From Patiria pectinifera (Eukaryota > Echinodermata > Asteroidea > Valvatida > Asterinidae): 64,000 nt of DNA. Location: assembly GCA_029964075.1 (NCBI GenBank), contig CM057148.1, forward strand, positions 28,327,916 through 28,391,915, given 5' to 3'. This document shows positions 1-64,000 of the stretch, in pieces. The stretch's first letter is position 1; each line of letters starts with the position of its first letter. The translations under genes were made by a program, and so were the position numbers. Under the pieces are notes generated by a model. That model saw only the letters and a program-made list of their open reading frames with translations. It had not been told where the DNA came from and searched no databases.

Positions 1-3000
1 GTGTTTATAAGAGCATCCCCCTATAGTGCGTCCTAAAGCAACCTCCCGCCTTTTTCAGTAAAAACCAATTAAAACGTGTTTTGCAGCACTTGGCATTCAG
101 TTCACAATGAGGCACATTTCTCTATGAAGTTGTTTTCTTCTGAGAAGAAAAACGAGATCGATCAAGGGTAATGTACAAGTGCGTTCTTCATATTTCCAGC
201 TAGAGCGCATTTCTTTTAGCGCAAGAATGGCTGTTAACTTGCCTGTTTCTGTAAGGGTTGAACAAACGGGGTTCAGAGCTTGAGCCCAAGTGATCGATGG
301 CTATGGACGTTTCTTCGATTAGCTTTCGAAGGAAAGTTGGAGGAGTAGTAAGTTGGAGCAGAAAAATAATATTTGCTTGGGGAAGAGGAGAAAAGTGGAA
401 TGACAATTCTAGCCTCGAGCGGTTTGGGAGAATTTTGAAAATTGCCGAGGAATTTTCGACGAATATTGTTATCAGTGACAATAATGATGCAGGTGGTTTT
501 TTTAGTTAATGCATTTTGACCAACAGAGGTCACATCTCGTAACATATTGGTTTAGCTGTCGATCACTTTATTTCCATTTCTTTTTTAAACGTACACCATC
601 CGCCCGATTAATGGGGCAGATTGTGCTAAGAGAATACACATTTTTTTTCCAGAACTTAGTACAAACCTTTGCCGAGCTTTTGGGCTGTTGGCTGTAACGG
701 TTATGACAAACATAGGGAATGCCTTCGCTAGTGAAGGTGAACATCAGAAGAAGTATTTCTGACTTTTCACATAAGGTTCGTGGTTCTAACTATAGACTTC
801 GATTCAAAAAATAAGAAGATCCAGCTATAACTTAATACCATAAAAGCCAAAACCTTTTCCACGAACGCATCTCCAGAGATATTAAGAATCCCTTCGGTTT
901 GATCCTCCCTGCAAAAAGCGCGCCAAACCGTATGCCATACCTAACACAATCGCCATGTCAAGCTGAAAAATTAATACGAGAATTGTATGTAGTGGCTGCA
1001 TCCGAGTATCACATTACGAATGCACGTAATCGTGGGTATTACAACGCAATTACGAATCCTCTTCGAGGGCGGCTGAACGGAGTCTCCCACGAGACCAGTA
1101 TGGTATGGACGCACTTGGGTGACTTACACCTATCAGGACCGGCACCTAATTAAATCCAGGCACTACAATCTGCCTGACGCGGTAGTGATTTGCCGATATC
1201 TTGGGACATCTTTGAAAAGTCCATTCTGTGAAAAAGGTTCGTATAATCATCCCATACTCTCTGCACATGGTTGTCTTAGACTATAGTCATCAGGGATTGG
1301 CCTCGAAAATACTGCTGTGCAAAGAAATTGTGTGTTCGCTTCAATAAGACACTGACTTTGATGAATCTCAGCGGCTGTAAAACATTCTTTACATGCTATC
1401 AGCTTGACTATGACATAAAATTTCACCACTAAGTCATTTCACATAACTTTTTAAATCGAATTCAGAGTCTAAATCACAGTTTTAATATGACTGTTTTTTT
1501 TTTTACTTTGAATTGTTTTATTCACTTTAATAACAAGGTAGATTCAACTTTGTCGTGGAAGTAAACTCATACGGCTTTATGCTGAACAAATAAATGTGAT
1601 TACGAACTGCCGAGGGTATTTATATGTTAGAATCCGGGGAAATTAACTATTTGTTATGTCATGATGTAAGAAGTGAGGTAGCGATTTGTTTGTCTTACTC
1701 TATGCTTCTCTCAGCTATTTGAATGCAGAGGAACCTAAAACAATAAACTCACCCTCTGATCTATAGTGTTAATTTCCTGGTAGTCTACAAACCCAGATCT
1801 CGTTCCCCCATCGCAGCAGCTTGGGACTCAGACGAGTCTATAACCGGGTGTTTTTTGCACGCTTGAGCTACGCGGTCCAATCCGGATAAATTCCGTGTAA
1901 TCCGGCCAGATTATAGCGCTCGTAATTATACGACACTGAAAGCATCCTCGTTGAATTTGCGCTCCTAGCCGGCTTGCAGTGCTTACGTTGTAATGGAGGG
2001 TTGTATATCGCTATATGAATTACAAGTAAAAGGTTTATTGGAATATCGAAAACATCTTGCAAACGTAACTTTTTTCTTTTAGGAAACAAATTAAATATGT
2101 GCGACGATTGCACTCTAGGGGGGAAAAAAAAATCGTTTTTCGCCTTCCACTAGCAGAAAATTTACATGAATAATGTAAAGTTTTGAATTTAATGTTTAAA
2201 ATTGTCTTTGTTTCGCGTCTTATTATTGTTCATTTGACAGTAATAGATGTTAAAACGGAGATAAAAACAGGACATGCGGAAAGTCTACAATGAGCACATG
2301 TAGTGCCACTAGGCAGAAGACTGATGAATGGGATTTAGTTTGGTCATAATTACTTCCGCCAAGGATGTTATGTTTTCATCGCATTTTGTTGGTTTGTTGG
2401 TTGGTTTGTCTGTTAACAAGATAACTAAAAAAGGACGAATTTGCATGATGATTTGTTTAGGGGTGGTCCTTGGTACAAGTACAAATCGATTAGATTTTGG
2501 AAGTGATCCGGATCTGGGTCCGGATTCAGGATTTTCTTTAAGGATTCTTTACCATTAATGCGAGTATTTCTTTTGGGCGTACTGACAATATGGCGGGTAA
2601 TTGTTAAGCCTTGGGGGACGTTTGCGCTCTCTGAGTGCTTTCTAGTTCTTGATATTCTACCCGGGATGTTGTCCAACTTCATGTCACTTTTTGGTGAGTA
2701 AAAAAACCGTAGCACAAATACTAGTAGCTAGTAGCACATGAACGCGCTCAATATTGGCCCGATAACCTGTTTTCCCAGAAGCTCCTTTTCTTGACTTCAG
2801 CCAATCTGAAGTCGCAGCTGCTTATTATCCCTTCGGCTTTAATAATATTAAGAAAACTCATTTCGGCTTTCATAGACTCGGCAATTTGTTTGTGTTCAGA
2901 TTTCTTTTGTCCTTTGAAGTTGACTTGATATCTCCATCAACGCCACAAATCCTGAACAGGTGCAGCACCAACTGCAGTTTGTAACAATCGTGCGTCTTAT

Positions 3001-3660
3001 GAAAGGGCAGGGCAATTTATAATTGTCAGATGCTCATGTATGATGGGACGCGACATGCTTCGGTTGTGCACAATTGCTTCAACCTGTCGTGGAGTTGTAT
3101 TTTTTGGGTTGGATTTAGCGTTGAGACGCGCTGTAATCTACTCAGCCAGGACATGTCGATACTAAACCCATTTTGCTCAAGAGAAGGTATCTCTTCACAC
3201 CCGGGCCGCTTACACGAAACAGGGCCAAACTCAAATCCGACTTGATTAGTTTAGTTCGCTCGATCTAGTTATTTCCTGCTGACATTTGGTTCGGTTTTCA
3301 GTTCTAGTTTTTCCTCTTCTTTGACTCTTTCGGAGCCCGTATACTCTGATATCGGAATGATACAGTGCTTGCCGCGTTGTTGAGATTATATCAATATACA
3401 GGGGTGAGTACAATAAAAACGAAAGGGTGAGTAAAACAAAAACCCAATGGCAGGACCAATTTTTGACTGAGGTTGGCCTGGAGCAATTTCAAAATCTAGG
3501 ATATGAAAGCCCAATCATTAAACGTTCCTTTAGTACAAAAATCATTCAAATCACTCATGTACTTTTCAAGTTTCGGAATTTTGAACACAAACACCGTTTA
3601 AAAGTTCTGTCCACGGATTTCAAAAAAGTAAGTGTTCTTTCAGCAAAACGAAAACAATTC
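1..3660 (+). repeat. Left arm of giant inverted repeat
   Basis: The sequence from position 1 (GTGTTTATAAGAGCATCCCC) reappears in reverse complement ending at 10748, and the match continues with small indels and substitutions to about 3660. Anchor pairs: 297-320 with 10435-10460, 899-1150 with 9620-9863, 1790-1820 with 8935-8965, 2351-2645 with 8107-8390, 3180-3245 with 7550-7615. The arm may extend left of the window. It contains a family A element (2351-2645) and no convincing gene. The differences visible by eye are a few percent, many of them single-base length changes in homopolymers. Confidence 0.93.
2351..2645 (+). mobile_element. Family A short interspersed element
   Basis: Starts ACTTCCGCCAAGGATGTTAT, carries the shared words GTTAACAAGATAACT and TGATCCGGATCTGGGT, and ends GTTTGCGCTCTCTGAGTGCT then TTCTAG. 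A copy sits at the matching place in the right arm (8107-8390), so the insertion predates the inverted duplication. Confidence 0.8.
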
Positions 3661-3912
3661 TCAGGATGCATGTGAATTGTTTTCGTTTTGCATAAGAACA
3701 CTTACCTTTTTGTGATCTGTGGACAGAACTTTAAAACGGTACTTGCGTTCACAATTCAGTAACTTGAAAAGTACACGAGTGATTTCAATGATTCTTGTAC
3801 TAAAGGAAAGCTCATTGATTAGGATTTCATATCCTTGATTTTGAAAGTGCTCCAGACCAACCTCATTCAAAAATTGGTCATGCCTTTTGGGTTTTTTTTT
3901 TACTCACCCTAG
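3405..3912. repeat. Fold-back (palindromic) element at the inner end of the left arm
   Basis: Two inverted arms of about 245 bases (3405-3660 and 3672-3912) meet around 3666. Outer ends are GGGTGAGTAAAA and TTTTACTCACCC. A third copy of one arm sits at 7214-7412 against the N gap and ends in the same TTTTACTCACCC. The DNA could form a long hairpin and looks like a MITE-type fold-back sequence. No coding potential is seen. Confidence 0.85.
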
Positions 3913-5570
3913 TTGCAACTCCAACATTTCACTATTATGGAAAAAGGTATGTGGAAATGTGTCGCAACCACATTCAAAACAAAAAAGTCTCATTTAAAGC
4001 AAGATCTAACCCGCGTTTTATCCTACTTTACACCAAGACAATAAAACGAAAAAAATGTCCGATTGCTAGTTTTCAAAATCGATTTGTATTTTTGGAAAAT
4101 GATTTGCGAGATTAAAAAATAATGGAAACTTTCTAAAAGCCAGATGGCAGAATTAAGAACCCACTTTTCTGATGTAATTATAGAGTGACGAATTTAGATT
4201 AAAGTGATTTGAAAACAAACAACATCATGAAAATGTCGGTTAATGAAACTAATCAATCAATTGAGGCACCTGCCTCTTTTATGTTTTGCTTATATTTAGG
4301 GTACATGTATCACGGTGACCACACGAAATTCGTTTTGTACCTTTCTCTGTTACTGCAGCAAAATTACAAGAGACAAATTGTGTATAAAACATATCCATGG
4401 TTCCATATGGCACAATCTTTTGTTTTATGGCCACACTTAAAATTGCATTTCGTGTTCTGTTTTAGTTATTCATTTATAAAGCGGCCATGAAGTCGATGTT
4501 GCACTAAACAAAAAGCAGTATCTATTTTAAAACAAAACATACTTAATTAAATTGAAGAGGTGCGTACGAAGCGCCGTCGAATTGTTTACAAACATTTTGT
4601 CAGTGGTAACTCGATTAAATGTCGACAATTTGTATCATCAAGGTTTGTCATAACGTATACACTCTACCGAGTGGGCGATGGTGCAAGCTATGAAACATTA
4701 GGCTTATCTGATTGTTTTATTTACGGTCTTGTTTATGTAAATCACTCTGCGAACATTTTACACGTATCTTTTACAGTACAGACTGCGAAGGCGTCGTTTA
4801 TTTTTAGAAGAGTTGACAGCATTATCAAAATAAATTCCTGCTCGATTTGCCAAATGAGTTGGTGCGACGTTCTACGTGTATCAGCGTGGCTTAATTGTAC
4901 TGTTTGTCCTTACGTTTGACACGTTTGACAATTGTTTTGCACCAGAAAATTAATGAATCTATCTACTAAACATCTTAATTACCAAGGTTTGTAATTCATC
5001 ATAACCCAGCTCAACACTAATTGTCTCTCATGTTTACAGCACAAGACTGGTAGGTGAATTATTCCACTTAGGAATTTATTTCTTTTGGGGGCAACTTTCA
5101 TTTTCATAAAACCCATCCATCCGTCCACGCATTCATCCGTCCTTCATACATAAACACTAACAGTATTAATACGCGTCGTGACGTCACTACTTGGTTACGG
5201 TCTTCCGTCAGCCAATCAAATTCCAGAGTTGGCCGGCTCCCTTTGAGAGGATTTGGTGACGAAGGCGAACTCCTTGAAAGTGCAAATCCGCGTAAGGAAT
5301 TTAGGGCTAAGTGAAGCTTGCTCGTACGTGACGCTGATTTGTGCGCAGATATTCTACCGGTATTCATTTTGTAGAATGTTCTTTCATTTATTTGGTTCAG
5401 TTTTTTTTAAGGTAATGGGAGACTTGACGCGTGTGAACCGACTAAGCTGCGACTATAGATAGAATTAAAATGTTGGAAAGGAAGATATAAACCGTAGGAT
5501 ATAATTTCCAACTTGAACATGAATTAAAACACCAGGCTACATTTGATTTGCAATATTCAGTGTCATTTCT
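3913..5570. other. Non-coding spacer of the large inverted repeat, left part
   Basis: AT-rich sequence without a supported exon. The longest frame (4560-4919) lacks an ATG at its start and shows no family resemblance. Nothing else recognised. Confidence 0.6.
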
Positions 5571-6151
5571 AAGGGAATAAATGTGTGCTTAGCCAGTTTT
5601 AAACACTATTTTAAGACTGATTGGATTCTGGATGGGTAATTATCAGCATCCAGACTCCAACCGGTCCTAAACAGTGTTGAATAACGGCCAAGCACATATT
5701 CATTCCTATTCATAAATACCTTTTTCTGTCAAAAAATCAAAGCTTTTCGGTCCAAAAGTCAAAACAAGTCAAAATTATACATTTCCAACAATTTTGTTCA
5801 ACAAATATACTGCATTTCTTTTCAAAACACCCCCTCTATCTGTATTATGGAATTTCCCTGTCGCAAAAAAAGTATTGTGCGATGTGGCGCAGAACGCTGT
5901 GCCTGTGTATTGTGAATTTAGGACGATGAAATACTGAATCACCAGTTGTATTGCGCATGCCTATGTGAGGATTGTGAACGTTCAACCAATAAAACGGCAA
6001 AAGGTACCGGATTTCATGGGAGTCAACATTTCATGTGACACTGGAAAAGCGTTTAGACCAGTCAACCATGTCTTTATCATCCGTTTAAAACCGGCCACGT
6101 GACGGGATCTCGACCAATAGGAATGGGCAAACTGTCTCAGGTATTTATGAA
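5571..6151 (+). mobile_element. Family B composite element with leading hairpin
   Basis: Starts AAGGGAATAAATGTGTGCTT with an internal palindrome (CTGGATGGGTAATTATCAGC region against CATCCAGACTCCAACCGG), then a segment bounded by ATAAATACCT (about 5711) and AGGTATTTATGAAT (about 6139). The same order is found at 14519-15104, and the core also appears reversed near 31480-31915. No coding capacity. Confidence 0.75.
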
Positions 6152-6713
6152 TGTTGCTTAATTACCAAAAGAATATAACAGGGATGGTATTTTTCCATGA
6201 GACAGATGGCTTGAAAAGTATACACATCAGAGAACACATACTTTCCAACATTTAAGCAAAACAGGCAATAGTAACTTGAAGTCGGTTTCAAATATAGATA
6301 GAGAAGTAACACAGTACATGAATCCGGTGTGGGAGTACATGGAGAGATGTTGTTTAAGCTTAGGATGGAGTGATATTTTCCCACAACAATGGCCGGAGTA
6401 ACCTTCTTTTACAGAACTTTATACCTTTTTATTTATTTCCATTTATTGTAATCTGTAACGAGGGTAGCCCATTTCAGTTTAAGAAAACTGCTTTTGAAAG
6501 GAGCCCTCAATAGTATTAGTATCAGTGTGACGTTACACCTACAGTATTCTATTATTAACCATGTCCCCTCCGCTTACGTACCTAATGGATCTTACAATTA
6601 GTAGGCCTACGTGAACAATATGGTTCCATCTGGTTCGCTCAGATAGTAGGGGTTAATCCTTTTGACCTTTACATACAGTATGACTTTATTGACCAGTATA
6701 ACACCCTATCAAT
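6152..6713. other. Unassigned sequence before the gap
   Basis: No exon, TIR pair or RNA gene recognised; short frames only. Confidence 0.6.
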
Positions 6714-7213
6714 NNNNNNNNNNNNNNNNNNNNNNNNNNNNNNNNNNNNNNNNNNNNNNNNNNNNNNNNNNNNNNNNNNNNNNNNNNNNNNNNNNNNNNN
6801 NNNNNNNNNNNNNNNNNNNNNNNNNNNNNNNNNNNNNNNNNNNNNNNNNNNNNNNNNNNNNNNNNNNNNNNNNNNNNNNNNNNNNNNNNNNNNNNNNNNN
6901 NNNNNNNNNNNNNNNNNNNNNNNNNNNNNNNNNNNNNNNNNNNNNNNNNNNNNNNNNNNNNNNNNNNNNNNNNNNNNNNNNNNNNNNNNNNNNNNNNNNN
7001 NNNNNNNNNNNNNNNNNNNNNNNNNNNNNNNNNNNNNNNNNNNNNNNNNNNNNNNNNNNNNNNNNNNNNNNNNNNNNNNNNNNNNNNNNNNNNNNNNNNN
7101 NNNNNNNNNNNNNNNNNNNNNNNNNNNNNNNNNNNNNNNNNNNNNNNNNNNNNNNNNNNNNNNNNNNNNNNNNNNNNNNNNNNNNNNNNNNNNNNNNNNN
7201 NNNNNNNNNNNNN
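6714..7213. other. Assembly gap (500 N)
   Basis: Exactly 500 undetermined bases, which suggests a conventional gap of unknown true size. Sequence resumes inside the repeat arm, so the gap most likely marks where the repeat could not be resolved. The open frame spanning it is meaningless. Confidence 0.99.
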
Positions 7214-10200
7214 AGAACTTTTAAACGGTGTTTGTGTTCAATTCCGAAACTTAGAAAGAAATGTGATTGATTTGATCTGATTTTGCTTGTACTAAAAGGA
7301 AAGTTTAGTTAGGATTTCTATCCTGGATTTTGAAATTGCTCCAGGCCAACCTCAGTCAAAGTGATCCTATTGAGTTTTATTTTTCTCCTAGTTTTTATTT
7401 TACTCACCCCTGTATATGATATAAATCTTCTCTTGACAAGCCTGTATCAATTCAAATATCAGGAAGTATATAGAATAAAATTAAAGAAGAGGAAAACTAG
7501 GCTGAAAACCGGACCAAATGTCGGCAGAAATAACTAGATCAGGCGAACTAAGCCTAATCAAGTCGGTTGAGTTTGGCCCTGTTTCGTGTAAGCGGCGGGT
7601 GTGAAGAATACCTTCTTGAGCAAAATGGGTTTGATATCGACATGTATCTTGGCTGGAGTAGGTCACAGCGCGTCTTTTAAATCTTATGTAACCAGCCGGT
7701 TAATATTCACTGCCGAAGCATGTCGCGTCCCATCATACATGAGCATCTGACAGTATAAATTTGCCCTGCTTACGCTTTCATAAGACGCACGATTGTTGCA
7801 ATGCAGTTGGGGTGCCTCTTTCGGGATTTGGCGTTGATGGAGATATCGAGTCGCTAAGGACCAAAAAGTCAGACACCGACAAATTGCCGAGTTTATGAAG
7901 AAGCCGAAATATTCTTAATATTAATAAAGCCGAGGGGATAATAAGCAGCTGCGACTTCCAGATTGGCTGAAGTCAGAAAAGGCTTCTGGAAAACAGGTTA
8001 TCGGGCCAATATTGAGCGCGTGCATGTCCTACTAGCTACTAGTATTTGTGCTGGTTTTACTCACCCAAAAAGTGACTGAGAAGTTGGACTATCCAGTGAA
8101 TATCAGAACTAAAAAGCACTCAGAGGCGCAAACCTCCTCAAGTCTGTAATTCCGCCATATTGTCAATACCACAAAAACACTCGCATAAATGGTGAAGAAA
8201 TGCCCAAAAATTCCTGAATCGGACCCTGATCCGGATCGTAAAAATCTAATCGATTTATTACTTGTACAGGACCACCCTAAACAAATGTTCATACCAAATT
8301 CGTCCTTTTTTAGTTATCTTGTTAACAGACAAACTTCAACAACAAACCAGCAAATGCGATGAAAACATAACATCATAGCGGAAGTAATTATGACCAAACT
8401 AAATCCCATTCATCAGTCTTCTGCCTGGTGGCACCACATGCTCATTGTACAAAACTTTCAACCTTCCTGTTTTATCTCCATTTTAACACCTATTACTGTC
8501 AAATGAACAATAATTTGACGCGAATCCAAAGCCAATTTTAAATATTAAATTCAAAACTTTATATTATTCATATAAATTTTCTACTGCTAGTGGAAGGCGA
8601 AAAACTATTTTTTTTTCCTAGAGTGCAATCGTCGCACATATTTTATTTTTGTTTCCTAAAAGAAAAAGTTACGTTTGCAAGATGATTTTCGTTGAAATTC
8701 CAATAAACCTTTTACTTGTAATTCATATAGCGATATACAACCCTCCATTACAACAGTAAGCACTGCAAGGCCGGCTAGGGGCGCAAATTCAACGAGGATG
8801 CGCGGTGCACCGGTGTGCGTCGTATAATTGTTGAGCAAGCTATAATCTGGCCGGATTACACGGAATTTATCCGGATTGGATTCGCGTAGCTCAAGCGTGC
8901 AAAAACACCCGGTTATAGACTCGTCTGAGTCCTGCTGCTGCGATGGGGGAACCAGAGATCTGGTTTGTCAGACTACCAGGAAATTAACACTATAGATCAG
9001 AGGGTGAGTTTGAGTTGTTTTAGGTTCCTCTGCATTCAAATAGCTGAGAGAAGCATAGAGTAAGACAAACAAATCGCTACCTCACTTCTTACATCATGAC
9101 ATAACAAATAGTTAATTTCCCCGGATTTTCAACATAAAAAACCTTGGCAGTTCGTAATCACATTTTTTTTTCAGCATAAAGCCGTATGAGTTTACTTCCA
9201 CGACAAAAATGAATCTACCTTGTTATTAAAGTGAATAAAGAAATTCAAGTAAAAAAACAAGTCATATTAAAACTGTGATTTTAGACTCTGAGTTAGATTT
9301 AAAAAGTTATGTGAAATGACTTGAAGTGGTGATTTTTATGTCATAGTCCAGGTGATAGCATGTAAAGAATGTTTTACAGCCGCTGAGATTCATCAAAGTC
9401 AGTGTCTTATTGAAGCTTGAACACACAATTTCTTTCCGCACATCAGTATATTCGAGGCCAATCCCTGATGACTATAGTCTAAGACAACCATGTGCGGTGA
9501 TTATAGGAATTATTATACGAACCTTTTACACAGAATGGACTTTTCAAAGATGTCCCAAGATATCGGCAAATCACTACCGCGTCCAGGCAGATTGTAGTGC
9601 CTGGATTTAATTAGGTGCCGGTCTGATAGGTGTAAGTCACCCAAGTGCGTCCATACCACACTGGTCTCGTGGGAGGCTCCGTTCAGCCGCCCTCGAAGAG
9701 GATTCGTAATTGCGTTGTAATACCCACGATTACGTGCATTCGTAATGTGACACTCGGATGCAGCCACTACATACCCAATTCTCGTATTAATTTTTTTAGC
9801 TTGACATGGCGATTGTGTTAGGTATGGCATACGGTTTGGCGCACTTTTTGCAGGGAGGATCAAACCGAACGGATTCTTAATATCTCTTGAGATGCGTTCG
9901 TGGAAAAGGTTTAGGCTTTTATGGTATTAGGTTATAGCTGGATCTTCTTATTTTTGAATCGAAGTCTATAGTTAGAACCACGAACTTTATGTGAAAGTCA
10001 GAATTACTTCTTCTGATGTTCGCCTTCACTAGCGAAGGCATTCCCTATGTGTGTCATAACCGTTACAGCCAATAGCCCAAAAGCTCGGCAAAGGTTTGTA
10101 TTAAGTTCTGAAAAATGTGTGTATTCTCTAAGCACAATCTGCTGCCCATTAATTTTGCGGATGATTGTACGTTTAAAAAAGAAATAGAAAGAAGACGATC

Positions 10201-10748
10201 CGACAGCTAAACCAATATGCTACGAGATGTGACCTTTGTTGGTCAAAGTGCATTTAACTAAAAAACCATTGTCACTGATAACAATATTCGTCGAAAATTA
10301 CTCGCTTTTTCAAAATTCTCCCAAACCGCTCTTGAAATTCAGAATTGTCATTCTACTTTCCTCCTGTTGCCCAAGCAAATATTATTTTTCTGCTCCAACT
10401 TACTACTCCTCCAACTTTCCTTCAGCTAATCGAAGAAACGTCCATAGCCATCGATCACTTGGGCTCAAGCTCTGAACCCCGTTTGTTCAACCCTTACCGA
10501 AACAGGCAAGTTAACAGCCATTCTCGCGCTAAAAGAAATGCGCTCTGCTGGAAATATGAAGAACGCACTTGTACATTACCCTTGATCGATCTCCTTTTTC
10601 TTCTCAGAAGAAAACAACTTCATAGAGAAATGTGCCTCATTGTGAACTTGAATGCCAAGTGCTGCAAAAACACGTTTTAATTGGTTTTCACTGAAAAAGG
10701 CGGAGTGGTTGCTTTAGGACGCACTATAGGGGATGCTCTTATAAACAC
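7214..10748 (-). repeat. Right arm of giant inverted repeat
   Basis: Reverse-complement partner of positions 1 to about 3610. It starts right at the edge of the N gap, inside the copy of the fold-back arm, and ends at GCTCTTATAAACAC (10748), after which similarity stops. Short reading frames such as 9513-9863 mirror those at 899-1153 because the DNA is duplicated, and they show frame-breaking indels between arms. Confidence 0.93.
8107..8390 (-). mobile_element. Family A element in the right arm
   Basis: Reverse-oriented counterpart of the copy at 2351-2645, with the same internal words (GTTAACAAGATAACT and GATCCGGATC in reverse complement) and more decayed ends. Confidence 0.75.
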
Positions 10749-11477
10749 GGCAGGCATATCTCCCTTTACCACACACGTGTGCTAAAGTCTTCTATATCCG
10801 TTTAATTTTCTCCTGTGTGGATCTGATCGTGTCTCCCTTGTCTCTTTTTGTCAAAGGGATTAACTTATTTTACGCTCGCTCAGCTCAGTGCACCATTAGC
10901 GTAGCTTTTGGTGCCGTAGCTCTACCGCGGTCGGATCACATAGCTGTTTGCACACCTATTTCTTACCGGCGCTTCCGCAAAATGAGCTGAAAATTGCAAC
11001 ATTTTGATTGCTTTCTGGGCGGTGGTCTTTTAAGTAATTGAACACGAAGAAGCAATTGTCGCTTCCTCATCCGCCCTGTCGCCATTTGATTTGCCCATTG
11101 CATCTTCAGCTTGACAGCTTATCTCATTTTTCTATTCATACTTTTTTCGCTGCGGTGTCCTGTTCAGCAATGTTCTGACGCAGTCATTGGGCCAGGTGTA
11201 CCGTGCAATTTTCCAGTCATAATGGCGGCGCGACAAAGCACACGAGAACCTTGAGTACATTATCTATTTTTCCCCGGATGGTTTAGTGTTGAATATTAAC
11301 CATCTCGTTTCATGGACAAGGTAGCAGGACCGCCTTACAGCTTTTAGCTCCATCAAAAAATTCTACAAAATATCAAAAACGAGACAACGGACCTGTAAAT
11401 AGATTATGCGCGCCTGTACACATTGTTAGAATGACCTCTCATTGATATACCAACAAAATGAAGTGGATTGTTTACCA
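10749..11477. other. Unassigned sequence right of the inverted repeat
   Basis: Similarity to the left arm stops at 10748. No gene or repeat recognised here. Confidence 0.6.
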
Positions 11478-12131
11478 TAGGAATATACAACATTTGCAAA
11501 ACATCTAAAAACAAAACTACCAAAATTGTATTGTGAAATACCTCCCTGGACTGTTAGTTAATCACAGTCTAAAGCATCCTGTAAAATCCTGACACCTGGT
11601 GTACTGACATTCTCAAGAAAAGTGAATTGATGGATCAATTTCCAACTATGGTCGGCTGACCATGGTTGGATACAAACTTGCTTTTTTGTAAAAATGCCTC
11701 CAATCTACCAAATTTTGTCCACATTTTGCGTGCAATCGGTTACACAACTGTAAACGGGTATACAAGCCAGCAAGATTGGTTCCCTGAACTTACAATTCTC
11801 TGACGTCTGTACATTGATCCGTTTCATCTGAAGAGGAGTCAGGGACCCAGACTACAGGAACATTATGTTTTTCTTGTTTTTTTCCAGCATCAACGAACGC
11901 AAAACTTTAAACAGGTCAGTGTATTTGCTATACAATACTAACTCCCAAATCCATCCATTTCTGAAAATTACAGCAAAAGCACATGTTATATAATTCCATC
12001 GAGCTAGAAACTAGTCTGAGCGGTCCATCTCTTTCGAACACTATGCCCGACAGCGACAGTTGGGCCCAACTCATCAAGTCATCATGAAAATGAATGAATG
12101 AAGAAGAAGAAAAGATACAATTCCCTTTAAG
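11478..12131 (+). mobile_element. Family H element, diverged copy
   Basis: Shares with the copies near 50-51 kb the start GGAATATACAACATTTG, the word TAAAGCATCCTGTAAAAT, the central palindrome CAACTATGGTCGGCTGACCA, the GGAGTCAGGGACCCAGACTA word and a final AATTCCCTTTAAG. About 130 extra bases lie before the last piece. Confidence 0.7.
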
Positions 12132-14518
12132 CTCTGTGCTCACTTGAGTATTCAGCTTGGAATCGCATTATATATGGTTTGTATTATTTTCATCTCCGTG
12201 ACTTTTTTTCAAAGGCAAGTCATTACAATCGCATCTTCCCATTATTACCTCTTCATTTTCTATACAAATCCTATCAACAAGCTTCCATAGCAGGGGAGTA
12301 GAAACGACCAAGATTGGGGTGTCTCCTATGCATGTACTGTCCTCTTTCAACTTATCTGACAGTAACCGACCGACTGACTGACTGACTGACAACTTGTCAC
12401 GTGCAACTTAGATTGGTTGTGGATTGGTGAAGATCGACAGCCGGGCAGCGCTATTGCATAGGATCACCCCGTATAACGTCAATGAATGGGTAAAATCTGA
12501 CCCACTGTGTAGAATAGATGCATGAACAGATTTCCAGTGAACAGCAATTCTGGGACTAGCTATGCTTGACGTGCCTATTTTGTCGGGGTGAGGGGCAGAG
12601 TCGAGTATTGGGCATCATCTTTGCCAGCTACCCTGCTCTGTTTTTCAAAACGTATGTGGCCAATGACCTGTGTATCCTATTATTCGAAATATACATATTG
12701 GGGCTGAAATGCAAACGGTTACAGACTTAACTGAATGTGTGCGATGACGTTCACGTACGTTGTCGTCCAAACATCAAGCTGAAATCGATTTGCCGAGTTT
12801 CTAATATGACGTAGGCCTAATTAGCTGTGTCGAGTATACAAACCGATCCTCAATCTAATTATAAACTATTGATTGGTCATACGCAGAGAGTACATCGTTA
12901 TTGTGTCAGATTTTGTGTAGAATTTACTGGTCGCTGGCAGCGAGAACGGCTCACCAACACACTGTAACAGCAATAATGTAAGGAAGTATAAGATTACTGG
13001 AGTCAAGTCGGCATGACTAGAATCAGGATTGCTGACTCTACGAACACACAAAACTGAGGAGCACTCTGCTGATTATACCACTCAATGCCTGTGGCTTGTT
13101 TGCCAATTATTGGTTCCATAAGAGGTAAACCCAGCCAAAAAAAGACAAATCAAATAAATCACTGAGATGTGGAACGGTTGGAGAACCAATCCAACCTAAT
13201 TGCATTCTCAAAATGCAAAAGGAAAATCTGACAATATTCATAAATTCTTAGCCTTGGTATCCTGCGTCACCGAATAATTAATAAAAAAACTACGTATGAT
13301 TGTATTTTCTATTTTTTGAAATTCCTTTTAGAAATGGTTTCAAAAGGCAACAGATATTACTCACTAGATTCCACCACAGAAACTGAATAAATAATCGTAT
13401 TATGTCTTTGGCATTCGGTTTGAATACAGTTCAAATTGATGCACGGTTTATAAATTTGAACTATCTTAATTGTGTTGTTTTTGTCAGTAGATTTTAATTG
13501 CAAGTCGTGTACGTCTATATCAGCAATGATGAATTAAGTCCAGAAAGAAAAGATACGTAATGCTAAAATTGTTTTCTGGACACTGGTAATACATTTCAAA
13601 ATGAAAGTGAAACTTGAACTATCATTTTCCGGCTAACATTTCACAGAACGTGTTTTTCTTGCAGGAGGTGGAATGTGCGGCTTGCCTCTTCACAAAAACT
13701 CAAGTAGACATTTTATTTGTCTGCTTTTGGTTTCAAGTAGACATTTTATTTGTCTGCATTCAGTGACTGTGCTGAAATCTTAAAACGGTCGTTTCATCTT
13801 ATTTGACGTCAGCAAGCAGTTTTATGACGGATACAATATTAACTGGAGAACAAAGTCTTTAAAACGGAAAAGCACGTGGCTGTCATGTCTTATCGTGTGG
13901 GAAAACAACAGCGGCAAATGATACGTAAAGCTTCTACGAGAAAATAAAATTCGTTCGGTCCACCGTAGAGTCTAAGTATCAGATGCATCTGTACTGACTG
14001 TACAAACTTCGAAAGCGAAGAGTTCGAATTTGGACATCCCGAATCAGTTCTCTATGATTTTAACTGAAAACCCCAGCGTCCTGCTGGTTTGTCCGTTCGA
14101 TTTAATGTTGACACGGCACATCCCACCATACCAACTGGATAACAGCCCAGATTTCTTGAAGGGTCGCTATGTCGACTTTGGTAATGTCAATACAATTAGA
14201 GCGGGGCGTGTGGTCATAGGGGCTGGTTGTTCAGGGCATATCTCACGTCGGCCTATTGTCTATTTGCATATGCTCCGTTTGACTTGATGCCTGTCCATTT
14301 GTTAACCATTCGAGTCCCTTATCTATCAAGGGACAAATGACCAACTCAGAAAATACCTTATATATGACATTATAATGCATTTGTATCATATTTTTTTCTA
14401 AGATGTTAGGTACAATAGTCATCGCTTTTCATTTACTTGCTTTTGGCAGAAAGAGCAGGAGGAATATTCAGATTTTCTTTCCATTTGGATTAATGTAAAA
14501 ATAACAAATTCTTTCAAT
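12132..14518. other. Unassigned AT-rich sequence
   Basis: Contains a (GACT)n run near 12368-12390 and the tandem pair at 13699-13759. Reading frames are short and unsupported. Confidence 0.6.
13699..13759 (+). repeat. Tandem pair of a 34-base unit
   Basis: CAAGTAGACATTTTATTTGT and CTGC occurs twice with a 34-base offset. Confidence 0.85.
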
Positions 14519-15104
14519 AAGGGAATAAATGTATGCTTTGGAGGTTTTAACATTCTGTTTAAGACCGCTTGGAGTCTGGATGCTGATAATTACCCGTGCC
14601 GAAGGCGAGTGTAGTTATCAGCATCCAGACTCCAACCGGTCTTAAACAGAGTGTTAATACCGATCAAGCACATACTTATTTATTCCTATCCATAAATACC
14701 TTTTTTCGGTGAAAAAAATCAAAAACGTTCGGTCCACCAGAGGGAAAAAAAGCAAACATTATTCATTATTTAATTATAAACTTCCAACAATTTTGTTCAA
14801 CAAAGCCCTCTCTAGCTATACAGTGGCTAGGCTCTCTGGTAAACAACTCCTTATATGGAGATTGACGCGCGCGTCGTGCGTACTGCATCATGTGGCGCAC
14901 AACGCAGATGTACCGGTGTAGTATCCGACTTTAGGTCTATGAAATAGAGTGTTGGCATGGGATTTCATAGGAGTCAAAATTTCATGTGACACTGGAAAAG
15001 TGTTTAACACAAGGCCAGCCGGTCTTTATCAACTGTTTAAAACCGGCCACGTGACGGGCTTTTGACCAATAGGAATGGGTAAACTGTCTAAGGTATTTAT
15101 GAAC
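14519..15104 (+). mobile_element. Family B composite element
   Basis: Collinear with 5571-6151: hairpin with GTCTGGATGCTGATAATTAC mirrored by CATCCAGACTCCAACCGGTC, then TAAACTTCCAACAATTTTG, a CpG-rich piece near 14860-14920, and the end CACGTGACGGGC to AGGTATTTATGAAC. Confidence 0.75.
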
Positions 15105-16100
15105 GTGATTTAAATGAACGAAGATGATTTGTTTTTTGAAAGCCTCAAGTAAAACAATGTACTCGGATATTAAAGGGATACCACACATTTTACAATTGTA
15201 GTTGCCACCGATTAAATGCAATAATTTCTGGGGGGTTTTCATCAAAATTTTAGTGATATTGGGACGGGTCTATCAGTTGTATTTCGAAGCGATTATTCAT
15301 ACAGAGAATATAGTTTTACTTTTATTTCGTACATATTTTAAAATTTCGAAAAAAAGGCAACGCTTGATTAAATGTAAAAAGCTTTATAAATGCAGAGAGA
15401 GGGTTTCACAGGACAAGTCAATTTAATGTATTTGTCAATCTGCTGCAGAGTTCCGAGTAGTTTTCAGTGTTCTTTAATTGTGTTTATATTTTTCCCCGTA
15501 CATTTGGTCGAGTAGGACTATTACCGTTCTCAATCTAACAATTCTGTTTCATGGCAAATTTCTTTGTTTTTCCAGGTTGATTAGAACTCGCACCTTTCAT
15601 ATTAGGGAAAAGTGGCATCGACGACCAATACCATTAAAATCAAGGTCATTTTTCCCCATAGCTATGCATACCTTGACCGTTAAGCCACCATATTAGTCAT
15701 TGGTATCTGACCATGTCAGACCATGATTAATTAATAGAGGTAAAAATCCTAATGGCACCAAATTGGCCTTCGTAATAACAAGCTACCAAAGTCCGAGGCA
15801 CAGTAGTCTTAATTCAAGCGCTTTGGATCACATTTAGGCATTACTTTTACAAACTTCATGCAAACTTTACAAAACCTGTCTACAGCACCAGTAAAACAGT
15901 TTGAGTCTCGTTAAGATTTATATTGATAGGTAGATAATCTTATAGGTAGATCAGACTGGAATCGAGTCTACAGTAAACCTTGCTGCCATTCCATTCAACG
16001 AGCAAATTTTCTAGCTCACAAAATAATGTGTTATCAATATTTCAGTTACCATGCCTAAGGAATAGTTTTTCCCTTTTTTTCACGTATGTGCTTTGTGAAT
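15105..16100. other. Unassigned sequence
   Basis: No exon or paired ends recognised. AT-rich. Confidence 0.55.
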
Positions 16101-16617
16101 ACAGGGTGATTCAGAATGATCTGGACCAAACAAAAAAAAAAAAAAACCAACAAGTGCAAATGAGATATGTTACAGGCTGGTATTTTGGACATAATTTGGT
16201 GAAAGTTTCATGTATATCCATTGTACCATTTTGAAGAAAAGTGCTAGCAAAGAACACACGCTAAAAAAACACTTGGACCACGGTTCCATGGTTCAACAAA
16301 TTTATTGAAATCGCGTACTGATGTGAAGTAGTGTAATAACAAATAAAAACCTATAGTCATGGTGACAGACTCACTTGAAGTCATTGACACATTTTAAAAA
16401 ACGCAAAACCAATTCCGTGTGCAGACTGGAAAATGAGCCACTTCAGTGAAAATGACAGAACTCCTCACCACAGCCACTAATTTGAAAAATTCAAGTTCCT
16501 GTGGCAGACAAGGTAATAACCACTCATATGAAACACTCAGTTTTTTTTCTCTTAATATACTCTATTTGCCACCAAACAGTGGTGAAGTTGGTTGCAGATC
16601 GTTCTGACCCACCCCGT
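16101..16617. mobile_element. TIR element, mariner-like ends
   Basis: Left end ACAGGGTGATTCAGAATGAT and right end ATCGTTCTGACCCACCCCGT are imperfect inverted repeats of about 22 bases. The interior has no coding frame. The CAGGGTG opening resembles mariner-type ends. Confidence 0.6.
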
Positions 16618-17455
16618 AGTTATAAAGCGATACAGGAAAAACACAGTCCACTTAACAAGGAAAAGTGCACTTAGCTAGCTGAAAAGAGAAATACTTTGCG
16701 CCTAAAGGTACCCTCACGCACTAGCTACTTCAATTCTTTTCACTTCTTAGCTATATCATGCTATCTCTGCATAGAGCCCTTAAACAATAACCTTGGCGTT
16801 GTATCGGTCAGTGTTGTGCATTTTAGTTTGTTCAAGTACAAACAAATGAGAGGACAGAACAGCAGACACTGAAATAACCTGACGGGATGGAAAGACCTTG
16901 TGGAGGTGACTATTGCATCTAATCAAATTAGGCGTTGCGCGGCGCTACCCAATCCATGCTCATTTCCGACTCCATAGTCCGCAAATTGAGACAATCAAGT
17001 GCAAAATCAAGACAAACAGTGCAGTATCCGCAGGCGTGACTACAGATGGGTCGTTCATACTGCTGGACAAAACTTACACATGCTGAGCCGTTAAAAGCAC
17101 GCTTAAGCAGCACAACAAATGGACAGAATACAAACTGTTAACAATGTTTTTGGGGCCCGTACTGCTGACTCAACGTCTTCTTAACGCTTTAGCGAGAGGA
17201 TAAACTTTCCATGAAAACCCCGCACAAATTTAAAGAGCTACGGACGATACCCAAATTGCAGGCAGATATATCCAAGCAGTTCATCTGGATATGTTGCCCA
17301 CAACTCAGACTAACGCAAATGTCGGCAACGTTGAAAAGAAAGGTACAACTTTGCCGACCATGCTTCGCAGAGTTCTATAAAATCTGCTCCTTTGACTAGC
17401 AAATATAATCCATTAAGTTAATAAAATAGATTACTATAACTGAAATATGTCGAAA
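16618..17455. other. Unassigned sequence
   Basis: No exon or repeat recognised by eye. The frame 16928-17113 (-) is short and without a family. Confidence 0.55.
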
Positions 17456-17765
17456 CTAGAAGGCACTCAGAGAGCGCAAACCTCAGCCAAGGCTATACAA
17501 TTCCCCGCCATATTGTCAGTACACCCAAAAGAAATACTCGCATAAATGGTGAAGAATCCTTACAAAAAAAATCCTGGATCCAGACCCAGATCCGGACCAC
17601 TTCCAAAATCTAATAGATTTGTAATTGTAGCAAGACCACCCGTACAGTTCATGCAAATCCGTTCATAACTTTTTGAGTTATCTTGTTAACAGACAAACAA
17701 CCAACCCACCAACCAACCAACAAACTAACCAAATCCGATAAAAACATAACCTCCTTGGCGGAGGT
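17456..17765 (-). mobile_element. Family A element
   Basis: On the - strand it begins ACCTCCGCCAAGGAGGTTAT and ends GAGTGCCTTCTAG. The start word ACCTCCGCCAAGG and a complementary CCTTGGCTGAGGT near the other end form a terminal stem, and about 25 conserved bases follow outside the stem. Confidence 0.85.
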
Positions 17766-17877
17766 AATAATGTATCTGTTTACACCACCGAAGATTCAAG
17801 CGTCCTTGTTGTTTCGGGTCATACACAAGCTGGCTCTTCCGCGGCATTGCAAATAGGCTTTACAAACCAGTGTCCAA

Positions 17878-18260
17878 TTAAAGCTAAAGTCCATCATTTG
17901 CAGCCATCCGAAAAAGTAACTGGCGTATTATTGTTGAAAAACATACTTGGTTGAAAGATAGTAAGTGGACTAAACTCCCTGTGAAATTAATCTTTCTGGC
18001 AAGCTATCATTTTGAAGTAATCAACGAAAGAAGGCCTTTCCTATACGGTTCGTCTTAAGACGCACCGTAGGGAAATTTAAATTAGTAGTTCATTTTTTTA
18101 TTCGGCGCAGCGCGCGCAAGCATTGGCACGACGCACAGGCGCGCGTGGTTGTTATAATTTGTCGGATCAGTGCGCGACATCGCGTATAGCTGCAATTCAA
18201 AACAATTCAAAACATGATTCAGCAAATTACAAATTACAAATGATGGACTATGTCTTTAAG
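17878..18260 (+). mobile_element. Family D TIR element
   Basis: About 383 bases with inverted ends TTAAAGCTAAAGTCCATCAT and ATGATGGACTATGTCTTTAA. The interior has a CpG-rich block (about 18103-18185, CGGCGCAGCGCGCGCAAGC). A second copy is at 60543-61070 with about 140 extra bases before the right end. Confidence 0.82.
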
Positions 18261-21028
18261 ACTATTAATGGATTGCCAATGCAATGCACAGAGTCTTTAC
18301 TAAAAAAAACCGGCTTCTAATTGGTTCACCAAAGAAAAACTGTGTTGGAAACGAACTTACTTCAGGCGAGCAAACATGTTTTTCAAATCTGCAATAAATT
18401 AACCTTCCTCCGTTCCACAAATATGTTTCCAGACCCACTTACACCAGCATCCTGTCGGAGATTTGATATAAAGTAGACATGCAAATTATCAATAAATCCT
18501 TGCAACTCAAGCACAACACAGTCACTGAACGAGGCTAGCTTCCCTGAATAGGTGTTATCTGAGTAGGGCAACAGAGGGATGTGCACACTGTGAACAAGCT
18601 GTCCAACCGAAATACGATATTCTTTGTGATAATCAATCAACTAATTTTCTGGTCAGAGCGCCGTTGCCTACAGACTGGATTTGCCTTAAAGAGTTCATCC
18701 CATCTGGTACTGAATTGTTTTGTGTTCTTTGCCGTTTTTTTTCTGAATAAAATAGCATTCAAATTCACCAATGACGATCAAAATTCCTATCACCAAAACC
18801 TGATGTTTTCCCTTGTAGATATTGTACATCAATATCTCTATCTCGGAATTGAAAATGTTCAGTTCAAGGAAGCAGAATAATTCAACTTCAATTAGCTCTT
18901 GTATAAAACCGAAATAGACAATATAATGGCCCGAACGGACCTGACAAAACCCGATGGGAACGTCTTTAAGCTTGTCTTTGCAGGTCAGTGTAAGTGAAAT
19001 TTGCCGGGAATTGCGTCGATCGATCGGGGGAGATGGCGTGGAACACGGTCGATGTAACCGTACGAGGTACGCTACAGGCGACTGTGATTGGCATTGGTAA
19101 CGGTATGCTACCAACGTGAGTGTCTAAACATCATTGTAAACAGGACTTAAGACAAGACAAGGCAGACCCAGCAAAGCTGGACCCAGAGGCAACACAATCC
19201 TGTTCAATTGATTCAGAATGGCCGTTCGCTGGACGTCATTGCATGTATTTGTGTGGCCCGAACTAGCCCGAACTAGCCCATGCGTTAGTGTAACGGGGCT
19301 ATCCTATACGAAAGCACTGCCCGAATGAATGACTCAGTCATTCATTCAGTCAGTCAGTTAATAAATGAGTTAGGTACAAAGAGGACTATAAGCTGTTCGT
19401 CTGCACAGCAATATTGATGTGGAACCAATTTGCATTGAACATCTCGTCACATCTAACTTCCCGCTCCATTTCATGTCCCATTATGCATTAATAATTACCC
19501 ATTGAGTATGTTGTACTGTTGTGCGCTTGGCAACAATTACACTAAGGAAGCTGAACAATTACAGAGGCGATTTTCAGGTGAAAAAAAAATCATCTCCAAA
19601 AATGTCATATGTCATGTGTGCGTACAAAAAAAGGGTTGCATCATAAGTAAGAATTAAATTGAGGCAACAAAGTAAGTCAAGTTATGTCCATGGTGATGAG
19701 CCAAATTTTAAAAAGCAATCTGCTGATTTACGTGTTAACTAATTGTTTTTCTCTTCATATCGCGAAAGTAGTAATTATTTACTTTGACTTCTCTTTTAAA
19801 TTTAAAGTATGTATTGAACAGCAATGTTAGTGACGTTTGAATTTGTTCCAATACCACAAACGTCCAGCCATTATTTCCGTAAAAAGGTTAAATGAAATGA
19901 ACTTTACAATAAATACCTTATATTTGTTTAATTGTATGTATTGTAAAATTTACAAGAAATAAATTTGTCATTTTTCTAAGCCACAAGAGGATAATGAGAC
20001 AGCACTTTTTATATTCATATTTCCATTTTTGTCTCTGAAAATTGTGGGTGCTGCTGTCATGGTGATACATGTTACTTTTCTGTACAACGTATAAAAAATG
20101 GATTATATTTCAATGAAATATTGCAATTTTTTATTTTTCAGCAGCTGTAATATTTAAGCTTCAGCCAGAGATGGCGTCATTGTCTAACTCCTGAAAATAT
20201 GAACTCGCATCAGCAATGGCAATACTAAGATTTATAAATGGGTTACCGTTTGCAAAAAAACAACTTTACTACATTACTTCAAAGTAAAGGAACTTTTCAA
20301 AGATTTTGAAAGAGCTCGCTTCTTTATATTTCAAATGACCATAATCTCACGAACCTCTTTACTGTTCGTCCTTGATGTCTTTCCCATCTTCTTCGAATAC
20401 ACGGCGCGTGACTACATAACACCCGAGCTTTTAAAATTTCAGGTAAGTGTGCGAACTATTGTGCATTTCAACATTTAACTTCCGTTCTCTGAGAAAAAGG
20501 TGGATACCGCGTATTTTACGATGTCATGACATTTGAATCTCTTTTGTCCAAAATGGCTGAATCGTGACCTCAGGCGCATACTACATTCCATACAACAAAG
20601 AGTAAGCCGGAACCTATCGTGGATGTTTCATGCTCTGCGGGATTGATCGGCAGCGATTTGAAGTTACATCAGATCACAATGAATTCCTACAATGCCTGAA
20701 ATATTTTCAACTACTGAAAAAAGTCCTTTTATTCTTATTAACATTATGAAACTAGCAGTGGAGTAAATCTGTGCCGGGGATGAGTGATGACTAGAATCAC
20801 AAAAGAACCCGGCTGTGGAAATTTGACAAGCTGGGGGGGGGGGGGGGTTGCTAGACACCATATGACATTAGTGGGTGCTTTTCATGATACAAATGTACAT
20901 GTTATGTATACTTACGCCCCTTAACCTTATATCAAAACGGCGCATTTAAAGCTTTTGTACTTTTTCTCCTGTTTTCAGTACTATTCAATGCATTTTGGTT
21001 GTTAGAAAGTTCGACAAATACCTCAAAA
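18261..21028. other. Unassigned sequence
   Basis: Nothing recognised except a CAGTCATTCATTCAGTCAGT run near 19335-19360 and a G run at 20835. The 139-aa frame at 18695-19114 (-) has no recognisable domain and no flanking splice logic. Confidence 0.55.
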
Positions 21029-21336
21029 GCAAGGGCGGATCCGGGGGGGGGGCCAAAGGGGGCCATGCCCCCCCCCCCAAAAAAAACACAAGAAACCAAT
21101 TTTTTTTTTTATGTGACATCGCAATAAAGGCAGGCAATGAGTACACCACCATCTTTTCCTCAAAAAAAACCATCGGCTAAAGTGGTCAGAAATTGCCTCA
21201 GATCGCACCACAAAGCATCTAGAATCCAAAAAAATTCGGGGCCCTTAAACGGGCCCCGAACCCCACGCCGTAATTTTTTTGACCCACTTTTTTTGGCCCC
21301 CCCCCCCCTAAAATTGTGTTCTGGATCCGCCCTTGC
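21029..21336. mobile_element. TIR element with GGATCC ends
   Basis: Inverted ends GCAAGGGCGGATCC and GGATCCGCCCTTGC bound about 308 bases containing long G and C runs. An internal GCGATCTGAGGCAATTTCTG word (reverse strand) is shared with 56878-56910. No gene; short frames through the homopolymers are artefacts. Confidence 0.7.
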
Positions 21337-24319
21337 TCAAAAGCCGCCGTTTTTTGTTTCTCACCACGAAAAAATGGGGGATGATCCAATAGCCCACCCC
21401 CTGGTCCAAAAGTGGAGGGGATATATACCCCCACCCCCCCCCCCGATTTACGTCCATGGAAACTAGCATACACGCAGAAATATTTAAAAGTATTTAGAGC
21501 TTGTTGCAGTACGAAGCAGAAGCAGAAGAGAAATTTAACACATTGCAGAAAACGACTGACGACATTTTTTTGCAACACCAGATGGTTACTTTTTTTGGCA
21601 TACGGGTACTTTCGGTTTCTCATGCAGCACAACAAACGGAAACTAGTGATGACGAATGAAAAGAACAGCAATGATCCAAAGATGGCATCGGAAACAAGGT
21701 CTAAAATCATTAACGCTCCAAGATATTGTAATTTTGGGGGGTTTAATGAGACGCAAATAAAATGAGATCTACATACACACAGCAGTGCTCAGAGAAGACT
21801 CCTAATGTTTCATTTCAATTAAGACTAATAAACCACTTGATATCCGCAAGATTATACTGGGAAACATACTGTAACTTCAGAACTTCTCCTCAAGTAAGGT
21901 GTTTTTGTTTGTGAATTGTCTCTCGAGATCTTACAATGAAAACAAGTTTGCTTGTATGCTTTCAAACATTCTGCCGCTTTGTTTTTCCTTGTGCGGCCTA
22001 ATGACAGCTTATCTCTATCGAAATGTTTAAAAAAGAAGAATATCTTACTCATATTTGTATAAGTACCAAGAAACCACTTATACATTAGTGAACCCTACCT
22101 CCCTCCCCCCCCCCCCAAAGAAAGATTTGTATAACATTTTAGCTTGGTTCGCGGTAAATAGGAGTGATGTTTGAGCCGTATTCCTGGAATTGCCACGACT
22201 ATCGATGTGAATCAAATCTACTGACTTATGGAACCTAAAAGTACAATTGTCCCTACAGTTAAAGTTCAAAAGTTAAGCCAAGTTGCCCGGTTACTGGACG
22301 TCGCTACGCGCTCGCTGGCAAAGTAGTCAAATTTCACACATTGTACTTTTACTCTCGCATTGACATTAGTTGGTTTCCGGACAACCGTCTTCAGAATGCG
22401 CCAAGCAACAATATCATAATTAAACGAAGTGTGGAAATGGAGAGGGGGGGGGGGGGCTTACCTGTTGTGAGCACACAGGCAGAGCATAGCCAGAGTAGCA
22501 ACACTATCATGATACGCCTCATGGTTCCAAACCTCCGTCAGCCACGAAACCTTAAACCCGATCTCTTTCCCCCTGCGTCGAAACCCGTACCCTCCTTCGC
22601 TTGCCTGTCGCTGTCAGTGAATCAAGTGTACAATGTATTTTCCCGTCAAGTCTATACAGACTGTTTGATGTGACAAAACCGCATGCGAGTAAGCCGCGAA
22701 CTAGCTTCACGCGCTTGTACTTCAGTTTGTAACTGGTCGCCACACAATTCTGAATCTGGGTGGTTGTGCGTGGTGTCTGCTATATAAACGTCAGTTGTAG
22801 AGTGAGCGAGAATGTGAATGGTGGTTGGTGAAACGTGTGGTAGTGGTTGAGACAGTGACGTTATGACTAGACCACTGATGGCTCGATATAGACAACCTGT
22901 CAAGTTGTGGTCTTGTAATTGCATGATCAACTGCGCAACGCGGCGAATTTCAGTTGGCGCTGCTTACACCTCCAGTTTCTCTAATATTAATCCTTGCGTC
23001 TGCGCACAACTTGTCCATTGCCGGGTATCACAGGAATGCTGTCACGAAAACAATTTGCGAATCTGATCGACTTGGATGAATTAGTGTACGGAGAGCAGCG
23101 TTAGGTTGTAGATTGTGAATAAAACAATGGAAGTCTTTTTGCACATGTGGTCTACACAATAGGCCTGAGTTAGCATATCCATTGGCATTATACGGTAGCC
23201 CACAAGTGACAGTCAATCAGTGAGACAGTCTTCCAGTGCGATGGCACAAAGTGGCCATGACCCTCTGGCACCAGCAATTCACTGTTCAGATTCTCTTATT
23301 ATGAACCATGTTAAAGTTTTAACTAAAACTACGAAGTCTTCAAACCAAACAGAGAGAGTACTATTATTGTGCCAATTTTACCCTTTTTTCTCAAAACATT
23401 TTGCTTTGTCGTTCTTGAAAGTAAATACCATTGTTTCAATACATGGGCGCCGATTAACACTGTGTTGCTGTTCATGTAATGCGTAGATTTTGTCAATGCT
23501 CAAGGACAGTTTGTTGACAGTGTTTTCAGCTGTGTGTAGACCTATTTGTCTTATATTCCATGAACTGGAACTGGTCGAAACGAAAGATACTCATTTGAAA
23601 ATAATTTGATTCAGTTCACGCATGAAAAAATACACGACAATTAAACAACATGAAGAGCAAATAATATGAACAATTCGACTAGAAATAAAGTGCCAGTTGT
23701 TGAAAAAGCCTACGCCTGTGTCGAAAATAGGCCTACCACGAGCAACATAGACTTTTATTCATAAATCAAAGGACACAAATACAATCACGTAATCACAATG
23801 ACTTTTTTTTCTACAATCTATAATTATATCCTCCGTCTTTATTCTCCTGATTCCTCCGATCATTTAATGTTCACACAGCAATGGCATATACCCGCCGTCT
23901 GAGTATCCGGGCCAATGTGGAAGGCGCACTGAAATTACTAGAATGTTCTCCACAGCGCATTCGATTTGTCGAGTGAACCGGCAAACAGGAAAAACGGGGA
24001 AAGTAATGCGACCGTGCCATGTTCATAGTCACACCTTGAATGTGAACAACGTTTATCATTTAAATTGTTTGCAATAGCGGTTTAAATGTTAATGACTGCG
24101 ATTCATCTGTTTCCCCAAAAAGGAAGAACACGCTTCCCTCTGAGGGCCGTTGTGAGTGAGATTTAAAACAAGAGCATAGAAGTTACTGAAAATATTGTGC
24201 GATGGGCCTAACCAATTAAGCTCCCTAAGAATTCGTTTTTGCTTTAAAGCATGTACCATGCAAAAAGTACGGTCCTGTGATATAAACTAATAACGTAAGA
24301 CGTTGAACCGTACAGTTTC
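21337..24319. other. Unassigned sequence with homopolymer runs
   Basis: C or G runs at about 21428-21442, 22106-22117 and 22444-22455. A CTATATAAACG box at about 22779 could be a TATA element, but no downstream gene is apparent. Confidence 0.5.
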
Positions 24320-24430
24320 TATTTTTAATGCGTAATGCCGGTGTCATATGAAAATTCAACTCCTATGAAAATCGGACCCCTTTTCCCTATTATTGGTTAA
24401 TCCCTCTCACGTGACAGGTCACTCTCCCGT
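24320..24430 (-). repeat. Fragment related to the 3' part of family B
   Basis: Contains, in reverse complement, TTTTCATAGGAGTTGAATTT and CATATGACACCGGCATTACG next to a CACGTGA site, resembling the CATAGGAGTCAAAATTTCAT to CACGTGACGG stretch of family B. A similar fragment is at about 44760-44830. Confidence 0.45.
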
Positions 24431-27400
24431 ATGCGATCCTAAAAATAGCATATTATCGTACTTACGTATGCGCAATACTACTAATGAATCCACATTTCAT
24501 GGAGCCGGATATTCACGCTACACCAGCATGTAATATTTTATCACTGCGTGAAAGTTTCAAAGGCCATTAAAAAAAGAGCCGCGTAATTCTGATAAGAAAA
24601 CGATCAAACGTTATTTTTAACGTCGTTTCCAATAGTAACCCCTGGGTGGGAAACTTGCTTCCATTCATGTATCCTGATTAATGAATTGATATCGTGTACT
24701 TGGTGTTTTTATTTCTACGTATTTACGTATCTTAACGGTCAATGTGAATTATTACGTCCATTACACCTCAAAAAAAAAATCCCCCATACCATTTTACTCA
24801 TAAAACAAAATGTGTAATGTGATACTGCATAATGGCTGGATACAATTGTAACAGTTTAACTTTGAAGACAATCGTGTTTTCGGATCTCACGCCGCGATGA
24901 ATTGATTCTTTGTTTTGTACCCCAGACCCCGCATACAAAACAAACACTGATTTACAGCTCAGCCAGCCACAATACTATTCTTAATTTGCATGTGCAAGAT
25001 TCTTGAACATGCAAATGATCGAATACCAAGGTGAGATAGCACGCAGTGGTGGGCGTACTGCTCGACACCATGGGAACGAGATTGGAAAACGACCAACTAC
25101 CGAGTGCTTCCGACCACTCGTAGATACTGCAGTATTAGGCATCCTTGATCAGTGTCCGCGGACGTATACATTCACGTGAATGCAAACATCACTTGGTCTG
25201 ATTTTAAGCCAGATAATGGCTGAATAAGAAAGACTGGGTATTTTTTGACTTAAAGGTCCGTATTTTGATTGATGGTTTTGCATCAGCGGCAGCGTGGAAG
25301 ATCTGACAATAGACAAGGATAAACAACCACTACGGATGAAAGTTCACTGTCAGAATTCCCGAGCTCCCGACGGCTGTTTGATTAAAGCAAGGGAGTCTAA
25401 TAGCGAATATTGATGGTGACGTTCGTAACAGGATGGATGTAAGGATATTCAAGGATGTATTTCGTACAAATCGAGTACCTGATCGTTTACACTTAGCTTT
25501 ATGTCCGTTTACTGTAGAGAAGATAAGGCCATGCAATTAACTCAATAACTACTTTAGGTTCTTCGGCCTGTAGGTGTCACCTCTACAGACATACACGAGC
25601 CGTCGGGTGCAAGACACCAACATCACGAAACAGGTGTTCTTTGGGGTCCCGTTTTCGCCCGGTGTGCGCAGAGGAGAACACTTCGCGCGCTCTCTGCAAA
25701 ACAAACACCTCGCCATTATATTCCCATTTCCTACGGGCCCCGTCCGTTATCAATGACTCTCATTACAGACTTAAGATTTGTCAGCACGTTGTTTTCTCCA
25801 TGAGGATGAAGGCATTGAAATCTAACGCCAGAGCTAAAGATCAAGGCGTTATTTCTCCTGACTCCAACCCTCTTACCCTGACACCTTGACTTAGTCTGCC
25901 ACAAACATTTAATTATTCATAACGGAGCGATTGTGACTTGCCGACACAACTACCACAGGTATGGAGTCCACGGTTGGAATTCTTGGACGGGAAGTAATGC
26001 TGCTGTTTAGCATAGCCGTGCGCGACCACATTTGAATACATAAATGTCAGGTGACATCCAAACCTGCGTATTCTTGTCGAAGTTTGTACTAACTGATATT
26101 AACCTGAGTGTCGTGTATAACACCAAAACCCAAGACAAACACAAACAGTAACTCTAAGCAAGTTCCCACTTTACATAGGCCATTGACCTTTCCAAACCAT
26201 GTGATCAACACAGTAATGTGCTATATACCATGTGCATGTGACGTCATGCCGATAGGCAACCACCGGGCAACCCATACATGTACATGTGAGCATATTGTGC
26301 ATGTTATTTGGCCTACATTGTAAGCAGTATATGTCAACAATTAAACTATTAACATTTCAAGAGATATGCATGCAGTGCAGAAGAGAACTGTTTCCTGAAA
26401 GCCGGCATCACGTGACCCAACATCCAATTTGTAAAATGTCACATCGTCTGTAGGCCGTCCACTGCATGAGGGCGCTCTATGTCTCCGTTATGGGATGTAA
26501 ACGGACTCGAATACAATTAAGACATATCGATGCATGTTTAAAACCTTCTACAACTCTGATATTACGCTTCAATTTTGAGATTTAAGTAATGTTGCTAGGC
26601 TGCGTCAATGACAACAGTATTTCCGGTGTTTGTTCCCGGAAACTGACGTACAGCGCCCCCATGGTCATAGATGCCGCTGGCCTATCACCGAACAACCTCC
26701 GTGGAGTATTACTGCCCTAAATTTGGACCATAGTGCTCTCTTTTGGCAGTTATTCGATAGGATTGGTTCACACTTCAGCATGACCTTTAATATCTAGGTC
26801 CATTTATCCTAATATTATTAGGTGGAAGTGTACTCTCATCTCATTGATGAGCAGAGTGCAATCACCTTTATCACTGTTAGAACTTCCATAAAGTATAATT
26901 GTTCCTTGTGCAAGAAATGGAGGAGTCGTCAATAAAAGCAAATCTATTTAAGCTCAACCACAATTGAATGTATAACCTATTTCTGTGAAGTACTGTTTAA
27001 AATAACAATAATTCACCTCGAAATGTAGATATTGTTGGTTCATAAAACAACGAAAGTGAAGGATAAAAATGGTTTCTTTATATGGTTATTTGTTCATCTT
27101 GACACAGTCATTGTATTCCCTGCGTGCCAGGCATGAAAGATTAATATATAAATATCGAGTTAGTCTGTTTGTTGCTTATATGGAGACTGAGTTGAAATAG
27201 AAATACATATCAGACACACGCGTATCATTAGTGACAATGACGTAGAATTCATAGCACCTTGACCAAAATGACGTACGGATGAAGGTCACTGAATTATAGA
27301 TAGGTATGGCGACAGGTATCGACGTCGGCACAGTTGTATGGAAACTATTTATTTGATTGGAAGGTAAGCGACCCCGAAACAACACTCTTTGTAATGACAT

Positions 27401-27532
27401 GTATCAAAAATGGAACACAGTTAGTAAAAATCTTCCTAACGTTTTCACCGAACAAGGGTGACATTCAACTTCAAATGTACGAGGATGAGCTCTGCGCATG
27501 GTACACTAAAGTATGCAACCCCAGCATACCCC
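24431..27532. other. Unassigned sequence
   Basis: No coding or repeat structure recognised beyond single TACATGTACATG words near 26275. Confidence 0.5.
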
Positions 27533-27990
27533 ACCTCGTTCCCAGGGTGTCAAGCAGTACGCTCCCACCACTACCTGCTCTCCCACCCTGATACTGGATC
27601 ATTTGCATATCTTTTTTTATAATACGTATGCAAATGAGGAATAGTCTGGTGCCTATCTGTAGTGTCGGGGGTAAAAACAGAGTCAATTCGTCGCGGCGTG
27701 AGTTACGAAAAAAACATTGAAATTAATTTTACAAAGTTAGCCAGCCAAAATGCAGTATCACCATTTCATATTAATATGAGCAAATTGGAAAGGAAAGGAT
27801 CATTTTTGAAAAGGTGTGGACGTAATAATTACAACGAAAAAAACACGTTATACTTGTTGAAAATAACAACATCAAGTACACCGTATTATATCCATTACCT
27901 GCTAATTGCGCTATACAGGAAGCAAGCTCCCATCACGGGGCTTACTATTGGAAACGAGGTTGAAAGTAAAGTAAGCCCTGGGGACGAGGT
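27533..27990. mobile_element. TIR element with CCTCGTTCCCAGGG-type ends
   Basis: ACCTCGTTCCCAGGG at the left and CCCTGGGGACGAGGT at the right are near-perfect inverted repeats around 458 bases of AT-rich non-coding sequence. The 122-aa frame at 27662-28030 crosses the right end and is not a gene. Confidence 0.65.
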
Positions 27991-28320
27991 TGCAGCATAC
28001 CTACCTTTCAAGATTCGTGTTTCACTCTAACCCGGCGCTAAATAACACACAGTCTATAATAAATATAGCTAGGCCTTAATGCTGTTGTCCAACCTGCACA
28101 GTGTGCACGCGCCATTGCGGCAGGCGCTGCGGGTCCCTTTGTTTTCTTCATATTAATTTCCTCTGTTATTTCTATCAATTACCACACACAATGCACGAAT
28201 CAGTTCGATGCGACGCTTGGTTTATCGTTCAATATAATTTCCAGGGTGGAAAAATTTGATGGGGGAAGCTACGCCCACGTGCTGGTTTTTGTTGTTATTT
28301 ATTTCGCAGAATTATATGAG

Positions 28321-28495
28321 AATTAACCTATCGCGGTAGAATCGCGTCGACGCAGCTTGTGAAATATTGTCCAACTACATGACGTACAAATGGACGCGGA
28401 ACGCGCAAAATCTGAGACAAACAAATCCTAACGTATACAATTCAATACGGTTGTCTAAGGGGCGTGGCTAACTCGCATACCGCGATAGGTTAATT
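28321..28495. mobile_element. Short MITE with 17-bp TIR
   Basis: AATTAACCTATCGCGGTA and TACCGCGATAGGTTAATT are perfect inverted ends around a 175-base, CpG-containing, non-coding interior. Confidence 0.75.
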
Positions 28496-28790
28496 ACGGA
28501 GTTTCATTATCGCAGAAGCAATTCTTCTTGGTACCACATTGCAAAAATTTAAAAAGGGCCAGACATTATTGTTGTTCTATTTTCACTCACTAATATCCAC
28601 CATTTCCGGTATAAATTGCCCTTTAGTATGTGGCACATCGGATATCGGTGTTCAGAATTTAGCGAAAGTGGTTTTATCTGTGTGATGTTCCCAGCATCCA
28701 CATGTGCACACACACAAATCAAATCTCGCTTTGATCACATACTATTGGGAGGTACCTTGTGTGCGCTAGTTTAGTCCTATTATAATTTTT

Positions 28791-29092
28791 ACCTCCGCCA
28801 AGGAGGTAATGTTTTGATCGGATTTTGTTGGTCGGTTAGTCGGGTTGCTTGTCTGTTAACAAGATAACTCAAAATGTTACAGACGGATTCGCATGAAAAT
28901 GTTTGTAAGGGTGGTCCTTGGTACAAGTACAAATCGATGAGATTTTGGAAGTGATCCGGATCTGGGTCTGGATCCAGGATTTATTTTAAGGATTCTTCAC
29001 CATTTATGCGAGTATTTGTTTGGGGTGTAATGAAAATATGGCGGGAATTGCTTAGCCTTGGCGGAGGTTTGCGCTCTCTGAGTGCCTTCTAG
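28791..29092 (+). mobile_element. Family A element, best-preserved copy
   Basis: Begins ACCTCCGCCAAGGAGGTAAT; the exact complement CCTTGGCGGAGGT lies near 29055-29067, followed by the tail TTGCGCTCTCTGAGTGCCTT and CTAG. The tail can form a small imperfect hairpin (GCGCTC-TCT-GAGTGC) about 8 bases before CTAG. No open reading frame is present; a non-autonomous element is inferred. Confidence 0.85.
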
Positions 29093-31479
29093 CTGTGACA
29101 TTTACTGCTAATGTTTCTCACAAATCTGAAAGGATGCGTCGGCGTATTAGAAAGTGATATCAAACCGAGATAAAATGGTCCATTGTAGTTACGAATTTTA
29201 AAGAAGACATCGTTGTATTTAATATCGAAAGGAGATGCGAGGGTATTTTTCTTGTTCAGAAAATAAACTATTCAAAGAAAAATATAAAACTTATTGCATT
29301 ATAAATCTTGCTCCATATTCTAGCAATACTAGTCTTACCCTCCGATTTTGTTGGCGGAAAGATAGTAGCAATGTTCACACTATAGTTTTTTTTCTCGGAA
29401 ATTGTTCATTCCTTCAAGTCTGCTTTAACTGTTTCACATGCGATGGATAAATCAGGTGTGATGAGCATATCACCAAAATGCCTCTCATTAGGCCTAAGCA
29501 GATTGGTTTCTATGTCAACGACAAGTGTTCTTCTTTTTATTTTTTTTCTTCCAAATCTTGTTTTCTTCTTCAAATTATGCTGGGGCATAGCCAATATTAG
29601 CGTGGAGGTTGGTGATGGGAGCAAGTAACAATGGAGCCGGCCTGCACAACAATGGAGCGATTTTCGCTCGTGTTGTTAATCTTTGGATACAAAAGAGGCC
29701 TTTTATTGACACTGTGTAGTTTCATGGCGGTAGATTAAAGCTTAGCTATCATCAATAAAGAGGGTTTTTATTTTCGGAACTGACCTACTTGAGTGCTGGA
29801 TTACCGTGGTGCCCCAGCAGAAAGGTTTGTATGTCAAGTGCTGAATAGTAATGCGCTATCATTTGGTAATTGTAATAATTATATAGAATTTGCTTGATGT
29901 GATTCGTGACTTTTGTTTGTGGCTGGTGTTTGTTTTTCTTTATCGAAACCAGCATGGCAGGCGATACATGCATTGTTAATATTTCTCACAGGGTTACAAG
30001 ACCTTTCGGGGGTTGCTTATGTGTTCTTCATTGTGTTGTGTATTTTGTGTAAGTGTTGTATGTGTTAATTTAGGTTACATATATAAAACATAAACATGTG
30101 TATAGTAATACATATACTGGAGTTCCCTACCTGACAAGCATATACTTTTTAGGGACTCCATCCACATTGATATCTATTTATATTTATTATACAACTTCAG
30201 TTATGTGGAAAGTAAAGAATGAATGAATGAATGAATGAATGAAATTGTGAATACACGTGAAATAATTTCTGTATAATTTCGGGGGTTAAAGACGTCGATA
30301 CACTTATACAGTCAATGACATCATGTGTAGTTTTGTTTCTCCTTATCATCATCATCATCATCGTCGTCTTCATTATCATCATACCAGTATAAATGTGCCA
30401 TTATGACCGATATTATGTCCTTACAAAAATTAAAAAGCATGGACAAATTAATGAACACTTGGTGAAATACACACAAACTCAGGAATATTTAGCGAACCAT
30501 AATCGATTAGACTTGAGCTTTGTAAGTTATTAAACACAGTGCTGGATCACAACGCGTATTGTTCACGGTCATTAGCGTGAAATTGCGCCCTCATTTTCCA
30601 GTAACTGGTCGACTTCAAAGCAGCTGCGGCGCTCAATAATTACACTTCGGCTACAGAGGCGGCTCAATAAAGACTTTCACCGTTTTGTTTTATAACAATC
30701 TCTCTTTCTAATATCCTAGAAGAAAAAAAGCGCCATATTATCCAGTTTTGCGGTGTTGCATTTCACAGATGGTGTTTTCCGTTCAAGTTTTGAAATGAAG
30801 TGGATGCTTAAAACGGGGACAATTTTAATGTGTAATACATAAGGCAAATGCTCTTTTAGTATATTCCGCCTGACCTTTATTTCTTCAAGGTTGTAAGGTA
30901 TATAGCCTTTGCACTTAAACCGTTGCCTACGAAACTAACACGATTTTGATCACATCAACTACCGTACGCATGATAGCCATATGCATGCTGCCTGCCTGTA
31001 CGTTGTTGCCTGCCTATTGGCCCTGTGCAGAATTATTCCCTCACACTCATAGGTGAATGGGGAAAGATTAGAGCGCCATTACTGATGTGTCCTTACTATA
31101 TACGTTGTTGCGGAAATGCCACGGGTTGGTGAAAATTCAGGGCCCAATTTCACGGCGCTGCTAAGCACACGATTTGCTGCTAACAGAGCCTCCGTCTATT
31201 TTATGGAGACCGTAAGCATAAGCACAGCAAAAGGCATGATTATGATTCAAAAGTCGCGAAGCCTGTACGATATGGATTATGTCAGCCGCGTTTTTCGCTA
31301 AAAAAAACCTGTATCTGTGGTTGTAAAGGCACGTAAGGGGTACGTACATTTAATACAAATCTTTGCCAATTAACACAACGTCCAGTTGTGTTTGAAAGGA
31401 TTGATTCTGAAAAATCACAACGTTTAACATTTTAAAGATGGCGTCAGCACGTAAAACGGATAAACTGCAGCCCTAATTA
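29093..31479. other. Unassigned sequence with minor repeats
   Basis: Holds the microsatellites near 30.2-30.4 kb and a fragment (CAGGGCCCAATTTCACGGCG, about 31139) resembling the end of element P. No gene. Confidence 0.5.
30216..30243 (+). repeat. (GAAT)n and nearby (TCA)n microsatellites
   Basis: About six GAAT units; a (TCA)n run follows at about 30345-30362. Confidence 0.85.
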
Positions 31480-31915
31480 TAATGTACCGTATTTTGGTAT
31501 ATTTAAATTACACATTTTCCAGGGGTTACGATCGCGCAAGGCATGATGGGAAACAACATGGCGCTGCACGATCGTACCCACGGGGCACGAGGTTGTAAAT
31601 TTACTACACCGGCATAGCTGCGTTCCGCGCCACAATGCGCAGTACACGCGACGCGCGCACCAATCTCCATTTAATGAGTTGTTTACCACTTTTTGCGACA
31701 GGAAAATTCCATTATATAGCTAGAGGGGTGTTTCGAAAGACATGAAGTAAATTTGTTGAACAAAATCGATGGAAATATATAATTTTTAACTTGTTCGGAC
31801 CGAAAACTTTTGATTTTTATAACCGAAAAGGTTCGGCTCGGGTAATTATCACCCATCCAGACTCCAACTGGTCTTAAACATAGTGTTTAAAACCGGCTAA
31901 GCACACATTTATTCC
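31480..31915 (-). mobile_element. Family B element, reversed copy
   Basis: In reverse complement it carries the same outer hairpin half (GCTTAGCCGGTTTTAAACAC), the TTTTGTTCAACAAATTTAC word and the CpG-rich part (GGAGATTGGTGCGCGCGTCG). The far end is lost or diverged. Confidence 0.6.
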
Positions 31916-32917
31916 TCCTGGCTCCTACGACTTCGGACACCGAACCCTTTGAGGATCGTTTTATTGTTGGTCTTCTCGTGATTGGGGGGAGGGAGGTACA
32001 TTGTGGTGGTAGGATTAGATGGTGCAAGTTCCCTGGGTATTGTAGGTCTTACACTTGTATTCGAAACGAGATACGAAATCGCCATCAGTTATACTTGTTA
32101 ATATGGCTATCACTAACGGGACTTTTTAAATCCTTAAAGATATCCAGAAAAAAATCTTGGATCAACGTATAGACTGTATTGATGTAAAATATCTGTCTCG
32201 AGGTAGACTATAGGTACATTTGTCACTCCTATGCCCAACTTGACAACTTGCTTAGTGTAGCCTTACAACACGATTGCTTGTCTGCTTCACTTCCAATGCT
32301 GCTAATCCAGAGATGGCGGGGGCGGGCAATAAATTACCCAATATTCCTGTTTGTTCTTGGGGTCAAACTCTGCTCATCCCCAGCAACCCGACCTATATCT
32401 CCGTGAAGTTGGCTGCAATAGGGCCGAGTGGTTCGTATACTATTTACCCATGCATGTGAAACATGCTCTATCAGGCCAATACTCGTTTCATATCAAGCTA
32501 TGTTCGTGACGCTGCGTCCTAATCAACCGTGGTATTGTAGGAATCAGTCTGGCACTGTGCCTTGACACGGTAGCAATGAAGGTCTTACAGTAACGAACAG
32601 CTGAGATTTGAAGATTAAAGTACAAGTGATGTATCACGCAATGACAATCACGAGACTCGTCTGTTAGACCTATAGGACTCATCCATCGCACTGAAATAAA
32701 GTATAGGTCTAATGATTGCTAGGACACGCGACCTTGCACGTGGTAGCAAAAAAATAATAATACAATTATATCAATCAAGAATCATTAACAAAATAAAGCC
32801 CCGTGCGCTGAGGCCCGCGCGCCCAATACCTCAATCTTCAGGGGGTGTTTCCAGAGGGGATGGGTGTCATCCCTCTTTTTGTCGGCAAATAAATATCGTG
32901 TTCCTTGACCATGGATA
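31916..32917. other. Unassigned sequence
   Basis: No exon or paired ends recognised. Confidence 0.5.
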
Positions 32918-33107
32918 TACAGTCGGCTCTCGTTATACCAAGGTCGATGGGACTAGCCAAATTACCTCTTTATAACAGGAATGTTGATATAAAAGGACAG
33001 CGAAACAAAGAAACACAAAGAGAACCTGAGATTTGGGACCTCAGAATTTGCTCTTTATGAGCAGAACCTCTTTATAAAAGTGCTGTTTATAATGATAGTC
33101 GACTGTA
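32918..33107. mobile_element. Tigger/pogo-like MITE
   Basis: TACAGTCGGCTCTCGTTATA and the complementary TATAATGATAGTCGACTGTA bound 190 bases, with TA on both sides. The CAGTC opening and TA target are typical of pogo/Tigger elements. Internal CCTCTTTATA words are present. Confidence 0.75.
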
Positions 33108-34316
33108 CTATTTGTTTTGTGCCGTCACAATGATGTCATCACATATCAAATTACAAGCGATTTAACAAAATACTTTGATCTATAACTTTGTAACTTCTGT
33201 GAGGAGGTAGATATTGCGATGATTGTGGCACAAATGCTGAAATGGTCAAGCTGTGTTTATGTTCGGCATTTAGACGCTGTGACGTTTTCAAACTGGAAAT
33301 TGAACGCCAATCAATACAACGAAACCCGTTTGTGATATACGAACAAAAAGGATTTCTTCTCACTGCCATCGGTGAAATGATGAAATGTTTGAACTGATTA
33401 TCCGAGTGCCATTTTTCTGGGGCCATTTTCAAATAACATAAACTTACAACAAATTATATCACGCCCCATCGCGCGCCCTGCGTTTGGCAAATAGACAAAC
33501 GCCAAACATCTAGTATTTTTTTTGCAACCACGCGGATGTTCTCTTGTCTTAGCAATTAACTCCCTCCACTCCACCCATGAAGTCAGAAAACAGAACCTAC
33601 ATGTGGTGTGCATCGGAGAGGAAACACAATATATTATGCACAAATAGTTGTATAAATCTCCGCAAAGGTATATTTCCGACAGGAGCCTTAAGACAAACTT
33701 TTTTTCAAATTGTACAGCGTAAAATTAAAGTAGCAATTCTTCCGGTTGACTTTTGCGTTTAGAAAAAGGACGTCTTTGGCGAGATATGGGGCGAAATTCT
33801 GTTCGTGAAATCTCCAACAGGGTTCAACTACGCAAGGATTTTTAATTATATTGAGCACAGCCCGTGCCAAGGATTTCGGGACGGGGATTGGGTTCTGTCG
33901 TGTCTAGAAATGGAACGATTTGTTAATAGAAGAATTCAAGGACATGTGGGTGTTGGTACGGTGGATAAACGATGGTTGGTGGACGATGTAAGAAAGGCTT
34001 GAGTACTAGCTTCTTGAAATCGCCCATCAAAGAGAGAACGTTTGCGCCTCATGTGTATAGCAAATACATACAAAATAACTGGAAGGTTAGCGTTTGTTTT
34101 GTGAGGAATGCAGGGTATTGGATGGGGTGCGATATTGTCTAATATGATATTGCCAGCTCATTTGCAAATACAAATTAGTGCAAAAATAATTTATTGGAGA
34201 AAATATAAACACATTTTTTTATTTTTTTTAATTCGAATCGATCGCGTATTTACACGTTATACAGCCGGTTTGGTGATGTCTAAGTCCAAAATGAATCTTG
34301 ATTGAGCTAAGACAGC
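33108..34316. other. Unassigned sequence
   Basis: No supported gene. The 65-aa frame at 33805-34002 has no family resemblance. Confidence 0.5.
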
Positions 34317-34501
34317 TACAATCCTGGCCAAATCTCGCTGGGCCCCCAACCCCCCAGCCCCCGCTCAATGTTGACTCTCATTGCGCGGTGTGGGCTCCAT
34401 CCCCTGAAGAGAACAACATTGACCGGGGGAGCGGGGGAGTTGGTGACCGTTGGAGGCTAAGGTTATTTCTAAGTGTCCCAACCATTTTGGCCGGGATTGT
34501 A
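34317..34501. mobile_element. MITE with TACAATCC ends
   Basis: TACAATCCTGGCCAAA and TTTGGCCGGGATTGTA are near-perfect inverted ends around 185 bases. G-rich and C-rich inner arms (CCCCCGCTCAATGTT against AACATTGACCGGGGG) extend the hairpin. TA sits at both outer edges. Confidence 0.75.
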
Positions 34502-36281
34502 TAGGTTACATGCAAAAATGTGCGAACGTAAACGTAGACGTATTGATTACACTTAACTTCTGGTTTGATTGCACACAGAGGGGGCGATTTGTTGTCAACA
34601 TGTGGGGAAGGGTAGACGGGGGACCAGCAGGAGGGGGGGGGGGTGGAAGTTCGAAGAGCTGGGGCGGGGGCTGGACACACCCTATTATAGAGGGCGCTTT
34701 ATCAGAGATGTTTATGCACCGATCTTTTTTGATGATTAGCTGTTTCGGCAAGTTAGCCAAAACAGCTCTTGTTTTCGTTAAGATTGTTTTTCGTCTTGCT
34801 GCTCCGGCAATTGCGGAAAGAACCTTGGTTTTTGTTGGCTTTTCCAGACAACATAAAAAGCCTGATTGTTTTCTTCTTTTTTTTTGAATCCCCAAAACCA
34901 TAGACCTTGTACACGTTTTTGTTTTTCTTACAGCCACTTTCGACAGAAAAAAAGGTATATTCCAATAAAACTGTATACAAACAAATACCAAGTTTGTCCA
35001 CACACGTGTGTGAGATATGGCCAATGTTATTGCAATTCACGGTGCACGAAGTGATATTATTTTGTCTCATTGACTTATGTATGAACAAAATGGTTTTTGA
35101 CCATTTTGTTCTGTAAATGGCAGCCATTTCTAAATTTAGGCTATATTTTCAACACCGTTTTCACCATATACCGCCAAGATCCTGAAGTTTGGGGAATATC
35201 TTAAAACAATTTTAACATGTCTCCCCAATTTTGAGAAACCTGCCTCTGAAAAAAAGTGTCAACTTTTTTTTGGACCAACCTGTACAGAACATCTGCTATT
35301 TGACAGGCTGATAATAGAAATGAATAATAGGGATTTTTTTGATAAATATTCCTGTCAAAACTCGTGAAAGCAAATTTCTAACTAATGCTGAAGAGCGAAA
35401 CGTCGGAAAACAATCGACATTATATGGCTGTAGTTTTATTTATCTGCCTGATATCGTTACTTTTGTTTAAAAGGTATAAAATTCGGTATAAAAATGGTGC
35501 CGCAAGAGCGAGAAAAATGTGGGTAATATTTTTTTCAGAAGTAGCAATGCCTGATCGTCACACTTCACAGTTTAATTTTGCGCACGTAGCCCCCCCCCTT
35601 CCGGATCGCCGTCTACGACGTCACAGCATTAGGATGAGTCATGGTCAAAAAAAAACTGCAGCTGACATTATTGGCAACACAACATGATCGTGAATGGGTT
35701 ATGAATGATCAATTTTAATTAAGAACGGCATTGCAGAAACTCATCATTTCATATATATATAACTTCCGACCTGACAACGTTATTTTAACAAAACATTATG
35801 CGTCTTTCTGGAGTTTTTTCTGTTTAACTTGGCTCGTTGGGGCTTCCGTACATTTTCATGCGCGCTTTGCGAAACAAAAATCGCTGAAAGTGCGCCCCCT
35901 ATGTGCATTACACTTCGTATGAACTATGAGTGAACAAGCCGGGTTACCATCTTGCGAGCCAAGTGCAACTTTACCATTCGTCGATATCTGTATACAGGTG
36001 CGACAATTTTTCGCCTCGTTGTAACTTGTAAGTTAATTGATTCTTGAATATTAGAATGCAGTATCCTGCCACAAATTACTACCTTATTAGTTGGTCTTCG
36101 TAACGCTATGGGATTTGGTTGGGCCCCTTGACAGTCATGACAGTGGCGTATGCCGTAGCACGGTCAGTATTGGGGGTGTTGGGGGGTGTTAAACATTTCT
36201 TCGATGGGGGCGCTGTTCAAAACCGACAATTATGCACACCAATTGACAATATACATGATAGGCCTATATGGTACTTTTCAG
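34502..36281. other. Unassigned sequence
   Basis: Contains a G-rich stretch near 34610-34670 and a 13-bp perfect hairpin GAACAAAATGGTT / CCATTTTGTTC at about 35082-35112. The overlapping frames of 145-172 aa on both strands near 34.5-35.0 kb overlap each other and look random. Confidence 0.5.
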
Positions 36282-36290
36282 GGCGATACA

Positions 36291-37764
36291 TACTCCTAGA
36301 ACTATGAGGCTCCGTGTGAGCGGAGCCTCATAGAGTCAGAAGCCCGCAAAATTGCTGTCAACACAAAACACTAATTAAGTACAAAAACGTCCATTCCAAA
36401 TAAGCCATTTCCCACAGAACCGCTGCACAGTTTGCCCCTAAACTCCGTACAGTACCTCATGACATACTCACGTTATGTGCACCAAACAAACATCGGTGGA
36501 TTCTGTCTGTTTTTAGGCCAAAATGATGAAAAATATGCCCTTTCCGCACTGAGCCAACCTAACACTTGAATCGAGCACGCGCGCTGATATCGCAGTCATT
36601 TTCGGGTTCGATCGCTCGGAGCGCGCCGCGGGGGGTACGTACTTGCACTTGTACGCATGCGCGTACTATCAATCCGCTCCTACACCATTAGTCTGGTTCC
36701 CAGACCAAAAGATTCCGACTATTCCTGATGAATCTTAGGTCCGGTAGCCTCCGGTAATACAATGTATTACAATTTACGTCACGTGACTAAAACGGGAGGA
36801 ATTCCTCCTTTTTCCGAAAATTTCCGAAGTTTGCCGAAGTCGTTTCGTCGACAATCGGATAAAGCCCGAGTATTTCCGAGTATATAATATAGGTTTAATT
36901 AACTGCTAATTGCTTATTAATTTTATTTTAAATGAGTTGATAATTAATATTCATTGTTTTCATTTAGAAAACTTGAAATTCAACGACGATTTTGTGCATC
37001 AAATATACTCGGATCGTACGGCCGAACTTTTTGCTGCGTCATGTACAATTTTGAATTTGACGACCGTTACCGAGATTTTCCAAAACTCGGTCTTCATTCA
37101 GCTCCGCCTGCTAACAGTGCTTTTGGTTCCGTAATTTTGAAGATTCCAGATCAACATTACTCAGTGTTATCTTACGAAAACATCAAACTGTATTATTATA
37201 ATTATATGATATTACGAAGCAAGTGATTTATTTAAAAATTTGATCAGAACATTAAAAGCTACAAGTGATAAAGCGAATTCGGAAACGAAGCCGCGCTTTG
37301 AAAAAGGGCCATTAATGCCGTCATGTTTATTTTTAGCCACGGAGGCTGCCTGACCTACAATTTAGACGTGTAGACGTCGGGGGAAATTGTCAGGTCGGGG
37401 AACCAGACTACTACACCATACCCCCCGCGGCGCGCTCCGAGCGATCGAACCCGAAAATGACTGCGATATCACGCGCGTGGTCGATTCAAGTGTTAGGTTG
37501 GCTCAGTGCGGAAAGGGCATATTTTTCATCATTTTGGCCTAAAAACAGACAGAATCCACCGATGTTTGTTTGGTGCACATAACGTGAGTATGTCATGAGG
37601 TATTGTACGGAGTTTAGGGGCAAACTGTGCAGCGGTTCTGTGGGAAATGGCTTATTTGGAATGGACGTTTTTGTACTTAATTAGTGTTTTGTGTTGACAG
37701 CAATTTTGCGGGCTTCTGACTCTATGAGGCTCCGCTCACGCGGAGCCTCATAGTTCTAGGAGTA
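36291..37764. mobile_element. Fold-back element with about 347-bp TIRs and 9-bp target duplication
   Basis: The ends TACTCCTAGAAC and GTTCTAGGAGTA are bounded on both sides by the direct repeat GGCGATACA (36282-36290 and 37765-37773). The inverted arms run about 36291-36638 and 37419-37764. Each tip carries its own 32-base hairpin built on CTATGAGGCTCCG. Long TIRs plus a 9-bp duplication are the pattern of Mutator-like elements; that class is inferred. A second element (36689-37410) is inserted in the loop. No transposase frame is visible. Confidence 0.88.
36689..37410. mobile_element. Nested TIR element with its own 9-bp target duplication
   Basis: 722 bases with inverted ends TAGTCTGGTTCCC and GGGAACCAGACTA (about 18 bp imperfect), flanked by the direct repeat CTACACCAT (36680-36688 and 37411-37419). 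The interior is AT-rich without a convincing frame. Removing it and one CTACACCAT restores a 743-base palindromic outer element. Confidence 0.88.
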
Positions 37765-37890
37765 GGCGATACATTCGTAAAATTCAATAAAATGCACCCG
37801 GAACTGCCGATGGCAAAAACAAGGGCCCGCTTTCTAAATTAATTTTAAAAAGGGCACTCCACCACTTGTTCAGAAAAAAGGGCACTCTTT

Positions 37891-38252
37891 AGGCCAAAAA
37901 AAAAAAGTCTCCGGTTTCTGGTATGCGCGCGCGTCGCCGTAGCCATGCGCGTCGGCAAAATGAAAAAGTTTTTTTTTCAATACAAGATGATGTTTCAAAA
38001 CCGCCAAACTCACTGGTTTGACTGGAATTCTGCTGCTGCACAATTTTAACGTGTTTTTAGATGGGGTTATGATCGAGAATAAGATTTATGTGGCCTCTCT
38101 GGACTCCCATATATTTGCACTAAGTTTAGTCGGGCACCATTTGCAGTCATCAGCCGAAATTTGAAGCCAAAAAAAAAAAAAAAAAAGCCGCGTCGCCGCA
38201 CCACTTTTGGGGCAAGCTCCATACCAGAAACCGGAGACTTTTTTTTTGGCCT
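37891..38252 (+). mobile_element. Family C TIR element
   Basis: About 362 bases with ends AGGCC-A(n)-GTCTCCGGTTTCTGG and its complement. Just inside are CpG-rich blocks (GCGCGCGCGTCGCCGTAGCC on the left; GCCGCGTCGCCGCACCAC on the right). The interior word GTTTGACTGGAATTCTGCTG is shared with copies at 40579-40954 and 59742-60115. No reading frame. Confidence 0.88.
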
Positions 38253-38689
38253 TACACAATAATTTTTTGGGGGGGGGGGGGGGGGGTAAGCACTGGTGCA
38301 AAAAAGGGCATTTGAATAGAAAAGAGCAGTCTTTACAAAATATTGGGTGGGTAAATATCCCCCCCCCCTCCCCACCCCTCGGGTTCCCCTATGCTTGATA
38401 AACGAATTACTTGGATATAGACATGATGGAATTCAACTTTTATGCTGTTCTCAAAGTAGACTAACCTGGCTAACAAAAATATCTGATCCCTGGCCTACAT
38501 TTTTTTAAATTGTGAGCAATTGTTTTTAATTTTAGGACCTCTAGTCTTAGTCTTACTCTTAGCATGCTTAGACCGACAATTTTCGAGAAATCAGAGTTTT
38601 TACTCACCCCCATCTGTCTCTTGCCATCGTGAAAAAGCGGGATGCTTGGCCCCCCTAGGACAATGCCAGACTGGGACCCTCAGTGCTGA

Positions 38690-39397
38690 AATTTAAAAAC
38701 ATGCAAAACGAAATCAGGCCAACTTTACTCACTCTTTAGCCAGCAAGGAAAGAATGTTGCAACCTGACGCCATGTACTCCTACACATGTAGAACTATGAG
38801 GCTCCGCGTAAGCGACGCCATGTACGTCGCACATACTTTTGTAGGTAGTCTTAGCAGTAGGCCTTCCATCCTACCGTCCAACTAGTCCGAAAATTTGGGA
38901 CTCTCAATACTGTGTATGAGAGTCCCAAAACTTAAGGTATTGAAAACATGCAATGCAAGAAAATAGACTGGCACCTAAAACAACCAGTCCAAGACAGCTT
39001 CAGTACTGCATCAATCAACTATGCCACAAGCATGACAAGAATTTAAGAAACATGTGGCATGAAGCGGGAACTAGTCTCAATTTACTACACATTTCTCCAT
39101 AGTCAAGCCACCAGACTATTGACACTGAATGAATAGGTCAATCTTTTCAAATGTTTGGACCATGGGTGGACATGTACCAGTCTAGTATTTAACACCATTT
39201 TGAAATCACTTGACTTCCCTCTCATGTGCACAATATTGAAGAAAAGTCTCCTATAAAAATTGAATTCAGTCTGCAAACTTGGTTGGTGAAATGCTGAGGA
39301 CATTTTCTTTGCTCCAGTGGAATTTTTGGAGAAATTTGCTGGCTAAACTGTGAGTAAAGTGGGCCTGATTTAGTTTTGCACGTTTCAGAGCACTCCA
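38690..39397. repeat. Inverted repeat pair upstream of NUP50
   Basis: The stretch 38699-38752 (ATCAGGCCAACTTTACTCAC, then TTAGCCAGCAA) is mirrored at about 39331-39390 (TTGCTGGCTAA, then GTGAGTAAAGTGGGCCTGAT). Probably a TIR element of about 0.7 kb. A perfect 13-bp hairpin TTTGGGACTCTCA / TGAGAGTCCCAAA lies within at 38894-38929. Confidence 0.65.
38788..38815 (+). repeat. Fragment of the fold-back element tip
   Basis: GTAGAACTATGAGGCTCCGC followed by GTAAGCG matches the terminal hairpin of the 36291-37764 element, so a third, mostly lost copy existed here. Confidence 0.5.
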
Positions 39398-39414
39398 GAG
39401 CCCTGTGTGCCGTG

Positions 39415-39480
39415 TACATGTACGTACATTAAACATACATTTTTGTACAGTTTGTACATATGTACATGTACATATATGAT
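39415..39480. repeat. TACATGTA-rich island
   Basis: Overlapping palindromic TACATGTAC words (GTGTACATGTACGTACATTA, TGTACATATGTACATGTACA). Similar short islands occur at 39580-39605, 39751-39775, 48412-48430, 49146-49240, 53664-53675, 53818-53831 and 57727-57755. Confidence 0.8.
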
Positions 39481-39539
39481 GTAACTACATTTTATGTAAT
39501 GCATGTTTGATCATTTTAATGTAGACTGAGCAATATGTA

Positions 39540-39544
39540 TTTTA

Positions 39545-39578
<34 letters not shown>
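39540..39578. repeat. (ATT)n microsatellite
   Basis: A run of about ten ATT units upstream of NUP50, followed by TACATGTACATG words. Confidence 0.9.
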
Positions 39579-39580
<2 letters not shown>

Positions 39581-39736
39581 ATGCACATGTACATGTACAT
39601 GATGTAACCAAGTATACATCGCCATGTGTCGCATCATAGTGTACATTGTACATTGTAGATGCTTCACATCTCAAAGTGTTTAAAGAAGTGTGAACCACTC
39701 CTGCATTTTGTCTGTCTTGAGCCGGCATATCCCTCG

Positions 39737-39747
39737 GCGCATGCGCA
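39737..39747. promoter_or_regulatory. Candidate NRF-1 type site upstream of NUP50
   Basis: GCGCATGCGCA matches the palindromic consensus of nuclear respiratory factor 1, a common element of housekeeping promoters, about 0.7 kb before the NUP50 ATG. A promoter here would fit a spliced leader exon. Functional use is inference. Confidence 0.4.
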
Positions 39748-39794
39748 GCCACATGTACATGTACTGTATACAAGAACGCAATATACATGTAATA

Positions 39795-39920
39795 CGGTGG
39801 CTTGATGGTTATGATGGTGAACGCGTTGGACCCATAAGCGTACAACAACATGTAGTGTCATGAGTTCAAGACTTGATCGCGCCACAGATTTTGTTTAATT
39901 TTTTTTTTTTTCAAAAAAAA
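39795..39920 (+). mobile_element. tRNA-derived SINE-like sequence
   Basis: GGTGGCTTGATGGTTATGA resembles a polymerase III box A region and GTCATGAGTTCAAGACTTGA a box B, about the right distance apart. An oligo-T run follows. It is not a functional tRNA: no clean acceptor stem or anticodon arm. Confidence 0.5.
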
Positions 39921-40355
39921 TATAAGTTTAAAAGCGAATCCTACATTTAATTGAGGAATATTTTCTTTTTTTTCTGATTCCTGGCTCTGAAGGCTTTTTT
40001 ATAAAAGGGAGATGTAAGGTCTGAACTTGCAATATGATTCCTACATGTGTATCTCCGGAATACAATGTACCTGCACAAAGCCATAATGATAATTTCCAGC
40101 CATCTCAGCTACAATTGTACTTTGTCGGTCCGTCCAATCGTTTTCTAAAGAGGGGAGATTATCATCTCTTCGAATTGCACGCTGCAAACACAAGTTGACA
40201 CTACGAGTTTGAAATTAACGGCATCACAAATTAACAGTAGGCCTATATCTGTTTGTTAACAGTTGTATATTAACTGTGCTATTGTTTGGTTCATACAATA
40301 TGAAATTTGATAAATCTAAAGTGTCAACATATTGATGTTTGTTTAATATTTGCAG

Positions 40356-40440
40356 GTATAGCTTATCTGTGGCTATAAGCAAGTTGAGTATTCCGTGAGC
40401 TACAACACAGAATCTGAAGGGTTGGAGTTAGGACAGCATC
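40356..40440 (+). other. Probable 5' UTR part of the first NUP50 coding exon
   Basis: The 85 bases before the NUP50 ATG follow a good acceptor (AATATTTGCAG ending at 40355), so this exon probably begins at 40356 and joins a non-coding leader exon further upstream that I could not place. Alternatively the transcript runs through from an upstream promoter without an intron. Confidence 0.5.
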
Positions 40441-40509
40441 ATGGCAAAGCGGAGAGCAGGGAGTGAGCTGACCGACAGGAACTGGGAGCATGAAGAGGAA
40501 CCAGAGGAT
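40441..40509 (+). CDS. NUP50: NUP50 coding exon 1
   Basis: Twenty-three codons starting at the ATG that gives the family's conserved opening ([15 protein letters not shown], then an acidic EHEEEPED). The donor GTACGT follows at 40510, phase 0. This is the first half of the importin-alpha-binding segment. Intron 1 (40510-43412) holds a family C element, a relative of it, a long-TIR element and a TCCTCC-type repeat array. Confidence 0.95.
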
Positions 40510-43500
40510 GTACGTTGCAGATAAATATGGTTTTAACTTAGTTTTAATCTCTGACTGGTTTTGAATTCTATCCCCCTCAGGCCAAAAAAAAAAAAGTCTC
40601 CGGGTATGCGCGCGCGTCGCCGTAGCCATGCGCGTCGGCAAAATGAAGAAGGTTTTTTTTCAATGAAAGATGATGTCTCAAAACCGCCAAACTCACTGGT
40701 TTGACTGGAGTCCTGCTGCTGCACAATTTTAACGTGTTTTTAGATTGGGTTATGGTCGAGAATAAGCTTTATGTGGCCTCTCTGGACTCCCATAAAAAAT
40801 ACATGTATTTGCACTAAGTTTAGTCGGGCACCATTTGCAGTCATCAGCCGACATTTGAAGCAAAAAAATCAGGTAAAAAAAAAAAGGCGCGTCGCCGCAC
40901 CACATTTTGGGCAAGCTCCGTACCAGCAACCGGAGACTTTTTTTGGGGGGGCCTAATGTAGCCGTTTTCTCCGTGATACATGTAAGCATGATAAAGCTGC
41001 TGTGTTGGACGAGTGTGCTATACAAGATGAAGATTATTCCTCCTAGGGGTGTCCGTTTCAGGTAGTTCAGGAACCGGGTACCCGATTGAAAAAACACAGG
41101 TACCCGTTAATTAAAACTTAGGGTAAAAAAAATAATAATAATCGGTCTCTGGTCAGACCAAAGTTCCGGAATTGATGCGGCGACGCATTTTTAAATTGTT
41201 TTTTCAAGCTTCAATTGTACAGACAAGATGGGTACTATTTTGCTTATTTTGTGTCCTCATTATACATTGGTGTCCTCCATCATTTGCCTTGGTGCCCTTT
41301 ATCATTTGCCTTGATGCAATTTCCCCATTCCTTGGTGCTCCTTGGTACAAACATTTGAGGTGCGGCAATAGAGGGCGCTGTTGTAGCTTCCGTGTTAATT
41401 TGAAAAAAAAAAAAGTTGACGCGCATGATTAAAATCGACGCGCGCGCTGACCAGAGACCGAGTACTTTTTTTGTTGGCCTTACCTCAAAATCAAAATCTT
41501 GGAAGTTGCTGTACAGATTGTTCACCAAGGTTTGTAGATTCAATACTACCATGACTACCATCGGTGTGTCCAGACTTGTAACAAGATACAAGTGTGTACA
41601 GTGAGCATAGCTTTCAGTGTAAACTGTAACTTTTGCGAGCGTCATAAGTATGTTTTGTTTTCCCATGTTGCCCGGTTTACATTTTGAAAATTCTCCAGAA
41701 ATGACATTCAAAATTGTTCTTTGTTATTGTCTGAGAAGTAGTTTGTAAACTTGGTTACAGGTACCCGATAAGTTCGTTCAGGTACCCGATATTCTGGAAC
41801 CGGTTCCTAATATCAACATTCGGGTACTTGGGTACCCGGTTCCGAAGGTGTTGGTGCCCGCTGTTTTGTTTCACACAAAAAACTTGTGAAGAAAATACAG
41901 GCATCACTTACAGCAATCGCGTCGCGTGCACGGGGAAGTACCAACTCTGGACCACTGGTTAATACAAAATGTACCCAATGAGAGCCCAAATGAAATTTGA
42001 GATCTCCAGCGCCATTGTATAGGTGGTGATGACTGGTGATGAGAAAACAACATGAATCAAATTCAGTCCTGGGAACTTTGGCAGCCAGAACCAACAAATT
42101 CTGAGCATACCCCACGTGCAGTGTATTCAAGCTTATGCATGCACGTGAGATACCTATGCTGGGATATTCTTGGGTTCAAGCGCCAACATTCCCAGGACTG
42201 GACATGATTCATCTTGTTGATAATGCCCTCTACTGGCGTGGCGGTTTGACGGTGCTTTTCCCTAAGTTGTCAGTTTCATTTGAAAATTATTTTTTTCAGG
42301 GTGCCGCCCCATAAAAGTGTTGACATACATTTAGGCCTACATGTACCTCAAGTTAATGAACGGAAAAATATACATTATTGTTCTGAAGTAGTTTAACCAT
42401 TACCCTCAATGGTTCATTTGAATTATGCCAAATTTTGTTGAATAAGCCATTTGCGAGTGACCTACATGCTGTACATGTATACCCTTTGGGATTTACATTT
42501 GAAAAGCATCTGGTACACTGACTTGCTCAGAATGCTTGGCATATTTTAACTTTGAATTCTCCAGACCAAAGACACTGTTACTATATCACATGATTCGGGG
42601 CAAGCTCCCGCATAGTTACGTAAGAGACGCTGAGCACCAATACATTGTTCGCAATGGTTGAGAATGGCACAAAGACACCAGACTATGCCGGAGCTGGGGA
42701 TTGCTAGCATAAGGCTTGCCCCGAATCACGTGATATAGTAACAGTCCTGGTCGGGAGAATGCAAACTTAAAATGTGCAAAGCATTGGATTAATAACCCCC
42801 CTAGGCCCTTTTTGCTTAGAACCATCCTCATCAATCCTCCAAAATCCTCCAAAATTTTGCAACTCCGCCTACATTTTTCAAAATTGTCAGACAGTCCTGC
42901 CTCAAAATGCGTTCATCGTCAATCCTCCAAAATCCTCCTCATCCCAAAATTTTTCACTCGTGTTTAAAGGAAGGATAACCAACGCCAAATCCTTCAAAAT
43001 CATAAGACAGTCCTGCCTCAAAATGCATTCATCCGCAATCCTCCAAAATCCTCTTGTGCTTCAACACCATTCATCCTCAATCCTCCAAAATCCTCATTTG
43101 ATTCAATCACCATTCATCCTCAATCCTCCAGAATCCTCATTTGATTCAATCACCATTCATCCTCAATCCTCTAGAATCCTTCAAAACTGCCAGGAGTATT
43201 TTGGAGGAGTGAGGTGGGTTAGGGTTAGGTCAGCGCCCCGGAGTTTATTCATATTTACTCGCAAATGGTTTATTGAGTATGGTTATGGTTAGTACATAAT
43301 CATACGGCGCAGTGTTCAACATTGTATGATGTGCCTGATGTCAAGTGTACATTATGTAAATATGTTGAAAAAAAAATGTTGACAGCGGAAAAACTAATGA
43401 CTTGTTTTGCAGCCTGGGCAATTTCAGACTGCAGAAAATGAGGTCTTATCCCGACGTGTCATCCGAGTAGCCAAGCGCAGAGTAAAAGCAGGAGAAGGCG

Positions 43501-46500
43501 ATGATTCTGCACAGGAACCGGTATGTACAGTGTATAAACTACAGCACAACTTTTTTCTAGGAGGCTGTAGCGTCAGCGCAGAAACACGTACCGCCATTAT
43601 TTTGATACCAGTTTAAAGCTTGGTATCTTAACTTTATCCCTGGCGAGTACTGCTCTGATATTTAAAAGAGTTTTAGAATTATTTGTGTTCAAATAAAGGC
43701 ATGTCGAAAACAAACTCAACCGATTTCAAGGGAAATCGATGATGCGGTACATCAGATGCAAACTTGAGTACACAAGCTGTTGAAACACCCCCCCCTAAAA
43801 AAAGATTGATTTATATTTAAAACACATTGAACTTGAAACGAAGAACAACATTGTGAATATACATGTATTTAAGGTGTAGTCTTCATGTATGTGTATTGAA
43901 AAGGAAAGGAAACACAAAGTAAAACGCAACGAGATCATCACATCATGAACGTGATGAAGCATTTTCACATGAGAAAAAAAAACGCAGGATTGATATTCCT
44001 TGAAATCGGTTGAGTTTGTTTTTGACATGCCTTTAGTTGATCATGAATAATGTCAAAACCCTTTTGAAAATCAAACCAATACATTGTACTTACGGGGACA
44101 AAGTTCAGATTCCAAGCTTTAAAATGATACAAAAATAATGGCGGTTTGTGTTTTCGCAGCGATGCTAGAGCCTTGCAAATAAACGTTGCAGGTATTTTGG
44201 GATGAGCTGTATGAACTCATCTGAGCATGCTATAACTGTACACTCATGTCCGTCCCAAGTACAAGTCCCTCACAAATCATCCATTCCCAAATCAGATCAA
44301 GTCACAAGCTATTCCGTTCGTTGTGAAGGTCCTGGCACCGACAACTTCATATTACAGCCTCCACAATTGCGCATGCCTAACATACAATGTATGGGTGGCA
44401 TGGGTGGCTTGTGCGTAAAGCGCTCGCCTCTCACCAAGGTGACCACGGTTCGAATCCTGGCCGCGGATCGCATGTGAGTAGAGTTGTGCGTTGGTTCTCT
44501 CCTGTGCCACGTGGGTTTTTCTCCGGGCCCTCCGGTTTTCCTCCCTCCGGAAAAATCAAACACTTTCGATCTCAGGCTGTGCTCCGTGGTCATACATGTA
44601 TATGGGTCGATGTGGCCGGCAGCCATAGGCGCCTTTACGTGCCAGCGGCCCGACCAAGTTGTAGCCGCGTCCTTCGCAATTCAGCATACCAGCTGCGAGT
44701 AAGGATGATTAGCCTCCCAAATTATTATTATTATTATATGATGAATATTAGAATGACCGATCACGTGAGAAGGAGTGCAATTATTTTTTATAGGAGTCCG
44801 ATTTTCACATGACACCGGCGAAGCACGTAAGGAGTCACTGGTGGCCAGCATAAATTGCATGAGCCTATTAAATCACTCACAATGGATACCAACTTAAAAG
44901 CATACGTTCGCTAGGATAGGGGGAGCGTCGCTTATCAGGCATCGGTACGTCGACGATCTGCATTATTTTGAGTGGACCTTGTCATGTCAATGACTTACAA
45001 ATTCGAACAATACAATACCACTAAAAGTAAGCTTTTCATTTGTAATAATCTGTTACAATGATATATTTTTACAAACAATGATGGACTGATAATGAAACCA
45101 TGATTTGCGGCGTGGAGCATTTGCGTGATTTATGCCGCGCCGGCGGCTAATCAACTCGGCACGTGGTGCCTGGTGGTTAGTTGTTGTTTTTCCCCTGATA
45201 ATGACGCAATACCGCGGTTTTAGTGAAGACCGCGTTTTTTTTGTTACTGGATACCGCGGTATCGTAAATGCAAAACCGTCACAAGCCTAGTTGATATTGT
45301 TCATCCCATGTTTTGTGTGAATGGACTCGCAGCTTTTAAAATAAAATGGTGTAAAAAAGTTTGACCTGATTTCTCAAAATAATAACAAAGCACAGGTACC
45401 AGTAGATTTACTGCTCAGATAACCATACTTGTAATTGTGAGTTGCTATCTTGCATGATGTCTTACATGTAATTTGGAAAAAAATACAGTATAATAATGGA
45501 TCCTGAGTTTTAAATACGAAAGTATGAAAATAAATTTAAGATACTATGTATGTTACCCCCAACTCTGCCAGATGCAACACAGTGCATCAGGTGGAAAAGT
45601 CTGGTGCACTTTGATGCATTCAGCTACCAACACCAGTGCATGAACGGCCAGCTCTGAAACAACGAGAGCTAGTCCCATTGAACATAGCCTTTCACCAAGG
45701 CCATCATGGCTTAACTTGCCCGCATTCAAAGCGGTGAAAACAAGAAGCGACTGGAGATGGAGACCACACATGCGAGTGGCAAAGCCACGAGGGCCTTTTG
45801 TAACTTGTCGAGAAATTCTTATGTTTTTCTTTATTATCTCAATTTTTACTACCCCAAAAGGGTAGCAAAATTCCAACCAATCATCAGCCTGTTTGTGCGT
45901 GCGTATGCACACGCGCGTGGTAATAGCCACGCATGTGACTACTACCCGGACGCGTCGACGCGCCGGCGGATGCTTGCACAAAATTTAAAAACAAAAAATG
46001 TGAGTCTAGTTTTCCACGAGATCGTGACCGCGTAATTGTTCTTACATTATCTTATTTTAACTTTACTTATAAAGGTATTTCAAGAAATTATTTGAGGGTA
46101 TGAATTTATTTTTCATCTGAACTTACAGTTATTTGCTCTTACGTTTTCCTTACTCACCCTTCTTTTAAAAATGGAAGCGACTGGGCAAAATCCTAAAGGC
46201 TACATTGAGCAATGCCACAGTTGTATCCTGCTGCATTCGGGGACCACAGACTCTGAGGCAGTGTGGCCTTGAGACTTTTGACCTGATGGATTTTGCTACA
46301 CTGGGCAAGCTTGTCACTTGTTGCATGTTGCTGTGTTTGGCAGAGTTCTAGCCAGAATGCCATTACAGTATGCGTATTATTTTGGATTACACGAAGCATG
46401 ACAACAACTCTTTTTGTGGGGATTATAGTTGTCAAAGCATTTCCTACATTCATGTTCACCTATTTCCTTATTTCATCAGGACGATAATACCAAGCCCAGC

Positions 46501-49500
46501 CCGTTCGCAGGTTTTGCCTTTGCCGCCAACAAAGCACCTACAAGTTTCAGCTTTAAATCTACAAAGACTGAAGCACCCACGGTCGCCCCGTTTAGCTTCA
46601 AACCCTCCATTCCTGATAAACCTCCCACATTAGCCACAGCTGATACACTCACTGTTTCTACAGCAGCCTCAAAACTCCCCTCCTTGGGTAGCGCAAAACC
46701 ATCTACAATCAGTACGAATGGAACCGGGAGTAGTCTGTCGACCAGCAGGACACAAACACCGCCCTCAACTTCACCGAGCCTACAGTACTCGCAGAAGTTG
46801 CAAAACTTGAACCGCTCCGTCAGTGCCTGGATCCAGAAGCATGTTAGCGAGAACCCAGTCTGCGATCTGACTCCTATCTTTGAAGACTACAAGAAGCATC
46901 TGCGAGAGATCGAGAAGCTTCAGACAGACAACCCGAAGGATGTCAGCACCCAACCAGCAGAGAGGTCCACGGAATCCGAATCAACAGCTCCGACAGCGAT
47001 ATCAACCTTCTCGTTTGGGAAATCCTCGGACACAAAACAGGACAGCAAGCTGTCCGACACTGAGATGGTTACATCCACTCCTGCCACCTTTTCATTCGGG
47101 ACGTCAGACACAAAGATGACGGGCCTTCCCAAATCAGATTTCTCCTTCAAGGTCACCTCAGCGACCCCAGCTTCTGTCAGCTCAGGCTTTTCGTTTGGCA
47201 GAAGTGACACAGCGCCGGTGGGCACAGGCTTCTCAGCCGGGACGTTTGAAGCGTCCGCAAGTGGGTCAATGTTTGGATCAGGCAAGCCCTTCTCACTTGG
47301 TGGAGTTAAACCATCAGATACCGCAACACCAGGTAGAGATTTGTGTATCCTTGTTCGTCTACATGTACATATTTTGTATTAAGAAGAGTGCCCATCCCAT
47401 ACATTGTGCACATAAATTCACTGTATGTATTGTAGAGCATTTTTCTAACAGTTTTATGGATGAGGGTCAACTGATTTTATGGCTAGAATTCTAGAATGGG
47501 TTTTTGCCCTTTGCCGACGTGATTTTACCAGCCAAGATAGGCAAACTCTAGTACGAACCCTTACTCCCGAGGCATTTTCGCTAGGATGTAAATCTCAATC
47601 CTGCAAAATCCTCCAACTGCCTCCATGTAAAAATCGCATGCAGCTTCAATCCTGCAAAATCCTCCGTTATTTCTTGAATGTGGTCCTTGGAGGAGTGACC
47701 ACTGCCTCGATCCTGCATAATCCTCCAGCAATCACTGTCGATGCATGTATGTATGTTGAGGCAGAGCCAGTGACATCCTGGAGCAGTGCGGAGAATATCA
47801 AGTTCAATCTATGCCTAAATGAAATGTATGTATGCACGGATGAACATAAACAACACATTACACAAGGTCCGTCCCAAGACCTTGACACATTGCATGCTGC
47901 AAAATCAGCCACAACTTTTCGCCATATACATGTACATGTAGCCTCAATCCTGCGCAATAGTTCATTTTAATACAAAGAGGATTTTGCAGGATTTGGGAAG
48001 ATATTGAACATCTCCCTAACAGAGTTAATCTTACACAATTAATTTTGGTGCCTGCTACGACATATACAAATGTACATGTAGATATCAGAATTGAGACAAA
48101 CTACTTTAGCTGACACCCCCCCCCCCCATGCAGTTCAAATTCAAGTTTGAGTTCCGCCCAACCAAGCTTTGGAATATTGCCAGTTCTCCTACAATTAGTT
48201 TACATTGCAACTGTACATGTATGAAGTAATACATGTATCTGTCAAGGACAAAAACATCAATTGAAAAAAAAAGATTTTTAAATATCGTCGCGTCAGTGCA
48301 ACAAGGTCGTAACTCGATTCTGCAACAAAGTAATATCTCGCGCAAATACGCTCCATGCAACAAGGTTGTATCTCGCGTATCGCGAGGTCCATTGACTTTG
48401 TGTGTACATTGTACAATGTACATGTACATCAAGGTTATTTTAAATGAGATATGACCTTTTGATATTGAAAACTCTCGTTTCACTTACAGGACTTCACACG
48501 CCATTTAAGGAGATATGACCTTGTTGCACGGATACCACGATATATAGATATATCTGCCTTTATACAGTATGTGTATTTTTTACTTTTCATGTAAAATCAA
48601 CAAACCAATGTCAATGTACAAGTGTGCCTGTATTTTGATGTTTATGAAGTACATGTACCTCAAACTGTTATTGGTTTCAGCTTCTGCAGTCTCAAAGACT
48701 GGGAATGAAGACGACTACGAACCACCAAAGGAAGAGGTCAAAGTTGTTCAGGAGAAGGACTCTCTATACTCCAAGAGGTAAATTCATTGACTTGCTTCTC
48801 AAAACATTTCTGTTGAAACTTTTGAGGTTTTCACATTGACCACCATCTTGGGGATGGGACGAAAACGGGAAACATGTCCATCTGTACCCCCCCCCCCCCC
48901 CCCCCTCCTCTGCCCTAGGTTGTGTCAAGAATGGGGGGGGGGTAGCAGACATTTGCTGTGTTTTCCTGCAAGATTTTTTGTGGCCATATAATTGATACCA
49001 GTTTATGTACATAGATTTGTACCAAAGTTACCCCCTCCCCTCCCCCAACCTTCTCTGCCAACAAACATTTGTGGGGTCCCCCTTCCCCCCCCCCCCCCCA
49101 CCAAGGTTGACAATGAATTTTCGATGCTACATTAGGTTGTACACATATACATGTACTGTAAGAAGCATGCAGTTACTTTGTGTTTACAATGTACATGTAT
49201 GTGTGGAGATGTACATGTACATGTATTATATATACATGTAGCACAAACCAATGCATTTTAAAAAGTAGGGTTTGTTGAAAGCTACAAGTGTTTTGGCACA
49301 TTTCAACAAAACAAATTGCTTACTCACCGGACCAGCCGGCCAGCCCTCCCCGGCAGGCTCGATGGTCAGGTGATGGGACATCAAGGCTAGTGAGAAGGGG
49401 TCGTGGGTTTGGGTCCCACTCGTGTGACCTTGTGCATTTTTTCTCATACATGTAGGCCCTCACAACACTGAATATACAGTGTCTATGAAATACATCAGCG

Positions 49501-52500
49501 AAAGGCAAAACCCGATATAAAGTTTACATTTCCCTGACGCAAATTTCATGATATAAAATGTGATGCGATCAACATAAATGAGTCCGTTGTCGGGAATTTT
49601 TATTTAGAGATATAGGCCAAAAAAGGGCCACTTCATCACATCACTTCATCACATCTCTTGGTGTTCAGACTTCCATAACTTTTGAACTAAAGATGGTATC
49701 AGCATGTGGTTTTCACAGCAGTAATGCTGAGATTGTGCTCTTTTCAAATCTGTAATAACCAAAAATTGACCGGGGTCGACAAACGACACAAATACTTAGT
49801 CCCAATGTTTTTGGGGTGTTTTTTTTTTGGTTACAATTGCAGGTGTAAGATTTTTTACAAGAAAGGTGACGCCTACCAGGACCGTGGAGTGGGCATGCTA
49901 CACCTGAAGAAAACCGGCGACACATTGCAGCTACTCGTCCGAGCTGATACCAACCTAGGTAAAGAGGATTTATAATCAAAGTTGTGCATGAGTCAATAAT
50001 AACAATTCAAATCTCGAGTCAAGTCACAAGTAACGGGATTAACAGACCTGAGGCATAAGGACGCCTAGCATTGTGTGCCTTCTTCATGTTCTTATGGGAA
50101 CTGGTGGGAATATACAACATTTGGAAACATCGAAAAATAAAACTGTCAAGTTTTTACGAAATACCTTACTGGGATGTTGGTAAATGCCAGCCTAAAGCAT
50201 CCTGTAAAATTAGGGCACCTGGTGTCAAGTCATTTTCAAGAAAAGGGTATTTTTGTAAACATTTCCACCGGTGGTCGGCCGACCACCGTTGGAAAAACCA
50301 AACTATTTTTCAACTACTGCTCCAAATTTACAAATTTTTTTTCAGTCCAAGTTGTGTTTGCTATTGGTTACATGTTCATGAATGGGTGCAGGCCAGCTAG
50401 ACCGGTTCCCTTACCTTACAATTTTCCGACATCTTTAAATTGATCCATTTTATCTTCAGTGGAGTCAGGGCACCAGACTACTTAAACATTTTTGTTTTTC
50501 TTGATTTTCGAGCACAGAACTTCAAACATGTCAGTTAAACAATATTTGATCTATTATACTAACCCCTCATTTCTGAAAATTACGGCAAAAGCCAATGATG
50601 TTCATTCCCTTTTAACCCTAATAACCCTAACACTCCAGGGTGTTTTGGCTAGAAAGTCCTGCTAAATGCAGCAACATGCAACACTTGTCTAAGTGGCAAG
50701 CCTGCCCATTGCAGCAAGATCCATCAAGTCGAAAGTCTCAAGGCCAAACTGCCTCAGAGTCTGTGGTTCCCGAAGGCAGCAGGATACTACTGTGGCATTT
50801 TTCTATGGGATTAGCTCTCATTTCGGGCCGTTTATGCACTGGTGTTGATAGCTGAATACATCAAAGTGCACAAGACTTTTCCACCTGATGCACTGTGTGG
50901 GGTCTGACAGGGTTAGGGATAAGAAAGCATAAAACATAAATAAAGGAAAATGTGACGTCATTATGTCTTACTGCTATTGTCTTGAAAGTGAATGACTTTG
51001 GATGACTTCTGACTGACTTGATTCAGACACTGGGGATATTAAAGGGAATGTACATCATTGGCTTTTGCTGTACTTTTCAGAAATGAACTATTTGAGGGGT
51101 TAGTATAATAGATCAAATATTGTTACACTGACACGTTTGAAGTTTTGTGTCCGAAAATGCTGGAAAACCAAGAAAAACCAAAAATGTTCAAGTCGTCCGG
51201 TTCCTAGACTCTACTAAAGATAAAATGAATCAATTTATAGATGCCTGAAGATTGTAAGGCAATTAGGAACCAGTCCAGCTGGCCTACACCCGTTCATGAA
51301 CATGTAACCAATAGCAAACAAAATTTGGACTGAAAAAGGGGTCAAGTTGGCGCAGTAGTTGAAAAATAGTTAAGTTTTTCCAACGGTGGTCAGCCGACTA
51401 CCGTTGGAAATGTATACAAAAATATGATTTTCTTGAAAATGACTTCACACCAGGTGCCATAATTTTACAGGATGCTTTAGACTGTCATTTACCAACATCC
51501 TAGTAAGGTATTTCGTAAAAACTTGGCAGTTTTATTTTGTATATTTGTATATTCCCTTTAAGGGGGTTGAGTAGTCTTGACTTCTCAAGACAAATGCTGG
51601 TTATAGCAAGCATAAAGCCTTGGTCCCGACTGCATTTATGTGCACAGTTAAAGGGACTGCACTCCACTTAATACAAAATTCTGATATAACAAACATTTTG
51701 TTTAGGTCTGGCTGAGTTTGTATAGGAGTCAAGTGTTCATATTTGCCCCCCCCCCCCCCAACAACACCATCGAGTCAGATGCCCTTTCCTCTTCCCTACT
51801 TTCACATTTCAAAAGCTTCTGCCCCCCCCCCCTCCCCGAGGTGTTAAGAAATCTCTATGTGTACGGTGCACTGTTGTTCTTGATCAATGTTGCTAATACA
51901 CGTACATGTAAGTAAAGTAAGTAAAGTCTGTCCCGAGCCAATGTGGCTCATCAGGCCGTCGTTTATCTCCGGTTTCAGTAGCATGAAACGACTGAGAATA
52001 TTTCTACTCCCCCTGGATGGGATGCTAGTCCATCGCAGGTTACTCCCCAGCTAATGCCGGTACCCATTTATACTCCTGGGTGGAGAGGGGCAAGTGGGGG
52101 TGAAGTGCCTTGCCCATTTATACTCCTGGGTGGAGAGGGGCAAGTGGGGGTGAAGTGCCTTGCCCAAGGACACAATATATGACCAGCGGCTGGATTCGAA
52201 CCCCGGACCTCTGATCATGAGTCACGAACCCTAACCACTAGGCCACACACTCCCCTCACACGTACATGTACATGCAGTTATATATTCAATCAGCCAGTGA
52301 ATCTAATGTACTTTCTCATTCCTTCATCCCGTCAGGCAACGTCCTCCTCAACATCACACTCCCCGGCTCCCTACCAGTCAGTCGACAAGGCAAGAACAAC
52401 CTCCTCCTCATGACGCCCCTCAACCCCCCGGTGGACAGGACCTGTCCTACATGCAACAAGAAATACCCCAGGCCACAGGAGAGCAACGCTTGCGACAGCG

Positions 52501-52598
52501 GATGCACCCCTGAAGCAACTGCACTGCTGCTTCGTGTCAAGACCAGTGACGATGCTGATGAGGCTTTTGAGAAAATCAATGAACTGAGAAACGTATAA
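40441..52598 (+). CDS. NUP50: NUP50 nucleoporin, complete six-exon coding sequence
   Basis: Coding exons are 40441-40509, 43413-43520, 46480-47332, 48681-48777, 49843-49958 and 52336-52598, joined through GT-AG introns of phase 0, 0, 1, 2, 1 to give 501 codons (human NUP50 is about 468). Visible domains in order: N-terminal importin-alpha-binding segment (residues 1-48, starting [15 protein letters not shown], with a basic stretch at 37-48); Ser/Thr/Pro-rich linker; conserved NUP50 core at about 168-207 ([12 protein letters not shown], then [10 protein letters not shown]); FG repeats (FSFG near 236, 263 and 296, MFGSG near 323); C-terminal Ran-binding domain from about 365 to 495 ([41 protein letters not shown]). 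In known animals NUP50 sits on the nuclear basket and helps disassemble cargo-importin complexes with RanGTP. Odd point: the Ran-binding domain carries an extra four-cysteine loop at 451-471. Every junction restores the family sequence, so the model is firm; only the 5' end is inferred. Confidence 0.96.
40579..40954 (+). mobile_element. Family C element in NUP50 intron 1
   Basis: Same ends and CpG-rich subterminal blocks as 37891-38252, starting about 70 bases after the exon 1 donor. Same orientation as that copy. Confidence 0.87.
41143..41483. mobile_element. Diverged relative of family C
   Basis: CGGTCTCTGGTCAG and CTGACCAGAGACCG are exact inverted ends, followed by a T-run and TTGGCCTTA as in family C, with CpG-rich blocks (GCGGCGACGC; GACGCGCGCGC) just inside. 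The interior differs. It interrupts a region of GGTACCCG words (41078-41108 and 41759-41850). Confidence 0.7.
42529..42788. mobile_element. Long-TIR element in NUP50 intron 1
   Basis: Arms of about 75 bases: ACTGTTACTATATCACATGA with ATTCGGGGCAAGC on the left, mirrored by GCTTGCCCCGAATCACGTGA on the right, and the similarity extends outwards to GCATATTTTAACTTTGAATT. The loop is about 110 bases. No gene. Confidence 0.75.
42793..43225 (+). repeat. Family G-like array of TCCTCCAAAATCCTC words
   Basis: Bounded by AACCCCCCTAGGCC and GGGTTAGGGTTAGG, it contains at least six CAATCCTCCAAAATCCTC words. Near 43069-43170 they fall into a tandem repeat of about 43 bases (CATTCATCCTCAATCCTCC and CTCATTTGATTCAATCAC). 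AGACAGTCCTGCCTCAAAAT also occurs twice (about 42890 and 43004). The open frame through it reflects the repeat and is not a gene. Confidence 0.75.
43413..43520 (+). CDS. NUP50: NUP50 coding exon 2
   Basis: Thirty-six codons between acceptor TTGTTTTGCAG (ends 43412) and donor GTATGT (43521), phase 0 on both sides. It encodes the basic region [12 protein letters not shown] (residues 37-48), matching the second importin-alpha-contact patch of NUP50, followed by an acidic [10 protein letters not shown]. Family F, a SINE and a broken family J element fill intron 2. Confidence 0.94.
43540..44211. mobile_element. Family F fold-back element, mariner-like, in NUP50 intron 2
   Basis: Inverted arms of about 200 bases (43540-43740 and 43990-44211) flank a loop of about 250 bases. 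Ends TACAGC and GCTGTA suggest a TA target, and the arm word CCCAAAATACCTGCAAC is mariner-like. Matching arm words include AAAGGCATGTCGAAAACAAA and its complement. No transposase frame. Confidence 0.82.
43821..43990. other. Loop of the family F element
   Basis: AT-rich sequence between the two inverted F arms, with several short frames and nothing recognised. Confidence 0.5.
44399..44738 (+). mobile_element. tRNA-derived SINE with (ATT)n tail in NUP50 intron 2
   Basis: A tRNA-like head (GGTGGCTTGTGCGTAAAGC as box A region; GGTTCGAATCC as box B at 44447-44457) is followed by a body containing TTCTCCGGGCCCTCCGGTTT and an ATT-repeat tail. Length about 340 bases, normal for a SINE. Confidence 0.8.
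45553..46360 (-). mobile_element. Family J element split by a later insertion
   Basis: Two pieces of one reversed J element (45553-45754 and 46174-46360) flank a 419-base insertion. Reverse complements match the full copy at 50630-50918 (ACTGCCTCAGAGTCTGTGGT; TGCACTGGTGTTGGTAGCTG). This copy keeps about 100 bases in the middle that the intron-5 copy lacks. Confidence 0.75.
45755..46173. mobile_element. 419-bp insertion with 11-bp target duplication
   Basis: Flanked on both sides by GAAGCGACTGG (45744-45754 and 46174-46184), an 11-bp direct repeat, inside family J. The insert begins AGATGGAGACCACACATGCG, has a CpG-rich middle near 45895-45970 and an AT-rich end. It has no reading frame and no clear inverted ends. 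An 11-bp duplication fits a retroposon better than most DNA elements, but the class is not established. Confidence 0.65.
46480..47332 (+). CDS. NUP50: NUP50 coding exon 3 (central domain and FG repeats)
   Basis: The largest exon, 853 bases, from acceptor TTTCATCAG (ends 46479) to donor GTAGAG (47333), ending in phase 1. It encodes residues 60-343: a Pro/Ser/Thr-rich linker, the conserved core with WIQKHV and [14 protein letters not shown], and four FG-type repeats. Unlike its surroundings it has no stop in frame over its whole length and is GC-richer. Confidence 0.96.
47560..48020 (+). mobile_element. Family G element in NUP50 intron 3
   Basis: Same order of words as 61877-62290 in reverse: CTCAATCCTGCAAAATCCTC, TTTCTTGAATGTGGTCCTTG, GTGACATCCTGGAGCAGTGC, ACAAGGTCCGTCCCAAGACC. 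Ends are worn. The 163-aa frame here is non-coding repeat. Confidence 0.78.
48290..48530. repeat. Short repeats GCAACAAGGTYGTATCTCGCG in NUP50 intron 3
   Basis: TGCAACAAGGTCGTAACTCG, TGCAACAAAGTAATATCTCG and TGCAACAAGGTTGTATCTCG occur within about 90 bases, and a reversed form (ATATGACCTTGTTGCA) at about 48512-48527. Probably a small diverged array or element ends. Confidence 0.55.
48681..48777 (+). CDS. NUP50: NUP50 coding exon 4
   Basis: Ninety-seven bases, phase 1 to phase 2, acceptor TTGGTTTCAG and donor GTAAAT. It encodes an acidic linker ([15 protein letters not shown]) leading into the start of the Ran-binding domain (EKDSLYSKR). The split Ala codon (G/CT) and Arg codon (AG/G) are both restored on joining. 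A second possible acceptor, TTCTGCAG, lies a few bases inside the exon and would shift the frame, so it is not used in this model. Confidence 0.93.
49325..49500 (+). mobile_element. tRNA-derived SINE-like sequence in NUP50 intron 4
   Basis: CTCGATGGTCAGGTGATGG and GTCGTGGGTTTGGGTCCCAC resemble degenerate A and B boxes; the tail is not well defined. Confidence 0.5.
49843..49958 (+). CDS. NUP50: NUP50 coding exon 5 (Ran-binding domain, first half)
   Basis: One hundred sixteen bases, phase 2 to phase 1, acceptor TTACAATTGCAG (ends 49842) and donor GTAAAG (49959). It encodes [20 protein letters not shown] and on to LLVRADTNL, the conserved first strands of the RanBP1-like domain. Confidence 0.95.
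50100..50616 (+). mobile_element. Family H element in NUP50 intron 5
   Basis: About 515 bases: GGAATATACAACATTTGGA, then AGCATCCTGTAAAATTAGGG, central palindrome CCACCGGTGGTCGGCCGACC, and the end CATTCCCTTTTAA. Head-to-head with the copy at 51039-51561, with a family J element between them. No coding capacity. Confidence 0.8.
50630..50918 (+). mobile_element. Family J element between two inverted family H copies
   Basis: About 290 bases between CCCTAACACTCC and GACAGGGTTAGGG, with internal words CTCAAGGCCAAACTGCCTCA and ATGCACTGGTGTTGATAGC. A second, broken copy lies at 45553-46360 in intron 2. The CCCTAAC / GTTAGGG ends resemble those of family G. Confidence 0.65.
51039..51561 (-). mobile_element. 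Family H element, reversed, with intact ends
   Basis: Bounded by TTAAAGGGAATGTACA and ATTCCCTTTAA, i.e. inverted ends AGGGAAT inside TTAA, suggesting a TTAA target. Central palindrome CAACGGTGGTCAGCCGACTA. Orientation is opposite to the copy at 50100-50616. Confidence 0.82.
51562..51722. mobile_element. Degenerate pogo-like fragment in NUP50 intron 5
   Basis: Interior words CTTGGTCCCGACTGCATTTA and AATTCTGATATAACAAAC are shared with 57752-57954, but the CAGTCGA-type ends are lost. It directly abuts family H. Confidence 0.6.
51925..52262 (-). mobile_element. tRNA-derived SINE in NUP50 intron 5, with internal duplication
   Basis: On the - strand: GTGTGTGGCCTAGTGGTTAG (box A region), GGGGTTCGAATCC (box B, 52192-52202), a body with CTTGGGCAAGGCACTTCACC, and a 3' part with GATGGACTAGCATCCCATCC. 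A 50-base segment is perfectly duplicated in tandem (52063-52112 and 52113-52162). It lies 74 bases before the exon 6 acceptor. Confidence 0.82.
52336..52598 (+). CDS. NUP50: NUP50 coding exon 6 (Ran-binding domain, second half, stop)
   Basis: Acceptor CCCGTCAG ends at 52335; phase 1 entry makes GGC and continues [15 protein letters not shown]. The exon ends at TAA (52596-52598) after [10 protein letters not shown]. Between PLNPPVDR and [10 protein letters not shown] it has an extra segment with Cys at residues 451, 454, 467 and 471 (CPTC, then CDSGC), which is much shorter and cysteine-free in the vertebrate protein as I know it. There is no break in frame and no splice signal around it, so it appears to be a coded insertion. 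Confidence 0.95.
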
Positions 52599-53314
52599 TT
52601 GCTAACTAAGAAGCTTTTTAAAGATGTATTTTTTTTTTAAGTTGATTTACAAGAAACATGGATCCATAATGCATTATATTGTTGAGTCCATCACATGTTC
52701 TCCAGTTTCAAGTCAATTAGTCGCAAGCTATTCAAATGAAGAGTGACAAATGCATTGCTTTGTTATCGTTCATCGTTTGTTAATTGTGACTGGACTTGTG
52801 AAAGGACTTTAGATTTACTTGTGATGGACTTGACTACAAACTAATGCATGAATTACGAATGGCCCACTCTACCTTTGAAGTACCGTAGGTACATGGACAT
52901 TTAGATATTTTAACAAAGTTTGCATGGCGGTGAATTAGTGGCAAGAAGTTGTACACTGCCAAAGAGATGCTTAGTCTCAATTCCAGGCATTATAGTCTGT
53001 TCCAGGTTGACACGAAAATAAGACTGTTTTTGTTGTGATAGATCTTGTACATGTACCATTTAGGGCTGTCCAGACTCCGGAATATTCGAATATTCGATCA
53101 ACAACCGAATATTCAAATAGCGTTTTGCTGGTTTGAATATTGGAAAGATAAAAGCTAGGCATGTAGACACACGACTGTGATGTTATTTTAATCATTAAGT
53201 TGCTGCACTTTATTGTTAGATGCAACTTTCTGTTGTCAGTAAACGGCTTTTGTTGATGGCTGATCATTGTTCCCATCCTTTAGTCAGTAGGTAAAAGCCA
53301 TTGACAGTAATAAA
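52599..53314 (+). other. NUP50 3' UTR with candidate polyadenylation signal
   Basis: After the stop the first well-placed AATAAA hexamer is at 53309-53314, giving a 3' UTR of roughly 0.7 kb. The region is AT-rich and contains a short ATTCGAATATTCGAT-type word near 53090. The end point is inferred from the hexamer only. Confidence 0.45.
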
Positions 53315-54463
53315 ATGCTTACTGCAAAACACTCCTACAGCCCATTACATCGATCGCCGCGAACAAACTTTAACTGGCGCGCTTTTGCGTACAACTTTCG
53401 ACAATTGCAGCTGTGTTAACTAAATTGCTGACTTTCGAATGTTCGAAATGGACAAAGAAAAATATAGTTTTATTCTTTACATTAACAATACTGCCATTTC
53501 ACAAGGAACATTCGTGTGAGCCTTTACATGTACATGTGATTAACTAGGGTAGCATTTTTATTTACACATTTAAAAAAACATAAAAAAGTGAGGATTTTTC
53601 GTCGCAGCAGTTTCTTTGGAATGCCTAACTACAAAGCAGCCCATGCCTTTACCTCAGATTTACAATGTACATGTACATAGTCAATTTACTAACAATTTCC
53701 AATGAGAATGAGATGTAAACGGCATAATCAACTAAACTAAAATTGTGTTTATTGAATTACTTGTTTTTTACTTACATGTTATGTAGTTATTTATGTAGTT
53801 AGTCAAATTACAGTGTAGATGTACATGTACATTATTGTCACTGAGTATGTGGCTGTCCACCACAAAGGGTAGTCTACATGTATCAGGCATGCAACTTTTC
53901 CTCGGATCAGCTGATTTCCTCTTTTTTCACTTCCCATGTGTGCCATTGAAAATAGAAAAACATTGTACAAAGTCTTGGAAAAAATTGAATTTCCTCTTTT
54001 TTGTGTGACTTCCTAGTTGCATGCCTGAATTGTACATGTATGGAATAGCTGCTTGCAGACAAGCGTCTATGATATTCGCGCAGATTTGGCGAGTAACCAG
54101 TTCGCGCAAGAATTATTTTGACAAGAACGGAATGAGACGCGGGATTATTTTTTGCTTGACCTCAAGCCAGGCAGGTTGAAGCCATCACCTTCGGGCAGCA
54201 CACTCATATTTCCAGCCTTGCTCGCTGCGAGCGGGTCACTGACAGATATTTCCGGCCTCACTCCCTGCGTGTTTATCTGTCATCCGTTCTAAATACCACA
54301 AAGCCTATGCATGTATACATGTCATCCGGCACGAACTGGTTGATTATGCAAAGCAAGACTGCGTCTTGACCTCAACATTCAGCGGGTGCCTTCTGTCGGG
54401 TCTTGTGTAACCCGTACGTTCTATTACAAAAACATGGCAGCCAAATTGACTAATCAACAGCAT
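53315..54463. other. Intergenic sequence downstream of NUP50
   Basis: AT-rich with TACATGTA words; nothing else recognised. Confidence 0.5.
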
Positions 54464-54775
54464 AGGCCAAGTTCCCGCAAGGGCTATAGTTGACCAATGG
54501 TTAACTAACGTTTGCCCGAACTCTGTCTAGTCGACGGTGGTTGACTACGCTAGTCGACTATTTGGAACCAGCCTACTGGGGTTGGTTGCTTCGCTGGTAA
54601 CCAATAGCCGCGCGCATTCATAACGCTAGCAGAGAGCCAGGATCCAGAAGTTTTGCGATGACATTTTGACCAGGGTTTGACTAGAGACGTTCGCACGTTG
54701 CTATCGGTGCGCAGGTGTAAGGTACGTCACAAATCAACCACTAGTCGACTAATGGTCCTTGCCCGAACTTGGCCT
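54464..54775. mobile_element. TIR element with TAGTCGAC subterminal words
   Basis: AGGCCAAGTTCCCGCAAGG and CCTTGCCCGAACTTGGCCT are inverted ends. Several (T)AGTCGAC and GTTGAC words follow inside both ends. About 312 bases, non-coding. Confidence 0.78.
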
Positions 54776-55120
54776 TAGTCATGCATTATGTATTACAATG
54801 ATAAAAACCCCCCAGGGAATTGTGTCCTCTTGCTTTTCAAACAATAATTTCTGCATTTAATGTCTGGTTTTGTTCTTCCGAGCAGGAGCACGAATGCATA
54901 CAAGTTTAGTTCAAAGAAATGTATCATTAAATAGCTGTCCTCCTGGTCAACTAGGAATGCCAGTCATGTATGTATCAGATCAAAAGTATTTTTTCTTTTT
55001 GTGTAACATGCATGTAGTGGTGCAGATAGGGGAAATATTTGGGGGGAGTGTGCCTTTGATGATACAAGCATGGCATATGGCACACAGTCAGAGTATGCAT
55101 TAAGAAAGATATTTGGCTAA

Positions 55121-55397
55121 AGGGCCATCATCACAGATTTGTCCTGTGAAAAAAAATATATATGTAGAATAACAATACGGGCGATTCACAATAGTGCGCC
55201 TCCAAGAGTTTGCAATGCGTTGGCCAATCACAATACGCGAAATCAGTCAACCTTTTCCAAACGCCCATTGGGTTGACCGATTTTGCGCATTGTGATTGGC
55301 CAACGTGTTGCAAACTCTTGGAGGCGCACTATTGTGAATCGCCCGTATTGTTATTCTACATATATTTTTTTTCAAAGGACAAATCTGCGATGGCCCT
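55121..55397. repeat. Near-perfect 277-bp palindrome
   Basis: Arms of about 130 bases with a loop of about 18 bases centred near 55260. Left arm words AGGGCCATCATCACAGATTT and GCGCCTCCAAGAGTTTGCAA are mirrored on the right by TTGCAAACTCTTGGAGGCGC and AAATCTGCGATGGCCCT. The inner part holds CCAAT-type ATTGGCCAA/TTGGCCAAT words. A second inverted pair directly follows. Confidence 0.88.
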
Positions 55398-55544
55398 ATC
55401 CGGTTCGTTAGTGTGACGTCACCTCCAGCACTTTCTGCATGAGTGGAACCGGAAGTTAACGCAACTCGAGCGTTTGTAGCCAATGTGCGCTAGTCACCAA
55501 TGGTGGGCGCACGTGTATGACGTTTTTACTAACGAACCGGATAG
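55396..55544. mobile_element. Short TIR element adjoining the palindrome
   Basis: CTATCCGGTTCGTTAGT and ACTAACGAACCGGATAG are perfect inverted ends of a 149-base sequence with TGACGTCA and CCGGAAG words. It abuts the 277-bp palindrome. Confidence 0.7.
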
Positions 55545-56394
55545 CCAAAAACAATGCACATGCATCTTTCTCATGACATACTCTGTGTGCCAAATGCCAT
55601 GCTTGATCATCAAAGGCACTATCCCATCACCTATGTGCTGTACTAATGTAGGCCTACCGGTACATGTATATATACTACGCTGCATCGGGAGTCCTGTTTA
55701 TTACGTCACGATGTACTATTTTTGCCCCCCCCCCCCCCCACAAAAATACCTTCTTTTTTAGTATTTTTGTTTATATCATCAATTCTTTTCATGCCATTTC
55801 CCAGTTTTGTGGAATATGAATAAAAACACAAATTTTAAAATTAAAGATCACCCCTAGTGTCAAATGAGGTCAAACCACCCCCAAAAAAATGTACTTGATC
55901 CGCGCCATGGGGTACAATTTGTACATGTAGGTACGTGTATGTGACCATGTATTTTTAAAAAGTGTGATATGCAAAAATCCCTTTTATCTTTGTTTTAATA
56001 TTTTTTTTACTTTTATTTGAAATTTGAAGGAACGAATAAACAATTGAAATAGACAGAAACTGTGGTCTGTGATGTTTGTAGTTCTTTGTCCATTGCTTTT
56101 AATTTTGATTATTACCACATTAAAACAAGGTGTTATTTTTTCCGGGGAGGGGGGGGCGTTCACTGGGGTTAGCAATTTTTCCATTAAAAAAAATGAGACT
56201 TGAATAAAGACTAGCCCTCCCATACCTTGAGTTTTGAAGACCAAAGTTGTTTTACCCCAAAAATCAGTTTACTGGATTAATCAAAATAAAAAATTTCAAG
56301 ATACAATTTTTTCACACCATGCAGATTTTACATGATGTTATTTCGCACAATTTAACATTATTTAATGAATACAAAAAAAAACACTACATTATTT
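55545..56394. other. Intergenic sequence
   Basis: Contains a C run at 55725-55739. No gene recognised. Confidence 0.5.
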
Positions 56395-56725
56395 ATAGAC
56401 TTTATGGGGAATTGTAAGGTCAGAGAATCAGTCTAGCAGGCTTGTACCCCTTCACAGTTGTGTAATCAATTGCAAAGAAAATGCGGAATAACTAATTATG
56501 AAAAATTAGGAGCATTTAAAAAAAAAAAAAAGTTTTCTCCAACGCTGGTCAGCCGACCAGCGTTGAAAAAAAATACCATTTTTCTTGAAAATGTCAGCAC
56601 ACCAGGAGCCACGATTTTACAGGATGCTTTAGACTGTCATTCCCTAACAATCCAGTAAGGTATTTTGTGATAATTTGATCATTTCGTTTTGTGATGTTTG
56701 CGAATGTTGTATCTTCCCTTTAAGA
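56395..56725 (-). mobile_element. Family H element, truncated
   Basis: Matches the half of family H from the GGAATTGTAAGGTCAGAG word through the palindrome CAACGCTGGTCAGCCGACCA to TCTTCCCTTTAA. The other third is missing. A poly(A) run interrupts it near 56518-56531. Confidence 0.75.
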
Positions 56726-57114
56726 CTAAGAGCCGAGAGTGAGAATTTGGTGATGGAGTTTGATGATCAGAAGTAATCATGCTAATGCAAGCGCCAAGCG
56801 CGAAGCCCTACATGTAATTGCGTGGGTTCGGAGACACGCTGAAAGGCCAGAAAATAATTTGGATAGCCACTCTGTGGTGCGATCTGAGGCAATTTCTGAC
56901 CACTTTAACCCAATTTCTTTTAGCAAAATATCATCATTTAAACATCACTTTCGGGTTTTATTTATTTATTTTATTTAACGTGAGAAATCCCGAGTGGGCG
57001 TGTGAGAGCGTGAGAACAACCTGAAATGCGCGCCTCGTCCACAATGCGTGAGAGTTGGCAGCCCTGCTATTCTGGAAATGCAATTTTAAGTTCAAATTGA
57101 GCCATCCAGACCAA

Positions 57115-57384
57115 GGGCATCGCGAGGGGGGCAAGGGGGGCACTTGCCCCCTCCCCCCCACCCCCCGGAGAAGCCACACAAAAAAAGAAAGAAAAAAAAA
57201 GAGAAAAAAGAAAAGAAAAAGAGGCGCGAAGACAAAGTGGTGTAAATTTAATGGGTTGGGAGGGGGGGGGGCACAATGTCCCTGCCCCCTCTAAAACTGA
57301 TAAATCGAGAATATGTTGAGAAATGCAAGCATTTTTGGCAAACAAAATTGTTGCACCCCTCTAGAAAAAATCCTGGCGACGCCC
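57115..57384. mobile_element. TIR element with GGGC-TCGC-AGG ends
   Basis: GGGCATCGCGAGG and CCTGGCGACGCCC are imperfect inverted ends. Inside are G, C and A/G-rich runs that produce spurious Lys-rich and Gly-rich frames on both strands. Confidence 0.6.
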
Positions 57385-57751
57385 ATGATCCGGACACAAT
57401 TTTGCTTTAATTCACTGCAGTTTTTGCTCCACTCAGTTCAGGGCAAGCAGGCCTACTGTCCAATTGTTGTTATCTCCAAATTACGTTGTCAACACACAAA
57501 CAGAATGCCACACATGTACTCTTCCATTTCACAATTATAACATTTTATTTCTACATCTACATGTACTTCATGATATGCGGCATGGTTTCATTTAAGAAAA
57601 ATAATTTCAAATTTAAATGACTGTCAATTAAATTATCTGCATGATAATAAACATTAATAAGGACAATAAATAAAATTACATTTTGTATATATTAAATTTA
57701 ATAGCCACATTCAGTTTACATGCATCTACATGTACATGTATGAATTACATG

Positions 57752-57954
57752 TACAGTCGAATCTCGTTAGTTCAAACTCTGTTAATACACAATTTTGGTT
57801 ATAACAAACATACCGGTACATGTAAAGGCTTGGTCCTGACTGTGCATTTATGTGCACAATGAATGGGACTGATGTTCCTCTTAATACAAAATTCTGATAT
57901 AACAAACAATTTGGCTAGGTCCTAACGAGTTTGTATTAACGAGACTCGACTGTA
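57752..57954. mobile_element. Tigger/pogo-like MITE
   Basis: TACAGTCGAATCTCGTTAG and AACGAGACTCGACTGTA are inverted ends flanked by TA. The interior (CTTGGTCCTGACTGTGCATT, ATTCTGATATAACAAAC) matches the degenerate copy at 51562-51722. Confidence 0.75.
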
Positions 57955-58954
57955 TGTGTGTTCCAAAAGAATGAAAAGCATGGTACATGTACATGTACTG
58001 CATGTTTTTACAAATGTAACGCGTGTTTGAAAGGTACATGAATATAAGTTGTAGTCACAATTAGTATTTTGATTACATCATGGGCAGTGTATTTTTAAAC
58101 TTTGCACTAAGTGCAATTATGGTACATTCGTAGCCAAAAGTCAAATACTTTTTCAGAGAAATACCGGTAGGAACACCATGTAATAGAACACATCAGTCAT
58201 GAATTTCTTTACGCACAAGGACAATGCTTTGTGTTTCCCTTTGTCCCCGTAACACTCTCCCATAGACTAAGCACACAGTAGGATTGAGGACCGTTTTCAA
58301 CAAAAGACCCATCGCTCCAGGACTGAACAATGCTGAAAGGACCTCTTGTTCTCCCTTTGTGTGTCTGTCCTCTATCGTAAAGCCATACAAGAACATTAAT
58401 ACAGGTACATCTTAACACTTAAACACATTAATACATACATGTATGTGTACATCTTGACAGTTACATTGTAAACACACTAACAAAAAAATAAGTTTCTAGT
58501 GCATGCACTACATGTACGTCATACAACCACTTTACTACGCCTTCACATTTACACATGTACACGTACATTTGTCATGTGCCTTACAGGATGTACAATGTGC
58601 ATTGTAACATGTGACCAGTTCAACACTTAAATTAAACACATTTTGTTTTCCTCAGATAAACTATTAGACAATACAAATAGTTTTGATGTGGTTTTTAATA
58701 TTGTTTAATGTTAAGTAAGATTTGAGGCTTTGCATGGTGGAGATACTAAACATTGTTTAATGTTGTTAATAAATAATAATTGTTAAATAATGCAACCACC
58801 CCCCCCCCTTTTGTTTTGTTATATCATGTCAATAATTACAAAGATAAACAGTTGTAACTTATAGGCCTACTATGTGCAAAACAATTAAAACACTTTAACC
58901 TCACGATTAATGAGGCACAAGATTTATATATTACGCCTCATACATGTACATGTA
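57955..58954. other. Intergenic AT-rich sequence
   Basis: TACATGTA words and a C run at 58798-58808. No gene recognised. Confidence 0.5.
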
Positions 58955-59470
58955 CTGTAGGTCCGACGCCGCATAAGTCCAACGCTTCATAGCTCCGGAT
59001 CCTCCTACATGCAAGTCCGAAACAGCATTTGTCCGATGTCGGACATATGAGGCGTCGGACTTACGAGGGGTAGGACCTTCATGTATGAGGCGGAATTTAG
59101 GCCTCATAAGTCCGATGCCTCATAAGTCCAAGATTTCGGACTTACGAGGCGTCGCGGACCTATGAGGTGTCGGACTTATGATACATCCCTGTATCGACAT
59201 TGGAGGATGCCAAGTCGATTCTGAAAATTGTAATTGTTTTTCTTTCATATAGTGCTTAAATCTCACCCTCTTGCACAAAGCTGATAAAATTTGCTCCATA
59301 AAATTTGTCATGCCTTGTAAGGGGTCCGCTCATAAGTCCGACGCCTCATACATGTAGGTCTGACGCCTCATAAGTCCGACAAAATTGCATCCCCTAACCA
59401 AATAAAGGCCCATAAGTCCGACGCCTCATAGGTCCGACGCCTCATAGGTCCGACGCCTCATAGGTCCGAC
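58955..59470. repeat. Short-repeat region of GTCCGACGCCTCAT words in both orientations
   Basis: Words such as CATAAGTCCGACGCCTCAT and the complement ATGAGGCGTCGGACTTA recur many times at spacings near 15 bases or multiples. They are densest at 59085-59180 and 59330-59470, in both orientations with some variants. The middle (59190-59310) is unrelated. This could be the two ends of an element with subterminal repeats, or a decayed satellite. Confidence 0.75.
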
Positions 59471-60430
59471 TGTAGTATTACCCCATAATGAATGGGATTT
59501 ATTTGTAAACCAGCCTTTTGAAGACTGGCTACATGATACAGGTACAATGTACAATGTACAGCGCGTCCCAAAATACCCGCAACATTTTGTTTGCGTGGCT
59601 CTAGCGCCGCCGCGTAAACACGTACCGCCGTTATTGAAAGCTTGGGAGTCTTAACTTTATTCCTGGGGCCAATTTCATAGAGCTGCTTAAGCACAAAATT
59701 TGCTTAGGCGCAAAAAAAAAATTGCTTAATATAATCAGGTTAGGCCCCCCAAAAAAGTTTCCGGTTTCTGGTATGGAGCTTACCCAAAAAGTGGTGCGGC
59801 GACGCGGCTTTTTTTTTTTTTTTTAACCTGATTTTTTTGCTTCAAATGTCGGCTGATGACTGCAAATGGTGCTCGACTAAACTTAGTGCAAATATATGGG
59901 AGTCCAGAGAGGCCACATAAAGCTTATTCTCGACCATAACCCAATCTAAAAACACGTTAAAATTGTGCAGCAGCAGGATTCCAGTCAAACCAGTGAGTTT
60001 GGCAGTTTTGAGACATCATCTTTCATTGAAAAAAAAACTTTTTCATTTTGCCGACGCGCATGGCTACGGCGACTCGCGCGCATACCAGAAACCGGAGACT
60101 TTTTTTTTTTGGCCTAATGGTCACAGCCAGGCAGTTTTGTCATAACTGTACATGTAGCTGTAGTATTACCCCATAATGAATGGGAATTATTTGTAAACCA
60201 GCCTATTGAAGACTGGCTACATGATACGGGTATAATACAATGTACAGCTAGTCCCAAAATACCCGCAACATTTTGTTTGCGTGGCTCTAGCGTCGCCACA
60301 GAAACACGTACCGCCGTTATTGAAAGCTTGGAGTCTTAACTTTATCCCTGGGGCCAATTTCATAGAGCTGCTTTAAAGCACAAAATTTGCTTCAGCACAA
60401 AACAAACCCTTGCTTAATATAATCAGGTTA
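59470..60430 (+). repeat. Direct duplication of a 272-base unit around family C
   Basis: 59470-59741 and 60158-60430 are near-identical direct copies (CTGTAGTATTACCCCATAAT through AATATAATCAGGTTA), each holding the start of an F element and of element P. The first copy is broken by family C; the second continues into the nested F/P array. Confidence 0.82.
59742..60115 (-). mobile_element. Family C element inside a duplicated unit
   Basis: Reversed copy with all hallmarks (ATACCAGAAACCGGAGACTT at its right end). It interrupts element P after AATATAATCAGGTTA and lies between two direct copies of a 272-base unit. Confidence 0.87.
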
Positions 60431-61285
60431 CCGGCCAAAACGCTATGCGATGTACACCATGTACATTGCTTGTGACTGGTATTTAGCTGTTGTTTACTTA
60501 GCATAACAATCGCAAAGAGTTTTGGTGGGAAACCTGATTATATTAAAGCTATACTCCATCATTTGCAGCCATCCGAAAAAGTAACTGGCGTATTATTGTT
60601 AAAAAACATACATGTACTTGGTTGAAAGATAGTAAGTGAATCTCCCTGTGAAATTAATCTTTCTGGCAAGCTATCATTTTGAAGTAATCAACGAAAGAAG
60701 GCCTTTACAATGGTGCGTCTTCAGATGCACCGTAGGAAAATTTTAATTAGTAGTTCGTTTTGTTGTTCGGCGCAGCCCGCGCAAGCATTGGTACGACGCA
60801 CAGGCACGCGCGGTTGCTATAATTCGTCGGATCAGTGCGCGACATCGCGTATACATATAGCTGTAATTCAAAACAATTCAAAACATGATTCAGCAACTTT
60901 TGATTTGAAATTGAGATCCTAGAATGCTGTTTTTCTCGGAATAGACAGCTGAAGCTGAGCTGAAACTTCATCAGGTTAGTTGTTCAGTAACCTTCATTAG
61001 ATTTTAAACACTTGTGTTGCTTCAAACGAACAAAATGCACAAATTACAAATGATGGACTATATCTTTAAGCAAACTTGTTTTGTGTTTTACCCTATACAT
61101 TGTACAAATGTACCTCACATAAAGCTACAAAATACTACCGAGTAGTAACCTGTAGTATACATTTCTTTCCATACAAGTGTGCACAACACATGGAGTATTC
61201 TGTAGTACTTGGTCCTTGACCTCCAAAAAGCCCTTAGGACGTAAATTTTGTGCTTAAGTACAGGTAGCTCTATGAAAATGGCCCC
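60351..61285. mobile_element. Element P nested in family F
   Basis: Ends GGGGCCAATTTCATAGAGCT and its imperfect complement AGCTCTATGAAAATGGCCCC. An inner inverted pair TTAATATAATCAGGTT / AACCTGATTATATTAA (60414-60546) abuts the family D insertion. A partial P also occurs in the duplicated unit at 59664-59741, and a related fragment at about 31137-31195. Confidence 0.7.
60543..61070 (+). mobile_element. Family D element, longer copy
   Basis: Same ends as 17878-18260 (TTAAAGCTATACTCCATCAT; ATGATGGACTATATCTTTAA) and the same CpG-rich interior. The extra stretch 60897-61040 is either insertion here or deletion in the other copy. It sits inside element P, itself inside a family F element. Confidence 0.8.
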
Positions 61286-61436
61286 TGGTATTAAAGTATT
61301 GGTTTGATTTTCAAAAAGGATTTTGAAATGATTCGTCTTCAAATACATGTAAAGGCATGTCAAAAACAAACACAACTGATTTCAAGGAAAGTCAATCGCG
61401 CACATTTTTTCTGATGTGGAAATAATTCATCATGTT

Positions 61437-61748
61437 CATGGGCCTTATTCACGAGTCGGCCATATTGATTTGAAAGTGAGGTAAAATCTTAATTTTTGGA
61501 ACTTGCGAAAAGAAATAAAAGCATGTTAATTCCTAATTTATTCCAGTAGGCTTCAATGAATAATTTCAAATTTGTAATAAAAAATTGCCTGATGTTTAAA
61601 GCCAGATTAAAAAAAAAAAAAGAAGTAAAATAAGGCTGCATTATTCCTGCATAAATAGTCTGGCGACATCCCATTGAACAGTTAACACTTCATGAAATAC
61701 GTTCTGGGAACTCGACAAAAAAGACCAACTTGTGAATAAGGCCCATGA
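61437..61748. mobile_element. MITE in the loop of the nested family F element
   Basis: TCATGGGCCTTATTCACGA-type left end (around 61436-61454) and TTGTGAATAAGGCCCATGA right end form 17-bp perfect inverted repeats around about 310 AT-rich non-coding bases. Confidence 0.75.
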
Positions 61749-61876
61749 TGTGACGATCTCGTTGCCAAGTTGAGTTTGTTTTCAACATGCCTATATTTGA
61801 AAAGGAAAAATTTTAAAACTCTTTTAAATATCAAACTAATACTGGCCAGGGATAAAGTTCAGATTCTAAGCTTTAA

Positions 61877-62290
61877 CCCTAACCACCCTGAATCCTCCAA
61901 AATCCTTTTTGCAAATTGGAGGAATTTGCAGGATTGAGGTTACATGGCAAAAGTGGGTTGCTGATTTTGGAGTACGCACTGTGTCAAGGTCTTAGGCCGG
62001 ACCTTGTGTTGTTTATGCTCAGCCATGCATAAATTTAGTCCTTGATTATACATGTACGGTACTTGACATCCTCCGCACTGCTCCAGGATGTCACTGCCTC
62101 TGACTCAGCCTATGGACAGTCATAGACGGAGGATTTTGCAGGATTCAGGCAGTGGTCACCCCTCCATGGACCATATTCAAGAAATAGCGGAGGAATTTGC
62201 AGGATTGAGGCTATATTTTTCCATGAGGCCAATTGGAGGATTTTGCAGGATTGAGGCTACATCCTAGCAAAAAGGCCTAGGGAGTTAGGG
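61877..62290 (-). mobile_element. Family G element with TTAA target duplication
   Basis: 414 bases between TTAA (61873-61876) and TTAA (62291-62294), with ends CCCTAACCACCCT and CTAGGGAGTTAGGG. Several GGATTTTGCAGGATTGAGGC words lie near each end. It interrupts the right arm of a family F element exactly at the AAGCTTTAAAATG site that is uninterrupted in the copy at 43540-44211. A TTAA duplication is typical of piggyBac-type or Kolobok-type elements. Confidence 0.85.
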
Positions 62291-62391
62291 TTAAAATGGT
62301 GTAAAAACAACGAAGGTACAATGTACGTTTTTCCGTGCTGACGCTAGAGCTTCGTTAAAAAAAAGTTGCGGGTATTTTGGGTCGCGCTGTA

Positions 62392-62595
62392 CAATGTACA
62401 ACTACATACATGTATGTAGGACTTCTAGTAAATAGCAATTTGGCAAATCTTTATGCAAAGGTAAAAACTCTGGCTGGGAGCATCTTACTAGGGTTGCTTT
62501 GTCTTTTTTTTTGGGGGGGGGGGGAGGTAACCAAGACGCATATTAAAGGCATACTTTTGGAACTTTCAACACTTGAAAGCATTTTGAGAAGGCAG
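62392..62595. other. Probable 3' flank of the ten-finger gene
   Basis: A T run followed by a G run (about 62505-62524). No AATAAA on the - strand is seen, so the 3' end of the transcript probably lies further left, inside repeats. Confidence 0.4.
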
Positions 62596-63744
62596 TCATG
62601 GATGCTTCTTCTTCATGTGTTTAGTTACATCCCCTTTTTGTCGGAAGCCTTTGCCACAAATACTACAAGAATGTGGTTTCTGCCCAGAATGAACCATCAG
62701 ATGAATCTGTAAACAGCTTTTTACGGCAAATGCCCGGCCGCATAGCTCACAGACAAATGGCTTCTCGTTGGTGTGTACATGTTGGTGATTACTGAGGTTA
62801 CTCTTCTGCGAGAAGGCTTTACCACACGTATCACAAACAAATGGTTTTTCCCCGTTGTGAGTCTGTAGATGGATTCTCAGGCCGGGACGGGAGGCGTAAC
62901 TTTTCCCGCAGAGCTCACAGTTGTACGGCTTCTCCCTATCACTGAGTGGAATGTGTGATTGCTGATGACGTCTAAGATGGCACTTGAGTTTGAAGCCTTT
63001 ATCGCACACATCACAGCTGTGGGATCTCTCTGCCGAATGGAACCAACGATGAGTCCAGATGTACGCCTTGCTGAAACTTTTGCCACAAACGTTACACAGC
63101 ACTCTCTCATCCGAATGAACTTTATCTCTGTGATTCTTCATTGCATGTTTTGAAGCGAAAGACTTCCCGCAGACACTGCAGGGGAAGGGTCTTTCCACGG
63201 TGTGCACCGACTGGTGCGACACGACCTGTACTTTTGTCAAGAAGGTTCTGTCACAGATTCCGCAGGCAAAGGGCTTGACTCCTGTGTGGATCTTCTCGTG
63301 CCTGTGTTTAGCAGTACGAGATGAAAATGCCTTGCCACATGTTGTACAGTGGAACGGCTTCTCACCAGTATGGATGCGTAGATGAACATCGAGGGAGCTC
63401 TTTTGAGCCAGAACTTTTCCGCAAACGCCGCATGCCACTGGACTTTTTTTGCGGTACACACTATAAGTTTGGTGCGTCTGTGCATCGTTGAAGGGCAGCA
63501 TCCCCTGATGATCATGTAGACCAAACTCGTGGTGGGTCTGTTCCTCATTGAACGGAATCATCTCCTGATCTTGTGGACCAAAATCTTGGTGGGTCTGTTT
63601 ATCGTTGAAAGGCAGTATCTCTTCATCTTGTAGATCATAATCTTGGTGGGTCTGTTCATCATTGAAACTGAAAAGAATAATCTCCTGATCTTGTACCGGA
63701 AGACCAAATTCTTCAGTAGGCTCTTCCTTTATTATCACCTCCAT
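62596..63744 (-). CDS. C2H2 zinc-finger protein, ten fingers, with N-terminal acidic tandem repeat
   Basis: An intact 382-codon reading frame, ATG at 63744-63742 and TGA at 62598-62596. Residues 1-12 (MEVIIKEEPTEE) contain a PsiKxE-type sumoylation-like site. Residues about 18-95 are four imperfect 18-19 aa repeats with the core PFNDxQTHQDFG. Ten C2H2 fingers follow from Cys105 to the C-terminus, most with CGKxF and TGEKPF-type linkers; finger 4 has a His-x4-His ending (HRDKVH) and the linker after finger 6 is extended (IPLSDREKPYN). The protein is a putative nuclear DNA-binding regulator, and its target is unknown. No KRAB, SCAN, BTB or ZAD domain is visible. It lies 80 bases downstream of another zinc-finger gene in the same orientation, suggesting tandem duplication of the family. 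Whether a 5' non-coding exon exists is open. Confidence 0.93.
   Translation of the reverse strand: MEVIIKEEPTEEFGLPVQDQEIILFSFNDEQTHQDYDLQDEEILPFNDKQTHQDFGPQDQEMIPFNEEQTHHEFGLHDHQGMLPFNDAQTHQTYSVYRKKSPVACGVCGKVLAQKSSLDVHLRIHTGEKPFHCTTCGKAFSSRTAKHRHEKIHTGVKPFACGICDRTFLTKVQVVSHQSVHTVERPFPCSVCGKSFASKHAMKNHRDKVHSDERVLCNVCGKSFSKAYIWTHRWFHSAERSHSCDVCDKGFKLKCHLRRHQQSHIPLSDREKPYNCELCGKSYASRPGLRIHLQTHNGEKPFVCDTCGKAFSQKSNLSNHQHVHTNEKPFVCELCGRAFAVKSCLQIHLMVHSGQKPHSCSICGKGFRQKGDVTKHMKKKHP
63460..63693 (-). repeat. Coding minisatellite, four units of about 57 bp
   Basis: Four tandem units of about 57 bases inside the zinc-finger gene, each encoding about 19 residues around PFNDxQTHQDFG. The units differ at several positions but keep frame. 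The fourth (63460-63517) is the most diverged, with DHQG replacing DQE. Confidence 0.85.
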
Positions 63745-63772
63745 TCTGATGCCTGGAACCCTGTTTATCCTG
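63745..63772 (-). other. Possible 5' UTR and splice acceptor of the ten-finger gene
   Basis: Read on the - strand, a pyrimidine-rich tract ending GTGTGCATACAG lies 28 bases before the ATG. It could be the acceptor joining a non-coding first exon, which would have to lie inside or upstream of the neighbouring zinc-finger gene. The site is seen in sequence; its use is inferred. Confidence 0.35.
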
Positions 63773-63824
63773 CTGTATGCACACAGACTAATAACACAAA
63801 TTTTGACTTGAATGATAAAGTACG

Positions 63825-64000
63825 TTAACTGGTGTTATGACTATAATTATCTGCGGTCTCTGAGTCAGCAGATGCCTTTGTAGAGTCAGCTCCAATTGAA
63901 CCCTGTGCACTTGCAGTCTGAGCTTCTCCAACGTGGGTTTTCTGGTGATTTCTCAGACTGCTGAAATGAAGAAAACCTTTACCACAGACACAAACGTATG
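63825..64000 (-). CDS. C2H2 zinc-finger protein, C-terminal part (runs off the window)
   Basis: Read on the - strand from the window end, 58 codons are open to a TAA at 63825-63827. They start YVCVCGKGFLHFSSLRNHQK and TH, the end of a C2H2 finger, followed by a 34-residue Ser/Ala/Thr-rich tail ending DNYSHNTS. The first cysteine pair is C-x1-C instead of C-x2-C, so this last finger may be degenerate. A sequence resembling a splice acceptor (CTTCATTTCAG) falls inside the finger, but the coding match continues across it, so I read it as exon. The start lies outside the window. Confidence 0.8.
   Translation of the reverse strand, partial: YVCVCGKGFLHFSSLRNHQKTHVGEAQTASAQGSIGADSTKASADSETADNYSHNTS

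Follow-up and report, generated by a model that had tools for sequence, protein, structure and literature searches.

Two nested insertions with exact 9-bp duplications: a foldback element carrying a MITE-like element in its loop

The window, by which we mean the whole 64,000-nucleotide stretch of DNA analyzed here, contains two insertions lying one inside the other, each bounded by an exact 9-bp direct repeat (Table 1). A first-pass annotation had described this arrangement; its coordinates and duplications were correct on direct reading of the region, and both a repeat search and a de novo scan bore out the nesting and the exact repeats. In the de novo scan, the entire 64 kb was searched for inverted 14-mers (up to 2 mismatches, within 8 kb) that have exact 9-bp direct repeats at their outer sides. 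The scan returned four cases: the outer element, the inner element, a third element at 27531-27992 (here, after its position, the 27.5-kb element), and an ambiguous, palindromic case at 59550-62398. A control scan in which the second end was reversed without being complemented returned no cases in the window.

TABLE 1 Positions of the nested elements, their subterminal hairpins, and related sequences in the window
Feature	Position	Strand	Evidence
Outer element	36291-37764	.	Inverted arms and exact 9-bp duplications
Target-site duplication of outer element, left copy GGCGATACA	36282-36290	.	Exact match to 37765-37773
Target-site duplication of outer element, right copy GGCGATACA	37765-37773	.	
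Left arm of outer element, 347 bp	36291-36637	+	Inverted copy of 37419-37764
Right arm of outer element, 346 bp	37419-37764	-	
Outer loop, 50-51 nt	36638-36688	.	Unpaired between arms; last 9 bases are the left inner duplication
MITE-like inner element of 722 bp with TAGTCTGGTTCCC at both tips	36689-37410	+	TIR and duplication
Target-site duplication of inner element, left copy CTACACCAT	36680-36688	.	Exact match to 37411-37419
Target-site duplication of inner element, right copy CTACACCAT	37411-37419	.	
Subterminal hairpin, left outer end; 14 pairs, one T-G, 4-nt loop	36302-36333	+	DNA fold -16.2 kcal/mol, z -5.7 vs shuffles; stem test p 0.0012
Subterminal hairpin, right outer end; 14-bp perfect stem	37722-37753	-	Stem test p 0.0008, both runs
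Subterminal hairpin core, left inner end, GACC..AAGATT / AATCTT..GGTC	36703-36741	+	Stem test p 0.0152 (0.0233 in earlier run); read from sequence
Subterminal hairpin core, right inner end, GACCT..ACAATTT / AAATTGT..AGGTC	37352-37396	-	Stem test p 0.0068 (0.0142 in earlier run); fold
Third 9-bp-duplication element, duplication CAGCATACC, tips CMACCTCGTYCCCAGGG	27531-27992	+	De novo scan; stem test
Older relative of 27531-27992, 67% identity	24605-25084	-	Flanks GAAAACGAT/GAAAACGAC, 8/9 alike
Outer-type end, decayed, with TACTCC as its tip and TAGAACTATGAGGCTCCGCGT after 8 additional bases	38775-38813	+	Match to the right outer end over 26 nt (96%; E 3e-6 within the window)
GACGCCATGTAC copies flanking the decayed outer-type end	38766-38777 and 38814-38825		12-nt direct repeat

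The outer element is a near-complete palindrome with arms of the length first proposed for it, about 347 bp. The repeat search and alignment gave 98.8% identity between the two arms, with 3 mismatches and one 1-base gap, and the inverted arms, with a loop of about 50 nt between them, account for nearly the whole element. We use "foldback" for the outer element as the name of a shape alone. Subtraction of the inner element and one copy of its duplication leaves 743 bp. No tandem repeats were found in the outer arms, tandem repeats being a common but not universal foldback feature (present in Tm1 and Tetris; see below). The one tandem match in the nested pair is 20 nt long, has two copies, and lies in the inner element.

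The inner element lies at the right edge of the outer loop, where it abuts the right arm. The left copy of CTACACCAT forms the last nine bases of the loop, in agreement with the proposal that the inner insertion lies within it, and the right-hand copy shares its last base with the start of the right outer arm. Over 18 nt, the inner TIRs match at 17 positions (94%); weak similarity then continues to about 70 nt, with a AGCCTCCG block common to both ends. The outer and inner sequences have no match to each other at E < 0.01, and no further copy of the inner element was found within the 64-kb window. Mutator-type MITEs are short elements that have no recognized coding content and carry a TIR and a 9-bp duplication; a high number of near-identical genomic copies is a further MITE trait. 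The inner element is like this general class, as described, in that it is short (722 bp), has a TIR and a 9-bp duplication, and gave no Pfam match for its longest open reading frame (ORF), the sole inner ORF scanned. It departs from the description in that its TIR is imperfect beyond 18 nt and its two ends carry different hairpin sequences.

The order of insertion, outer and then inner, is fixed by the way the duplications nest: the inner pair is contained in the outer element, whereas the outer pair encloses both elements. The insertions had also been taken to look fairly recent. The exactness of the duplications, which is the one line of support for this age, fits two fairly recent insertions; the identity of the arms, however, is unusable for dating. 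Conversion between its two arms can keep a palindrome's halves alike, so that their near-identity is no clock for the outer insertion.

Twenty-three frames of at least 40 codons overlap the region of the nested pair. The longest inner frame and one outer-arm frame were scanned against Pfam and gave no match, and no transposase match was obtained among the 10 window ORFs scanned, these two included. The other eight comprised one C2H2 zinc-finger ORF, one with a single match far below the curated cut-off, and six with none. The zinc-finger gene or exon has 412 codons and lies on the minus strand at 62599-63834. Its presence and the style of the repeats suggest that the genome is that of an animal. 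Rfam at gathering scores and an ARAGORN tRNA scan found nothing in the window. No transposase, autonomous relative, or second full copy of either element was found within the window.

The outer end sequence occurs more than once, since a further example of it, in decayed form, is present 1 kb from the outer element. This decayed end breaks off at about the place where the hairpin's second half would start, and a remnant of this sort would result if post-excision repair stalled at the hairpin and was aborted. The first nine bases of the 12-nt repeat GACGCCATGTAC would be its duplication, a suggestive reading at most, because 12-nt direct repeats in close proximity are also present at several sites elsewhere in the window (101 overlapping starts; shuffle mean, 0.3). 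The decayed end is itself enclosed by inverted 50-nt ends (AAACATGCAAAACG...) of 90% identity at 38697-39385.

The window shows no excess of matches to the outer tip at up to 2 mismatches (6 matches versus 3.4 expected; 12 of 100 shuffles reach 6), and fewer than 2 mismatches occur at the outer element's own two ends alone. Matches to the inner tip with up to 3 mismatches are in excess (30 versus 11.1 expected; none of 100 shuffles reaches 30). Some of these inner-type tips sit in 83-85-bp units with related subterminal sequence, and inspection of the flanks and a tip-pair scan revealed no 9-bp duplication for these units. No other inner-type tip pair with a clean duplication was found in the window. 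The intervals 6626-12170 and 22140-26348 were dropped as inner-type copies, each having 8 mismatches over the two tips and 1 in the duplication. The interval 59550-62398 was left out as a 9-bp element, its flank TACAATGTA being palindromic and its boundary ambiguous. This 2.8-kb candidate has CAGCGCG tips, is perhaps hAT-like, and holds several repeats found elsewhere in the window.

A search of a public viral contig collection with the outer hairpin pattern gave 0 matches. One inner-tip match in the collection was judged to be due to chance, with no duplication beside it in about 320 bases. A public prokaryote collection gave a single match to 20 outer-end bases, in a contig whose title names an alphaproteobacterial MAG. 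This match was also attributed to chance, about 0.5 being expected in a collection of that size; positions 3500-7000 of that contig, around the match, contain no inverted repeat of the outer element's kind. A blastn comparison of the window with both single-match loci yielded nothing at E < 1e-3. Literature searches with the literal tip strings returned papers that are unrelated by title, and none for the tip of the 27.5-kb element.

Other repeats are present in the window. Positions 1-3608 and 7214-10748 form a 3.6-kb inverted repeat (87.8% identity) on either side of an N gap of 500 bases (6714-7213); this is either a palindrome of very large size or a feature of the assembly. A repeat of about 500 bp with AAAGGGAATRTACA-like ends, perhaps at TTAA sites as judged by eye, is found as inverted copies at 50134-50612 and 51041-51538 (84.8%), with further copies at 11480-11980 and 56409-56717; units of 83-85 bp with inner-like tips are present in these copies, complete in three and partial in the fourth. 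Foldback-like DNA abounds in the window, and two more intervals, 3424-3910 and 55129-55392, are self-palindromic (85.9% and 87.8%). A repeat of 360-390 bp is present in three copies (37889-38244, 40579-40956, and 59740-60117) of 89-93% identity, the first beginning about 115 bp downstream of the outer element.

The ends of both elements contain subterminal stems, which the first-pass annotation did not mention. Each outer end consists of TACTCCTAGAA followed by a 32-nt hairpin, CTATGAGGCTCCG(C/T)GTGAGCGGAGCCTCATAG. At the inner element, each end has its own imperfect hairpin after the common 18 nt, and two core stem pairs, read from the sequence, differ on both sides between the ends (AAGATT/AATCTT versus ACAATT/AATTGT). 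When the left inner end was folded as DNA without constraint, the tip was paired instead, and only the AAGATT/AATCTT part was kept. The stems of the 27.5-kb element likewise differ between its two ends. Its older relative has a stem at one of two ends at best (p 0.043, or 0.053 in an earlier run, and p 0.92). At 31595, a long stem accompanies a solitary tip (p 0.0008 in the earlier run; by unconstrained folding, 0.008 of background as low) for which neither a second end nor a duplication was found.

These p values come from a test in which the stem must open at nt 11-18 within the first 75 nt, with 2,500 random window stretches as background (1,200 in the earlier run). In the three elements with exact 9-bp duplications, a stem opens 11-13 bases from the tip at all six ends, with p values of 0.0008-0.0152 (0.0008-0.0233 in the earlier run) that are descriptive, the nt 11-18 window having been chosen post hoc, after the outer, inner, and 27.5-kb ends had been seen. 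None of 11 control ends fell below p 0.15; these were tips of other inverted-repeat elements, some with approximate boundaries, and included both tips of 59550-62398. By unconstrained folding, the outer ends alone stand out strongly (0.0037 and 0.0010 of 3,000 background stretches fold as low). The corresponding fractions are 0.034 and 0.030 for the inner ends and a weak 0.15 and 0.13 for the 27.5-kb element. Six ends of the 83-85-bp units (at 11772, 50398, and 51193), examined by unconstrained folding alone, have no fold above background (0.30-0.58).

The duplications and the overall shape of the pair recall those of described families. MULEs have target-site duplications of 8-11 bp in the cited account (PMC6446971), and both elements here have exactly 9 bp. 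Long TIRs, which are usual but not universal in MULEs, are present in the outer element; the inner element has its 18 nt and the weak similarity beyond. The same account gives little evidence for MULEs in chordates (PMC6446971), which would count against a Mutator-like step only for a chordate host. Foldback-shaped MULE families with 9-bp or 8/9-bp duplications are described in nematodes (PMC3169594) and mosquitoes (PMC5225508). Tm1, a Mutator/Foldback family of Meloidogyne (PMC3169594), like the pair here has non-autonomous foldback-type and MITE-like forms with 9-bp duplications and includes one copy with a nested inverted-repeat sequence. The Tm1 TIRs, however, are made up of 13-15-bp tandem repeats that the outer arms lack, and Tm1 has a known Phantom-like transposase-coding copy, whereas none was seen in the window (PMC3169594).

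The Aedes aegypti MULE Muta1, as the cited passages describe it (PMC5225508), is alike in its 8- or 9-bp duplications, long TIRs, and palindromic terminal motif (10 bp, imperfect). It differs in encoding a transposase and in its subterminal tandem repeats of 12 bp, while the elements here have no tandem array; further, the palindrome here is a subterminal hairpin, with 14 pairs per stem in the outer element, rather than a terminal motif (PMC5225508). Tetris of Drosophila virilis is also a non-autonomous foldback element with no known transposase in the account cited; its complete copies have 8-9-bp duplications (8-10 bp overall), but its TIRs reach 1.7 kb and contain 220-bp tandem repeats, unlike those of the outer element (PMC4079207). 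Rehavkus is described as having a 9-bp duplication, a 26-400-bp TIR, a minisatellite before the 3' TIR, and a PHD-finger transposase (PMC6446971); its duplication length fits, as does the outer arm length, but the nested pair has no minisatellite. Tomato MULEs with multiple TIRs (PMC3310237) have, as described there, a different arrangement from that of the pair.

The nested pair is ordinary in kind, consisting of known types of parasitic DNA. Very probably, it represents two different non-autonomous cut-and-paste DNA transposons, one foldback and one MITE-like, served by a transposase with 9-bp staggered cuts, for which a Mutator-like enzyme is the likeliest candidate. The foldback element, whose arms of about 347 bp each and loop of about 50 nt come to 743 bp in the empty state, would have inserted at GGCGATACA, and the 722-bp MITE-like element would later have inserted at CTACACCAT in the foldback loop. 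Each would have been moved in trans by a DDE transposase making the staggered cuts. Such an enzyme would recognize the 11-17-nt tip and perhaps also the adjoining subterminal palindrome, and the similarity of the outer arms is probably maintained by conversion or by template switching inside the palindrome. Mobilization of a Mutator-like type had been suggested at the outset; the 9-bp duplication and the foldback MULEs on record are compatible with it, but the 10 ORFs scanned in the window include no transposase. On balance, we lean modestly toward a Mutator-like enzyme.

There is a smaller but still substantial chance that one or both elements were moved by something else: Merlin, which makes 8-9-bp duplications, a P-type or Rehavkus enzyme, or an undescribed DDE transposase with a 9-bp stagger. 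Such a mover gains plausibility from the polyphyletic nature of the foldback shape, as noted in the discussion of Tm1 (PMC3169594), from Tetris, whose 8-10-bp duplications are not linked to a known transposase in the cited account (PMC4079207), and from the 9-bp duplications and 26-400-bp TIRs given for Rehavkus (PMC6446971). Nevertheless, in the sources cited, MULEs are the main animal group that combines 9-bp duplications with foldback-type ends (PMC6446971, PMC3169594, PMC5225508), and Rehavkus in particular has a minisatellite preceding its 3' TIR (PMC6446971), whereas the tandem match here is only the two-copy, 20-nt one. It is far less probable, to the point of being very hard to credit, that the outer palindrome is an assembly artifact, or arose when a shorter element was duplicated locally in inverted orientation, with 9-bp repeats beside it by coincidence. 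Inverted duplication is common in the window, since other large inverted repeats, such as the 3.6-kb pair of 87.8% identity around the N gap, are present. But the exact 9-bp repeats stand precisely at the ends of the palindrome, the scan and its control found just 4 and 0 such cases, and the arms are not identical, differing at four separate places. Under the preferred reading of two successive transposon insertions, the pair amounts to transposon stratigraphy of an ordinary sort, in which two insertions of fixed order are cleanly recorded.

The subterminal hairpins common to the elements are the one feature that may be new. Among the matches listed in literature searches, judged by titles and abstract openings, there was no evident match for subterminal hairpins or inverted repeats with 9-bp duplications. 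The hairpins might be functional, as palindromes bound by a transposase (dimer) or as extruded cruciforms, within a machinery common to 9-bp-duplication elements; we regard this as possible but rather doubtful. The contrast between the six ends of the exact 9-bp elements, all with a stem at nt 11-13, and the 11 controls argues for a function, as do the two stem pairs that change on both sides between the inner ends and the unlike stems of the 27.5-kb element. On the other side, the position window was picked post hoc, the independent ends are few, and the outer ends are copies of each other. The unconstrained folds reach only 0.13-0.15 of background at the ends of the 27.5-kb element and 0.03 at the inner ends, the older relative of the 27.5-kb element has one stemless end (p 0.92) and one marginal end (0.043/0.053), and the six 83-85-bp unit ends do not fold above background. 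In addition, quasi-palindrome correction can perfect stems without selection.

In a broader proposal, which we consider unlikely, the 9-bp-duplication elements in this genome would have one arrangement of their ends in common. Behind a short tip, at about 11-13 bases, each end would carry a DNA hairpin that preserves its fold even as the sequence varies among ends and among families. If this were true, a group of transposases would recognize a structure, or an arbitrary palindrome beside the tip, and not a fixed subterminal sequence. If the hairpin pattern holds in other copies, it would provide a diagnostic end structure for a group of 9-bp-duplication elements and would bear on how their transposase finds the ends and why some elements become foldback.
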